DNA of 64,000 nucleotides from Paragonimus westermani (lineage: Eukaryota; Platyhelminthes; Trematoda; Plagiorchiida; Troglotrematidae): positions 1-64,000 of the forward strand of contig QNGE01003346.1 of the NCBI GenBank assembly GCA_008508345.1, read 5' to 3'. Shown here one piece after another: positions 1-64,000 of the stretch. The notes beneath the pieces are model-generated. The model was not told where the DNA came from. It made no database searches and saw only the letters and a program-made list of their open reading frames with translations. The position numbers and the translations under genes are program-made. Position 1 is the first letter of the stretch. Every line of letters begins with the position of its first letter.

Positions 1-240
1 ACCTTTGGCTTCGGTCACCGTGACAGGCTAATCCGAATCGGATGCTGCCAACCGTGGTGCGTGTGCACGTAGCACTGCGGTCGTGTTGGCAATCTGTGGT
101 TTGCTGGAGGCCACCGCGGATGCATGAGCGTAAGGACAGTTCAGCGGTAGATGTGCGAGTGTACTACTCTGGTTACATTCCAGAAGGGGCCGGCCCAGAC
201 ACATGATCGTGGACACATCACAGTGTGATACTGCATTACA
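1..240 (-). mobile_element. 3' LTR (partial) of a CsRn1-like Ty3/gypsy element
   Basis: On the minus strand the sequence directly after the end of the gypsy pol opens with TGTAATG at 240 and runs off the left edge of the window, as expected for a 3' LTR. Positions about 1-57 recur at 58347-58405, and shorter pieces recur at 32880-32931 and 44160-44190. A stretch repeated away from pol is what LTRs left elsewhere would give. The shared core contains the near-palindrome ATCCGAATCGGAT. The outer LTR end is outside the window, so its length cannot be given. The LTR start is inferred from its position and from the TG dinucleotide. Confidence 0.6.
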
Positions 241-249
241 TCCCACCAG
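241..249 (-). other. possible polypurine tract
   Basis: On the minus strand a short purine-rich stretch (GGTGGGA within CTGGTGGGA) lies immediately before the proposed LTR start TGTAATG. LTR retrotransposons place the plus-strand primer here. The tract is short, so this rests mainly on position. Confidence 0.35.
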
Positions 250-2455
250 CGTTTGGGCCCAAATGCGATATCCGCAGAGAGATCGGTGAATCGGACAGGT
301 CTGCCAGGTTTTGTGGTGTTTGGCGATGGTGATAGTGAGTATAGGCGATCTGCCGCTGATGGCATACATGTCCAATTGTGGGTAGCTGAGGTCTTTGAAA
401 CTAGCAATGGCAGAAGTTGCTGTGGTGTATCAGTCATTGGTTTCTTAATGTATGTCGTTTTCAGCCTGTCCGATGAAGTATTTTGGATGAATACTGAGGA
501 CAACATAGGGGCCATTGTATGTTTGTTGCAAGGTGGGTTTGAAAACTTCATTATGGACAAATATGTCTGTGCAAGTCATCATGTCCTAAAGAATTTATGG
601 CGATCTCTTGTTCGTTCTAGGGCCCGATGCTTTGATGGTGGTCGTGTGCTCTTGAAGTCGATGGACATAATCAGTGAAATCTGTGGTGTCTAACATTCTT
701 GCTAGATGCAAAATGGCACCGAAAACGAATTCTGCAGGGGAATTACCTACGTCCTGTGTGACGGACAAACGGATGCCTAAAAGGATGACTGGGAAGCGTT
801 ATGTCCAATCTGTCTGCTCCTCATGGGCTTTCAAAGCAGATTTTGTTTGGCGATGGAATCGTCCGAGTAAGCTGCTGGCACACAAATGATACGAGGTAGT
901 TACGATGTGCCAAGTAGCTTAGTGAGTGCACCAGAAAGATGACAGAAACTTTTTTCCTCGAGCGGTAGTTGCAATTGCAGGTGCTCCAAATAATGGTATC
1001 CACCTCTCCACCAGTACGCGCGTCATTGTGGTTGTTGTGGTATCTTTGATTGGTTTGGCTTCGGGTTACCTCATGGAAAGATTTGTACATGTCAAAATGT
1101 GCGTAAAATCTTGCAATGATGAAAAAAGTTGGAAAAAGTCAACATGAACGTGTGTAAGTAGACCGTCTGTGGCGGTGAATATGCCAACAAGGGTCGTGTG
1201 ACGGGATACCTTAGAACGCCGGCAAGTGAGACGGGTTCTTGTCCACTCACGAACATCGGTGTTGGTACTCGGACATAGGAAACGATCGCAGATGAGTTTC
1301 ACAGTTGTCCAGATGCTTAGCTGCGAGAGGTTATGGAAACCAGCAAATACTGTTCGACAGTAGGATCCCGGTACACGTGGTCGAGGAAGCGGTTTAGAGA
1401 TGTAAATAAAAGTGGTTCCTGTAGAATCGTAAAGTAAAACAGTTTGTAGTTTTAATACTGAGGGAGTGTGTAGGTGTTTTTGCAGAATTCTTGTTCGTCC
1501 GCCATTCCGTCCAAATCGATCAATCCGACTTTGCAGATGACGTCAACGTGTGGTCGTGTGACCACTTTAGATGATCCGGGGGTAAATCGGATGCCAGATA
1601 TGAACTGAGAAATGGAACCCGATCGTCGAGCCTTCCAAGGTGAGTACTTGATTGAATTGTGATTTAACACGTGAACTAAGGATTCACGGTCAGTAGGTAC
1701 ACAGTGTTCGATCTCCAAGTAAGTGTTCACACACGCACTCAAACTCACCACTACCCGGCTAGACAGCCACCCACAATTCCTATGTCTATCACCATTGCGT
1801 ATAAACATGGTTTTGTTTGATATATAAACCTGATGAATCTCTTGTTGTTGTATATGCCTGATGAGAATTACCGAAAACAGCTGTTTGCAACCTTGATTTC
1901 TTATGAGATATTGAAAGTGTTTAATGGAGAGGTAAATGGACAACAATTCTCTACCAAAAGTGCTATAACACGTTTCCATGGATCAGAGCTTCTTCGCGAA
2001 AAATGCAAGTGGTTACGTAGAACCGTGTACGTGTTGATGTATAACCAATGGCGAAGTTGGAGGCATTCGTAGATAGGGACACATATGGGTCAGCTTGCAT
2101 GTGGTTCAACGTAGTAGTGTTGATTAAAGCTGCCTTGATACCCAAGAAAGCCTCTATGACATTATTATCCATAGTAAACTTAGAATCGCTTGGAGACAAG
2201 TGATTGATCAGTGGCAGCATTAAATTGACACTGTTAGGAATAAAACAACGATAGAAGTTAATCATACCTAAAAATCGTTGAAGTTGTTTGAGGGATGCTG
2301 GAATTGGGGAATCGAGGATTGCCTTCACTTTGTCCGGTGATGGTGCATTCTCGTTGGAGTCAATCAAAATCCGAAAGTTACTGGAAAAGTAACTGTAAGT
2401 GTTGTATGTGTTCCCTAACGTTTATACTAGCGACTAACAGATCAGTGATGCGCAG
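250..2455 (-). pseudogene. Ty3/gypsy (CsRn1-like) pol: RT-RNase H-integrase, degenerate
   Basis: Read on the minus strand through several frameshifts and stops, this is one continuous gypsy pol. The domains in order are the end of RT (DLLVAS, HIQHLQL at about 2450-2400), the RT thumb/connection (LGMINFYRCFIPN at about 2270), RNase H (STNASNFAIG; then RYSTFGRELLSIYL-like sequence at 1979-1900), the connector (SISQFISGIR at about 1610), the integrase zinc domain and core (1420-830; NTDVREWTR, RRSKVSRHT, VERWIPLFGAPAT, KKFLSSFW) and the C-terminal tail (YNGPYVVL at about 515; KPGRPVRF at about 295). The RT thumb, RNase H, integrase and RPVRF tail resemble the CsRn1 clade of flukes. It is dead: TDAS reads TNAS, integrase TDRG reads TARG, the ERFHR glutamate is glycine, and one H and one C of the H2C2 finger are lost. 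About 20 residues are missing near 2367. The 5' half of RT, protease and gag are absent, cut off at a SINE. Confidence 0.88.
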
Positions 2456-2691
2456 CCAGGGATTTGGTTTATTTTCAGTTTGAACATCACCCCCATTTGA
2501 TTGCAGCCTTCGAATTCAGACAGACTTTCCAGCCAGCCTGTTTCGAAAAGAAGCACTAGACTCGAGTTTCGCTCTCATTAGAGTTCGTCAGTGGTGCATA
2601 TCCTTGCCACGGTCGAGATTTGAACTTCGGCCATTCCAGTCATGAAACAGTCGTGTTGACCAATGCGCCATTGACTTCTTGACGAAACACG
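2444..2691 (-). mobile_element. Hammerhead SINE-like repeat, copy D (minus part)
   Basis: Minus-strand member of the SINE-like family. Reading 5' to 3' on the minus strand it has an A-box-like region near 2670, a B-box region (a GTTCAAATC-like motif near 2625), a hammerhead at 2597-2553, the common 3' body, and the tail with CCAAATCCC near 2460. It is 5'-truncated at about 2691, where it meets a plus-strand fragment of the same family. It lies exactly where the gypsy RT reading stops, just after the position of the Y-x-D-D box, so it is nested in, or replaced part of, that element. Confidence 0.8.
2553..2597 (-). ncRNA. Type I hammerhead ribozyme, nearly intact
   Basis: On the minus strand: CTGACGA (2591-2585), helix II ACTCT-AATG-AGAGC (2584-2571) with an A.C mismatch at its base, GAA (2570-2568), the short helix III ACTCGAGT, C17 at 2559 after GT, then TAGTGC pairing with GCACCA (one C.A mismatch). 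All core nucleotides (CUGANGA, GAAA, GUC) are present. Activity may be reduced by the two stem mismatches. Confidence 0.7.
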
Positions 2692-2753
2692 CTGGCTGGA
2701 AAGTCTATCTGAATGCGAAAGCTGCAATCACATATGAGTGTGGTTCAACTTGG
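2692..2753 (+). mobile_element. SINE-like 3' tail fragment, plus strand, head to head with copy D
   Basis: This stretch begins GGCTGGAAAGTC and ends GGTTCAACTTGG. It is the 3' body of the family on the plus strand and forms an inverted repeat with about 2475-2540. The two pieces have their 3' ends outward and their truncated 5' ends joined. Confidence 0.75.
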
Positions 2754-5700
2754 AAAGACTAACAGACATGCGAGAACAATATCGAACTCACTTAGTGTAT
2801 GGTTCATAAATCTGTGAAATATTTAGGTAGTATTTCTTAAACCAAAAGGTATACGAGTGAATTCGAAAAGACCAGATGGCGTAGTCAGAATACTCGAGAG
2901 AAATATGCTGATAATCGCGGATGAGGTCAATATAGGGAAATGTTGTTTAACCACAAAGAGTTGCTGGAAAACTACAAATTCTTCGTAGGAGATACTTAGC
3001 TGGCACTGTTAGTTTGTTTACGACACTTGGTCTCCAGTCGTTGTTTGTTTTAGACACCATATGCCTAACTGGAGCATACGCTGATGTTCATCATGTGCTA
3101 GTTTCAGCTTCTCCGAATGGAGATATCGCGGGTTGGCGTGTGCCAGCTCTCCACCAGTTAATATGTGGTGGGTGATATCGTGTTTAATTGTCACATCACG
3201 AAACCTTGATTGAGTTAGAGTGGGAAACAGTTTAAGAAGTATTTTTCTCTGAATTGGAACTGTATCTCTGCTAACTTAAACCTTACGGATGAGTCATTAT
3301 TCCAAAGTGTTGGAAGGTGGACATCAATGTACTTCACAGAACAATTGCGTGACACGTTATTGTCAGTCATTTTGGAAAAAGATTACACGGAAGTAAAAAT
3401 GACGATAATTACGAATACTCTGCAAGGTAGTATATATATATATAAANATACCAGCTTGGAATGAATTAACGCCCCAGTTGCGCATCAATTATCTACCGAT
3501 CGTCCCACAAACGTGGGTCCGGATGTAAAAATCCAGAGCCCAAGCCAAAGATTCTACCTTAAAAGCGGTTTTCCTAAACGAGCTTGGTCAGCTAACGGCC
3601 TCAATACACTGTTGCAGCCATAGCCAGACTGGTTGGCGCAGAAATAATCGCGCATTTCAGGCTAAACCACTCGACTTCTGGGTTTACATTGGAGCTCAGC
3701 TAACCGTGTCTTGCTGCCTCACCTGTACGCAAGACGAGTCAGTGTCTTATAGGTACGCGGTCACATGAACCGCGAGTAAACGCGCGTGGGGAAAACGCTA
3801 CTGATGCATGGGTGGTTTTGGCCTTAGCTTCTGGTCGAGCGGCCTTGAAGGGAGGCCTGCACACGGGCAGTGGTAACCAACGTGTGTTTCATTTGGCTGG
3901 TCATGCGATTAGGCAACCCCGGCTAATTTCAGCTGAACGCCACTCTGATTTTGCCAGCGTTTCTGTTGAAACCAAAACGCGATGTCGATGAGTTCGGTAA
4001 TTCGAGATGTCGCATGTAATACCCGGTTGCTACGACGGAAACCCCATACAATGAACGCCTGTAGGTCACAGAGGTGATGGAACGTCCAGAAATAATGTGC
4101 GACCTCTACGAACAAATTAACTCTCAGCAACATGGTGCAGGTGAACGCCATTACAAACTTGAGGTGAATGATGTCCGTGCGACTGCTTTGTGATCAAAAC
4201 TGTTGTATTGACGTTGTTCATAGTTTATACAAGCAAGCAGAACATCACGTAACGAACGTGCCTGACACGGCGCTTGAAGTGTACCTTCAAATGTAGGTAA
4301 ATCTGTTGAGATCCATGTTGGCTGTGCGCCGATGCTCCAACTGTGGAATGAAGGCGGCAACACTCGTCGTGTTAGGTGGGGCGTACAAGGTCACAGATGT
4401 AATTGTGAAGTCGAACGATGAATATAGTCTATGAGCCGGTTCTGCATGTTGATCAAGCTGTAATGAGAAGTCGATGTGGAGTATGTGGTTTGAAATCATG
4501 ATCGTCTCAACTAGAAACATGGAATTAATGTCATGTGGTCCTAAATCTGGTGTGGTTGAAGTCCATATCTGATTGATGCTCACGCAAACGTTGGTGGACG
4601 CCTCATGAGGACGTTGGTTTCAATAGCCATACCATGATACATTCTACTGTAGAAGCGACACTGTCGGAAGGTATCAGGGAAGTGACCGGAAATGTCTGAG
4701 TCACCAGGTTTGTACCTTCATAAGTACCAAACGAATTCAAGGTGCTGAATCATTGCTCCGAAAAAGGTAGTGAGAGGACTCTGGTCATGTTGGGTAAGTA
4801 ATGCAGCGTTGCTTACTAGATGTTGTACTCGAGAAGACTTAACTATCGAAAAGGCTGTGAGAACATTACTGCCGACGGAGTTGGAATAATTCTCGACGCT
4901 GCTACTTATAGTGGGAGAGGGGTGCATATATAATTTTTTGTATGGTTTGTCATGGTGCTGAGTTTTTTAATACCTAATACCCATGGTCCACCGTCAAAAC
5001 TCGATGAGACAGTTGAAATTAGGATGCTTGAACGCTGGTGAAAAAATGCTGGAGAGAGACTGATGGGATAGAGTACTGTCCAGACTGCGCAACCGCATTT
5101 GTGGGTTGTAAAATTATGCGGACTTGCTGAAAATGTCAGGTTGGAGGGGATTGTACAAAGCCCACACGTGCTGAATGAAGTCCGTTGAATAGAAATCATA
5201 CATTGGAAAGCACACTTGGCCACCAACAATAGAGGTGGAATGGTTGAAGAGGGTTCCGGAGCGGAACAGAAGGAAGACAAGGTAGAACCAATTCGAGTGA
5301 ACCCAACACAGTCGTTACATTCGTGTACTGGGGTGAGATGATTCTTAAGCTGTTGATCCGAGAAACGTTTCTACTTACTTTTCTGTGACATTTGTTAGCC
5401 TTGTGAGTGATTCACAATTAAAAATACTGAAGAAATGAAGTGGTCGGAATAAGGATAATAACTGACATTTGAGGAAAGTTACTGCGGCCTGGATAATACT
5501 GCTACAAACACCGGGATCTTCGAACTTCGAAATTCGGACGGGCAATGTTAAATTACGCCACTCAGGGCCAACACCAGACGAAGTGGTGAAAACGATAACA
5601 GGTAGTGAACTGCCTCATCAACCGGGTGTGAATAGAAGCCTACAGGAGATCCAGCTGTTTTGCCAGTAGTGATATTGTGAATACCTATTACTAACAGGCG

Positions 5701-6300
5701 ATAGATCAATTCCGGATTAGCAGGACTTCCACCAAATCTCTACCAAAATGTTTCTTTCGGCCAGTAAATGATGTAGCGGTGTATCCATTGACGTATTCAT
5801 TAATACGAATGGTAATTAAGAATAGTTCATTGATTGACAGCTTGATGGATCTGCAGCTAAGTGCGCAATGCAAGCCAAGAAATAACAACATTTCATTCAA
5901 GTCGATTCTAAACTTGGAGAATCCGTTGAAAAGAGATGCTGGTGAAGGAAATAGTCCAGCTTACGAGCAGCCAATTCTCGTTATCAATACTGCCAATTAA
6001 AACGGTGGGATGAAAGCAACGACATTGTGTTGACCTCAGACAGATGAACCGTGTGATAGGCGATTATGCTACCCTGATATCACTAACAAAAGGGGTTTCT
6101 ACAATTCACTACGCAGCCAAGTTAATGTCTGCCAAACGTCTGTCTTCTAATTAGTGGAAATTACCAGTGACAAGGAAAACCAGAAAACAAACACCCTTTG
6201 TAGGAAAAGACAGTAATGCATATTTCTTCCCGTACCGGTTGGTCTTCACAACGACGCTTTGCAATGATGTTAGCGTTGTTTTTCGCTATTCCGTTTGCAC
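2754..6300. other. No recognised gene
   Basis: Short open frames on the minus strand between 3909 and 5280 give cysteine- and serine-rich peptides with no motif I can identify. The block 3530-3900 is somewhat more GC-rich but shows no element signature. The only sequencing ambiguity in the window (N at 3447) lies in the TA repeat of this stretch. Nothing else is supported. Confidence 0.4.
3430..3450. repeat. (TA)n microsatellite with an N
   Basis: A run of about eight TA units is followed by AAANATA. The N at 3447 is the only ambiguous base seen in the window and probably marks a slippage-prone read or a gap edge. Confidence 0.9.
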
Positions 6301-6371
6301 GCGGGGCACCTCCAAATGAAACCGATCCCATCTATCTGTACTGTGGACCAGAACACACTGTTCTACCAGAC
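6301..6371 (+). repeat. Dispersed repeat, also inverted at 7075-7150
   Basis: About 70 bp starting GCGGGGCACCTCC resembles the reverse complement of 7075-7150. Translated, both give NE..PI.L.CGP (PPNETDPIYLYCGP here, LTNEIGPISLHCGP in the other). The peptide-level match could mean a coding relic. A hydrophobic stretch (MMLALFFAIPFARG) precedes it in a 64-residue frame. I do not recognise the family. Confidence 0.45.
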
Positions 6372-7074
6372 TTCTTTAGACGTCGGAAACGGCAGTTCTA
6401 CCGGAAATGAAGAAAAGTCAATCTGTAATCCTCTATCTTACTAAATCTGCATCAAATTTATGTTTAAGTAAACAGGAAAGGAGTGACCAAGTTAAGAAAT
6501 TTCACACGGTCCACACAAAGTACCGGAAAATGATCAAAATTCAGATGCACTGAATTAAACTGAATATGGATGGTGGTGAGTCAAATTACTGCGGAAAGTT
6601 TGGGAAACTTGAGAATATAATCACAAACTTGATGAACATCGAAGATGAATGCCGACCGTTTTCGGGCAATTAGTCCGGAATGCATGGGCTAACAGAAGTA
6701 CAGATGTATGAAGATGAACGAGATGTGCTTCCAGCAAATTAGTTGTATTCTCAAGCAAGTTGTTAGCACATATTAAACAAGCATCTTAAACAAATTCTAG
6801 CCAACAATTCAATCGTTTTAACCACGGCGTTCATAACGGGGTGAGAGGGGATGCTGGCTTCCATATGACAGATATTTCGACCCTTGATTTAGAAAGCTGT
6901 GACCGACTTCATTAGGATGCACCCCAACTGTCAACCACTACCCCAATGACGTCACTAATACCGACACAATGCATTGCATCATAGCAAAACCACACATGTG
7001 CGACATGGATGTTTTCGGTCGACTGCCCAAAAAAATAAGCTGTGGTATAGTGACGACGAATGACTGATCCATAC

Positions 7075-7150
7075 GATAAGACAAAGTGCATTTGGGCCCA
7101 CAATGCAGAGAGATGGGACCGATTTCATTCGTAAGTGCCCCGAGTGCTAC
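7075..7150 (-). repeat. Dispersed repeat, inverted partner of 6301-6371
   Basis: The minus strand reads NEIGPISLHCGPKCTL after a hydrophobic stretch (FFVILVALGA), resembling the 6301 copy. Part of the plus strand (TTTGGGCCCA followed by GCAGAGAGAT) also resembles 252-285 at the pol/LTR junction of the first gypsy element. It may therefore come from the 3' end of a related element. That link is weak. Confidence 0.4.
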
Positions 7151-8666
7151 CAGAATAACGAAGAACGACGTTGACTTCACAGAAACAACGCAACCTACAC
7201 ATGTATTGTCCATCACAACAGGACCAAAGGAAAATCCTTACATAATGATGCCGATTAACTACTTCGCATCATAAATGGGATCTATTTACACGGCCACTCA
7301 AACGAGCGAAACAGTTGCCCATTTCTTGAAGAACAAAGTCCCGATTCGCGTTAGAATGCTGCAAAGAGTGATCACGGATCATGACAGTGTTCTGAAGACT
7401 GGCGATTGTAAGAAGTATCAAAATATTGAGAATCGAACGCTTACAAACACTCATCTACCATCCGCAGACGAACGAGCTGACGCAACGAGTCATTCCAACA
7501 GCACAGAGTGGGTTGAACATCAGAAGCATTAAATGGGGATAGTAATTCGGGAGGTGTCGTCTGGTTGCCGTAGGACGAAATTTGTAACAGCGTACAAATA
7601 GCAGCTTGAACTTACATACCGTAGGGACTCCGGGATTGGGTTGGATGTGTTAAATATGCAGTTCGGAACCCATCACACTATTCGGCCGCCCTCTGATTGG
7701 CTGTGACTGATCTTAACAGTGTACCTGTCGTGCACTTTGTTGGTTACAATTCCGAGCCGTCTGACCGTGTGTACATTTCACTTACATCCGTAAGATGTGG
7801 CCTGTTAGCCTTCGTTCCTTATCTCTGTTCGGGCTATCGGCTTCATGTGTCCACCGCAGAGGTATCGTGTTATCGAGCGCTAAGTCTAACTGAGATGTCA
7901 CTACATACAGATACAAGAAGTGATAATCATTGTCCGCTGAACAAGAACACCTGGAATACGGAGAATTCGAACAAACGATGAACACACAACACTGGAACAA
8001 AAAAGACTGGAATTGAAGCACAATATACAGCAGCGGCGCCCGTTCAAAGCATGAGAGCGGGTAAACTTGAGAGATTTGTGGTGCTCCACAGGCTTCCGGC
8101 TAAAGTGCATTCCAACTCATGAGCAAATGGAAGGAACATTTAGTTGTATGAGCAGCAGGAGTGGTAACATTCAAATGCTTCCAGGTCCTCGTTGTTGATG
8201 GATCATTTGTGGAATGCTGGCATCTTGGTATAATCGGGTGAAGTTTCCTGAAACTGAAGGTGAGCGCGATGGTGGACAGTTCGGAGAAGCGATTATTCCG
8301 ACATTCAGTGGAGCCTGTCACTTCGGCCTTGGGATATATTCAAGGCTCAGCTCGGGTGGATTACGAACATCATGAGAGCTTGAGGGGGCCGTAACTAAGC
8401 CTAACTGGCCCAACGGCGAGGTAGAAAAATCGACAATCTGCAAGTAAACTTACGATCGAATTGATCAAACTGGTCAAAATTGCCTAAGATGTTCAAAAGG
8501 AAACTTTCTCTCATGATGAACTGGAATTACAGTCCGCAAACACTAGTAGGTGGTTGGCTGAGGAGTCCGCGTTTTGGACAATAAAAGGCGTGCTCTGTTG
8601 GAGTCAGTTGCCTTGTAATATGGATGGTAAATATCGTTCTTCAGTTTTCACAATCAATTCCAACAT
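7151..8666. other. No recognised gene
   Basis: Only short open frames without recognisable motifs are present. One dispersed repeat lies at 7731-7785 and is listed separately. Confidence 0.4.
7731..7785 (+). repeat. Dispersed repeat shared with 61187-61242
   Basis: About 55 bp containing TACAATTCCGAGCCGT and ACATTTCACT match 61187-61242 nearly without gaps in the same orientation. The family is unknown. Confidence 0.6.
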
Positions 8667-9090
8667 AGATTACTGATGAGTAGTCGGGGATTTGGTTTAT
8701 TTTCAAGTTGACCGTCACTCACATTTGATTGCAGCGTTCGCATTCAGATAGACGACGTTGCAGCCAGCCTCTTTCGAAAAGAAGCACTATACTCGAGTTT
8801 CGCTCTCATTAGAGCTCGTCAGTAGTGCAGCATATCCTTGCTAGCACGGCCGGGATTTGAACTCCGGCCATTCCAATCATGAGGCAACCGTGTTAACAAC
8901 TGCGCGCGCCACTGACCTCACATTAGGCACGACCAAATTATCAAATCTGAACGCTCAACCACATTCGCTTGTGAATGATGATCAGGTTGCCCGATCGTCT
9001 CGAGAGGAGACAGTTACTGCCTGTTAACTCCAATCGATAACCCCGCGATTAGGACTTCCCAGACAGGTCGAGATCACTGAACTAATTAAA
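8667..9090 (-). mobile_element. Hammerhead SINE-like repeat, copy C (near full length)
   Basis: This is the longest member of the family. On the minus strand it has a head region from about 9090 shared with copy F (ATCG..TTAACA..GTCTCCTCTCGAG), a conserved TTGGTCGTGCCTAATG segment, an A-box-like and a B-box motif (GAGTTCAAATCCC), a hammerhead at 8828-8784, the 3' body, and a tail with CCAAATCCCCGAC. The overall layout, a tRNA-like promoter followed by a hammerhead, matches the schistosome Sm-alpha type. The name is by analogy; I see no close published family. Confidence 0.8.
8784..8828 (-). ncRNA. Type I hammerhead ribozyme with GUA cleavage triplet
   Basis: On the minus strand: helix I 5' strand GCACTA, then CTGACGA (8822-8816), helix II GCTCT-AATG-AGAGC (8815-8802, perfect), GAA, helix III ACTCGAGT (8798-8791), H17 = A at 8790, then TAGTGC (8789-8784), which pairs perfectly with GCACTA. 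All core positions fit. The GUA triplet is allowed (NUH) but usually slower than GUC. Confidence 0.8.
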
Positions 9091-9110
9091 CCTACAAGGC
9101 GGTATTCTTT

Positions 9111-9152
9111 AGATCACTGATGAGTAGTCGGGGATTTGGCTTGTTTTCAACA
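9111..9152 (-). mobile_element. Tail of a second SINE-like unit, in tandem with copy C
   Basis: The 40 bp from AGATCACTGATGAG to TTTTCAA repeat 8667-8705 directly with few changes. On the minus strand this is the 3' tail of a unit lying just upstream of the head of copy C, so the two are head to tail with a spacing of about 444 bp. Confidence 0.7.
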
Positions 9153-10336
9153 TATAGTGAGACTCGCACAGTGAGCCTATCATGTACAGACAAAATAACT
9201 TAGCTCCCACACAGTCGTTATTTGTGACTCCAACGAAGTTCATACTCACTCAACGTGATTGCTGCGAGTATGATTTTGAGAAGACAGTGGCTTTCTGCAT
9301 GAAACAGTGGAAGTAGGATAAACTAGTTAGAGAATGCTGTCAAAAACCATACGGTTTGCAGAAATTACGTTTCGAGAGGCAAGATACTCCTGAAACGCCT
9401 GAAGGGCAATGTGCATCCGAAACCCAGAATGAAATGGCACTCAAGTTGAACCTGATCACATTACACATAATGATGTTAAAATTGTTACTTTTTAATTAAG
9501 TTGTGATGGGAAAAATAAATATTCCACTCCACCCCTCTTGTAGTAGTTTTAAGCCGTAGAGCCCATTTGAAACGGTCGAAGCAGCCAGGCTTTTCTGGGC
9601 ACACCATCTTTGAAGGTTCAATTTTCTTGTTAACGTTTATTGGTTTCTGCATGGCGTGTGACAAGGGTTCTTCAAAGTCATCTTAGTGGTGGTACAAGAT
9701 AGAATAATTTACCGAAACTTCACACAATTATTTACTGAACGTGGATTGATTAGGCACCGTAAAACGTGATAGCGTGCGAAGTGGGTCGTGATTAACGCTT
9801 GTGATAGACTGACTGTGCCAATCAGATTGACATTTGGTTGGAATCTCGGCTATCGCACAAATATGTGCGTTTTTGGTGGTTTCCATCCAGGGTGTACATT
9901 CGAGAAGTTTCCGTCCATTGTGTGAATAAATCTACTGTAAATATGGTTGGTGTAGGGCCGAAAACGGCAGTTCTCAAATGAAGTGTACTTATCGATGTGG
10001 ATGGTAAATAACGCTCACGAAAGAACTTAGAACATACAGGGTTTGTCATTCAAGTGATTTTGAACGCATAGAGTTGGATGCCTATGGTCTATCAGTAAGA
10101 TTTCACAAAACTACAGCAGTTTCCCGTTGTGAGTGTACACCAGATTATTACCAAAGGATACAATGATGTTACTTTGGCTTGTGGTTGGTGAACGCCTTGT
10201 GATAGAGGGGACACGCCTATTCGAATTCTTCGAGTGACGTTCACCAGCTGGTGTTATAGTACACTTCTCAGCTATTTTGACGTGTTTCATGACAATGCTT
10301 TCTTTTTTCTGCCTACCGTTTTTCTCTTGGCTATAG
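9153..10336. other. No recognised gene
   Basis: AT-rich sequence with no open frame carrying a recognisable domain and no repeat I can match elsewhere in the window. Confidence 0.4.
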
Positions 10337-10404
10337 AAAACTTGACAGAACTGGCAGATCTCTTGGAATTTCCTGTAGTACCTCACGATCACAAGACCAA
10401 TATG
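10337..10404 (+). CDS. Candidate 68-bp host exon, product unknown
   Basis: A strong pyrimidine tract (TTTTTTCTGCC..TTTTTCTCTTGG) ends in CTATAG at 10336, and a consensus donor GTATGT begins at 10405. Between them two frames are open. The one continuous with the upstream reading gives NLTELADLLEFPVVPHDHK, and the other begins KLDRTGRSLGISCS. I do not recognise the product. The case rests on the two splice signals. Random sequence of this length is open in one frame fairly often, so this remains a candidate. Confidence 0.3.
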
Positions 10405-11857
10405 GTATGTCGTCAGCATGTTCGTTTACTCTGCTATAGATGCCCGTCATAATATCACACTTGAGGTACAGCCTAGTACAGATCGTTTTCTTGAATATTA
10501 TTGAAGCTGTCACTATCTGAAGAATTAGTTGTTCACCACAATATGATGAGAAGCACTACAAGTGTCACTCCAAATCCATTTAAGAAATGTGGTTTTTCGG
10601 TTTACACTAACAACAGAGTTGTAACTGACACGAGTGTGTGAAATAGACTTGCGTAGTTATGTGCGTCATTCTAGTGCCTTACTCAACTTGGTCAACTGGA
10701 CTGGGTGTTCCAAAAGCCTGGTTTCCTTCAGTACTTTCGATGGGATCTACGTGAACGCATTGTTTGTACGTTGCGTTTTGACTGCATACTTTGGAGCATA
10801 GTCATCGGTTGATCGAGTGATTAACGAACCAACCAGAACTGGACGGTAGCGAAGTCGGCTACTTGTCATACACAGTTTCGAGTTTGAATCACAATTACTC
10901 TGACCGATTGGTCCGGTTGTTTGTGAGCATTTGACTGAGGAGGTGAGCACAGTTACTACTGTATGCATAACTGAGAAAAACGTTTCAAAATTTGCACCAA
11001 AATATTCCAGTTAAATTTCTGTCAGTAAAATCACTCGCACAAACCTGTCTCGTTACCAACACGCAATCGAAAACTGCCTGAAATCAGCTAATCAAATCTG
11101 TCGTTTCTCTCAAGTTTGATGTTTCATGTCAAGTTGGTGCATTTCCTTTCGCGATCTATAACTGTCAGGCTTGCTTCAGAAAAGAACGATTTAACTCGAA
11201 AAATATTTTTCAAATTTAAACTGGTTGTATACTCATATTGGAAAAGTTACAACCTACAAACTCAAACAAGTTTTGCTGCATGGTTTATCTTTTCGTTATT
11301 AAAAGAGAGGAGAATACAAATCTTGCAATCTGTTCTCACAACCAATGGCCTCACAAGTGAGAATTCTGCGGAAAATAGAGTACACTTGTTCAACGATATT
11401 CTGAATGCTTATAATTAACCTGGGAATCTTGCAAGTGACGTTCAGTTCATACTACTTTAAAATCCCATAATACTTATCGCCAATTAAAATATTGCCCAGC
11501 AGGTTTATTGAGTTCTGTGAGTTCATATAGTTTAAAAGTGCAGGTCATGAGATAGTCAGCTGAATAAACTCATACAATGTAAGACGTTGGACAAAAAGGT
11601 TTGGTCGTGAATTTATGCTAATTTTCCAGAGGTTAAGGAAAGCCATTGGCTATCTGTTAAATCGAACGTTCACTGGAATGGAACAATCGGAAGGTACGAA
11701 TTATGGTATGAATCCATATCTTACACTCTCCGAAGATGAGTGATTAGCCGAGCAAATCGTGCCGCTCAAAGCTGATCTAGGTAGCAGTTTCCCGGAACCT
11801 GCTCTGGAGCAAACGAGTCGACTTACTTCTTAACACAGTCGTTTTAATTAAATGAAT

Positions 11858-11960
11858 GTGATTTCGATTACAACACTTCTGAGGAAAGCCACCCGAGGTG
11901 GTTGAAACATAGACTATTACAACTTGCTCGTAACGTTGTGTTATCCCCAATCTGTTTATC
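11858..11960 (+). repeat. 103-bp conserved repeat block, copy 1
   Basis: This aligns without gaps to 57158-57260 with about 9 differences counted by eye, in the same orientation, while the flanks do not align. It contains CTGAGGA, a hairpin CCACC-CGA-GGTGG and GAAAC. Such a layout is common near the 3' ends of Penelope-like and other retroelements. The identity of the parent element is inferred only. Confidence 0.7.
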
Positions 11961-14054
11961 GTTCTAATTAAACTTTTCTTCAAATACTGCAAGGCGAAGA
12001 ACACTGCCGACTATGAGTGGCTCACTGAAACTTTGCACGTTATATTACGAGAATTGTTTCACTTTCACAAACGATCAGGTTAGCTCCACCTCCAGATAAA
12101 ATGTGATAACTCACGTTTTCTGAAAATCATGGTATCGATCAATTTTTCCGTGACTGCAAAGTTATTCACTCTGGTAAGCCAGAAGAACCCTTTAGAAAGT
12201 GGGTCAGGTAATGTGTTCCATAAGGAAATCGAGATACATTAGTGCATTCCCCAGTGAGTGACGCATGTCACTTATCGACCACAAGCCACAACTTTACTAG
12301 CGCACTACACCTTGTGTTCCTCTTAAGTTTTTACTATTCACAAGTTCCTAGTCATACCGATGACTTGTTGGTCAACCATTGCCTCATAGCTTCATGCTTT
12401 TGAAAGTGAATGACCGATAACCTATCCCAGAATTTGCAGCGAGTATCGCTCACAAGCAGTGACCAATGTGACTGTGCGGTAGGTGGAACAATGTGTTGAA
12501 AGCGTGAAAATGTGGAGATAATTGTGGACTATTTTTCCACCATATCAAACATTAGCACTATAGTAAAATTGCAGGAGGCATCAGGTTTCGAGTGAGCTAT
12601 ATATGGATGAGCTGGTGGGTTCTTTTAAGGGAGAGCGATTAGTCGTCATGAGTATAAGGATGTGAATACCGCAAATCGTACGTTCTAGCTTTGAAAGTTA
12701 CTCTCAGAAAAACATAGCTAAATAGCAGGAAGAGATTTTTGTATCATCGACGATTGCCGACAAACGACCGCTGACCTGTCTTCAATGTGCCTCCGGGGAC
12801 CAGGAAAAGAAACAATCGGTTGATATGACTCCATTGCATTTGAAGCAACCAGAGGCAAACAGGAACCAGTCGGATCTTGGATTGGCCGTATCGGCTGACT
12901 CTCCGCTGATGTGTTCCAATAATCGACGTGGTATCCAATCCATGTGATTTCTGCTGCAGAAACAAACGACACATTAAGCGCATGCTGCAGTATTCAAATG
13001 CAATGCACCTTTCATGTGGGACGTGAATCTGGTATGGGAGTAATCTACACACGTAGATAGCTGCAGAATGTGTTTTGTCAACTGCCGCGTCAAGTCTGTT
13101 ATTTGTATTCTCGGTGGAGCTATCAGTCTTGAAGGGTAATGAAGTGTAACTACGCACTGCTGTTTATCTATCTTACGGAAACAATACTGTTTCGGAAAAC
13201 CATTTCCGTTGAGCGTTTTAACCAGAAACTGCTCCCATTTTCTTCTCCATAATAGCCGATAAACAACACCAGGTTCGAGAGGTAAATTCACTTTGCAAAC
13301 TCTTTCCAATCACCTATGGCTTCCTAATGGTATTCTTGTTGGGAAAACCGAGGCAAGCATAATGTAACTGTCAAAACTTTTTGGTACAGAGCGGAGGCCC
13401 TTAACGAGTGATCATTAAGCACTCAATAGACTTGAACAATTTCTCCTAATCACACTTCCCGATCAAACGAAACGATAAAACTAACTAGACTGCGTATGTG
13501 GTCCGAACTACGTCTGCCGATGGTTGAGGCCTAGGTTCCGTTTACTGGTCCGTGGCTATTTGTCCAGTTACCTCACTGATTGGTGAAGCCACTTTGGTGG
13601 ATGTTGTTTGTCCCGTTTCTCTAACCATCTGTCTGTCATTCCAGTGTGTCACTGTAGTGCAGGTGAACAAATAGAAACAGTGACCGATCGACAGAACAAG
13701 AAGCAGCCCATCGATTGATGACAAGGACGTGCTTCTGATGCACGTAGAGATACAGCTGGACAGCATTACAGGTTTGATGTAGACCCAAACGGGGATTTCG
13801 TTTTAGTTTTATCGTTAGGTTCTTGTCTTCGCACAGTAACTCGGTAAACACTGTTTTCTTCCGTACTATAGGCCACGTCTCACTGTGAATGTACAATTGG
13901 CTGTTCTGCTCGATGAACAAGTCTGAATAGTCAATTGAATGCAGCACTTTTTTTGGTAGTCTTAACTCTTCTACTGTTGTGAATTCAGAAGGCGGATAAA
14001 AAGGAGGTTATTTTATTGGAGAAACCAATACACCACTTAAGCGTATCAACGGGA

Positions 14055-14486
14055 CTAGGAACAAAAACACTCATTTGCACACCACACTCTTCTGAGGATG
14101 CTCCAGTCGCTTTGAACACCATGTCTCAGTTCCATCATGTGGCGACAGCCATTAAATGTCATTCTGCCTTTCAATGATCCTTCCCATATATCTCTCGTAT
14201 TTATCCCGCGATCATTTCGATCCACGCGGCTGCTGAATAGTGGTGTGAGTAGTATGGTGCGACCGTCTATCCTCACTACACTAATAATCGATTCCTGGAG
14301 AAGTGCAGTTGTTCCAACGGCGGCAAGTAAAAGGTGAGATTCAACAGCAAGAGAACGTGCCATACAAGCTGCACAGAAGAAAATAGACATAGGAGTTTTT
14401 ATGGTAAAATTCTCTACTTCACCGTTCAGTTTTCTAAACACTGACATACGAACAACAGAACCTGCTTGAATACAGTTCATTGACAA
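14055..14486 (-). CDS. Long minus-strand open frame, unrecognised
   Basis: An open frame of 143 residues starting MSMNCIQAGSVVRMSVF and ending with cysteine-rich WCANECFCS. I see no domain, signal peptide or splice context that supports it. Shorter frames continue on the same strand downstream to 12718. It may be a relic of an unrecognised element or chance. It is listed because it is one of the longest open frames in a stretch that is otherwise empty. Confidence 0.15.
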   Translation of the reverse strand: MSMNCIQAGSVVRMSVFRKLNGEVENFTIKTPMSIFFCAACMARSLAVESHLLLAAVGTTALLQESIISVVRIDGRTILLTPLFSSRVDRNDRGINTRDIWEGSLKGRMTFNGCRHMMELRHGVQSDWSILRRVWCANECFCS

Positions 14487-16726
14487 ACTCGGTATGTCAA
14501 ATGACCCCAGCTAGTGTTGTCTGTTTTAGTTCCCCTCACTGTAACTTGAATACTGTCTACATTTGACAACAGACTTCGTCTTGAGGCAGTCACTCTAACA
14601 TAATCATTTTCAAAAGTCTTCTTGCTTGTCGTTTGCTCCTTTTGCAGCCCATCATTGTAACCTATATATGCTGTCACCCGGGTCTAAGTACCGGTTTACT
14701 CTAACATACATTGCGCAGCACATTCGATATTTTCTGTGGTATCAACTCGATGGGTTGTCCTAATCATGTGGTCAACGAGTGGCCTTAACAGGGCAATTAC
14801 TTTGCCTGTCGTCGAAGCATTCCAGTGACTTAAACACAACGTACAAGCGAAAGTTGCTGAGTATCCACACCCGATAAATCGGCCGTGTAATATGACTGGT
14901 ATGAAGCAATATTTGGTGCGGTTGACTCGTAAGAACGTGGTTGAACACTCAAATCCTAACCATGACAGATGTATGGACTACTTGTGACCAAACCTCTAAT
15001 TTAGGGCATCTATCGAGAAGGTTTACGAAAAAGTCTGCGATCCAAAAAACAGCCCTCAACTGTGAGTGTAATGCAGTTTATGCGCTAATTAGGACATCCG
15101 CTGCCTACCAGTAATCTTGCTAATCTTCCAAAAGCTGGTCAGTTATAATCTCTTGTTCAACGTGTTTATTACAAATTACCAGGCAAGTGATGTAGAGGCG
15201 TTACAGTGTCGATTGATATTTCCCGTTGCTGTTGACACTAGATCTTCCCATGGACTTCTCTGATCGTACTAAAACTGTACCCAATTGGAATACCTCCAAC
15301 AGTTACAGCACGTGTGAATGCGTTTTTTCGATTTCGAAAAATCCGTTTACAACTTGAGACATACGTTACCATGTTTGATTTTGATCTAACGCTATACGTT
15401 TACGCATCAGAACACACTGTATCAGATGTAAATGTCAAGAATTTAATCCAGTGCTGATAGAAACGGTTAATGCATTATACGTTTGAGTGAACTCCACCAA
15501 TGAGGCAGCAGTCTTAGAGTGCTCTTGTCAAGAAACATATAAGGATATTTTTGCCACTCACCTCCTAGACACTTTGTTCGTACTGAAATGAATCTGAGAC
15601 ATTAGGCTCCCTTCAACACTCTCCATAATGATCTCGAGAACAAATGTGATGTAGAACGGCAAGGTGCTTCGTACAGTAAGAATGCATATAGGTAGCTTCA
15701 TTAGAGATAGCAAATCTCAAAATATAAAGAGATAAGGAGATTTTGGGAACACAACCGTAAACGAAGAAGCTTTGGCTCTGAGAAAACTTTGGATATCCGA
15801 ATTACGTTTCTATGTCTGGATAAACTCCTGCTGAATAGGAGAACCAGGACGTCAGTCTAGACTGTTTGTGAACATTGGGAGATGAGCATAATGAACGGCT
15901 TGTTGTTGAACTGTGGGGTGCAACCTTGGATGTCATTCAATCCTAGTTTGAAAAGGGCTACTCATTGTTCCGTATAAAGTAGTTGTCTTGTAGTAAGATA
16001 GTTTGGATGCTACACTCCTGTACGAAAAATACTGCGATGACAATTATCTGATGTTCACTAATTCACTTTAAAACCTCTTCGTTTCGGGTTCCCAATGAAT
16101 CTCCAAGACTAATGTTTACGTTAATGCACTAAACGTGAAACTGGTGTACTACACGTCGAAATGATTTTAGCGTCTTTTCAGCCTGGATACTAGCAGTGAC
16201 ACTACATCACGCAACACAAGCTGTGCAAAAATAAACATTGTGACTTTTATTCCTGTGTGCGCTCAGGATGTGTGGAATGTTAGACATCGAAGTCGCATAA
16301 AAACGGAAGTTTTAGAATCTTGATATTTCAAAACTACCTGATCCGGTGAAATGTTTCGTGAGGCGATACGATTGTCTTGAGAAGGTCACAGAATCTTATC
16401 ACAGGGAGTGTGGCACAATTATATGGTAACAAAAAGGCGAGAAATTTTAAAACAGACGGATACTATTTCGTACACTAATTTGACTGCACACTTGGCGCAT
16501 TAAAATTACCTTGATGAACTGTTAACCAAGGTGAAAAGACTATAACGTGGACATTTAGGGACAGACATTATTCTTTGAATGCTATCGTATCTGGCTTTCG
16601 AAACAGCACCTAGTCCCTCGTTAAACGAATGGTGCGGAAAGTTCTTCTAAACTGAATAGGCATCAGCACACTAGCAAACAAATAAGAGGTAATTCACGTG
16701 AGACATAATTGCGAAAAATGTGAACT

Positions 16727-16800
16727 TTGGCTGGACTCGAACGAGTGACAAAGCATGCTCAGGCGTGGCAACTGTTCTACCAGGTCATCTACGAAACCAC
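16727..16800 (-). repeat. tRNA-like (SINE-derived?) fragment
   Basis: The minus strand reads GGTTTCGTAGATGACC..CTGGTAGAAC followed 30-odd bases later by CGTTCGAGTCC, which fits a pol III B box (GGTTCGANTCC) with one change. The acceptor and T stems pair only partly, so this is more likely a tRNA-derived repeat fragment than a working tRNA. Confidence 0.35.
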
Positions 16801-18499
16801 ACCAAAAAATCAGAACTATCATATTTGTACTCAGTTAACTACCCAACTGGCTGTATCATATGGGATACAACTGGTTCAGCGGATTGGTCACTCAAGTAGG
16901 ATTCCTCAATCAGTTCACGCTGAAATCCACCAGCGTCACCGTTCAGCATTGAACTAAGTGAGACTATAGGTACTGTTGTATATGAATCCATACCCGGTAA
17001 TTTCAAGCTTGTTTCTGACTCTGATCAAAATGTGCAATTTGATCTGATAATACAACAATTTTCATTTCTTTGACACTCTCGAGGACTAGCGTCCATACGA
17101 GAAGTATCGGTATCTCGTTGTTACAGAAGTCTAGAGTCGATTAGACCGCACTGAATACGCGAGTAGTGGTTTTTGTCAAACCAGATCGTAACAAATCTGA
17201 TATATCAAAACAACTCTAACCGTAACACGACTGAACAGTGAAGTCAAAACAGTTTTTGCTCAGTGTTTCCCCCGAACGCGTTTCGCTGCATCTCATCACG
17301 TACATTTACTGCAGTCTACGAGTTTTACAGCAAATTTCAATGGAATTTTTGTAATCAAACCACAAAATCACTTACCACCTGCGGGGTGGTGGCACTTAAA
17401 AAATGGAAGCCACCTGTCTGCGTAGAGAAAGACTTTTTATCAGTAACAGATTGTCCTGGTAACTAATGAGCATTCATGTGTCAGTACGTGTGTAGTTAAT
17501 GCTTTTAACGTTTGACTTGGCAACGCCCACTGAACATAATTATATAAATCCGTAGACTGCAGTGTGTACCTGATGAGATGTAACTAAATGTGTCCCAGGG
17601 ATAGATCGGGCAAAAATTGTTTCTTTTAAGTGTGGGTGGTGCTCGACTTGAAATAACCGAACTTGCAACACTGGTTCAAAGCACGCTTAGTTGGTGCAAT
17701 TAAGACAGTATCTTCAACCTCACTGAGAAATCTTGATCAGGGGGTTATCGATTGCATAGAACAGAGCGATTCTGTTCATTCTGCTTTCAAAATGAACGGC
17801 CAAGGTGAACACTAATTATAGAGGGTTGTGCTGAAACGTTCGACGTTGATCATTCGGTCACGTCTACTGTGAGGTAGCTGCCGTTGTGGTTAACACGCTA
17901 GTCATATACAACAAATAGTGCCCACACTACATGAACAAGTGAATGAGTACATACACACAGGTGATATCCGAATTGTCAGTCTATCTTCGTTATTAAACCG
18001 GAGGACCTGGAATGTAGTAGTTTATTCGCGTGTGGCATAAATCCTACAGTTTAATTAGGTTGGTCGATTTGTCAGTCATTCTGCTGCCTCGTCACTTTTG
18101 AAAGGCACTCGATCCAACACAGACTTCTTTCCTATATCGTCAAAATTTGGGAACGATATTTGACTTTCAATCCTTTCCTCAATTGGAAACTTAACTTACC
18201 GGTGTTTGTGATTGATGTTGGTTTGAGTTGTTTGGTTCTGTTACAACTCACTTCTGATCTTAAGCGTTGCTTTCCGATTGAATGCATTATTACCTATCGC
18301 TGGTTGTGTGTTGACCTGTTCAGGTATCATTGTGATTATTGTTGCGTTGACTAGTGCCGTCTAACTCTCTAGGAAAGATATTTGGCTTCCAGCCTCCTCA
18401 GGCGTAAAATTAACTGACTGGTGGGCGCGAGTGAACTTGTCGAGCACTGTGAGCCTATTAGTATCCCAGCTAGTAATGGTAACTATATTGTCTGTTAAT
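16801..18499. other. No recognised gene
   Basis: Short open frames only (for example 17263-17466 and 18160-18354 on the plus strand), with no recognisable motif. Confidence 0.4.
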
Positions 18500-19828
18500 G
18501 ATAATGACTGAACTGGCTGATGTTAGAACGAAGCGTGGTACATTCAAGCTTTCCTATGAATATATCGGCTGAAAATGGTCCGAGCAGGGCTCCCATTACT
18601 AAATTATCTGTTTGTCAGCTTGACACACCATTCAACAACCGTCGTGAATCGAACGTGTAGGGGAGCAGAAAATCTTTCAAATTCAGTATCAGTAATCCAC
18701 AATGAAATCCGGTTCCAGACCCGCAATCACAGATGAAATTGGCAGTTTCTGACAGCAGTGCGCTTGTAAATAACGACACTACATCCAATGAGCATTCCTG
18801 AGAATTTATATTAACGTCCTGTTTACAATCATCGGATTACAACACAACAGGTAGACCGAGCGGGGCAATCGTTTTTCGGGTGGAACCAAGCAGTTTTAAT
18901 GTCCACTTCGCCGAGTGGTTTGGCGAGTTCATCATGTCAGGTATTGAACGAACCAGTATATCAGGCTTGTGGATTTCCGGTAGACCACAGAGAGGAAGTA
19001 TAGCAGAATTTTGTAGCCATGGTTTCCCATAATTCGAGATGGTTATCAACTTTTCGTCATTCACTGATGTTCAGTTTCGTCCTTTTCGCTGGTAACTCTA
19101 AGTAACTTGCTGTGGTCCACGAGAACACTGTTCAGCTTCTCAATGTAATCACTTCTGTCCCTGACGGCCTCTCCAACTCTTTTGTCTGGTTTGCTGAATA
19201 GAGCATCTGAATTATTTTGAAACTTTTTCAATGAATTCATGTACTCCTCAGTCAAAGGCTTTTTTTTACCAATGTGCGCCTATAGTAGAGCTGGCAGCAA
19301 TAAAGAAATGCGGTTTTACATAATTGGAAATCATCTAATAGATGTCGGTCAAGTCTTGTGTTTGACCAAACAGATTCTCAAAGTACACTTCAAATTTGGA
19401 AAGTTATTTCTTACATTGTGGGTAATAAAACTTAGAATCGAATGTGAGCATCTCGGTTGTGATATGGCCAAGCTGTGAGCTGGAAAACTTGTGTAAGCAC
19501 CTTTCTCGTTGGTCTGAAGATTCTGCTTTTGCCCTGAAAAGACAAACTGCGTTATAATGAAGCTCGTTTCTATGGTGTCCGTTCGAAAATCAATTGTTTC
19601 ATGAAAGTACTGAACAATTTCGGTTTACACTACTGATTGCGGAAAACTTCGTTGAAATTCAATAATTCCGCTGTAGTGAGTATCAAGCTGGTTCAGCCTG
19701 GAGCGTTTCAGTGTTATGCTTTCTAGTTCATCACAGTGCAGGTGTAGGACCTGCCAATAGGATTTCGGGTATTCGTTGTCATCAGTGTAATCAGTGAGGA
19801 AGTTGATCACGTCGCTACTGTCTGACAA
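18500..19828 (-). pseudogene. Penelope-like element, copy 1 (N-terminal and palm RT motifs)
   Basis: On the minus strand, reading down from 19828: a poorly conserved N-terminal part, then at 19255-19061 SKPDKRVGEAV followed by RSDYIEKLNS (the PLE motif SKPDKG-V, with DYI-KM). Then at 19064-18837 come LCGLPEIHKP and NSPNHSAKW (the YGLPK-HKP motif and the S-P-H/Y--AK motif). Near 18640-18530 are NVRF-like sequence, then MGALLGPFSADIFIGKLE (the MGSPLGP-ADI motif). Several stops and frameshifts break it, and the YVDD box and the GIY-YIG nuclease are missing. PLE RTs resemble telomerase RT and are used to copy the element at nicked DNA. This copy cannot code. Confidence 0.82.
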
Positions 19829-22545
19829 CTTCTGACTTCCGCATTACGAACACAACACGTTGTGAGCTGGATGAATAACTACCTGTAAAATATCCTAATC
19901 ATATTAGCCGTCGTGTCATTTAAGGATAGTGTTGTATGACATTTTGGGCAGTGTACATTTGTTGAACACACTACACAACTAGAGAAGTACTTTGTTATTT
20001 AGACTATCTCGTGATTCCCACAAGTATCACTAAAAGAATCTACGAAGTTCGTTATCCCTTCTTCATATTCTAACACCATAGCTTGAATTGCCCACCAGTA
20101 GTAAAGTTGTTTTGTGCGGTAGTAAGTAACGTGCTGTATGTTCACTGATCAGTGGCAAGCTGATTGTCGCAACATGACACCAGGGTGAACACTAAGGCTT
20201 TAATCAGCTCTTCTTTACAATAAGGAGAATAGCAATCACAGTGGAAGATCAACACTTTTCCGTCTAAGCCGCTACCTTTGCCTTCAAGGTTAGCATGTTT
20301 AAGTTGACAAATGAATAGAAGTGTGGCTGTACGGAGCGTGATTCCTCAGCAGCGCTTCTGCGGTTATTTCATGGAACTTCTCAGTGGCCTTGTCTACACT
20401 TGAGCACGCATAGGAGTACGCTGGCTCTGGCTCCTTATTTGGCATGGTGGATGTTATGGAACATCTCTTTATATGACTATGGTGATTGTCTACGTCAAAA
20501 GATCTGGAGAATCCACCGAACCTATATCCTTCAATCTTCAATGGAATGAGTTTGCGTCCATCATCAGAACTCCTGAGAATCCAATGTAAGATAAGGGTGT
20601 CAGAACAACACACCTACACAATTTACGGCCAACTCAACTACACCAACTCATGCAGTACGCAGGCGGTTAATTTGGCTTCCAGTTCAACTGAGGCCAAGTC
20701 TCCGTTTTCCCAAGCTTTTACCATGGGGCGACTGTCAGATTGTGTACATCACTCTGTCACTTGCGGAATAAGTGTGCACCGTATAATTGTACTCACTAAT
20801 TGATGCTGAAGACAACACATAATCGCATGAGTGCAAGTACTCGCTGAAGTGGACAGGACAATATAATTGGACAAAGAACTCCCAGTTCTTACGTCGCTTC
20901 AGGTATGCCTTTCGAGGATAAACAATAAACTAAGTAGGCGATGTGATATGGAAATGGTTGGCAGCCTTCAGTTTGGACTAGACTTTCACAGTGACCGAAG
21001 CCAAAGGACGCCCGTGTCTAACCATCACCACCGGTTGATTGCATTGCACCATTTGTAGCTCTTCTCACACATCACGTATCCATTGTAAACCCAAAAGAAC
21101 AAGACCAGGAGGTACGTGATTAAGGCCCTTGTGCCTAATCGACCAATGGTGGTTAGCCAATTGACTACGCAGATAAGTTTCAGTTAACACTCAGTAGGCG
21201 TTCATGCACACAAATTTGGGGTATTATGGATTTTGACCGAACCTTCTTTCAAGTTTAACCATTCTGATTTAATTTTGTTTTATACCCCTTAGGGCCTGAG
21301 GAGATTGTATCAAAAACATGTTTGTTACGCTTCGTTTTCTATGACTCAATCGGAATTTTCGAAAGAAGGAGGCTCGGTGTTCATCATCTCATTGAGGAAC
21401 GCATTGTGTAGGGAAAAAGGTTGAAATCGGGTAAGTTCACGTCCTTCATGGCTTGGTGGACCGTGTTACCGTCCTGTATGGAGATTGGGAATTCTAGTCC
21501 CCGAGGACGGTTGTTCTTTCGCCACCCAATTCATGAAAAAAGCAATAGTCAAAAATCCTTCTTCGTTGCTTCTATCCCCGAATCAGCAATATTGTTTATA
21601 GGATATCATCGATGATTGAGATCGCTGGGGTCACTATGCACGTATCAACGCACATTGAAAGTGTGTATGCTGATATTTTGTCGGCTTTGAGGTAATCAGT
21701 AATCTTTGTTCACTTACCTCGAGGCGACTGGTTATTCACTGTGGGTGGTGTCATACGTGTTGTGATTGCCCAGTCGATGTGGATCAGTAATAGATACACA
21801 AGTCCCGCTACTAAAGCGCTAGATTCCAGTTGCTAGCAGGGCAAAAAATGGCATTTTGCCCACCACAGATTAGTGCACTCGACCAGTTCGGTCTACCGTT
21901 ACTTGATAAACAGTAAATCCGAAGTGTTGCTATTCAATCGGACCACCGATATCCCAGTATGGACCTACGAGTTTCATCATGCGGCTGTTCGCAAATATTG
22001 TTGGAGAGCAGCACAGGAAAACGACCGGTGTGTTAGGTTGGCAATTCTAACAGTGTGTGGTAACAGAGTGAACAGATAGTTGCTCAAAGATCGCTAATGA
22101 GCTACACAGACGACTGAGATTTTCACCGTCGCTGGTTTATCTATTAATCAAACGCTTGGTGCTAACGTCAAGCAATGAACTAACTAGGGTGATTACTAGC
22201 TTCGTCGCAGCACAAGAAAGACCTGAAGCTCTTGATGCTGACATGATTTTTGTTAGTATCCTAAGTACTTATTTTTAGGTATCAATACGTACAGCAACTT
22301 GTTAGGTGATGTGAAGCGACACTGCACCAGTCACACTACATTTTTCAGTTGTTCAAATCGCGAGCAGTTGCATTCTTGCTGTTCTAATTACTGAGGGGAA
22401 TTGTAGAGTGAAGTGGTCTGCAAAAGGCTGCTTCGGTAGTTTGGCTGATCACAACTTTTCCCTCTCAGGTGAGTCTTGTTAATTTGGAAAGCTCCCTGAA
22501 CTGACCTTTAAACTGAAGTGAAAGATTTTTGTTGGAGTTTCTCAG
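19829..22545. other. No recognised gene; one repeat
   Basis: Open frames at 20299-20613 (-) and 20486-20803 (+) overlap on opposite strands and show no domain. A repeat shared with 45723-45826 lies at 21273-21364. Confidence 0.4.
21273..21364 (+). repeat. Dispersed repeat shared with 45723-45826
   Basis: About 90 bp ending CAATCGGAATTTTCGAAAG matches 45723-45826 (ending CAATGGGAATTTTCGAAAT) at moderate identity, in the same orientation. The family is unknown. Confidence 0.5.
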
Positions 22546-22723
22546 CCGCTTACCCGGTTGGACCGCTTTCTTCCGGTACTTCTGTCGAGGTGTCACAGCT
22601 TGGCGTGGTCCTGAAGTGGTTATGGACCAGATGAGGTCAATTTATGGCGGTATCTTTGAGATCCGTGATCTCGACAACTGCCTGAAGGAGCTGAGCACAG
22701 CTCAGCTGAGGACGTGTGTTACG
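22546..22723 (+). CDS. Candidate 178-bp host exon, product unknown
   Basis: A pyrimidine-rich stretch ending TTTCTCAG at 22545 and a donor GTACGC at 22724 flank 178 bases, that is one leftover base plus 59 codons. They read RLPGWTAFFRYFCRGVTAW, then RGPEVVMDQMRSIYGG, IFEIRDLDNC and LKELSTAQLRTCVT. The composition is typical of real protein (amphipathic end, few low-complexity runs), the GC content rises against the flanks, and the reading turns to noise beyond the donor. This is the best candidate for a host exon here. I cannot name the protein. The neighbouring exons are not visible, so the gene would have long introns. Confidence 0.45.
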
Positions 22724-25700
22724 GTACGCGATTCATTAGACCACAACGTTGAACGCAAACGCTGCAATTTGAACAATCACGACAGACTTTCATTAGTAAT
22801 AATGTGCACCACATTCCGTTATTCCAAATACCTCAATTTTGTTCACTCTTGCTTATTTTTGCCAAGTAGACGGTTGGGTGGGTTGTTGTAAAATCCTACC
22901 CCTCTTCAACGTGGTACAGCAGTGGCAATCAGCCACCTTGCATTGATGAACTAACGGGGCTCTGATTAACGTTTCTGAGAATAAACGTTGTGAAAATTTG
23001 CGAATTTGTATTATTAACTTGATTTTGGATTCTCATTAAGGTCCCCAGGGTTAATGCATTCCCGTTAACAAAAGTGAAACCTTAGTTTACGGTAATGTGA
23101 CAATTTGGCAATAGTTTGATACGCGTATTGATATCACATTACTCGCACGTTATCGGTTACCTTCGTGTTCGTGTGACACCAGTACTTAATGTTGCATTAA
23201 AAGTTGCGTCCCAAATAACGCCATACTTACTTGTTACCCGATGCATTAAAACAGTCGCCACAGTTTTGCCAACGTCACATAATCCCTTAAGCGTTGGATA
23301 TTATGTAACAGTAATTACATCAGAACAACGATGATTTGTTATGTGAGGAAGCTGAACTTTAGGATTACGTCATACGTTACCGATAACACGCAAAGGGATA
23401 ATACGTATATCACAACTATGCTTCCTGGGTTAAGCAAGGAGCATATGAACACCAGGGCAACGCAGAGTCCTCACAATTCAAGAACACAGAGGCGAATCAA
23501 CCGATATCAATAGGCATCAGAAGCACATCATGACAACTCAGTAACCGCACTATGAACACGTTCGTTAAGGAGCGCATTCTGGTTGAAAACTGTCATGCAG
23601 CGACTCATTACCGTACTCAAACAGCTGTGCAACCTAAAACACTCGATCTTCCCGTAACGTCTTCATGTAAATGTGTAGTCACATGCGTTCGTTCAGGGAA
23701 CTGGTAGGAAACCCTGTGGTTTCAGTCATCTCGAGATGGTGACAAAAAACGTTAATTTGACGACGTGCGAACTTTTATATCATCGGTGTACACAACAGTG
23801 CTCTAGGACAAAGTGACATAATGGACGTTGGTGTTTAGTGGTAACAGAAAACGAATTAGTGACATTCACCTTCCGCATCTATCCAAGCAAGGGTGCATTA
23901 ACGGTGTGGTCCTGAGTCGTCGTTACTTCGACGTTGTACAGAGTGTAGGGAATAAATGTCTATCAATGTCTATTGCCGATATATTGGTTGCCATAGTGAG
24001 CCCCTAACAATGCCTAATGTAGTGACCAGTGATCATGTGGCTTCGTTAAGGATCCCCGTTGCAACCATGTTCTCTTTCTTATTTGTTCTGTACACTTGAT
24101 TCTGTGTACGCCTGCTATAGGAAGCCTGATAAGAACTCAGTGCCGCTTTCTTCAGCCATGCAAATAATTGCACGTAGAGAATGCTAGCTCTTTTACTAAC
24201 GACTGTTACATTAGTCCACTCTTCAGGGTCGTTCAACCCGGCTGTTTTCGAGCGTTGTTCAACACACCCCGAATTTCTACGCACCGCTCGCTACAGCCCA
24301 CCTGCTATCGTGGGTCCCAGATTAGGCCAGAACTAACAATTTATTATATTTCCAAACATTATTGGAAATACACGGTTTGCTTCCAGACTCTACTGCGTTC
24401 TTTTAATTCGATGTCTGTTGAGACTACATTTCGACTGCTCTTCAGGAGAGACGTTTTAAACTGTTAGTAGACCAGATTCAAAATCATACCCAATGGCCCA
24501 GTGCACTAAGACTGTAAGCGTCAAAGAACGTGCCGTTCTCTACTCGCCAAAGAAACAGCTTATATATGACGTGTCACTGAATATTATAGGTAGGACATCA
24601 GTTGTATTCAAAAGCAAGCCGTTCAAATCATTCACATGGTCTACGTTCAACCTTCGCGCGATTATTTCAAATAGATGATGTTCACTGGCTCTAAAACCAC
24701 ACAAAATTATTGAGTACGGGCTAAACACAATCATATCGAGATGGCAGTCAGTTTTCTCAACAAAAAAACATTCATCTGTTACTGTTACTGCATGGAAAGC
24801 AACCAGAGAATCACACACACACAGACGGATTCTCATTGAGCGTCATCACGTCACTTTACTGCCTTGGTACTCCTACTGGTGTCGCCTTGAAATTCTATCA
24901 TTATGAATTTCAAAGACCCCAAAGTGACTTAATTCACGCACACCTTTTCCACACCGCAAACCCCGGAATTTTCAAGTGCAACATTTCTCTCCTTACAGGG
25001 CCATTGTTAACTGGAATGATCTGTCATTTGAGGTGGTTAGTCGCTCTTCTTGGTACCGTTTTGAGGTGCTGCTAGACTATCACTCACTCAGTTTACTTTG
25101 TTCTTGGCAATTGCCGTGAATCTGTAAGAGCGCCGCTACGCCCCGTTTTCTGTGATTCTTCAGGTGAACGGAAGCCCACCAGGTATCGAAGTAGACTGAT
25201 TGATTAGATCTCTGTAAGTTGAACTTCAAACATCAGGCCAGTGGGGGAACTGTTAGAATCGCTGGAAGCCAGCGCGAACACACCGTTATTTACTAATAAA
25301 GTACGGTAGGGGCTTGCTAAGTGAGAAGCCATATACTTCATATTGAATCAGAATAAACTTCTAAAATTTGTTGAGTAAAAGATTTCACGAAAAGTATGCT
25401 TAAGTCTTACAAACCAAATAGAGGCAAGAGTTGCACAATCAGAGGACGATATCGCCACTGACAGGTTGTTTAGCTAGAAAATCCATAAATGCACTGAAAG
25501 CATACACAAACGCGAAGAAGTGGATACTAAACAAACGCACGAAAACTATGAAGTGCAATCACTGGATGGGCGCGTGGTCCAACCAACTAAACTAATGGTG
25601 GGACACAAGAAATCCACCATTAGGGAGACTCCCCTACTACACACAGAGTCATTTTTACGCACACACATCAAGTAATCCACAATTTTCGGTTGACCTCATC

Positions 25701-28700
25701 ATAGAGGAGTACCGCTTGCACAGTGAACACGTGTAGATGATTATGCATTGTTGGACACCCCCGTAAACAGTATTTTATATCAAACCAGAACTCAACATTA
25801 CGACGAAAGAAAACGTTGATGTGTTGTCATTTGCTGTGACTGCTTGTTGTTTCGGATTTGCTAAGGTATAGTGGGGTGTGTCTGATCGCAGGTGGTTGGC
25901 TTGTGGAATCTTGCTTAGGTTCAAGTTGTAACCGGCCCCACATTGTTCTTCATAATTTGGTGTATTCTGATTCTTTAAGTCTGCGACCCAACAAGCATTG
26001 TTAACTGTACTGCTCGAAATTAGGGGCTTCGAATAGCCCTAGAAATCGTACTCAAATTGAAACCTCCACGCAAGTACTACAGGGGAGACCTCGTAATTGC
26101 TGCAGTAAGCAGCTCATACTTACGGGTCAAGAAGTCGAATTTATGGATATATAACAATATTAAGGTAATTAACATCTGTCATTAGCTGGTCGTATGGGCA
26201 CCTGCGAAGTCACAAACCGTGGACTGAATGGTGTAATACAGGTCAAAGAATTTGGCGAATAACGGAAGGCGTAATAATGAGAATGTCCATCCAAACCTAA
26301 TGTGGTATCTTTAACGCGACAATTGGATTACTCCTCTTCTGGATCTTGTAGGGTGTCGTGGTTTGGAGAAACGATAAATCGAGTGAATTTTCGCCATATT
26401 AACTTGTTGAATTCCATTAATTAGGACGATAATTTCTTTCTTAGACGAACAACGAAAAAAGACTTCATGTGTGTTTTGTAATTGACGTCAGTTCAACTGC
26501 TTATGTTGTATATCCACTCTTGTCTTTGGTTCCTACATGAATCGCGACTTTCCGTTCGTTATTTCGTTTTGTTGTATCAATTGTGTCCTTCTACTGGCTA
26601 CAAGAAGACTATACTTTTAAGCCGTCAAATGAATCTTCATAACCTACAGAGCCATCTGTTATTTCTTATGGGCTCGACAAACTGTTCTCTCGCTCAGTGA
26701 ACTGTTCTATGTTTGTTGAGCTTCCCTCAGTCTTGTTTCTCATCAGGGTAACGGTTAGTGTCTTTAGTGCACCTTTCATCTTACACACTGGCTCTGATCT
26801 CAATCCGATTGTTGCACTATTTTGGACTTCGTTGGTTACAGTGCATAGTGTTAAGTGGATATCACGCATTAAGAGGTTTAGTGATTCCGCACACTTGAGA
26901 TTTCCATGGGGAGGCACAGCTGAGGTTTCTTACATTAATTTTGCTTAGTACAGTTTTATTTCGTACTGTGCCCTGCCATCGTCTTCACACCTACCTTCAA
27001 CTCGTGACAGATTAATCTACAAACGTAACTTGGATTACCTGACCTTAACCATTCGTTCCATCAATGCAAGTCCGTCACTCGCGTTGCCGATTGAACCTGG
27101 TTTCGTACAGATTCAACAACAAATTCAAACGAAATGAGTCTTCTATCAATTAATGGCCTAACCTCATTTTCATCAGTTACGGTTAACTTCCAACAGACCG
27201 CCTTCTACTAACACAATCAATCACAGTTCGAGAGGCAAAATTTGGTGACTTGCTCGTTACGGTGAAACTGGAGACAGGTAAGCTTCATGACATCAGATCA
27301 GAGCTCAGCCTAGCGATGAATATTCCAGTGAAACAGGCGAAGAAAACTCCAAATTGGGATGTTCATAGAGAATGAAGACAGTGTGGGAGAAGGATCATGG
27401 ATACAAATAGAGCAACAGAAACACCCTCTTAAAGTGGTCCTTCACTAAGCAGCAACGGACCTAAGTACAAAAAGGCCTGTAATCAACTATGATATCAAGG
27501 ATAGTAAAGTCTCATACAGGCGAACAAACGCGAGCCTCAAAATTGAACTCACTCTTCAATATGGGGCAAAAAGTACCTGATCGTGGCACAACGATCAACT
27601 AGTGAAAGCTATTGAATTGTACTTTCTGTCTGCCAGCAAACTTGCGGCACGTCAACTAACGCAGTTGGAGTGAAGTGACCAGCTGATTGGTGTGCTCCAA
27701 TCAGACCGACGTGAGTCCTCCTAACCGGCCTCGTCTACATAATCGTGTTTTCCGCATCAAACCATGTGTCTTCTGTTTGTTAAATCATTTATACTGGCTA
27801 AGCCCGGAAAGGATAAGCGATTTTCACGTTCACAGGCTCGCTTCAGTCGAACAATTCAGTTGGCCTGACGCAACTATGGGTCCATAAAGCACGACGTTCA
27901 TGCAGCCGAGTGTTGCGAGGCCGACTGTCACTGATTTCGAATTTAGTTAAGAAATCGATTCGAGTAACCTAGCGTTTTTCACGACAGCACCCAATCAATT
28001 AGCTACACCATGTTGCTGGGCGAGACATTGAAGTCGCCGAGTCACGTTATCGGGTCTGTGCATCCAAGTGGTATGGAGGCACCGACGTAGGGAAGCCGCT
28101 GTGAGCGCGTCAGTCGATCAGCCTATGACCCCAGTTGAGCGGAATACGAATCTGTTTGCAACTCTAGCTAGAAAGGCTACTTCTTTCCTCGGCATATTAC
28201 CGGACGAGGTCTAGATACACATGAATTCATTGTATATTCCCCCACATATCTATGTCTTTGTGATTAACCTATGGTTTTTCTCAGTAGAATAACTTTAGTC
28301 ATGATCTTTCCAGGCGAGAATCTACCAAGCATAAAATCCATATTTTAAAATTCCTGTGATTTGATTTGAACAGAGAGGAACCGTTTGTGTCAATTCTAAC
28401 TGAGTACACTGATATTCGAATTTTTGATGGGCTTCGCGAAAGCTTTTTACCCACAAAACAAATGACGCCAATCCCATTTCCACAGGCAGCCAGAACACAC
28501 TTTTCCCGGTTGTTAGCTGTAAACAGAATTATCATTTGCGATCTGTCACTGAAGCTGAATGTTTGCTTTCACGATTGCGACGCCAGACAGAAGATAAAAT
28601 CTTTGTGACCAAGTTGACTGCAGACATCACATCCGTGCTTGTTCTGCTGTGACATCCCACATGTTTTTCATCTAGTTAGAGGCGACCACCTTGGGCACGG

Positions 28701-29734
28701 TAACAACGGAATGTTTTCAGTATATAGGCAGTTAAGGCATTCGTACCTCGGTTGCACAGTGCGGTGGTGAACGTAGTCGATGACAAACAAGTGCCCGTCG
28801 CGTTCCATAAGTATGTCTGTTACTTTCCACAATTACTCTCTGTATGTTTACTACGCACTGTTGTGTTATACCTGGACAGATCTTGTGTGATTGTTTCAAC
28901 CTCGTTGTTGGTTAGCTGTCCTATGGACTGATCAATTTTGGATCTGTGTGTATGTGTGTTTGTGTCAGGGAAGAGAAACAACATGTATCAATGAGCGTAA
29001 TTAGCGAAAGTGGAAATACGTTATTTTTCTAACAGACTGTGCTATGACGATCATTTTCTTTCAACAGACGATAGATATTGAACAGCTGCATTCAGAAATG
29101 AAACTATCTCGTATATTAATAGGAGATAGACAGAAATCTAACAGCCTTACTGATAAAATCTAAGACACGCCCTGCTGCTTTTAGGCTTACTGTGTTATTT
29201 TTGGAATCCGTCGTGTCTTCGTATAGACGTGTTGCTAAGTGTTGCATGTCACTTTTCCGTTCTGTAGCTTTGTTATTGAGTCAAGTCTATTTTGTGCAAT
29301 TATAACTTTGAGACGAAGTGTGAAACTGTGGTCGCACAAACCAATCTGAGACATGCCCGTGGGCGCGAAGCGGTATCTGTTGGAGAATATATTGTGGGTA
29401 CGCTGCTGGATCAGTGCAGTATCGGACGGCAGATACGTCGCACCGAAGTAGTCATCGTGCTGCGATATCACGTTCGTAGCTCTGAACGAGACAATGTTTT
29501 CAGACCAAGGCATCCTCCGGGAGGAACAGGTCCTAAGTATACATTCTATTGGATAGGTTAGCCGGCAGATGGGTCTCAGAAACCAGTTGTCTGCTGACCG
29601 CATCTGTTGTTTACTAACAGGCAACCCGCGTGAAACCCCCTCCCTTGGATAATTTCCATGTGCCTACGACTCGCTCGAGGCAGGCCTGTCAAAATCCACA
29701 GTGCTTATAACCTAGGCATGTCATGCTGATGATA
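22724..29734. other. No recognised gene
   Basis: Seven kilobases with only short open frames (for example 24168-24467, 26697-26948 and 28366-28608 on the plus strand), none with a known motif. A weak repeat at 28061-28105 resembles 61500-61550. The plus frame at 29292-29561 is just upstream of the LINE and could be part of its 5' region, but I cannot match it. Confidence 0.4.
28061..28105 (+). repeat. Short repeat shared with 61500-61550
   Basis: CCAAGTGG..GGAGGCACCGACGTAGGGAA resembles CAAGTGGAGGCAACCGATGTAGGGAA at about 61503 in the same orientation. It is short and the family is unknown. Confidence 0.35.
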
Positions 29735-32115
29735 CAAACGACCAATTCTATGATCACCTGTCCATCACACTCCATTTGACACCAATGAGTTACCCACTAT
29801 TTGTTCTGTACAACAATGATTCGCGAGGTGGAAGCGAATCAGAAATCTGACCGGAAATTTTTGAGCCTCGACGTTGGTGCAGTCAGTGACAACGGTGATC
29901 GGCTGCTCCAACTGTGTGGTGCCCACAAGTTGGCTGTCACAGCCACCCAGCGGACCGACCCACGAATCGGCCATTACATTCTGTTTGATTACTTGATCCT
30001 GCGACAGCTCGACGCTCGCGAAGTATGTATCACGCAAGTGATGCGCGTGGCTGAACACAGCACAGATCACGAGCCGGTTGGGACCAAGTTGTTCATCCAG
30101 GGCAGCAATCTTGTTTATCGTAGATCGTCGGGTAATTGCAGAAACCGGATATTGAACGATTAGAGAGCTCAAAGTCAAGGAACACTTTTTGAAGTACTGT
30201 TGCCGTTCATCCAAAAGGTGCTCTTGTATCCACTATCCGCAAGGGTACGTGGCAACAAATCAAGGAGTGAATGAGGACAGTAGCCGTCGAATCAGCATCG
30301 AAGACGACCACACTTTTTCTTCGACAGCGAGACGGTTAAGTCTAGCCTGCTACGAGGGAAGAATACAACGTTTTCTGCTTCTACAATGAACTCGGACAAT
30401 GGAGCCACATTCCGGAGTGTTCGCAGACAACAGGTCAAACGGCTTTGCAGAATGAAGAATGGTTAGTGGAAAAATCACAGTGATCTGGTGTGGACGTTCG
30501 CAGATCGTTGAAAACACCAGATGTTTTTACAACTGGCTAGAAGAGTTTTTTGGTCCATACGTCCAGTCCGCTAGGGCACCGACCGAGGGGAACTCCGGAA
30601 TTTTATACGCTCAACCGGAGGTCGTCATGAAAGCCAGGTACAAATAATTTAGAATCTTAGTAAGCCGTATTACCGCCGTTGGGTTCGAAGTTGTCAGTGG
30701 CCTGCCACAGCCTCTCTCTCAGACATAGCAGAGTTAAGAAGAACTATCGTACATTTACGAGATGGAAGGGCTGTGGGTAAATAAGGTTGCCAGAGGAATT
30801 GCTAAAGTATGACGGCCTATGGGACGATCTATGCCGCAGGTGGTTCATTCTCTCTGCGGCAGTAGTCCTCCAAGCTTCTAAAGATGCCCTGATCGTACCT
30901 TTCTAAAGGTTAGGGTAGCAATAAATGCATCGATGGTTGTCGAAGCACTAGTCTGCTGGGTTGTACTGAAGATGTTAGCAAGAATTCTCCCGGAAGGGCT
31001 CAGTGAGAAAGTTGTGAAGGTGTGGAGTTCGCATATCAACAGGCCTAAGGGAACTACACTAAACGCAACCAGCCGGTGTGTGCTCTCTGTATGTATAACT
31101 AAAGCGCTTGATTCTATGAGCCGTGAGCCATTGTACACGGTGATTGATGACCATATAATTACACCAGTTTAATCAAAATATTGCACGTGAGTACAACAAG
31201 GAGGGAGTAGTGATATGGATAGACCACTGACGATTACGATATTGTAACCGAGATTAAGCAAGGTTATGTCTCAGCCCAAACTTTATTCCTTTTTTATACA
31301 AACTCATTGCTGAAGGTTGCTTCTCAGAACCCGGAACATGGTCTCAAAGATGAATATCGCAAATATGGCCTCTTACTGAGTATTCGATGCCTCAGTGTTC
31401 AAAGTTGTCTACATCGTTCGACGACGCATACGCCTTTGTTCTCGGATGTTCTCAGAGAAGAAGAATTTCAACGACTGGCTACGGCATTTACAAACGCGGC
31501 ATTCAAATATGGTTTCAATATAAATGACACAGATAAGGCGTTCGCCTCTTGGCAGCCTTCTCCTCCTTGAGATCCTGCGCCGTTATATAGAGTCCGCATC
31601 ACTGGAGACATTGCGGGTAGCTGCATAAACTCCCGCAGCTTGGATGTCGATCTGTCAACAAACCTGTCCATGGATTGCTAGTTGCGATGTTGTGTGGCGG
31701 GAGCTAGCGCTATATTCCGGCACCTTGGAGAACATGTCTGGTAAAACCATAGCCTCAGCATGAACACTAGGCTGCTCGCCTACCATTCAATGATGTTGTC
31801 TACATTGAGTATTCTTTGTTGTGTAGCAGTGGAACTTAAAAATCTTGTTAACGAAATGTGCTTCGTCTGGACCGTTTACTTTTGGACTGGCTGATGTGCA
31901 CTGTGGCTAGTCGGTGATCGGACACAATTCCGAACATAAATTTAGTTCGGCTAGCGAATACAGAGTGGACGAAAACCACATTGATGCTCAGTCAACTTCG
32001 TTGGCTAACACACTTCCGTCAAATCGGGGAAGAACGAATTCTAAAACAAGTACCCTCCAGGTAGCATAAGGCAGGTAGGCGAAATCTTGGTGAACAGAGG
32101 CTGCGATACTAGGAT
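29735..32115 (+). pseudogene. Non-LTR retrotransposon (LINE) ORF: endonuclease, RT and C-terminal region
   Basis: Pieces of one LINE ORF lie in order on the plus strand. The AP-type endonuclease starts with QFYDHL at about 29735, then DNGDRLLQLCGAHKLAVT (29888-29940), TDPRIGHY, QLDAREV and the DH box in HSTDHEPVGTKLFI (about 30060-30100). The RT starts with LPEELLKYDGLWDDL (about 30790) and continues with LKMLARILPEGLSEKVV (about 30965-31015), CVLSVCITKALDSMSREPLY (the LTKAFDSV box), TEIKQGYVSAQTLF (about 31247-31290; the GVKQGC box) and a damaged YADD box (FDDAYAFVLGC, about 31420). The C-terminal part reads LSQLRWLTHFRQIGEERILKQ (31987-32045) and then LGEQRLRY (the QLRW-GH and RW/RY motifs). 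Many stops and frameshifts are present. The clade is CR1/jockey-like by appearance only. Confidence 0.85.
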
Positions 32116-35100
32116 GTTACTCATGCAAGCGTCTAACATTGTAACATCATTTCTTGATCACCGAAGGTCGAGGTCATGAACTAAAAGGACGGGAGGAATA
32201 CAATCCAGATGGGTGTTCCAAGTTTCAATGGGTGACAACTGTGCAGCAGTGAAGTGAATTGCGAGGAATGCTATGTAACCGTAGGCGTCATAGCTAGTGG
32301 TGACGTGACTACATGGCGTTGCGATCATTGCGACCGTGAAAGCACTGACCGTCTCAGACCGTTAGTTCATCAATGTACTGATGGTTCATCGTTAGTGATG
32401 AGAAGACGAGCAATTAAGACATCAGGAAGTAATGCTTGTCATCCATTTTTTCGTTTGCACCCGCCGTTTGGTGTCATGATAGCCTTTAATCTTTTTTCTT
32501 CAGCTCTGTTGATACACAGCATAACTTTGTTTTTCAGTCTACATTTAAAGATGTGTTTCTTTCCCATCATCCTAAACAGGGCACAATAATATGCACCCTT
32601 ATTTTGAACTACTTCTTGCCTTTTATTTCCAGTATTTTTCTTCTAACTGTTTATCTTACCACTGCAGTCTTCCTGGTTATTATCCTAAAGACACGGTTTT
32701 CATTTGTGTACCAGCTTATCATTTGACTAGCCAGTGTTAGCTGGTTGGACCACACAGACCTCTACCCATCTGCTTCTGGTTTTGTTCCTTCAAATATACA
32801 CCGGATTTAAAGCATGTTCGAAACCACAAGTGGTGCACCGCCAGTCACTAATTGCGAATGTTGTGTATTTGCTTCCTTAAGCTTCGACAACTGTGACAAG
32901 CTGATTCGAAACGGATGCTACCAATCATGTTTGTGTCAACATGGGGCATTAAACCTCCATGGATCGTATGACTATACTACTTCATTCAGGTTGATTGAAT
33001 TTGACTGTCTTTTTCTGATTAACTCGTTTGCGGGTTTTGCATTGTTCCATTGCATGATGTCTACACCAACACCAACAATACTGTGAGGATGAACGATCGA
33101 ACTACACTACTCACGATTGAAGGTACTCACTGAGGTACTAAAGTAACCGGAGAATACACAAAAAAACAGGTGAGATCTAGTTCTGTACAGATGTTTTTCA
33201 TGCATGAAATTAGCATTGGAAACTGTGGGTTTTCCGGGTTATCATTGTGTGTAAATAGGTGTTTGCCTCTGGGTTTTGTTGAAGCAAATACCAGCTGTGT
33301 TGGGCTTCAGAGAAGGCGGATCACAGTGCAATCCTTTAGCGATTACATTTTAAGCAATAGACATAGGATGCACGAACTTGCGGGAGCGTGGTTTCCCATA
33401 TAAAGTGTTAACTAGTCACGGCGCATGACTTCCTCACAGATATATGGGTTTGTATGCGATTTTTGCACAGTCCGGACCGGTAGCGGACATGCGACAAGTC
33501 ATATGTTTCGTACGTTGACGTTGAAGCCGTTAAAATAGCCATTCGGTCAGTTTCAGGAAGCACTGCGACAAAATTACAAGCTACACCAGACTCAAGGTTT
33601 AAAAGACGCATGGATCCTTACACAAATAAGTTCACTTTGGTTCGTCGATGACCGCTCATAACTCACTGATTGGCCCCATTTAACGCACGAATGATGCATC
33701 CAAAACTACGCAGGCTTTGAGGAAACAATACAGCCCCAAACGGCTAGGTAAATAGAGTGACCTGCAACGTACAATAAGTGAGGAAGCAGGTAGGCGAATT
33801 GTACATGAACCACACTTCACCTGTTGGAATCCGCAACCTTTGTACAGACGTGCAGTAGCTGAACGACCAATTGCCTAGCCTAGACAAAACAAATCGTTGT
33901 TGTTGTGATTGGCTCGGTAAACGATAGGCAAGTGATCATCAATGCACATCGGTCTTTTGTCCAAACCTTATTGCTCACCTGATCCCAAGTCCTACCTTGA
34001 TTCACCCAACACATTTGGAAAACGTCTGTATCTCTGTTTCGCACTGGGTGTTCATCTAGTTAGCTGTTCAACCTGCAAAAAATTACAGCACGGTACAAAC
34101 AGTCATCTCATTCGCATGCACTCAGTCATTTTCTCTTCACCCTATGTTAACGCTCAGGTGGTCTATCTAACTCTCCGAATTCCATTACCACCTCATCAGG
34201 CGTCATTCATTCCTATGTGATGTTGTGTTTATCGGTCGGCACACAGCGAGTTCAGCGGAAATGTTCTCACTTACATAGACGAGTGTGGTTCGGACGTGAT
34301 GCAGATGACACACGTTGGTCTGATGGATGATCAGCTTTCATTGAAATGCAATGATTTATTCACTTCGATTGAGTGGCTATTCAACCAGTGCATACGGTCA
34401 CACAAATAAAGTATGTCTGGATCAAAACAGTACTGATTCAGTAAAGTGTACTTGCCGGACAAGTACGGTTTGAAAGCTGCAAAATAACTCTGTCTATTAT
34501 GTTATCAAGTACGTACGTAAATAATGTGGGTTACAACTATACTGATTATATAACTTAAAATCTTATTTATTGATATCCGTGGCAATCTAAACAATCAACA
34601 GATCTGTTGGATGACAATCATTACACAACATTTAATGCTGATAATCGCGGTCAAACAAGCGTATACATAAAATTCGGTAAAAGGGGTGCCTGATGTCTTG
34701 TACAAGAACATTTCACTCATTAATTATTAGTCACTATGCCGAGAATGATAAAAAACAGTGATAATGAGAAGATATGATAGTACTTTTGATAACAGCACGG
34801 CATTTATATTCTGGATAAATTGTGCACGTAACTATGGCGTTCTAAACAGTGTAGAGTCCAAACATCCATCTGGAGTTTCCAAAGGACGTGACAATACGCT
34901 CAACGAACCCTATTTTTCGAGTGCAAGTCTAAACGATCAATTAACTTACTTTATCTTGGTAATCTAATTTGTTTTACTGCGTCAACTTTTTTCTCTCTTA
35001 TGAATTTATTCACTTTAATTTGAAACAGTGAGTTTCTTTGGTCCAATTCACCAATAGTCATAGAAGACATACATCGCGAGATGTTAACTTTTCGTTTACT

Positions 35101-35249
35101 CCCTTCACTCACGAAAGTAAAACATTAGAATAGATAGGACATGCGAATAGGAACCACAACAGAAACAATCAGCTATTGGTTTTAAGTGAAACGAGCTGTC
35201 ACTAGTTCCACGACAGAAAAACCGCATGCGTCAACAGCTTATACACACA
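32116..35249. other. No recognised gene; one LTR fragment
   Basis: The plus frame at 32254-32589 has several cysteines (CEECYV, WRCDHCD) but no recognisable domain. The rest is short frames. The LTR-derived piece at 32880-32931 is listed separately. Confidence 0.4.
32880..32931 (-). repeat. Fragment of the CsRn1-like LTR
   Basis: About 50 bp (GTGACAAGCTGATTCG then AAACGGATGC) matches 5-57 and 58355-58405 in the same orientation with some eight differences. The cysteine-containing peptide readable across it is therefore probably not a gene. Confidence 0.55.
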
Positions 35250-37059
35250 GAGCCTGATGGCAAGTACTGGTTACCATTGCCTCGGAGAAAACAAACAATT
35301 CCGGGTTCCGAATGCACAACAGTACTTGAAACGAGTTGACTGGATCAACAACATGTTCTGTTTCCATGATGTGCATTGCAATGAGTGCGGTCGGATATCA
35401 ATCTCTCTGTTGCCATTGCCTGTTACGTCATCGCATGCACCAAGCACTTAGGCATAGGCTCAGCCAGTTGTTGTCGTGGACACCGATCTGTTCTGTCGAT
35501 ATAAATGTCAACGCAACTGCAAGTGAACTGATAGATCATAGGTGAGACAGCACATTTCGGTAGATCACGATTATATGTAAGCTGAGTGGAATTCTTAGTT
35601 GTGAGTAGCAACCGCAATGCAGCCGCAGAGTATGTACGAGTTCCAGCAGATTGTAGTTTTTGATTCACGTCAGTTGTTGTAGGAACGCCTTTGAAAGTTA
35701 GGTTCAGAAAGACCTGCTTCTTAGAAGCCGTACTCACGGTAGATTTGATCAACCTTTTCTGGCTGTGAATATTGATAGACTCCACAGGGTGTCCGTTTGC
35801 CAGCAGCACCTCCCTTAATCTCCCCTTCTCTCCTTGCAAACAGTCATCGATGCAGGCCCCCCACGCTCTGTGAGGCATGTTTCGCACCAGCACTCGTTTG
35901 TAAGTAACTCGCACGAAAGAAGAAAACTGCAAATACTGACCACTCCAAACGACTTTAAGGTGCAGTGAACACTGTAGTGAGCAACTGTGCCGCTTAGTAA
36001 GAAGAATGTCTAGATAAGATAGACTGTTATTTGTCTCCTCTTCTTGAAAAACACAAAGGTTAGGATGGATGGAAGGGACCAACTGGCTACGCCCTTCTAC
36101 ACCAACAACTTGTTTACAGGATGCTCTACCAAAATCAAAGTGAATATTTTATGTACACAAAAATATGAACTCCTTGAAGTAAGCAATTTGAAGAAGAAAA
36201 GGTTAATTTTGAGGGGAAATAAAATCGTATAAAAAATCGGCTGTTTTTTTGGGAGAGAACGTTTGTAAATAAAGAGTCAACATCGGTAGAAAAACTATTA
36301 CTTGGACAAACCGATACATTCTGTAAGGTTTGCACTGGTTCAAAGGATTCATTTTAAACAATGAGTGGTAAGCACTTGACGGAAGGGTGATTTGTTTATG
36401 CACATGATTGGCATTACCGGGACAGCACATTTGCGTATTTTTGAAGTATCTCTTAACGGTGATGTGCAGATTTCGGTTGGTTTCATTTCTCTTCATTGTA
36501 ATCCTGATTTATTCTCGTGTAGCAGTAATATTTGGAGCTTACATGAGATCTGCTTCTCTTTCGACATGTTGTCAAGCGTACTGTCTGTGTGAAACTTTCT
36601 TTTGCCCGCTAGGATATCTATCATTTTTGACTCATAACCAGTCTTGTTCATGAACACTGTACCGAAGCCTTCGTCTGATAGAAGAAAAACCAAAAACTTC
36701 ATTTCTCGCAGTTGTCTCAGAACTTGATAGTGTGCAGGCATCAGGCAGCAAAGCTGAAGCGCAGGTGAGGTCAGGAAATGGTACAAAATATAGACTAGCT
36801 TCGCGCGGAACCAACCTTCGTTGTCCTGTGACGTTGGGGAGAAGTCCATTGTTTGATCACACAGGTTCTCACGTTGCGCTGGCGTTTGTAATCGGTCGAC
36901 TGTTTTGGGAGGAATTTTAAACTCCAGTCCGAGGGATAGGACCGCTAAGTGTGCACGGGTAAACTGAGCCAACGATAAGTTCTGCACGTATTTCAAGCCA
37001 TCTGTAATTAATAGGCACGCTATATCTGAACGCAACAAAGTTCCTTGAAGACTGCGCAC
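35250..37059 (-). pseudogene. Penelope-like element, copy 2 (N-terminal domain, RT, GIY-YIG)
   Basis: The longest PLE copy, read on the minus strand. The N-terminal domain at 37059-36493 reads LSLAQFTRAHLAVLSLGLEF, then REMKFLVFLLSDEGFGTVFM and KTGYESKMIDIL. A finger/palm part follows at 36496-36203, and FSTDVDSLFTNV (the SFDV-SLFTNV box) lies near 36280. Then comes a worn GV-MGSPLGP region near 36100 (VVGVEGRSQLVPSI). About 50 residues that should hold YVDD are missing, and NNSLSYLDILL, then VWSGQYLQFSSF and VTYKRVLV follow (36050-35870). The GIY-YIG nuclease start VSPMIYQFTCSCVDIYIDRT is near 35530-35480, with GIY-YIG arginine and EH-like residues changed. Weak sequence similar to the family C-terminus reaches about 35250. 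Stops and frameshifts are present. Confidence 0.85.
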
Positions 37060-37077
37060 AATCTTGGTTCTAGTATT

Positions 37078-37443
37078 TTACATTACGATACTAACAGATT
37101 TCTCAAACTTTATACGACATATCAGTGACAGACTGTTAAGTGTGGATGTGAGACACGGTTGAATCTGCAGATATTGTTCAGCCTTTCTTCTGAAGCCTTG
37201 ACATGCGAATTTGCTAGCCTGATATGGTTGACGTTGTTTCTGGACAATTTTTCCTTCAGCAGCAAACGGTAAAATAACGATGGGAATCGACTTGATCTTA
37301 CGCACTGTTTGTAGAACCCAATAGTTATATATTTTTATTTGCGAGTTGGAAGTGGCTGTTGTCGTTTCAAATTTCGTTATCCACGATGATAGTTGATCAA
37401 CACGTTTTGAAAGTATTACGTCAATACCAACATTTCCCTTCAC
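37078..37443 (-). other. Possible 5' part of PLE copy 2
   Basis: An open frame of 121 residues on the same strand directly upstream of the PLE N-terminal domain. It is lysine- and serine-rich, without a recognised motif. Its position suggests the 5' region of the same element; nothing in the residues proves it. Confidence 0.3.
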
Positions 37444-37527
37444 TTCTGATTCGAATTCAACCGAAACTCAGAATTTCGCAGTTAGGTCCCCAAAAATTAT
37501 GACCAAATCTACCGCAGTAACGTACGA

Positions 37528-37758
37528 TGATTTGGTCGTGTCTAATATGAGGACAATGGTGCATTGGTTAGGACGGTTGCCTCAAGAAAATGTCCGGGGA
37601 TCTACTGCCGGCCGCGGCAAAGATATGCATTGCTGACAAGCTCTAGTGAGAGCGAAACTCTAGTCTGGTGGTTGTTTTCGAAAGGGATCGACTGGAAAGT
37701 CTGTGAGAAAGCGACAGCTGTGATCAGTTGTGGGTGATACTCAATCTATATGAAAACC
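37528..37758 (+). mobile_element. Hammerhead SINE-like repeat, copy E (ribozyme dead)
   Basis: A plus-strand member that begins GATTTGGTCGTGTCTAATATG and has a worn A/B-box region and the ribozyme region at about 37626-37672. The core reads CTGACAA, so the essential G8 is A, although helix II (GCTCT-AGTG-AGAGC), GAAAC and GTC are intact. The 3' body reads GAAAGGGATCGACTGGAAAG and belongs to a variant shared with copies F and 55485-55597. Confidence 0.75.
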
Positions 37759-37920
37759 AAAATGTCATACCACACACCGGTAAACAAGTTAAATACTCAG
37801 AAGCGGTGTTGGCAGATTCTGACGTGCACTGTTTGAGAAATCATGCTTGGGTAGCCAAAAGCATTTGTTTGATGGATTCCATATGACAGAGCGTTGGGTA
37901 GATAAAAAAATCTAAACTCT

Positions 37921-38030
37921 GTGAGTTGTAGGCGTGGCTGCATAGCTCGACCGGTACGGCGCTTGCCGCATTTGAACGTGTTGTTGCTGGCCTCAATTCA
38001 AATTTAGCAGAAGTTCCGGTCTTTGGCAAT
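37921..38030 (+). repeat. tRNA-like fragment
   Basis: GGCGTGGCTGCATAGCTCG then ACCGG resembles a pol III A box, and CCTCAATTCAAAT about 50 bases on is a poor B box. This is a possible second tRNA-derived repeat. Weak. Confidence 0.25.
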
Positions 38031-38413
38031 AGGATCTGTTCCGAAAAAATACATCAATTGAGTCACTCTACTTATCATTATGCATACCGACAGTAAAGAA
38101 AGCATCATACTACTGTCTCCAGAATGTCACTAATGCGTTATTATCAAACGTCTCTTGTCGCTATGTCTGTTCGTATGAGTTCCGCCATAGTAACTCATTA
38201 GAACCAAGCGTAATTTCATCGTTCCACCGCTTACATATTTCAAGGTCAGTAGAAGCGAATAACTGTTTCACAGGCATTCGCAGTAGGTTAAACCGAAGAA
38301 TTTACCAGCAGGATGTCTCAATGATGGCATTGCATCAGACCATGATTGAAGGTTTCTGCTAACCGCTACGTTAGATGAGTTAATGTTAAAAATATCGTCC
38401 AAAACGTTTGCTG

Positions 38414-38776
38414 ATTTCTGTGATTTTAACTTGGAGGGGTCATCGTGGGGTCATCGACTGAGGTTAACAGAACACTTGTTGTCTCCTCTCGAGGCCATTG
38501 CGCATTCTGAGCTTCACTCGCAAACGGGCGTGGCTGAGAGTGTATATATTATGAGTTAGTCCTGCCTAGTGTTAGGTCAACGACGCAGTGGTCAACCTAG
38601 TTGCATCATGAGAACATCCAAAATTCCGATCCCTACCGTGGCATGGATGTGCAATACCGACCAGCTCTAACAAGATCAAAATTCGAGTCTAGTTCTTGTT
38701 TTTGAAAGGGGCCGATCGGTGAGTCTATGGGAATCCGACGGCTGTAATCGGTTGTGAGTGTTGTTCAACTTGAAAT
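38414..38776 (+). mobile_element. Hammerhead SINE-like repeat, copy F (old, head preserved)
   Basis: A plus-strand, near-full-length but diverged copy. Its head (GGGGTCATCGACTGAGG, TTAACAG, TGTCTCCTCTCGAGG) matches the head of copy C and shows that the family extends well upstream of the tRNA-like part. The ribozyme core is destroyed (CCGACCA instead of CTGANGA). The tail ends GTTCAACTTGAAATG. Confidence 0.7.
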
Positions 38777-40572
38777 GTGAGATTATATCTGCCAGTTGGA
38801 TGAGTTAATTCAAACAGCGTCGAGATGTTCACAGATTCAACCGACCAGACTCGATATCTAACATATTTAGACCACTGATCTCATGACTTTGAAACCATAC
38901 CAGAGTATGATTAAATTGCCATTTTTGCACTCAAATTATTTTGGTTGCTTTGTACTTATGAACTTAATTCGCTTCGCACAACTGGGAAAATGTTATTAGT
39001 AACGGTGAATGTCATCAAATCTCGTTTTAGTTTCCAGTTTGCATTAATCGTCTGCTCATCACTGATGGCATATTGGTCTTGCTGTTCTCATGAACCTGAT
39101 CTTCCGGGTTAGATTTTCAGCTGGGGTACGCAGCTATGATTTATGAAACTGGGACCCGCTTACTCAGATCACAAGCGACTATCGCGCTGTGCATTTTTGC
39201 CGAAGGTGACGGGGGACATAGAGGCAGATAGTCCAAACGTTCAATTACTGTCACCGGTGTCCGCTCGCCTCTTTAGTTACTATCTGCATAGAAGAATGTG
39301 AACAAAAGTGGTACAAGGATAGCGGAGACATTCCCAAGAAGCAATGTGAATGACATTCAACGTACGGAAAACATGTCTTTGTGTAGATAAGACAAACTAT
39401 ATCGAAGGATGCAAACGATAACGTCCATCTATACGAAATCTATAGATAAGGCTGGTCACTTCTTATACATATTAAGATACGTAATGGTCTGTCAGCCCCT
39501 CCAATATGTGCAGAAATGATGCACTGAGATTCGGAAACATTAGCAACGGACCACCCCATCTTAGTTTCTTTTAAGTGCAAAACACATTTCAAATATTGCT
39601 ATACGTCTGTGGTGGCCCATTTGATATACTGGTCTTCAAAGGTGGAATAACCATCTGACGATGAAATCTTTTCTTGTTACCCTGATCAGTAATCAGTTTA
39701 GCCTGCAGTTTACGCGTCACGATGCACACCGTGTATTAACGGCCGAGTCAGGAAAAGGGCAGAGGACACGTCTCCCAACAACTGGTCTCTCTCAATGGTT
39801 TGGCGACGCGGGACTCAAATCTCTCAGGCAATATTTTAATTATATATATATATATGTATATGTATATTCATCTGCCAACGCCGGCGCTCAAATTCCGAAT
39901 GAAGGTAACCGTAACAAAACCGTAATTTTGAGTGTTTGTGAATAGTGGTGATCACAAACTCGACTTTTATCCACAGGGTATACAATACAAGATCAAGCGA
40001 AATCGAGTACACATGCAAAGTTCTTCAATCTATCAATGCAGTAACCGGAGGGTGAAAACTTCTTGTTTTTGTAGCGAAAAATGATATAGTTTGCATGCTA
40101 GCTGAACTATACACAAAAAGGAAATGGACATATGAGACTTAGTGACGATTCGGACTGGTGGTCCCAACAGTCGTTATTCCAAACCGTTCTAAGAATGGTG
40201 TGTGCTGTGTGAGACAACAACGGTTTGTGTGCTTAGAATCAGAATATCTTGTGGCTATATCCGCCCTTCATTTGCAATGTACCCGGATAACGTTATCTGT
40301 GCTCGTACCACTGACAGACTAGTCGCAAGACATACAGGGCAGAACTCTCAGAAAAATAATTAGAACTATGGAAAGAACGAACGCTCAAGGTTAACCGAAA
40401 TTATGAGTAAGTTGCCGTTCGGATTAGGATCAAAACTGAGGCAAACAACATATAAAACAAAAATTCCTAACTGCGTTTAATCAACGGACTAAGTACAACA
40501 CAATAAATTCGAACGCAGTTACTGGCGTAAGTTAAAAAACCGGCCATTTTCAGATTGTGTAATGGTTAACAC
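38777..40572. other. No recognised gene
   Basis: AT-rich. A TA/TG microsatellite sits at 39840-39869. The open frame 39661-39945 runs through it and shows no domain. Confidence 0.4.
39840..39869. repeat. (TA)n(TGTA)n microsatellite
   Basis: TATATATATATATATG followed by TATATGTATAT. Confidence 0.85.
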
Positions 40573-40587
40573 TTATACAATTATTGA
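40573..40587 (+). repeat. Target-site duplication, left
   Basis: TTATACAATTATTGA, identical to 41054-41068. The two copies bracket both head-to-head SINE-like units. The last three bases may belong to the element, since other copies start CTGATGAG. Confidence 0.75.
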
Positions 40588-40742
40588 TAAGTAGTCAGGG
40601 ATTTGGTTGTGTCAAGTTGAACACTACTCACATTTGATCGCAGCGCTCGCATTCACGTAGATTCTCCAGCCAGTCTCTTCCGAAAAGAAACACTAGACTC
40701 GAATTTCGCTTTCATCAGAGCTCGTCAGTAGTGCATATCCTT
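40588..40742 (-). mobile_element. Hammerhead SINE-like repeat, copy B (5'-truncated)
   Basis: The minus-strand unit starts at CAAGGATATGC just 3' of where the B box would be and includes the hammerhead, the 3' body and the tail (CCAAATCCCTGAC). Its truncated 5' end abuts copy A, so the two form a head-to-head pair. Confidence 0.8.
40688..40736 (-). ncRNA. Type I hammerhead ribozyme, one helix II mismatch
   Basis: On the minus strand: ATGCACTA, CTGACGA (40728-40722), GCTCT-GATG-AAAGC with one C.A mismatch, GAAA, helix III ATTCGAGT, C17 at 40696, TAGTGT pairing with the first six positions of helix I. The core is complete. Confidence 0.65.
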
Positions 40743-40850
40743 GTTACTCTGTCTCCTATCGAGACGATCGGGCAACCGGATCATTGCTCACATGCGAGAG
40801 TGGTTGAGCGTCCAGATTTGATAATTCGGTCGTGCCTAATGTGAGGTCAG

Positions 40851-40865
40851 TGGCGCACGCAGTGG
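40851..40865 (+). promoter_or_regulatory. Pol III A box (tRNA-like)
   Basis: TGGCGCACGCAGTGG followed by TTAACAC fits TRGCNNAGTGG with a small insertion. It is the first half of an internal RNA polymerase III promoter; the B box follows 32 bp later. Confidence 0.65.
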
Positions 40866-40896
40866 TTAACACGGTTGCCTCATGATTGGATTGTCC

Positions 40897-40909
40897 GGAG
40901 TTCAAATCC
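40897..40909 (+). promoter_or_regulatory. Pol III B box (tRNA-like)
   Basis: GGAGTTCAAATCC fits GGTTCRANNCC apart from an extra A. It is conserved on the other strand in copies C and D, so it is a family feature. Confidence 0.7.
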
Positions 40910-40925
40910 CGGCCGTGGCAAGGAT

Positions 40926-40974
40926 ATGCACTACTGATGAGCTCTAATGAGAGCGAAACTCGAGTCTGGTGCAT
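40926..40974 (+). ncRNA. Type I hammerhead ribozyme, intact
   Basis: Self-cleaving RNA. Helix I 5' strand ATGCACTA (40926-40933), core CTGATGA (40934-40940), helix II GCTCT (40941-40945), loop AATG, AGAGC (40950-40954), GAA (40955-40957), then the very short helix III ACTCGAGT (40958-40965), C17 at 40966, cleavage after it, and helix I 3' strand TGGTGCAT (40967-40974). Helix I pairs over 8 bp with one T.G wobble, helix II over 5 bp with no mismatch, and every conserved core base is present. The tiny helix III (a self-complementary ACTCGAGT) is typical of animal retroelement hammerheads, which often work as dimers. The family comparison is established knowledge; activity here is inferred. Confidence 0.9.
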
Positions 40975-41053
40975 CTTTTCGAAAGAGGCGGGTTGCAATG
41001 TCTACCTGAATGTGAAGGCTGCGATCAAATGTGAGTGATATTCAGCTTGAAAA

Positions 41054-41068
41054 TTATACAATTATTGA
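41054..41068 (+). repeat. Target-site duplication, right
   Basis: TTATACAATTATTGA, identical to 40573-40587. Confidence 0.75.
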
Positions 41069-42889
41069 ATCATTTAACGAAGTTGACAATTTCTAAAAAG
41101 CGGAAGTTTGGGTGCCCGCAAGAAAATGGTCTGTTAACTGAAGGTGAGGTTGTGCAATCGGACACCAATAATTATTAACTGGATATTGATTTGAAACATC
41201 ACAATTTTTGATTCGCAGACGACATGGAATTTAGTTCTTCAAACGACGGACTGGTTGGGGTTAAGCAAAATTTCTCTCCCTATTATAAAACAAAGCTTGA
41301 GTCGACACAGGTACATAGGCGCATACACCTCGGTTTAGTCATAGAAAGACAGAATCAATCAACCAGGACATTAGCAACGCATATTTGGTAAGTTCTTATT
41401 TCACGGTGTATACGGAAAACAGTTTTCATGATCATCACGCTTAATGTGGTCACCCTGAACCTAACTAATAATGTTACTACTGATGGTAATGTTAGTTTTA
41501 ATAGGTGCTCGATGGCAACCCGCATGGAAGATCAGAAGTGCACAGAAATTTCGAAGGATTACAATCAAAATTAACATCGCGCGATTATTCCCGTTGAGAC
41601 AGAAGAAAATGACAGTAAACAACTTTTTCCCACGAGTCAGCCGGCTCTCACTTCAAATGTCATTTCATATAGGATGAGGTTTGAAATGAGAGTCAACTGT
41701 CAAGTCCGGTTGCACAGCTCTTCACATCGCCTACCGATTTCTTGCCGAGTAGCTTGACTACGGATGATTGTAAAGCTTCACTCGATCTCATGACATTCGA
41801 CTAAACAAATTTCCATTGTTCATATATTGCTTTTAGTCCGATAAATTAATTCAGTTCCGTTGATCTGATAAAGATTCGGTGAAGAGGTATAGAACCAATG
41901 AAATCAGACCTTGTTTGTTCACGTTGTCAGTACAAGCAGTCAGGTTGATCACAGTAACTTCATTACCAACAGACAACTTCAAGCACTGAGGACTAACCGC
42001 GGATGCATTGAGATCCTCATGGCAAGTTGAGATAAAGGTGCAGGGCAGCAGGGTGGTTGGCAGAACAAACTGAACTTATTCACGGGCCGTGTACGCATTG
42101 CTCCACATGATCCAAGTGTTACTTTAGTACCGGATTAGAAAACGTTAGTAGGAATAGACAGTTAACAGTCAGCTAATCAATGGGACATTCTATTCAAAAT
42201 GAAACCTTCGCTGAAGGAACCGCTTGTACGATGTAATGCGCACGTTTAATTCAGACTTAATTTCTTTCTAACGTCAGAACAACTTATGAACAGTCAGTAA
42301 TGGGGTTCACTGGTGATGTTTCGCATTTAACACAAAAGGTATTTTTTAGACCAGATGAATCTAGGATAAATTTGACGTCACTGTCATCCTGAATAAAGCA
42401 GGCTTTCAAGCGAAATCAGAAAGAAATGTACAACAGGAAACGTGAAAAACAATTGAAAATACAACCGCGACTTCCATTATGACCAGGCACTAAGATGAAG
42501 TAAACAAGTAGTTGCGTACGTTAAATGATACAGTTTATAAACGCGGACAATAATAACCCCATGTATTTATAGCTTGCTAAAAGTTCAAAGAGCCCATTCA
42601 TCTAACTTACTTATTGTTGATCGAATTCGTTCAACTACACGTGAGCTCATGAGGTGTCTGTCCGAAATTTTACAACGATGAAAGGGGAAATCGGGTTTTA
42701 CTATCAAGAAGTGTTGACTGCATGCATAGAATTAAGTCAGTTTCTGTCCAGCACCGTGAAAGATTCATTAGTTTTGATAACATATCACCATTCACCAATG
42801 TACCTCAGAAAGCTACATTAAAATCAGGCAGACAGTTAGTATTAAACGACGCCACCCTAGAATAGAGGACACTTTTAACTATCGACCAG
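41069..42889. other. No recognised gene
   Basis: No open frame with a recognisable domain. The last few hundred bases may include worn upstream parts of the PLE that follows. Confidence 0.4.
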
Positions 42890-43980
42890 ACAATAGCTGG
42901 GATACTGATCTGTTCATATATAAACTGTTGTGTCTGCACTCCAGAATTAAGTGTTCAAGAGCAAGGACTAGCCATTGGAACGCTATGTCTCCTGCTCTGT
43001 CAAGTAGTTATGTTGAACAAACTGTAGAAGGGACATTTGGTCAGTTTGAAAGCCCACCAAAAGTTTGCTACGGTATTTAGACGACATCGTTGTGATAACG
43101 AAATCAGACCAGGTTGAAATGCTATTATCAGTCAAATGGAACCAAAAATCGAACGGGCAGTGGAACTAAAATCTTATAGTGGCCAGCTGTCATATGCGGA
43201 CTATCTGGTCCGTAGGTTAGAAGAGGTCCTGAAGACAATCGTCCATCACAAAACATAGAAGTACCTGATATTCTTGGCTCCAAATCTGCGTAGCATTGCA
43301 AGCTCAATAGTCCATACAATCTTGTATTTGTGTACGGATTACTGTGATCAATAGATGACAGAGAAATAGGCCGTAGTCGTGTTAGTGAATGCAGGATACA
43401 CTGAACAGCCTTTTATAAAACAGTTAGGACGGGTGTTCAACCCAATATGGAGGACAACAAGGGAATGGACTAGTAGTTGTGCTGTTATTCGACTCAAGAA
43501 AGGGACAACCGAGGCTATTCCTATGGTCTTGAACGAGGTAAGTATCAAGACGGTTTTCAGAACAGGGATGACGATACGTAAAATCCTGTTGCATCTCAAA
43601 GACCCATTGTTCACTGGGAGAACTGACAATTGTGTAAGTAGAGTGAAGTGCAGGGACTGTTCGCAGGTTTAAATTGGGCAGGTGACACCAGCACCTGGAG
43701 CTAGAATGAATGAGCATCGATGGAACATTAGGAAAGCACTCAAAACTCAACTGGAATATAAAGCCATGATCAGAGATTCCGCAGCGGCCTGTAGAGCCTT
43801 AGGAGCTGGTCAGTTGTTCTGGGAAATGCCGAGGTAATTAGACGAGGGGTTAGAAATGCAAGTGGGCGGTTAGTTGCAGAGTATGTTGAAATTATAAGAG
43901 ACAAATGCGCGGTAAATAGAGTCGGTGCGGCAGAAGTGTCTGGTGCATGGCAGCCGGTCTTGCATCGATCGAACTGAGTT
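42890..43980 (+). pseudogene. Penelope-like element, copy 3 (separate lineage), RT and GIY-YIG
   Basis: Plus strand, interrupted by stops and frameshifts. In order: LLCLHSRIKCSRARTSHWNA then MSPALSS (the -MGSPLS- box, about 42930-43000), RYLDDIVVITKSDQ (the RT catalytic box with both Asp kept, 43071-43112), a long gap of worn sequence, IWRTTREWTSSC and then TIRKILLHLKDPLFTGRTDN (the linker before the nuclease, 43570-43627), RVKCRDC, IGQVTPAPGARMNEHRWNIR (the GIY-YIG region with R and EH, 43673-43735), then LGAGQLFW and NASGRLVAEYVEI (the C-terminal -H-F-W and R-L-E box). The linker with C-x2-C and the tail differ from the other four copies, so this is a second PLE lineage. Not functional. Confidence 0.8.
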
Positions 43981-44159
43981 GTATTGATGGCTTGATGAAA
44001 TGACAATACTAACCCACTAAAACTGTGATTCCCCTGTCGACTTCCCCCAAAACAATTTATCTATTGTTCGATCTAGCTAACAGTCCACGTTGATTTCAAT
44101 TCTATCCAACTGCTGACTTCTCCTTGGTGCGCTGTAATTTACCGTTCGAATCCACTAAT

Positions 44160-44190
44160 GGTTGGCGGCATCCGAATCGGATTAGCCTGA
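44160..44190 (+). repeat. Fragment of the CsRn1-like LTR
   Basis: About 30 bp (GTTGGCGGCATCCGAATCGG then ATTAGCCTG) matches the LTR core at 1-57, in the opposite genomic orientation to that copy. Confidence 0.5.
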
Positions 44191-44447
44191 ATCCAATAAT
44201 GGCCAGTTGTTTACATACACTTGCTTACGTCCTATTTGCCTCAAATACCATCGAATTTGTAAATGGTTCACCTGATCTGAGAAGAATTTTGTGTCACATG
44301 TGAAACTCTACCAGGAAATCACGTTAACAATCGTTCACTAGTTGTTCTGAAATTACGACTGTCATTCGAATGCCCAACCCGGATTTTTGTTCACGCAGGA
44401 AATTTGCGCATCTTGCAGTCGACGAACCAGCGTGCAATAACACCCAT

Positions 44448-45600
44448 TCCATTAATATCTGGTCGACGTGCCAAAAACGAATTTCCAGGAGTCGCTTCTA
44501 GAATGTACCCATAATGTACAGTTTATTTTTTACGGTGACATTTGTAGACAAATGAAGGCAGTGGAAATGGGGTCACCGATAGGAGAAGTGCTGACAGATA
44601 TTTTTGTGGGCAACTTGAAACGAACGATGCCGAGCACTGTCAGAAATCAATTGGTTTTCTACATTCATTATGATGACAATATTTCCTACATTACAAATTC
44701 ATCTGTCAACATAGCTGATATTTTGGAGGAATTCACTTGCGTACATCCGTTGATCAGTTTTGCATCGGAATTCGAGTCCGATGTGTCTTTCCACTTCTTG
44801 GACGTATCTCTGAGTGAAACGACTGATGGAAGTTTGAGATGCTCCGTTTATAGTAAGACTACTTGGTCAGACCAGTACAGTAACTTTTATAGTTCTACCG
44901 AATTAAGATATAAACGAAGCTTGGGCAAACGTTTGGCGGATAAAACCAGAAAAATCTGATCAGCAAATGCTTTGGAACGCCAGCTACAGATTGTAACTCG
45001 TACCCTACAAGAGAATAGTTACTCTGACAATTTTGTGACCAAACACATGAAAGCAGTTCATGCATCAGTTAAGATCCAAGGGGTTGGTAAAAATGTCTTA
45101 TGTTCATACTGCTGCCACACGGATGACATACGTTGGCTGAATCACTGACTTATCGGTTACTATTTACCCTAAAAGAACCTTCAACGCAGCCAGACCGATT
45201 ATCTCATTCACCAGGTCACCAGTGATTACTCTAAATCTGAAGGATAAAGTGCCGGTCCACCACTCATCTGAGGTGATTTACTCGTTCGTTTGCGATTGTT
45301 CAGTAGATTGCGTTGGTCGTGCTATTCGACACTTGTCTCGAAGGATCGAAAAAGACCATCCAACACGGATCCTAACAGACGAAAGATAATCAATCATGAG
45401 TGCCATTCTAGATCAACTGGCTGACAGAAGTCATCAGGCCAACATAGATCGGTTGTTCGCCGTAATCTACACGGTTCCACTGAATCGGTCAAAACCTGTT
45501 CACCAGTGAACGTTAACTAATGTCGAGGTCAGTAACACTTGATTACGTGGTCCAACCTTGTATGTATAGAAGAAGTTCGTCCAATCGTGTCGACTGATTT
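44448..45600 (+). pseudogene. Penelope-like element, copy 4 (RT palm to C-terminus)
   Basis: A 5'-truncated plus-strand copy. It starts VPKTNFQESLLECTHNVQFI (about 44468-44527), then GSPIGEVLTDIFVGNL (about 44574), a damaged YVDD box (FYIHYDDNISY, about 44660), FHFLDVSLSETTDGSLRCSV (about 44790-44850) and the WSDQYSNFYS segment. After stops the GIY-YIG reads VIYSFVCDCSVDCVGRAIRH then LSRRIEKDHP (45274-45366), and a C-terminal tail reads RLFAVIYTVPLNRSK and KKFVQS (45450-45580). The tail matches that of copy 5, so the two belong to one lineage. The catalytic box and several frames are broken. Confidence 0.85.
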
Positions 45601-48078
45601 AGCCATTAGTTGGCCCACCTGATCAATACACAGGCCATTAACCTCCAACTGGCGTTCGCAAACACAGAGTTGAGATGATGTGAATTGTGACCAGTATCAA
45701 ATGTTGCATGTGACGGTTTCTGGTTTTGTTTCTCTTCATAACTTTAACAGGCTAATGATATTTTATCGAAAACAGGTGTTTGCTACACTTCGTGTTCGGT
45801 GGTTCAATGGGAATTTTCGAAATAAACATCCAACATCTTAACACCAAATTTGTGACCAAAAGGTCTGTGAGACTTCAATCAACTGATCGCTAGCACTGGT
45901 GATTTGTCATCTGAGTGGCAAGATTGTTGGTGGTTAACAATGTGTAAGGTGTTACATGATACAGTAATATACTTGTTTGAGTATATACCGTTTTACGTTC
46001 ACGAAACCCATATAGTAGCACTGATGTGATGAGGGAACGCTCAAAAGAGTAGTTCTCAAAGATTCTCTTTCATGTTACAGTATTGATCGCTGAGCAGCCG
46101 TTCCATTAATTCCATAATGGGTTTGTCTGCTACAAGGATAGTCTGTCGAAATACGATATGCATCTAATCAGATTAAACAACGCAATGCTAAATTCACTCA
46201 TAGACATGTGTAATGCACAGAATTAGGGGATTCGAACATTCCAAGAAATCACACTGGAAGTTAACCGTCCCATATATGTAATAAGAATACCTCAGCTTAT
46301 TACAGTAGGCAGGTCATAGCTATGAGGGAACAACTCGGAATTATAACCGTTCATTAATGAGGAGATTCGAATTTGTTATTGGCGGACATCAGCAACATGT
46401 ACAGTGCTACACGCTGTAATCCGATCGGTCCACCAAGGAACAAAGAACTTGGCGAATAACAAAAAAAATGTAACATTGAAATCATTTTTCTAATCCCAAT
46501 GTTTTCTGAAAGGGACGTTGGGTTGATCTGCTGCTAAATTGCCTATTGTGTCGGGGTTCGGACAAGTGTTGTGTCGAATGGGTTTTCACCAAAACATCAA
46601 ACTTTTCATTCTGTCGACCAGGCGAATTAATATGGACACTAATTTGGTCTGAACACTGAACAGTCAACTGACCGCAACCATATTAATTCCGGACAAATCG
46701 TTTTCGATCCCGCTTAGCGTTTTGCCAAGATTAGGTTCAGTGCGCTGCCAAAAATTGCATTGTTGTTGCACGGACTACGAATCATTTGAATTAGGCACCG
46801 ACAGATTGTTTCCGGTGTACCATATCTGGAATTGTGGATCAGTGGATTGGTGACGGAGGTAGGACGCAGTAAATTTTGTGAGTCACACTTATCGTAGTCT
46901 CCACAAAAGTGGACTGGAATATAGAATAACGTGTGCAGCATCCGAACCGAAGTAGGAATCATCAACTCTACTCTGGATAGTGGACAGAATTAGGTAAAAC
47001 AACACTGCTGAACAGATCCTTCCACATGCAAAACACACGCAATTTGAGGAAACTGTGTTGAATCTGAAGCTTCAAAGCATCATTTCTGAATGCGCTGCCA
47101 CATGCCATAATAAACATCAATTGACCAGGAAGTGGAGCATCAAATTGCCTGTAAGCCGGCTACGTCCAGTAATATATTCAGTACTGGCAGTTTGTTTTTA
47201 TAAGGTTGATTTTCTAATTTGTTGACTGTTATAATTGCAGATCGTTGTCTGGTCTCTAAGAATACCTGTAGAAACAGTTATCGGATGTTAGATCAGTTGT
47301 CCTCATGCTGTCGGATGAAAGTGTTACAGCGAAGCAGGAAACACCGAGGCTAAAGTTGGTCAGAAACAATTTCGATCAGTTTTATTGAATTACCAGCGAG
47401 TTTTGCATTTTTCCACGACCGCTGAGAGTCCGGGTGATTGGGAACGGTTTGTATGTATTTTTCCGTAGAAATGCATCTTCATAATAGCTGTTTCTACAAA
47501 TATGTTGGATCAGACACACGTTTGTTCACTTGTGGCGCTTGCAGATCAGTAAAACGTCATGAACTAATTCCATGAGCCAAAGCAATCACCGGGACTAACT
47601 TACCTTGGTTTATGAGAACGATGCCATAGAAGACGGGACCAGACGTGTCACTGTACAGATACATTTGACACAAATGTTTTCAGTAAACTCGGTTGATCAC
47701 GGTCACTCGGCATTGGCATTCTGATACCGTTTTCAGTAAAACAACTCCCAGGTGTGCATCAGTGAACTCGGTGAGTATGTAATGGACAACCTACCTTGGG
47801 GGCATCTCTACGAGAAGTGTAAAACATGTAATCAACAAATCAACTCAGTTCATTTTGACGTGTCAGGGGAAGTCGTAAATCAAGTTCAACGTCAGGAGAC
47901 CCCTCGACCATTTAGAAGTACTAGACTGCTTAAAGTGTGCATCTGTGATCAGTCTGCCAACTTGCGACGTACCAAAAGTGTTCAGTTAGGTATGTTGTTT
48001 CGACCTCCCCGATGTTGCCAACTAACATTGCTTCGTTGGGGTCATCATCTCAATAGCGGAAAAAACGCGTACGTTTGA
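45601..48078. other. No recognised gene; one repeat
   Basis: Small open frames on both strands (46482-46965 minus, 47752-48078 plus) show no domain. A repeat shared with 21273-21364 lies at 45723-45826. Confidence 0.4.
45723..45826 (+). repeat. Dispersed repeat shared with 21273-21364
   Basis: See 21273-21364. The shared parts are TTTTGTTT, ATCGAAAACA and GGGAATTTTCGAAA. Confidence 0.5.
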
Positions 48079-48320
48079 CATCCCGAACTGTATAGCATTA
48101 GAATGGATTTACTCAGACACAAAATCAATCGTCACTGTGAGTGTCACCTACGTGAACAGCGAACACACGTCCAGTGATAACGTTCTTTTACTATCGATAG
48201 TCTGATTTCCCATAGATTCAGTGGACTGAAACGTATTCCCGAGGTTGTTTGCAGCTAGCTCAACTACTGAGGAGTCAATCCAACCATTTTGTTTCGTGTT
48301 CCTCCTAAGCCACCGTCCAG
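48079..48320 (-). pseudogene. Penelope-like element, copy 5, inverted 5' segment
   Basis: The minus strand reads DSSVVELAANN, then LSLDVCSLFT (the SLDV-SLFTNV box, about 48178-48150) and, after a frameshift, VTLTVTIDF then IHSNAIQFGM (about 48145-48080). In element order this segment ends where the plus-strand segment begins (its first clear residues are VGIPEEQL), so the two are parts of one insertion with the 5' part flipped. The joint lies between about 48290 and 48345. Confidence 0.72.
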
Positions 48321-48340
48321 AAGCGGCGGGCTTCCCACAG

Positions 48341-49560
48341 AATCCGCATAGGTAGGCATACCGGAGGAGCAACTCAGAGACTTTTTGTTGGTTTGCACGC
48401 AGGACATTCAATTTCAGTTCGATGAGAAAATCTAACGCTAGAAGGATGGAGTCACAACGAGCTCGCCGTCATGTTCACTGTTGGCTGACATTTCCGCAGG
48501 CATGATAGAACATACAATGCTAACAGGATTTGCAGACCAATGCCTACTGTACAAGCGGTATGTGGATGATATTTTCTGTACCGTTGGTAGCAACAATGAT
48601 ATTGACTCACTGTTATCAACGGCCAACTCAGCTTACAAGAAATTGAAGTTCACTATGGAAAAGGAACGAGATGAAAAGTTGGATTTCTTTGATGTTACAC
48701 TATTGAAACACCCAGACGGATCGATTCAACAAGGCATGCATAGGAAGCGGACGTGAAATGACCAATATGCCCACTTTCACAGCTTTGTTCCAATGAATCA
48801 GAAACGGAACTTGATAGTTTTTTAGCAAACCGGATTCACAGAATGTGTACTAAGAACTTGCTAGACAATAAGCTCAAGCTCCTATATGAAACGTTTCGTG
48901 CTGATAAATATCCTGACAAATTCCTAGTTCTGGACATGCTACGAAGGGAGCCGCAACAGCGTGAGTTTTCTGACGGGCGGTAGGTCATCTGTATGAACTT
49001 GTCTTAAAAAGGTGAATTACCAAGTCTATCACTGACCACAAGGCTCAACACGACCCTGATGAGAAGGTTCTATGCCGCTCAACTAATCTAACGTTCTCCA
49101 CTAAACCAGCTGTACGCCATCACCTCCAAGATACAATGCCCAGTAGTACTAACATGTTTTGTAACTACTCACGCTCTTGTTCCTGTGGAGGGGGCTATAT
49201 TAGTCGTACAAGACGCTTGTCGGAAAGAAAACGCGAACAGCATCCAGCTTGGCTGACGACCGAACAACAACGATGGATTTCCAGCGTAATTTTGATTCAC
49301 CTATTTGACATGTGTCACAGATTCAATGTGGATGTCGCATTCAAACCGATCTACCGTGTCACAAATGATCACACCAGCGGTGTGATATGTCGTATCTTGG
49401 CTGCTGCGAAAGCGATCGGAATCTGTCTGTGAAACTCTAATCTACGTGCACAGAAGTCTTTTGTTCAAGCATTGAAATTCTCGTGGCCTATCTTCTTCGG
49501 AACACTTGACCCGGTGTCATATTAACCACATCCGTAACCCCCAAATGAGACCAGATTCAC
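48341..49560 (+). pseudogene. Penelope-like element, copy 5, direct segment (RT to GIY-YIG and tail)
   Basis: Plus strand: VGIPEEQLRDFLLVCTQDIQ (48352-48411) then FQFDEKI, a worn DGV-MGSPLGP (DGVTTSSPSCSLLAD, about 48447-48490), YKRYVDDIFCTV (48550-48590, catalytic Asp pair intact), EKLDFFDVTLLKHPDGS (about 48675-48720), then HFHSFVPMNQKRNL after a stop, NLTFSTKPAVRHHL (about 49087-49127), the GIY-YIG CSCGGGYISRTRRLSERKRE (49168-49230) with HPAWL, and a tail with FKPIYRV and AAAKAIGICL ending near 49430, then QKSFVQALKFSWP. It has the best-preserved RT core and nuclease of the five copies, but several stops remain. Confidence 0.87.
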
Positions 49561-51409
49561 ACTGTGTTAGATTGCAAGAAATCTTGAATTGACAACTAAC
49601 TTCGTTTTTACTGTGTTGTATTTAGTGTTAAGTTTCTGCCCAAAAATAATTGTTTCTGCTGACTGGAAACTTTGGAATTTTTCAGTTACAGCTTCCGGAA
49701 TACTAAAGTAGGCAAAGAGTAAACACGTTGTTGCCATAATTTTTTTCATTTTGACGTACAAGACAAGGTGCTCACCTATCCACTGAGGGCACGCATGCTA
49801 TAGCAACAAAAACCACTTCCGTGAATCGCACCTGAGTAGTCGGCATGGATAAACTGACATGACGTGTCAGGTGGATGCCACCAATGTAGTGCATCCGGTA
49901 CGCTATTACGTTATGCTCGATAGGAAAAGCATGCTTTTTTAAAAAGTATTCTATGTTTTCATTGGGCTTTTGATGATGTGTTCATTCTAACTCTTGCCGT
50001 GTTAGCAACAGGAGACTTGCCGAACGTGAAAATGCCTGTTTTGAAATGCATTACTTGGAGAAGTCGAACAGATGTCTCCGAACACAGCCGTCAGATGATT
50101 TCAACCAACTTTGACAACTCATAAACGGTTGCGATTCAGGTGTTGTCTCACAGGGCTATCTGACGGTTACGGAACGTCCGACGACTGAAACTATGGAATC
50201 ACGATCAGTCCAGTGCGTTACATGGGCATTGGTGAAACGATTCAAAAGACAAATCCATCTTGTGTCGTTTGGGCAATTGAAAAGCTAGATGGAGCACTAA
50301 TTGTAGGGTTGACTGCTCCAGGAACATACAAAATCCTGCATCTGTATATAATTAATGCTGCTGTCCACCTCCACACTACAGAAAGAATACTCGTTGTATG
50401 CCCTCCTCATCACCTAATGTTTACAGTAATATCTTGTGAACCGGTTAAGACTTGACGACACCGTTTTACGGATATTGATGAAATATTTTGTGTTCAAAAA
50501 TCACAAACAGAACTTCCGTGTCAAGTTATGAATACTATTCTCCACCATTGCAAGGTGCACGACGAGAAAATTGTGCCTCCCACCAGCGAGAACGTGACAC
50601 ATTGGATAATGAGTGATCGTTGCCACTCATAATGCACCCATACTGATAAGGAAGCGAAGGCTGTTTTGTAGTGTTAGAAGCTCTTTGTTGTTGGGATTCT
50701 AAACGCCACAGTGCACTTTATAGAATGAACTGTCTAATGAAGGGAGTATAGCTGACACACTCAGTGAGAACTGGGAAAGCAAGACTACGTTTCCGGAAAT
50801 AAACGAATTTTCTCAGTAGCTTCGAGAGTTATTTCGATTTTGTCATGTGAGTACGTCAACCGTATTTACCGCGTCGACGTCCTGAGTAACGCAAAGAACT
50901 CGCTGGATTGTAAATTACCCCAATATACTTTCTTTTTCATCAGACCTACGAATACAGTAGCTTTCGGTTGCAGATGGTCAAAATCGGGATATCTCAGGAT
51001 TGTCGAGTAAACATTGGGAAAATATTTGTAATGTTCGAACTGAATTTATTTTCTTACTTCCGTCAAAATCTACCAGAATTGCATGCTAAACACTTTTGCA
51101 AGACGAAATCTATTCAGTCAGATAGCAGGGGCCGTTGAAGTTGGGCCTTTAATAAAGCATCAACTGTGATAAGTGGTATTGTTTTGTTTTCGATTCAGCA
51201 TGCAAGTGGGGGGGGATTCATGTCCTGAACCTGCAGGCTGTTTTTTTCGTTACGGCGAGCTCACACATTTCATCCTTTCCACTCATGTGTTTTGTCAATC
51301 GTTCATGTACAAATGTGTTTTGGAAGAACAGTGTGACGTTTATTCATGGCCGTGTACATTTCGGATGACTGCCACAAAAAATTTTACCTCAAATAAGACA
51401 TGAGGAGAG
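49561..51409. other. No recognised gene
   Basis: Short open frames only (for example 50213-50455 plus, 80 residues, no domain recognised). Confidence 0.4.
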
Positions 51410-51465
51410 TGTAACACGCGACAGAAACCAGCAAGCGCGCACGGATTGAATTTGAGTTGTGTAAC
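51410..51465 (+). repeat. Solo fragment of the second gypsy LTR
   Basis: TGTAACACGCGACAGAAACC then AGC..GCGCACGGATTGAATTTGA aligns with the start of the LTR at 61678 over about 55 bp, preceded in both by GAG and starting at the same TG. No pol sequence adjoins it, so it is a truncated or solo LTR. Confidence 0.6.
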
Positions 51466-51575
51466 GTGGTATGCTGCTGTGATGTCGGTGCCGTTTTAGC
51501 TTACGTTTGTGTAAGTCGGGTGCATGGCTTACTGGGCCTTTGGCGCACGCTTGTTCATGTTGTTTCTCTTTACAG

Positions 51576-51701
51576 GACTTTTGTTGGACCCCCTACTTCG
51601 GAATAACTCTGTTCCCCGGTGCCCCCGGATTGCCTCGAATTCGGTCCACGGATAGTCTGAGCGGAATCGGCTGGCCTGCATGTTACAAGAGCCCATGTTA
51701 G
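51576..51701 (+). CDS. Candidate 3'-terminal host exon, product unknown
   Basis: An excellent acceptor (TTGTTTCTCTTTACAG, ending 51575) precedes a GC-rich stretch. One frame reads DFCWTPYFGITLFPGAPGLP, then RIRSTDSLSGIGWPACYKSP, then C and stop at 51699. A second frame (LLLDPLLRNNSVPRCPRIAS) is open to a stop about 75 bp in. An AATAAA lies at 52039. No protein is recognised and no donor is seen, so a terminal exon is the simplest reading. The raised GC against AT-rich flanks is the main support besides the acceptor. Confidence 0.3.
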   Translation, partial: DFCWTPYFGITLFPGAPGLPRIRSTDSLSGIGWPACYKSPC

Positions 51702-53480
51702 CTTGTTGTTTTAGATGGATTGGTTTACCCTTTTCGGTGCTACCTCGTTTGCACATTACTCGACGATAACTATTTGTTTCTTCACATCTTAACGGTGAGG
51801 AAACCACGTTTTAGTGTCCGGTATTTCTAGCCGTCATACTATCCTTAAATGTAAGTGAAGGTTCGGTATTGTAAAATTGACCAAATTTAGCTTGGCTGGC
51901 AATTGTAAGTTCTGCTGCCGATAAAACAATTACCTAAGACAAGGGCTCTGTTTGATGTAGAACTTTTGGTTCATCAGACTACCGGATCATCTAGTCTCGT
52001 GACTTCTTTCTTGACAGGCTTACACCAATCATTTCTGTAATAAAAGAACGACCAGAATTGTGAAGCCACGTAACACGTTTTGCTTGGGTAGCTATTGTAG
52101 ATAGGAAAGTGTAGACAGTTGCAAAAAACATTCGCGATTATACCATACAATTGTGCTGTGTATCACAAGTAGGAACAGGCTTGATACGAGATAGGTGCGC
52201 TACTTTGGTTTTTTATGCACATCGATACACTCAGACGAAACAAGCACAAGCTTCACCGTTTCGATTACACGGCTGTTTCCAGTTTGGCCGTTGGGGCAGT
52301 TCACTCCTGGGGACGTCTAATGTTGGTGAGACACTGAGCCCTACAGTAGCACCACGATTCGAGACTATGTTTGCAGATCTTAACACGCTCATTCTTTTAT
52401 GAAGTATAAACTCTGAACTATTTACAAATTGTGAACAGATACACTGCCTACTTTGGAATTTACAAACTTGTGTCAATTTGGAGGAGTGAACGAGGTAACA
52501 GAAGTGTTTTTTGTCTGACTTTAGAAATAGATCCTCAAGTGCCATCTAATATAGTCAATTAGTTCATATTGAAGACATAAAAAACGTTTTCCATACAAAC
52601 ATTAAAATGTATATCGTTGGTAAGTTGACTGAAGTGCAAGCTCCATCTCTGAAGAGCATGCTAGTAGTATTGTTCTTCATCAGGTCTGGTATGCTGACGT
52701 TTGGTTGACTACTGTCTTACTCTCCTACCTACCCTCATGCACTGTGTACACGTGCTACGCACTCAACTGTATATGTCGACTCATCCTTCAGTGTATGTCA
52801 TTCGATTTGTCAAGATAACTTCAATTTCATATTTAAGTCAAACAGATACGAACCACCTGAACTGTGATGGTGAATGTTTTTCCGCTTGAGGTTGCATTCC
52901 CTAATCGTACGGTGGTGGAACAACACTCACCCAGTTCACATTTTTTCCTGATTATTGGAGCAAACAAAATACCGCTGATGAATCTGGATGTCGTGTGTTC
53001 CAGAACAATCCAACCGAGGCTGGAACTGTTGGTTAAAACTCATTTTCATTTATTTCAGTCACGGACTGCTGTGCAACATCCACTGCGCAGCCCTGGCAAT
53101 GGTATCAAGATAAGATGTCGATTTGAGCTCCGAATTATTCCTTGTTTCGTTGGAACCGAGTTGTACTATGAGTCGCCTATCTCGTCTTGTAAAGCGCACT
53201 CGTCGTCCCCTTCTCAATCAAAATGCAAGAGTAGCTCTAGACCACCAAAGTCCTCTGACGATTTGTCACTTGCTTATACGCTAAATTCTTACCTCATTAC
53301 CAGTCGTTTTGTTAGTTTCTTCGTGAAATGGCGTGGGCTCTGGTTACATGACACTTATCATACAGACCACTGGAAATGCAGACAACCCTTCGTAACTCAG
53401 TAACAACGTTAACTTTAAGGGAAAATCACAAAATGTTACGCTTATGCACTTTTATCAACGCTACTTCATAAGCTATTGCG
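51702..53480. other. No recognised gene; one long open frame
   Basis: Apart from the open frame at 52864-53403 nothing stands out. Confidence 0.35.
52864..53403 (+). CDS. 179-residue open frame, unrecognised
   Basis: The second-longest uninterrupted frame listed here that I could not assign. It begins MMVNVFPLEVAFPNRTVVE, has a serine/lysine-rich middle (SSPSQSKCKSSSRPPKSSDD) and ends in a tryptophan-containing part (FVKWRGLWLHDTYH). It could be a single-exon gene, an exon, or chance. I see no signal peptide, domain or convincing splice borders. Confidence 0.2.
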   Translation: MMVNVFPLEVAFPNRTVVEQHSPSSHFFLIIGANKIPLMNLDVVCSRTIQPRLELLVKTHFHLFQSRTAVQHPLRSPGNGIKIRCRFELRIIPCFVGTELYYESPISSCKAHSSSPSQSKCKSSSRPPKSSDDLSLAYTLNSYLITSRFVSFFVKWRGLWLHDTYHTDHWKCRQPFVTQ

Positions 53481-53483
53481 AGT

Positions 53484-53560
53484 ACTGATGAATAATCGGG
53501 GATTTGATCAATTTCAATAGTACATATGCTTGCCACGACTAGGATTTGAACTCTGAACAC
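53484..53560 (-). mobile_element. SINE-like fragment (minus part of a head-to-head pair)
   Basis: The plus strand reads TACTGATGAATAATCGGGG, the family tail in reverse, then jumps to the B-box region (TTGCCACGACTAGGATTTGA). The 3' body with the hammerhead has been deleted between the two. A plus-strand fragment of the family lies at 53845-53962. Confidence 0.65.
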
Positions 53561-53844
53561 GCTTTTATGGGTTAGATATCTTTTGAATCAAGGATTGTTT
53601 GTGGGGCCCCAATAAGCCAAATCTCCTTCTCAGCCTGCCCTCGCAAATATGAATTTAAACTGATATCAGTTATGGATTTTGTCGTACATTTCTGCTCTCC
53701 TGCAAATTTCTGCCGTTACAAATTAGTTTTTCTCCTGATGGTTGGGAACAGTGGTGGTGTTTTTCTCCTGTCCATCCTCTTTTGTAAGCAGCTTCATCCC
53801 TAATAAGACCCGATCCCTCCATCACGCATGCACTAGAGACATGC

Positions 53845-53962
53845 GGTGGCATGAATATGCACTAGTGACGAGCTCTAGTTAGAGCGAACCTCAAAACAGG
53901 TTGACTGAAAAATCTATTTGAATGCAAAGATTACGATCATATGGTGAGTGACACTCAACATG
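53845..53962 (+). mobile_element. SINE-like fragment (plus part, ribozyme dead)
   Basis: Starts near GTGGCATGAATATGCACTAG. The core reads GTGACGA (C3 changed to G) and GAACC, while helix II GCTCT-AGTT-AGAGC is intact, so the ribozyme has decayed. The tail ends GACACTCAACATGA. Confidence 0.7.
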
Positions 53963-54209
53963 AAATTAACCATATGTCCGACTATTATGTGTAGTACGTT
54001 TTTGATGCAAAGCATTCGGACACAATTTAACTCACAGCATTCCGAAAGCATTTGTTCGTCTATTACGAAAATCGTTTGATGTTGATATATGTATGGTAGA
54101 CAAACGATTTGAAATAATTCTCCAAACTTTGAATGACTGACGAAAATGTCTTTACATAAAGCGCAGTTCTCTTTGCAGAACTTGATCATATTCAGATGCA
54201 ATTGTACTA

Positions 54210-54515
54210 ATGTTTTACTCCGAATTAGGAAACTCATACATTGACCATTTCGTAACACCCGCCTGGTTCTCTCCTATGCTAACAAATGTGCCCAACTATC
54301 CACCAGCAGCAAAGAATCGGCGTTCAGCAGTAACGTCGGTGGATTCCATACAGGTATTCATACCTCTCTTTGTCCTATTCTACTCTCTCTCTCCCTTGAT
54401 GCAGTCACGTTGTCCTTATCTGCAGAGATTTTTGAACAGAATGACCGAAAAATTAGGGTCGAAACTGTCACCACACTTTCTATCTTTAACGTTGGTGAAC
54501 AAGCATTTACACTGA
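54210..54515 (+). CDS. Possible exon pair with a 51-nt intron, product unknown
   Basis: The frame is open throughout. Inside it, ATACAG|GTATTC at 54354 and a long CT tract ending GATGCAG at 54404 would bound a 51-nt intron (17 codons, so the frame is kept either way). The left side would read NVPNYPPAAKNRRSAVTSVD then SIQ; the right side SRCPYLQRFLNRMTEKLG then SKLSPHF up to a stop at 54513. Flatworms do have introns this small. Product unrecognised. Confidence 0.25.
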   Translation: MFYSELGNSYIDHFVTPAWFSPMLTNVPNYPPAAKNRRSAVTSVDSIQVFIPLFVLFYSLSPLMQSRCPYLQRFLNRMTEKLGSKLSPHFLSLTLVNKHLH

Positions 54516-55484
54516 GGACATTCTACTCTTCGGTAAAATTGATTTTATGTAGTAGTACACAGTCTGCACAATTTTACGATTTTACGTGATGTCCCATTCT
54601 AGCAGTATCCGTGAGCGCAATCTTTGCACAAATCTAATCTGTGGGGATAGCAATAACTCGTCGAAATGTCACTTTTTTAGATAGTGAGCGTTACACATTT
54701 CAGTCTTGCGTGTTGTCTGTTGCATAGATTTCTATCTCGCCTATCCCCTTGTCCATGGTAGGGGTTATCTCTAGACTTGTTTAATGTTTGCACGTTAGTT
54801 TCATGAATTTGTTTTTCCGTAGCTTAACAGTGTAAATAATCACAGTCGGAACCCTGTGTGGGCTGGAACTTATCCTCGACAGACACGAGAGTAGAAAAGA
54901 ATATGGATTTAGTGTAGATCTTGTTGTGGACGACAGATAAAAAGATGTTCGGAAAATCATATTCAGTTCAAGTATAACACTACCTCATAATTTGTTACTG
55001 TAGTAAAATTGTATCTACAGAGTGTTGAACTATACGAGGGAGCCAGTAATTCAAAGGTGAACGAATGTGATACATTTAAACACATAAAGCGGTGTAAAAT
55101 TTCAAAATGAGCCACGGTTTAACAGGCATCATTAGACACGTGAACATTGAGCACCACATTCTACCCAGTTCTCGACTGATGGATCAAACGTAAAGTTCGT
55201 CGATCAGTTAGAACACATTTTTGAAATTCACTCTTGTAAAACTGGTAGAATGCTAACAGTTGGGATGTGGATTATATCTGGAGAGATCTGGGGGCGGGTT
55301 GCACTTAGAATAAACAGATTGCGCGTTTGTGACGGGATAAAATTGGCCCAACAATTGAAATGCCAGTGCCTAGGTGAACGAGGTTATTAGTGAACAGATC
55401 TGACCAATATGCTCGATCACCAGCGGATGACGTATATCTGACTATGAGTATTTCTGAATATTGATGAACATTATTCACATAAAT
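54516..55484. other. No recognised gene
   Basis: AT-rich sequence without recognisable coding or repeat signal. Confidence 0.4.
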
Positions 55485-55597
55485 TGAACATCACCCACAG
55501 ACTTCCCAATCGGTCTCTTTTAGAAAGCAGATCGACTGGAAAGTGTGTGGGAACGCGACAGCTGCGATCACTTGCGGCTGATGTTTAATTTATATGA
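55485..55597. mobile_element. SINE-like fragments, minus then plus, head to head
   Basis: TGAACATCACCCACAGACTT to about 55525 is the reverse of the 3' body, and GATCGACTGGAAAGTG from about 55526 to 55597 is the same region forward. The pair forms a short palindrome, with tails outward. It belongs to the variant of copies E and F. Confidence 0.65.
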
Positions 55598-57157
55598 ATA
55601 TTACCCACTTCCTCGCTCTGGAACATTGTACTGTGACCGTAATTGAGACGAAATTAGCCGGTCTGGTTGTCTACTAGGCAATGCTGGTCTAGATGGCATT
55701 GACGCTGATAACGCTAGATAACGCTCAATCCCAGAGGCACACCAGACACATTAACATTCTCGGTTGAAGATCTGGTACATCTCTTTGTGTTAAGCAGTCG
55801 ATTAATTCTGCAATAATGATCCTTCGAAAGTTTGAATGTTGTTCAAATGAGGACATTGTTGACCCTGTTCTATTGACGATCGAAACGCTCTCTGTTCTCA
55901 TAAGCAAATGAACATGTAGTAGATTGCCGGACTGGTGAAACTGGGCCATCTTGATAAAGGAAGTAAAGAACAACAGTGAACAGGAGTGGGTTTGACGGAC
56001 TTGTCATCTGGGGGAAAATGAACAGCTGTTTTTCAAATGTGGCTTCTCACAGATATTCTACCCACAATTTACTTATCATAGTGGCGGAACCGAAACAAAA
56101 CCGGATCAACAGCAGTTCATTGTACTCATGACATTAGGAAATATTTAGGGGTGATATAATTTGGGAATACGAGAAAAGGTACAAAGAACTGTGTGTTTCT
56201 CTTATACGTTTACATTTACCCTACAACCAGCAGAAGGATTTCAGTGACTTGTAGTATATCTGTGGTTTGTAGGGTGGAATAGGTTCTCTGAACTTCCTAC
56301 AGGGAAAGTCAACTGATGTGCTAATGTTCAGAGAAACCGTGATACACAGGCAGTTTTCTTAAGTTAAAAACTCAGAACTGTTCCAGAAAACATACGCTTG
56401 CGACATTTTTGCAAGCACAAAGAACATTTTTGGCGTATTTGCAACCGTAAACTGGATTTTTGTTTCACTATTGGTGAAAACCTCACGTCAATAAAAATCA
56501 TCCCAGCACCAGCAGCTACATACCAAGTGATCGGGACAGCCAAGACACATGTCTGGATGGTTTAGTATATTTCAGAAAAATAGCGTCACGGAGTGGCGTG
56601 TAGTTGTTTGAAGCACCACGGCGAAGTGGCAGAATAGGTGACACTGTGACTTTTAAACAGGTAATGACCATAGGAAGCATCCATCCGTTAGTAAGTTTAA
56701 CAGAAGCTATGGCAGAGTAATAGTCATTCTACAGTCACAGTGATACAGACTGCCAGATGGAATTCACTGAACGTAACACGGCTGAGTCGAACGCAAATTG
56801 CACCGGAATAAGAACGACGATCAGTTGGCGATTGGACGCAAATCCGTGTTTCTGCAATTTACTCCCTCTCGAAGTTCTCAAACATGGGCGGAATGAATGA
56901 AAAATATCAACTGTAGATTGGATATCTTAAATTACTGACAAACAGATCACTATTAGAGACAAAAGCCCAAACAGTTTCAACATTTTCTCGACAAACGAAT
57001 TTCATTGGATAGTTTTTTCGTGTAACAAAACTTGCCGTTTATCTAATCCGTGGGTATGAAACGTAATAACCACTAATAACTTGAATGTCAAAGCAGGATC
57101 AGTGAAAAATTGACCTAACCACGGCAAATCCCATGTGACCTCTGTTCCTCTGTCAAG
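55598..57157. other. No recognised gene
   Basis: No recognisable domain in the short open frames, and no repeat I can match. Confidence 0.4.
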
Positions 57158-57260
57158 GTGATTTCGATTACAACACTCCTGAGGAAGGCCACCCGAGGTG
57201 GTTGAAACGTAGAGTATTACAACTTGCTCGAAACGTTGTGCTAGTCCCAATCTGTTTTTC
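57158..57260 (+). repeat. 103-bp conserved repeat block, copy 2
   Basis: See 11858-11960. Identity is about 91% by eye, with sharp ends at GTGATTTCGATTAC and CCCAATCTGTTTTTC. Confidence 0.7.
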
Positions 57261-57650
57261 AATAACATGTTAAACACGACGCCCAAACTATTCAACTTCA
57301 TTCGTACTACATTTGATGCGGATATCTTACAGGATCAGTGATATCCGTTTTGCATGTTTAAAGCTAATTCAAGAAATCTTCGTTATTAGTCCAAATCTTA
57401 GTTGCGCTTGCATGCCCGTACTGGTTATCATCAAATGGAGTTACACAACCTGTCTGGCTTCGAATTTCAATTTGTTGCAGATTACATGACGTTCAGCATA
57501 GCATTTTGAAAAGTATGCATAGCATCTGAGGAAATTCCACAGAATTTCTGTTTCCTTTCCAAGGAATTATAATTAAAATAACTGTGTTAGTTTGTCAGTC
57601 GTTACCATCTCCATTACCTACAAAGGAAAGCGGTTGAGTTTTCAGTTATG

Positions 57651-57850
57651 GCAATTCGGTCTTGTCTAATCAGGGGTCAAAGGCGCAGTTGTCCAATGAA
57701 AGCCGGGGTTCAAATCCAGGCCATGACAAATACAATCAGTAATGATGAAGCGTAGCTAGTGTGAAATTCTCTTTGAAAGAGGTTGCCTGGAAAGTCCATG
57801 TGAATGCCAGCGATACGGTGACTCGTGAATGACGTTTAACCTGAAAGTGA
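57651..57850 (+). mobile_element. Hammerhead SINE-like repeat, copy H (old)
   Basis: The plus-strand copy has GGCGCAGTTG (A-box region), GGGGTTCAAATCCAGGCC (a good B box) and a decayed ribozyme region (ATGATGA..GAAATT; C3 lost). The 3' body reads TGCCTGGAAAGTCCATGTGA and the tail TTTAACCTGAAAG. Confidence 0.7.
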
Positions 57851-58129
57851 ATCAATAGTATATTGCATTAAAAGAAGTTTCTGCCGCGTAAAAATGGCCT
57901 AATAGCAGGTTCAACGTATTTTGTTCAATGCCACACTGCTTTAAACGTAATGATACGGATTGTCTAACATGGTCCCCTTCGTATTCGAAGAAATTTTGCG
58001 AAAATCCCCACTGAATCATATCCACATGCGTTGACAAAAGCCCATTGTCAATGTCGTTATTGAAACACATCTGGTATAGTGTGTGTGTGTGAACATTCAC
58101 AAAGCTTTCGTCCTAGTTTAGATCTCGTC

Positions 58130-58405
58130 AATGCAGCCTCTATCTGTTTAGTTGCCGAGAGGTAGGGGTTTCCTTTCCTTATTAGCCAATCAAGTGGCTA
58201 ATCAGCATTGGCCGGCTGGACAAAAAGGCCCCATTGGCACACCTCCCGGTCTTATTCCTTCGGGTTTATACTGGATAGGTGGTGTGTTGGTGGGACTGCA
58301 ATTGGTGCAGCGCAAGCCAATCGCAGTGATGGATAAGCACAGACGTCCTTTGGCTTCCGCCACTGTGACAGGCTGATCCGAATCGGATGCCGCCAACCGT
58401 GTGAA
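58130..58405 (-). mobile_element. Solo LTR (partial) of the CsRn1-like element
   Basis: On the minus strand the first 57 bp repeat the LTR sequence at 57-1. Beyond that point the window-edge copy is cut off, so this copy shows the rest of the LTR: a CAAT-rich region, TATAAACCC near 58270, and an end near GGCAACTAAACA at about 58145. No pol adjoins it, which fits a solo LTR. The ends are approximate. Confidence 0.55.
58265..58270 (-). promoter_or_regulatory. TATA box of the LTR
   Basis: TATAAA on the minus strand inside the LTR fragment, followed about 100 bp later by the LTR end. A pol II promoter is expected here in an LTR. No start site can be seen. Confidence 0.4.
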
Positions 58406-61186
58406 CCTTTTCAATGGTCGCTTGCAGCTACTGGATTTTCTGAAGTTGAGAACTGCCCTTCACTTTCCACGCGTTGGGCTGGTGTTATGATCTCTAGTTT
58501 TCACGTTGTACAATACGTGACAATGTTGTTATGTACACAACAAATTCGCCAAAACGGCTTTAGACAGAGCGATGTTGTGCTGCTTATTGTATCTGGATTT
58601 GAGCCCGATGCTATTAACTCATACAGCTATGAACAAGTAACTTCAGCATCATCATATAGTATTCGGATTAAACACATAAAAAACAGTAAATTTAGCTAAC
58701 CGGCGATGACCAGTACTGAGTTTGGACACGGTTAACTTGTATAGAAATGTTAGTCCAGATTAAACGACCCATACAACTAACATCAATTCATTGAAACTTT
58801 TCGAATTTATTTCTGTGAATTTAGTAAATAGTCTAACAAAGTAGAGACGTCTTGTCGGGCATTTCAAGTGATTTACCCACTGACATATTTCCTTCTTAGA
58901 AGAAAGGAAGTGGTTTACTTTAAAAAAGTTGTTTGATGTCTACGTACCATGAGAAACGTCAAATGTCTGCATGGTTCTCAGTACAGAATCCCAGAAAAGC
59001 GATCGAAAACTCAATGTGACATGTGTTATCGTTTAGTTCAGTAACAACTATACTCACTTATCCCTGAAGTCAACACTTTATCGTCTCCTTCCACATTCAT
59101 CTCGTTCGGTTTTCTTCCACAGCCATTAATTCCAGCTTGTCACCCCTCCCCCAAAGAATACACCGTCAGAGTCCATATCTCAGACGAATTTAGCAGTGCT
59201 CATTACTAAGATACTGAGAGTGATAAGGAATAACTGATGTTCCGTGTCTAGACTGGCCTACAAATATTGGTTCCAACATTTGTGAGAAAGAAACAAACGT
59301 GGTAGTTAGGTAGCTTAATGTGTCTGAATAAATGGGAAACGTTTTGTGGGGAGAATGCCCGCCAGGTTAATAGTGTTTGACATAAATGAGTCGAGATGGA
59401 TTAAATTGGGAGGGCGTTTATCAGAACACAATGTAAGTCTGAAGCTCACATAAAAGAGACTTGCAACAAAAACAATAGAAAGATATAACTAGTGTAAAAA
59501 GATGTCAATCTTAGTAAAACACCCACATTAGTGTGAATGCGAGGTTTCATTCCATGGAGAAGAGTTCTGCTGATTGAAACCCTACAAACTAGTTTGTGGG
59601 AAAGTGTAACTGTGAGCGCGTTAAGGAAGAAAAGTTATATCTTGAAACGAAAATGAGCATTCATATAAGAGTAACAAGAAGCACGCTGCTTGCAGACTAC
59701 GATTTGAAGAGGGAAATCATTACATTCGGGAATTTTGTGGAAGTTTCTTCTAAGTTTCCAAAAGAAAACCAACATGGTGGACCAGAAATAACACAGTGAG
59801 GTTTCCATCCGCTTATATGAGATATCACAAAGCAGAACGTCGTTTACACACTAGCAAAATAGTGTTTCTTTTGTTGAAACCACAAGATCGTTAATGGTGT
59901 AGAGACTAGGGTGTGCTGGAGAACATAGTGGTTGTTGTTACTTTTGACTGGTGTAGGCGTGAGAAAGTGAATTGTAAATGGGTGTTTAATTACTCCGTAC
60001 TGCGCCATAGTAAGACAGTCTTAACTTCGTTCATTTGAAGAATATTGACGAGGCCGTCGCTGAGACCTTTGCCACATATACGAGGTAATGTAGACTCACA
60101 ACTGTGCCAGAGTTTTCGAACATCATCTAAGTGTACAGGAAAACAACTAACAGATCTCATAGTGCAGTGGGGATTCGTGTAGGTGTGAAGTTTGCCCGAG
60201 ACTATGATACGGAAACGGTCAGCCGTGCTGCATAATAATGCAGGCAGACAGGCCCTGAGGTAGCTTGGTGTTATAACTTCACTGGATGAAATTGTCTCAG
60301 CAAGTTCCACAGTTCTGTGTTACGGGAAAAACCGCGTGGTAACCCACCTATTCGTTTGCCGGACGAATTACTTGTTGGGATGGCAGTGTGATGCAAACAG
60401 CTCATAAGTTGGTAAACCTTGGAGGCATACCGGATGCCCACATTGTTCAAGTTTGGTGGTAGTTGACATCGTTTGCTGTGACAGCCAACGGTAAAGCTGT
60501 TGTGGTTCGCTGACTCTGCATGCGTCAAGCCGGTTAGAGTGATCCATGCACGGATAACCAGACACATCCTACTCACCACTTTAATTAGCCTTATGATCAC
60601 TTGTTTTGGACTATATAGCAACCCGGTAGGGCACGGAAAATATCACGATCGGTAGTGAGTTGGAGTATGCCAGTAATGTTTTTCATTAGTTACTCCATAG
60701 TTGTACTCATAATATCCTGATCACTACAGACCCGAACATGGTTTAACGTCAGCGGAAGACTTCTCTGTATATGAGGCTTCTTTTGACAACACCGAATTCT
60801 ACTTTGTTCATATTAACTGAATCTAAATTGTGCACACATCGCCAACCAACAATAGTGTATGCAATCCACATATTTGTATCACAGCATTTCATCTGACTTT
60901 GACGGATTAGCACGTTTGGTGGGTATTCGTTGTGTGGTTGATTAACTGAAGGGAAGTACATAAGTCTGCAGACTGCGTTGGTAACGTGCAGTGCATCGAA
61001 TACAATCACCTGCTCTGTGTGTAATTCGAACCGTCCACACACTACTGCACTGGGTTCTCTACGTTGATCGTGAAATCATTGACTTCGGCGTAGATGGAAG
61101 AAGCTAGTCACCTATGCACTGACGGACCAATCATTTTCTCTTCGCGGTCTGACTAACCGCGAATGGCACTGAGGATCGAACTACCT
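58406..61186. other. No recognised gene
   Basis: Several minus-strand open frames (59990-60310, 60271-60621, 60749-61042) lie close together. They contain no known motif and do not join into a recognisable protein. Confidence 0.35.
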
Positions 61187-61242
61187 TGCATTCTATTGGC
61201 TACAATTCCGGGCCGTTTGACCACCTGCACATTTCACTAACC
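61187..61242 (+). repeat. Dispersed repeat shared with 7731-7785
   Basis: See 7731-7785. Shared core: TACAATTCCGGGCCGT and ACATTTCACTAAC. Confidence 0.6.
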
Positions 61243-61499
61243 CAGTAAGACTGCTCAACTTAAGAACTCGGGATTTCTGTCCGAATTTAAAGGGTGTGTG
61301 TGAACAGTGGTGCTGTAAAACTGGGTTAAAACGAGATGGATTTCATCTCACAAGTACAACGATCAACAGTAACATCAAGGCGCTATCAGTCTATAACGAA
61401 CGAGCGGCGATGTAAATCAAGGGGTGGAATTACTTATCCTGTTTCATGAAGCAAAACTTCAAACCACCACTCCACGAGTAGTTTCATCCCGGGTTGAAC

Positions 61500-61550
61500 T
61501 AATCAAGTGGAGGCAACCGATGTAGGGAACCGAACACTCAGCTCATCGCG
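61500..61550 (+). repeat. Short repeat shared with 28061-28105
   Basis: See 28061-28105. Confidence 0.35.
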
Positions 61551-61677
61551 CTACAAGAGATAGAGAGTGTGAAACGATTCTCATTTGGAACGATGAGCTC
61601 TCTCAGGATGGCAGATAAGTGGCGAGGTAGATTCGAAAGTATCAGCAGCACCACTTTCTCATAAGCAGTACTGTGAG

Positions 61678-61897
61678 TGTAACACGCGACCGAAACTAGT
61701 TAGAGTGCACGGATCGAATATGAAGTGGTAATTGTTACACGGTTGTTTCGTTCACCTTTCAGACCGCTAAGTCAATGTTGTGCACGAGGATCTCGAACCA
61801 ACGGACAGTCAGACAAACAAGCAGAACACTTGTAGTTAAACTGTCGTAATACATTTTCGGTCATAATCTCTGTCTGCCCTTACGGTTGTATGTTACA
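61678..61897 (+). mobile_element. 5' LTR of a second Ty3/gypsy element
   Basis: The segment starts TGTAAC and ends GTTACA, a 6-bp perfect terminal inverted repeat, 220 bp long. It is followed by a 3-bp spacer, a primer-binding-like site and gag. The start is confirmed by the fragment at 51410, which begins at the same base. Confidence 0.75.
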
Positions 61898-61900
61898 ATT

Positions 61901-61917
61901 TGGCGATCCTGCCATGA
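61901..61917 (+). other. Primer-binding site
   Basis: TGGCGATCCTGCCATGA follows the LTR end by 3 bp. It resembles the tRNA-Trp-complementary site TGGTGACCCCGACGTGA used by CsRn1-type elements at 13 of 17 positions. The tRNA assignment is inferred. Confidence 0.55.
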
Positions 61918-61923
61918 TACGGA

Positions 61924-62630
61924 ATGTCCAAATCCTCAAAGAAACCTGAAGAAGACCAACATTCTTCTACACCTTCCACCTCCGGAGAATTCGGTCACCC
62001 CATGCAAACTCTTAAAAACATCCTAGACAAACTATCGTCGAAACTCACATTAGCGGAGGTGCAGGTATCGATTCCACACCCCGACAAGTTTACTGTGGGG
62101 GGGCATTATTCCCGTTTGGAAGGTCAAATACGGGCCTATCTCCGTAACTTCCTAGCAGAGTTCCACAACAAACTTATTCAGAATTAGCTGAATGGAGAGG
62201 TCTGCGATGTTGTTGTTGAGGCAAAAATTTGAAACACCCCGTATCAGATGAGATGTTTACCGAGCTACGGCGTCTACTGGACGCCCCCTTGCATCCGACT
62301 GTTTACCGACAACAGTTCCATGCTCATAGACAGCTCGAGGGAGAAACCGTTTGGTCGTTTGTTCGCGAACGGTGGCAGCTGGCCGAAGGCGGATATGAGA
62401 ATGAGTCCTCAGAGGAACTCCGGAAGAGGATTCTTGAACATCTAGTGGAGGGGATCCGGCCAACAAACATAAAAAAGTGGTTCCTACTCCATCCATCCAG
62501 CGACCTTGACGCCGCAATGCGATTGGCGGAAGACCTCGAGCAGGTCGAGGCAGTCGTCGGCCGACCAGCACAATATTGCGTCGCGGCAAGAGCGACCAGT
62601 CAGCCCCCCAAAACATAGAAGAAGCTCGGA
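61924..62630 (+). pseudogene. Ty3/gypsy gag, frameshifted
   Basis: The first frame, from ATG at 61924, reads MSKSSKKPEEDQHSSTPSTS and then IPHPDKFTVGGHYSRLEGQI before a stop at 62187. The capsid-like part goes on in another frame from about 62229: FTELRRLLDAPLHPTVYRQQ, FHAHRQLEGETVWSFVRERW, ending 62618 near a basic region. The layout (Ser-rich start, P-P-F-G-W-like segment, then a helical capsid with an R-Q-E-V-W segment) is that of gypsy Gag, which packages the RNA. I see no zinc knuckle after the capsid. The break between 62187 and 62229 means it cannot make one protein. Confidence 0.75.
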
Positions 62631-63449
62631 CCGGTATCGGGGACCTAGCCACTCGCTGTATGGTGACCGCGAATGGCGACCTTTGTGGAACAAGTTGCGT
62701 AGACTATGCGACATTGCGTTCCGGGCAAATTGTCAAGCCTCCAAAACTGTCGACCAGGCCGCCAGAAGCTACGTCGGAACAGGTAAACCCTACAATCAAG
62801 TTTACGCTTCTTCCCTTACCGATTGTTCCCAACCCCTGCAGAACTCACGGTTGAGCTATTAATATGTGGAATAGCATTGGTAGGTCTGGTGCATACCGGA
62901 GCGTCCTTAAGTGTAATCGGCACACACATACAGTACCCAGACTTTCGGGCTACAAACGAAAACCCCGTTGTCAACGCATCCTTACGGCCAGCAGTGATCA
63001 AATGCTGACAGAGGGCAAAATCATTGCATCAGTTAAAATAGCCGAATGCCATATAGAGCACAGTTTTGTGGTGAGCTCCAACCTCCCATTCTGTGTTATA
63101 GTGGAGATGAATCTTTTAGGCCTCTTAGGTGCACTCTCGATTTGCACAGCCTTAGGCTAAGGAACCCGTCCGGTGTCACTAGAACTCCGCCAGAAACTGA
63201 ATTCCCTCTCTATGTCACTACAGCCCCTTCCGAAGCGAATCGCCAAACTGGCCAGATGATCCAGTCAAGTGGGGCTCTCAGCAACTCGCGAATTTCTCAA
63301 AGCTTGAAGTCGACAATCCAAAGTCGACCACAAGTGTTCGCGTGGGACGGAGCAACGTTAGGTCGTACAAGCATTGTGAAGAATGGAATTATTACAAGGG
63401 ATGCGCTTTCAATCAAAATACTCTCACGCAGGATACCTGCACATCTTTA
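62631..63449 (+). pseudogene. Ty3/gypsy protease and spacer, degenerate
   Basis: The protease region at about 62823-63160 reads TVELLICGIALVGLVHTGAS and LSVIG. The active-site D-T-G is H-T-G here, so the aspartic protease is inactive. Further on, the frame shifts to GQRAKSL and VVSSNLPFCVIVEMNLLGLL (63070-63130). The following 300 bp, leading to the RT, contain several frames with no recognisable motif. Confidence 0.7.
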
Positions 63450-64000
63450 GGATGAGGTGCGTAAGACGGTTGACGACTTGTTACAGAAGAACGTGATCCG
63501 GCCCTTGAAGTCTCAACGGGCTGCCCCAATAGTTCTGGTAAAAATAAAAGGCGACGAATTTCGGTTATGCGTGGATTGCAGGAAGCTCAATGGGGTGACA
63601 AAGAAAGATGCATTTCCGTTACCAAGAATTGAAGTCCTATTTGATGCTATCGATGGAGCCATGTATATAAGTATGTTAGACTTGGCATCAGGCTATTGGC
63701 AGGTGAAGGTCGAAGAAAACGATCGAGCGAAGACGGCTATCACCGTACCGTCAGGGCTGTATGAGTTCAAATTATGCCTTTTGGACTATCAAACGCACCT
63801 GTGACATTTTCACGCTTGATGCAGGAAGCATTGCATGATTTGATCCCTCGGACATGCCTAGTGTATCTATATGATGTCATAGTCCATGAGAGGTCCGAAC
63901 TAGAGCATATGCGCAATTTGGAGTGTGTGCCGGACCGCCTGGCCGAAGTCGGTTTAAAACTAAATCCCTCAAAGTGTCACTTTCTATTCAAAGAGGTACT
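63450..64000 (+). pseudogene. Ty3/gypsy reverse transcriptase, 5' part
   Basis: The RT starts with RKTVDDLLQKNVIRPLKSQR and APIVLVKIKGDEFRLCVDCR (the P-VLV-K-G--R-CVDYR motif), KLNGVTKKDAFPLPRI, then YISMLDLASGYWQVKVEEND. A frameshift after YEFK at about 63780 leads to MPFGLSNAPVTFS in the next frame, then CLVYLYDVIVHERS (the YLDD box reads YLYD) and LNPSKCHFLFKEV at the window end. This RT is not of the CsRn1 type seen at 250-2455, so the window has two gypsy lineages. The rest of pol and the 3' LTR lie beyond 64000. Confidence 0.88.

Follow-up and report, generated by a model that had tools for sequence, protein, structure and literature searches.

A hammerhead repeat of Paragonimus westermani, probably a non-autonomous retroelement, has an end structure pointing to Penelope-type insertion

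The 64,000-nucleotide stretch of Paragonimus westermani DNA analyzed here (contig QNGE01003346.1; below, the window) harbors a family of short repeats that is probably a non-autonomous hammerhead retroelement, of the retrozyme/Sm-alpha kind, inserted by Penelope-type machinery. An inverted arm, a target duplication around the inverted pair and two alternative 3' ends point to Penelope-type insertion. All three, including the inverted arm at 40588-40747, were absent from a preliminary description of this DNA. The end structure of the repeat bears on the question of what enzyme mobilizes animal retrozymes and Sm-alpha-like repeats, as direct genomic evidence pointing to a Penelope-type mechanism. 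With many copies present in one genome, start sites, the pairing of strands and the part played by the hammerhead become matters of counting instead of guesswork. The family had been presented as possibly undescribed, and no earlier description was found in the mostly open-access literature searched.

The hammerhead motif at 40926-40974 on the forward strand, in the repeat copy termed B, is confirmed as real at the level of sequence, with cleavage predicted after 40966. Helix I is formed by ATGCACTA (40926-40933) and TGGTGCAT (40967-40974), which pair over 8 bp including one G-U. The core consists of CTGATGA (40934-40940) and GAAA (40955-40958), helix II of the 5-bp stem GCTCT/AGAGC with the loop AATG, and helix III of a single C-G pair with an adjoining A-T and the loop TCGA. 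The cleavage triplet GTC ends at 40966. The complete type I motif announced earlier (core, 5-bp helix II, GTC, 8-bp helix I) is recovered, and all defining parts of a type I hammerhead are present: CUGANGA, GAAA, a UH site, helices I-III and an open helix I. A structural descriptor (CTGANGA, helix II of at least 4 bp, GAAA, helix III of at least 1 bp, UH, helix I of at least 5 bp) matches the window twice, at 40934 (+) and 8822 (-), both times within the repeat family, and matches none of 300 dinucleotide shuffles of the window searched on both strands. A looser pattern yields 3 matches in the window, compared with 0.59 expected.

A covariance-model match and a family consensus retaining the core had been named as checks on this motif. 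The first gives a divided answer: no Rfam covariance model reaches its gathering threshold anywhere in the window, and the best sub-threshold match (E up to 5) is that to RF02275 (HH9), at 33.9 bits and E=1e-4 against a gathering score of 52. Three further family copies score 30.8, 24.8 and 19.8 bits (E 0.001, 0.086 and 3.5). As to the second check, the consensus retains the CUGANGA/GAAA core. The 74-nt hammerhead stretch folds no more stably than its shuffles (z -0.38), and its active fold is predicted to be ~6 kcal/mol less stable than the minimum-energy structure, with helices I and II still dominating the pairing. The exact core pattern has no match in viral contigs and none in prokaryote genomes, and the repeat unit does not match phages.

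A profile built from nine window copies recovers 13 stretches of the family in the window at an E of 1e-6 or better. Together with the genomic copies, these bear out that the hammerhead belongs to a family of conserved repeats which has a head of its own. Nine window copies span the hammerhead (B, b, c, d, e, f, g, i and k), with core and helices intact in B and b only; helix II contains one mismatch in f and is closed by an A.C pair in c, the core is altered in d, and the rest are broken. Even so, the hammerhead block ranks with the best conserved parts of the nine-copy window alignment: its mean pairwise column identity is 0.74 compared with 0.63 elsewhere (permutation p 0.0008), and of 241 windows of 45 columns 13 have higher scores, the top-scoring one overlapping the hammerhead. 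Covariation in the hammerhead helices of these copies does not rise above shuffles, 55 of 500 of which reach the paired fraction.

The main copy, B (40749-41053, +), has a short 3' end, CTTGAAAA. It is the sense arm of an inverted pair, head to head with copy f (40588-40747, -), which has a long 3' end, and the pair is flanked by the repeated TTATACAATTATTGA at 40573-40587 (+) and 41054-41068 (+). None of 1500 random pairs reached the 15-bp length of this duplication. A second head-to-head composite consists of the inverted arm c (2442-2678, -, long 3' end) and the sense arm c2 (2675-2756, +, short 3' end), flanked by a duplication of GACTAACAGA at 2432-2441 (+) and 2757-2766 (p about 0.002). 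Copy c2 starts ~6 nt beyond the predicted cleavage position, and the arms c2 (2675) and l (55515-55531) are alike in starting a few bases past it. Pair l (55480-55602, +) is old and palindromic, centered on a CTTTTCGAAAG-like palindrome, with ends that are not classifiable and an 8-bp repeat (p 0.024).

Copy b (8668-9144, -) is the fullest in the window and comprises tail, spacer, head, tRNA-like stretch, hammerhead (with GTA), body and tail. The same 40-odd bases, 93% alike, stand at its two ends (8666-8706 and 9110-9150), and its flanks hold a weak candidate duplication of 10 bp, TATGTTGRAA, with one mismatch (p 0.085). No ORF of 110 aa or more lies within copy B or copy b. Copy e (38379-38775, +) is unit-length, with a short 3' end and a broken hammerhead, while copy d (37523-37785, +) is 5'-truncated and weakly retains the tail (p 0.006). 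The remaining copies are old. Copy k (14689-15130, +) is degraded and has spacer/head and tail; m (17626-17906, +) passes from a body end into spacer and head in the same register as b; h (53477-53569, -) has its hammerhead deleted; g (53843-53990, +) has a tail that is not significant (p 0.20); and i lies at 57603-57857 (+).

Several other features share the window with these copies. An imperfect palindrome (17247-17622; 61% over 391 columns) lies directly before copy m. Broken frames at 35426-37467 (-) and 44456-44956 (+) look by eye like pieces of a Penelope-like reverse transcriptase and GIY-YIG domain; the Penelope-like frames have no Pfam match, and one of them has no protein homologue at 1e-3. 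The first of these frames and copy d are arranged head to head, with 56 bp between the 5' end of the frame and the start of the copy, and no convincing target duplication surrounds copy d and the adjoining Penelope-like fragment. Ty3/gypsy-type reverse transcriptase fragments occur at 63451-63801 (+) and 1966-2421 (-) (PF00078, E 2.7e-8; RT_RNaseH_2 below cut-off). When the c composite was considered as splitting a gypsy gene, no reverse transcriptase was recognized on its far side. An unrelated 106-bp repeat pair at 11855-11960 (+) and 57155-57260 (+), 90.6% alike, contains CTGAGGA, a GC-rich stem and GAAAC, and presumably resembles the minimal hammerhead of Penelope-like elements. Another dispersed repeat family is found at 58106-58402, 20956-21177 and 32637-32930 (62-71% alike).

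The genome of the window (823,446,929 bases in 9701 contigs) offers a broader view of the family. Of 4164 first-pass candidates, 40 were scored; 39 of these are matches outside the window, 91-93% identical, and all 39 loci were retrieved. As best matches to one query, they are biased toward young, B-like copies. The repeat unit has a period of 432 bp, close to the about 420 bp estimated before, and is laid out as spacer, conserved head, internal tRNA-like stretch, type I hammerhead, body of ~87 nt and A/C-rich stem-loop. Among 58 genomic copies spanning the hammerhead, the core is intact in 47, core and both helices in 44, and the GTC triplet is present in 52.

Tandem organization is frequent in this sample. 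Units abut on the same strand in 15 of the 39 loci, each joined at the identical point, and two loci (L021 and L025) hold up to three tandem units, the first one partial. These two are ~98% alike over the element, with flanks that are unalignable at E 1e-5. Unit-length copies often start near one of two start sites (columns 9-17 or 36-43), a pattern expected both from a single round on a circle and from a stop at the next start stem-loop. Such observations favor a pure retrozyme cycle, in which circles made by the hammerhead undergo rolling-circle reverse transcription by any enzyme: the tandem 432-bp units carry intact hammerheads, and several unit-length copies have the 5' ends expected of one full turn. 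Animal retrozymes are described, in the part of PMC7229834 consulted, as tandem repeats of 150-450 bp with type I hammerheads, produced in the form of circRNA, and the repeat likewise combines tandem units within this size range, a type I hammerhead and the lack of an ORF that mark metazoan non-LTR retrozymes. However, tandem units inside one locus show no clear excess of similarity over other copies (mean identity 0.899 vs 0.895, 15 pairs), and linear multimers account for the same data. We consider such a cycle a serious possibility, somewhat short of probable, and one compatible with Penelope-type insertion rather than exclusive of it. No peak of 5' ends is seen at the cleavage site (column 356) in the genomic sample, so the 5' ends of the inserts seem to be determined otherwise than by cleavage.

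At the other end of the element, two termini recur. The short end lies at column 442 (CTTGAAAA) and the long end at column 474 (CAGTAATC), which is 87 nt and 119 nt past the cleavage site (column 355) and 32 nt apart; in six window copies the short end follows the cleavage site by 83-90 nt. The 39 loci yield 81 profile matches; their ends fall at columns 434-452 in 30 cases, at columns 469-491 in 44 and elsewhere in 7, and many of those at columns 475-476 represent tandem joins. Single-orientation insertions are almost evenly split, 14 having the short end and 13 the long end, with no other end among the 27. In the window, the tail is retained at p below 0.01 in b, c, f, h, k and d and in the upstream tail of b; it is absent in B, c2, e and i, which are short, and not clear in g.

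Both 3' ends flank one side of a stem-loop, GTGAGTG...TACTCAT, with a loop richer in A+C (0.70) than the unit as a whole (0.47). Its stem is paired in 269 of 284 cells in genomic copies, compared with fractions of 0.29-0.57 when the pairing is slid. Compensatory change is not evident, as just 6 of 21 changed stem cells of the genomic copies still pair. Six old copies show 90% pairing without a covariation signal, a level reached by 451 of 500 shuffles.

The two 3' ends come together in the head-to-head pairs. Eleven of the 39 retrieved loci hold such a pair, which with the two in the window gives 13 classified composites. Each of the 13 has one short-ended and one long-ended arm, with arm classes anchored on end motifs and an arm called short whenever the long end was unmatched; given 14 of 27 short ends among single insertions, the chance of this outcome is 1.2e-4. 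Left out of the count were a locus with a tail-to-tail arrangement with a ~60% identical copy (L025), old neighbors in L024 and L040, pair l (55480-55602), the ends of which are unclear, and pair h/g, about 280 bp apart. Target duplications of 10-15 bp surround 11 of the 13 composites, five exact and six with one mismatch, at p below 0.05 against 156 cross-pairs; none is significant in L010 and L027. These 11 duplications are AT-rich (79% A+T vs 57%), a composition reached by none of 5000 random sets. Convincing duplications are found at 5 of the 27 single-orientation insertions (L015, L022, L028, L038 and L044), and the other 22 have no clear one. Apparent duplications at L034, L036 and L039 proved to be element sequence and were not counted. 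In a narrower frame, just 6 of 39 loci pass the duplication test at p 0.01, a low count that reflects profile ends overrunning the true ends. The composites thus display inverted head-to-head arms in one target duplication (13, of which 11 significant), an optional tail on one inverted arm (32 nt, where 30-40 bp is typical) and an AT-rich target, the three traits that mark Penelope-like insertions.

Every insertion hallmark would equally be present if the repeat were an ORF-less deletion derivative or solo pseudo-LTR (pLTR) of an autonomous Penelope-like element in this genome, that is, such an element's own pLTR with its hammerhead and tail. Mechanistically this is almost identical to the reading we prefer, and type I hammerheads do occur in pLTRs of Penelope-like elements, according to the excerpt of PMC7761336 consulted. 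Nevertheless, in b, in m and in the tandem loci the tail passes straight into the spacer of the next unit, indicating that the unit stands alone without an ORF. The hammerheads of Penelope-like elements are moreover described in that excerpt as having no helix III or loop-loop contacts, whereas the repeat has a minimal helix III. A derivative of this kind is conceivable but rather unlikely. Nor is the repeat itself an autonomous Penelope-like member, since a 432-bp unit cannot hold an ORF for reverse transcriptase and GIY-YIG.

The internal tRNA-like stretch bears on whether the repeat might be a hammerhead-bearing SINE of the canonical tRNA-derived type, whose own boxes would drive Pol III transcription and whose 3' end would let a LINE mobilize it. 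We take 40851-40865 (+), which carries a 4-nt insertion in copy B, to be A-box-like, and GTTCAAATCC at 40900-40909 (+) to be B-box-like. The hammerhead lies 16 nt downstream of the latter, as the preliminary description had it, and this arrangement speaks for a SINE, as do target duplications of 10-15 bp, which are also inside the LINE range. Sm-alpha and Sj-alpha, which carry hammerheads, are called SINE-like in the portion of PMC2770079 consulted. However, the boxes sit inside the unit, behind about 200 nt of conserved head, whereas a tRNA-derived SINE would begin with a tRNA-derived 5' end carrying Pol III boxes. ARAGORN at its default setting recognizes no tRNA in the window or in the family consensus, the Rfam tRNA models have no match at E up to 10, and 5' ends in the 39-locus sample do not cluster at the tRNA-like start. 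Tandem units in 15 of 39 loci likewise argue against a SINE, and two 3' ends with paired arms are not LINE traits. The earlier SINE label is therefore disfavored by internal boxes, unrecognized tRNA and tandem units, and we regard a SINE as very unlikely.

It is more improbable still that the paired arms inserted independently, or arose by recombination or misassembly, and that the two 3' ends mark two subfamilies: the arms are indeed not more alike than random copies (mean 0.84 vs 0.86 in 10 inverted neighbor pairs, old neighbors included), but the duplications enclose the pair as a whole in 11 of 13 cases, the arms are discordant in all 13, both 3' ends occur in near-identical copies, and the arms differ by up to about 20%, so they are not assembly copies.

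Insertion by Penelope-type machinery can be pictured as follows. The RNA of the element, once transcribed, would be a multimer or would self-cleave and form circles via the hammerhead, and we infer that a Penelope-like element supplies the protein that takes it up and acts as the inserting agent. At an AT-rich target, both nicked strands would prime reverse transcription inside the RNA, one starting from the short site, which lies in the loop after CTTGAAAA, and the other from the long site, 32 nt further on and after the stem. Each cDNA would proceed upstream and end at a variable point or enter a further unit. If both strands are extended, the cDNAs would meet head to head and leave an inverted short and long pair in a 10-15-bp duplication; if one strand only is kept, a single or partly tandem copy would result.

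A broader hypothesis, on which we are evenly divided, is that hammerhead retroelements parasitize the Penelope-like machinery by sharing its RNA entry module, composed of the hammerhead, a fixed distance of 85-90 nt and the two-site start stem-loop, and that paired insertion obligatorily uses both start sites. If this holds, a short arm will stand opposite a long one after each double-strand event. The pairing of short and long arms in 13 of 13 composites sets limits on the ways in which Penelope-type enzymes can initiate on the two strands.

The likeness to Sm-alpha and to animal retrozymes that was suggested at the outset is upheld by comparison with known systems. The schistosome repeats Sm-alpha and Sj-alpha are, like the repeat, short and non-coding, with a tRNA-related stretch and a type I hammerhead. 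Sm-alpha measures 335 bp in S. mansoni (PMC8490949, in the part consulted) compared with 432 bp here, and it has a tRNA-Gln in the excerpts of PMC2770079 and PMC4918200, whereas the tRNA of the repeat is unrecognized; this comparison is by description only. With the metazoan non-LTR retrozymes, as the consulted part of PMC7229834 presents them, the repeat has in common a type I hammerhead, tandem units of a few hundred bp, the lack of an ORF and target duplications longer than 4 bp. Retrozymes are made as circRNA, whereas the repeat is known here from DNA, and that part of the account makes no mention of tails or inverted arms, both of which the repeat shows. In the same pages, Cervera and de la Pena (2020) propose Penelope-like elements as the mobilizers of retrozymes on the basis of shared hammerheads, tandem copies and co-occurrence.

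For Penelope-like elements themselves, the excerpts of PMC11167929 provide the biochemical side. The purified protein cleaves and extends both strands, prefers AT-rich ATT sites and starts inside the RNA, at an AC-rich stem-loop 111-118 bp into the ORF. The hammerhead cut lies 26 bp into the ORF, which by subtraction of these figures places the start 85-92 nt past the cut, compared with 83-90 nt in the repeat. Two start sites delimit the 30-40-bp tail, and hammerhead mutants still insert. Rotifer Penelope elements, in the section of PMC3846280 consulted, have an inverted pLTR with a 31-bp tail on one inverted pLTR and target duplications of 8-10 bp, and are mostly arranged head to head. The repeat differs from Penelope-like elements in its unit without an ORF, its hammerhead with a minimal helix III and its tRNA-like stretch. 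It shares with them partial tandems, head-to-head inverted arms, a tail of ~31 bp on one arm, an AT-rich target and an AC-rich start stem-loop at a matching distance past the hammerhead cut.
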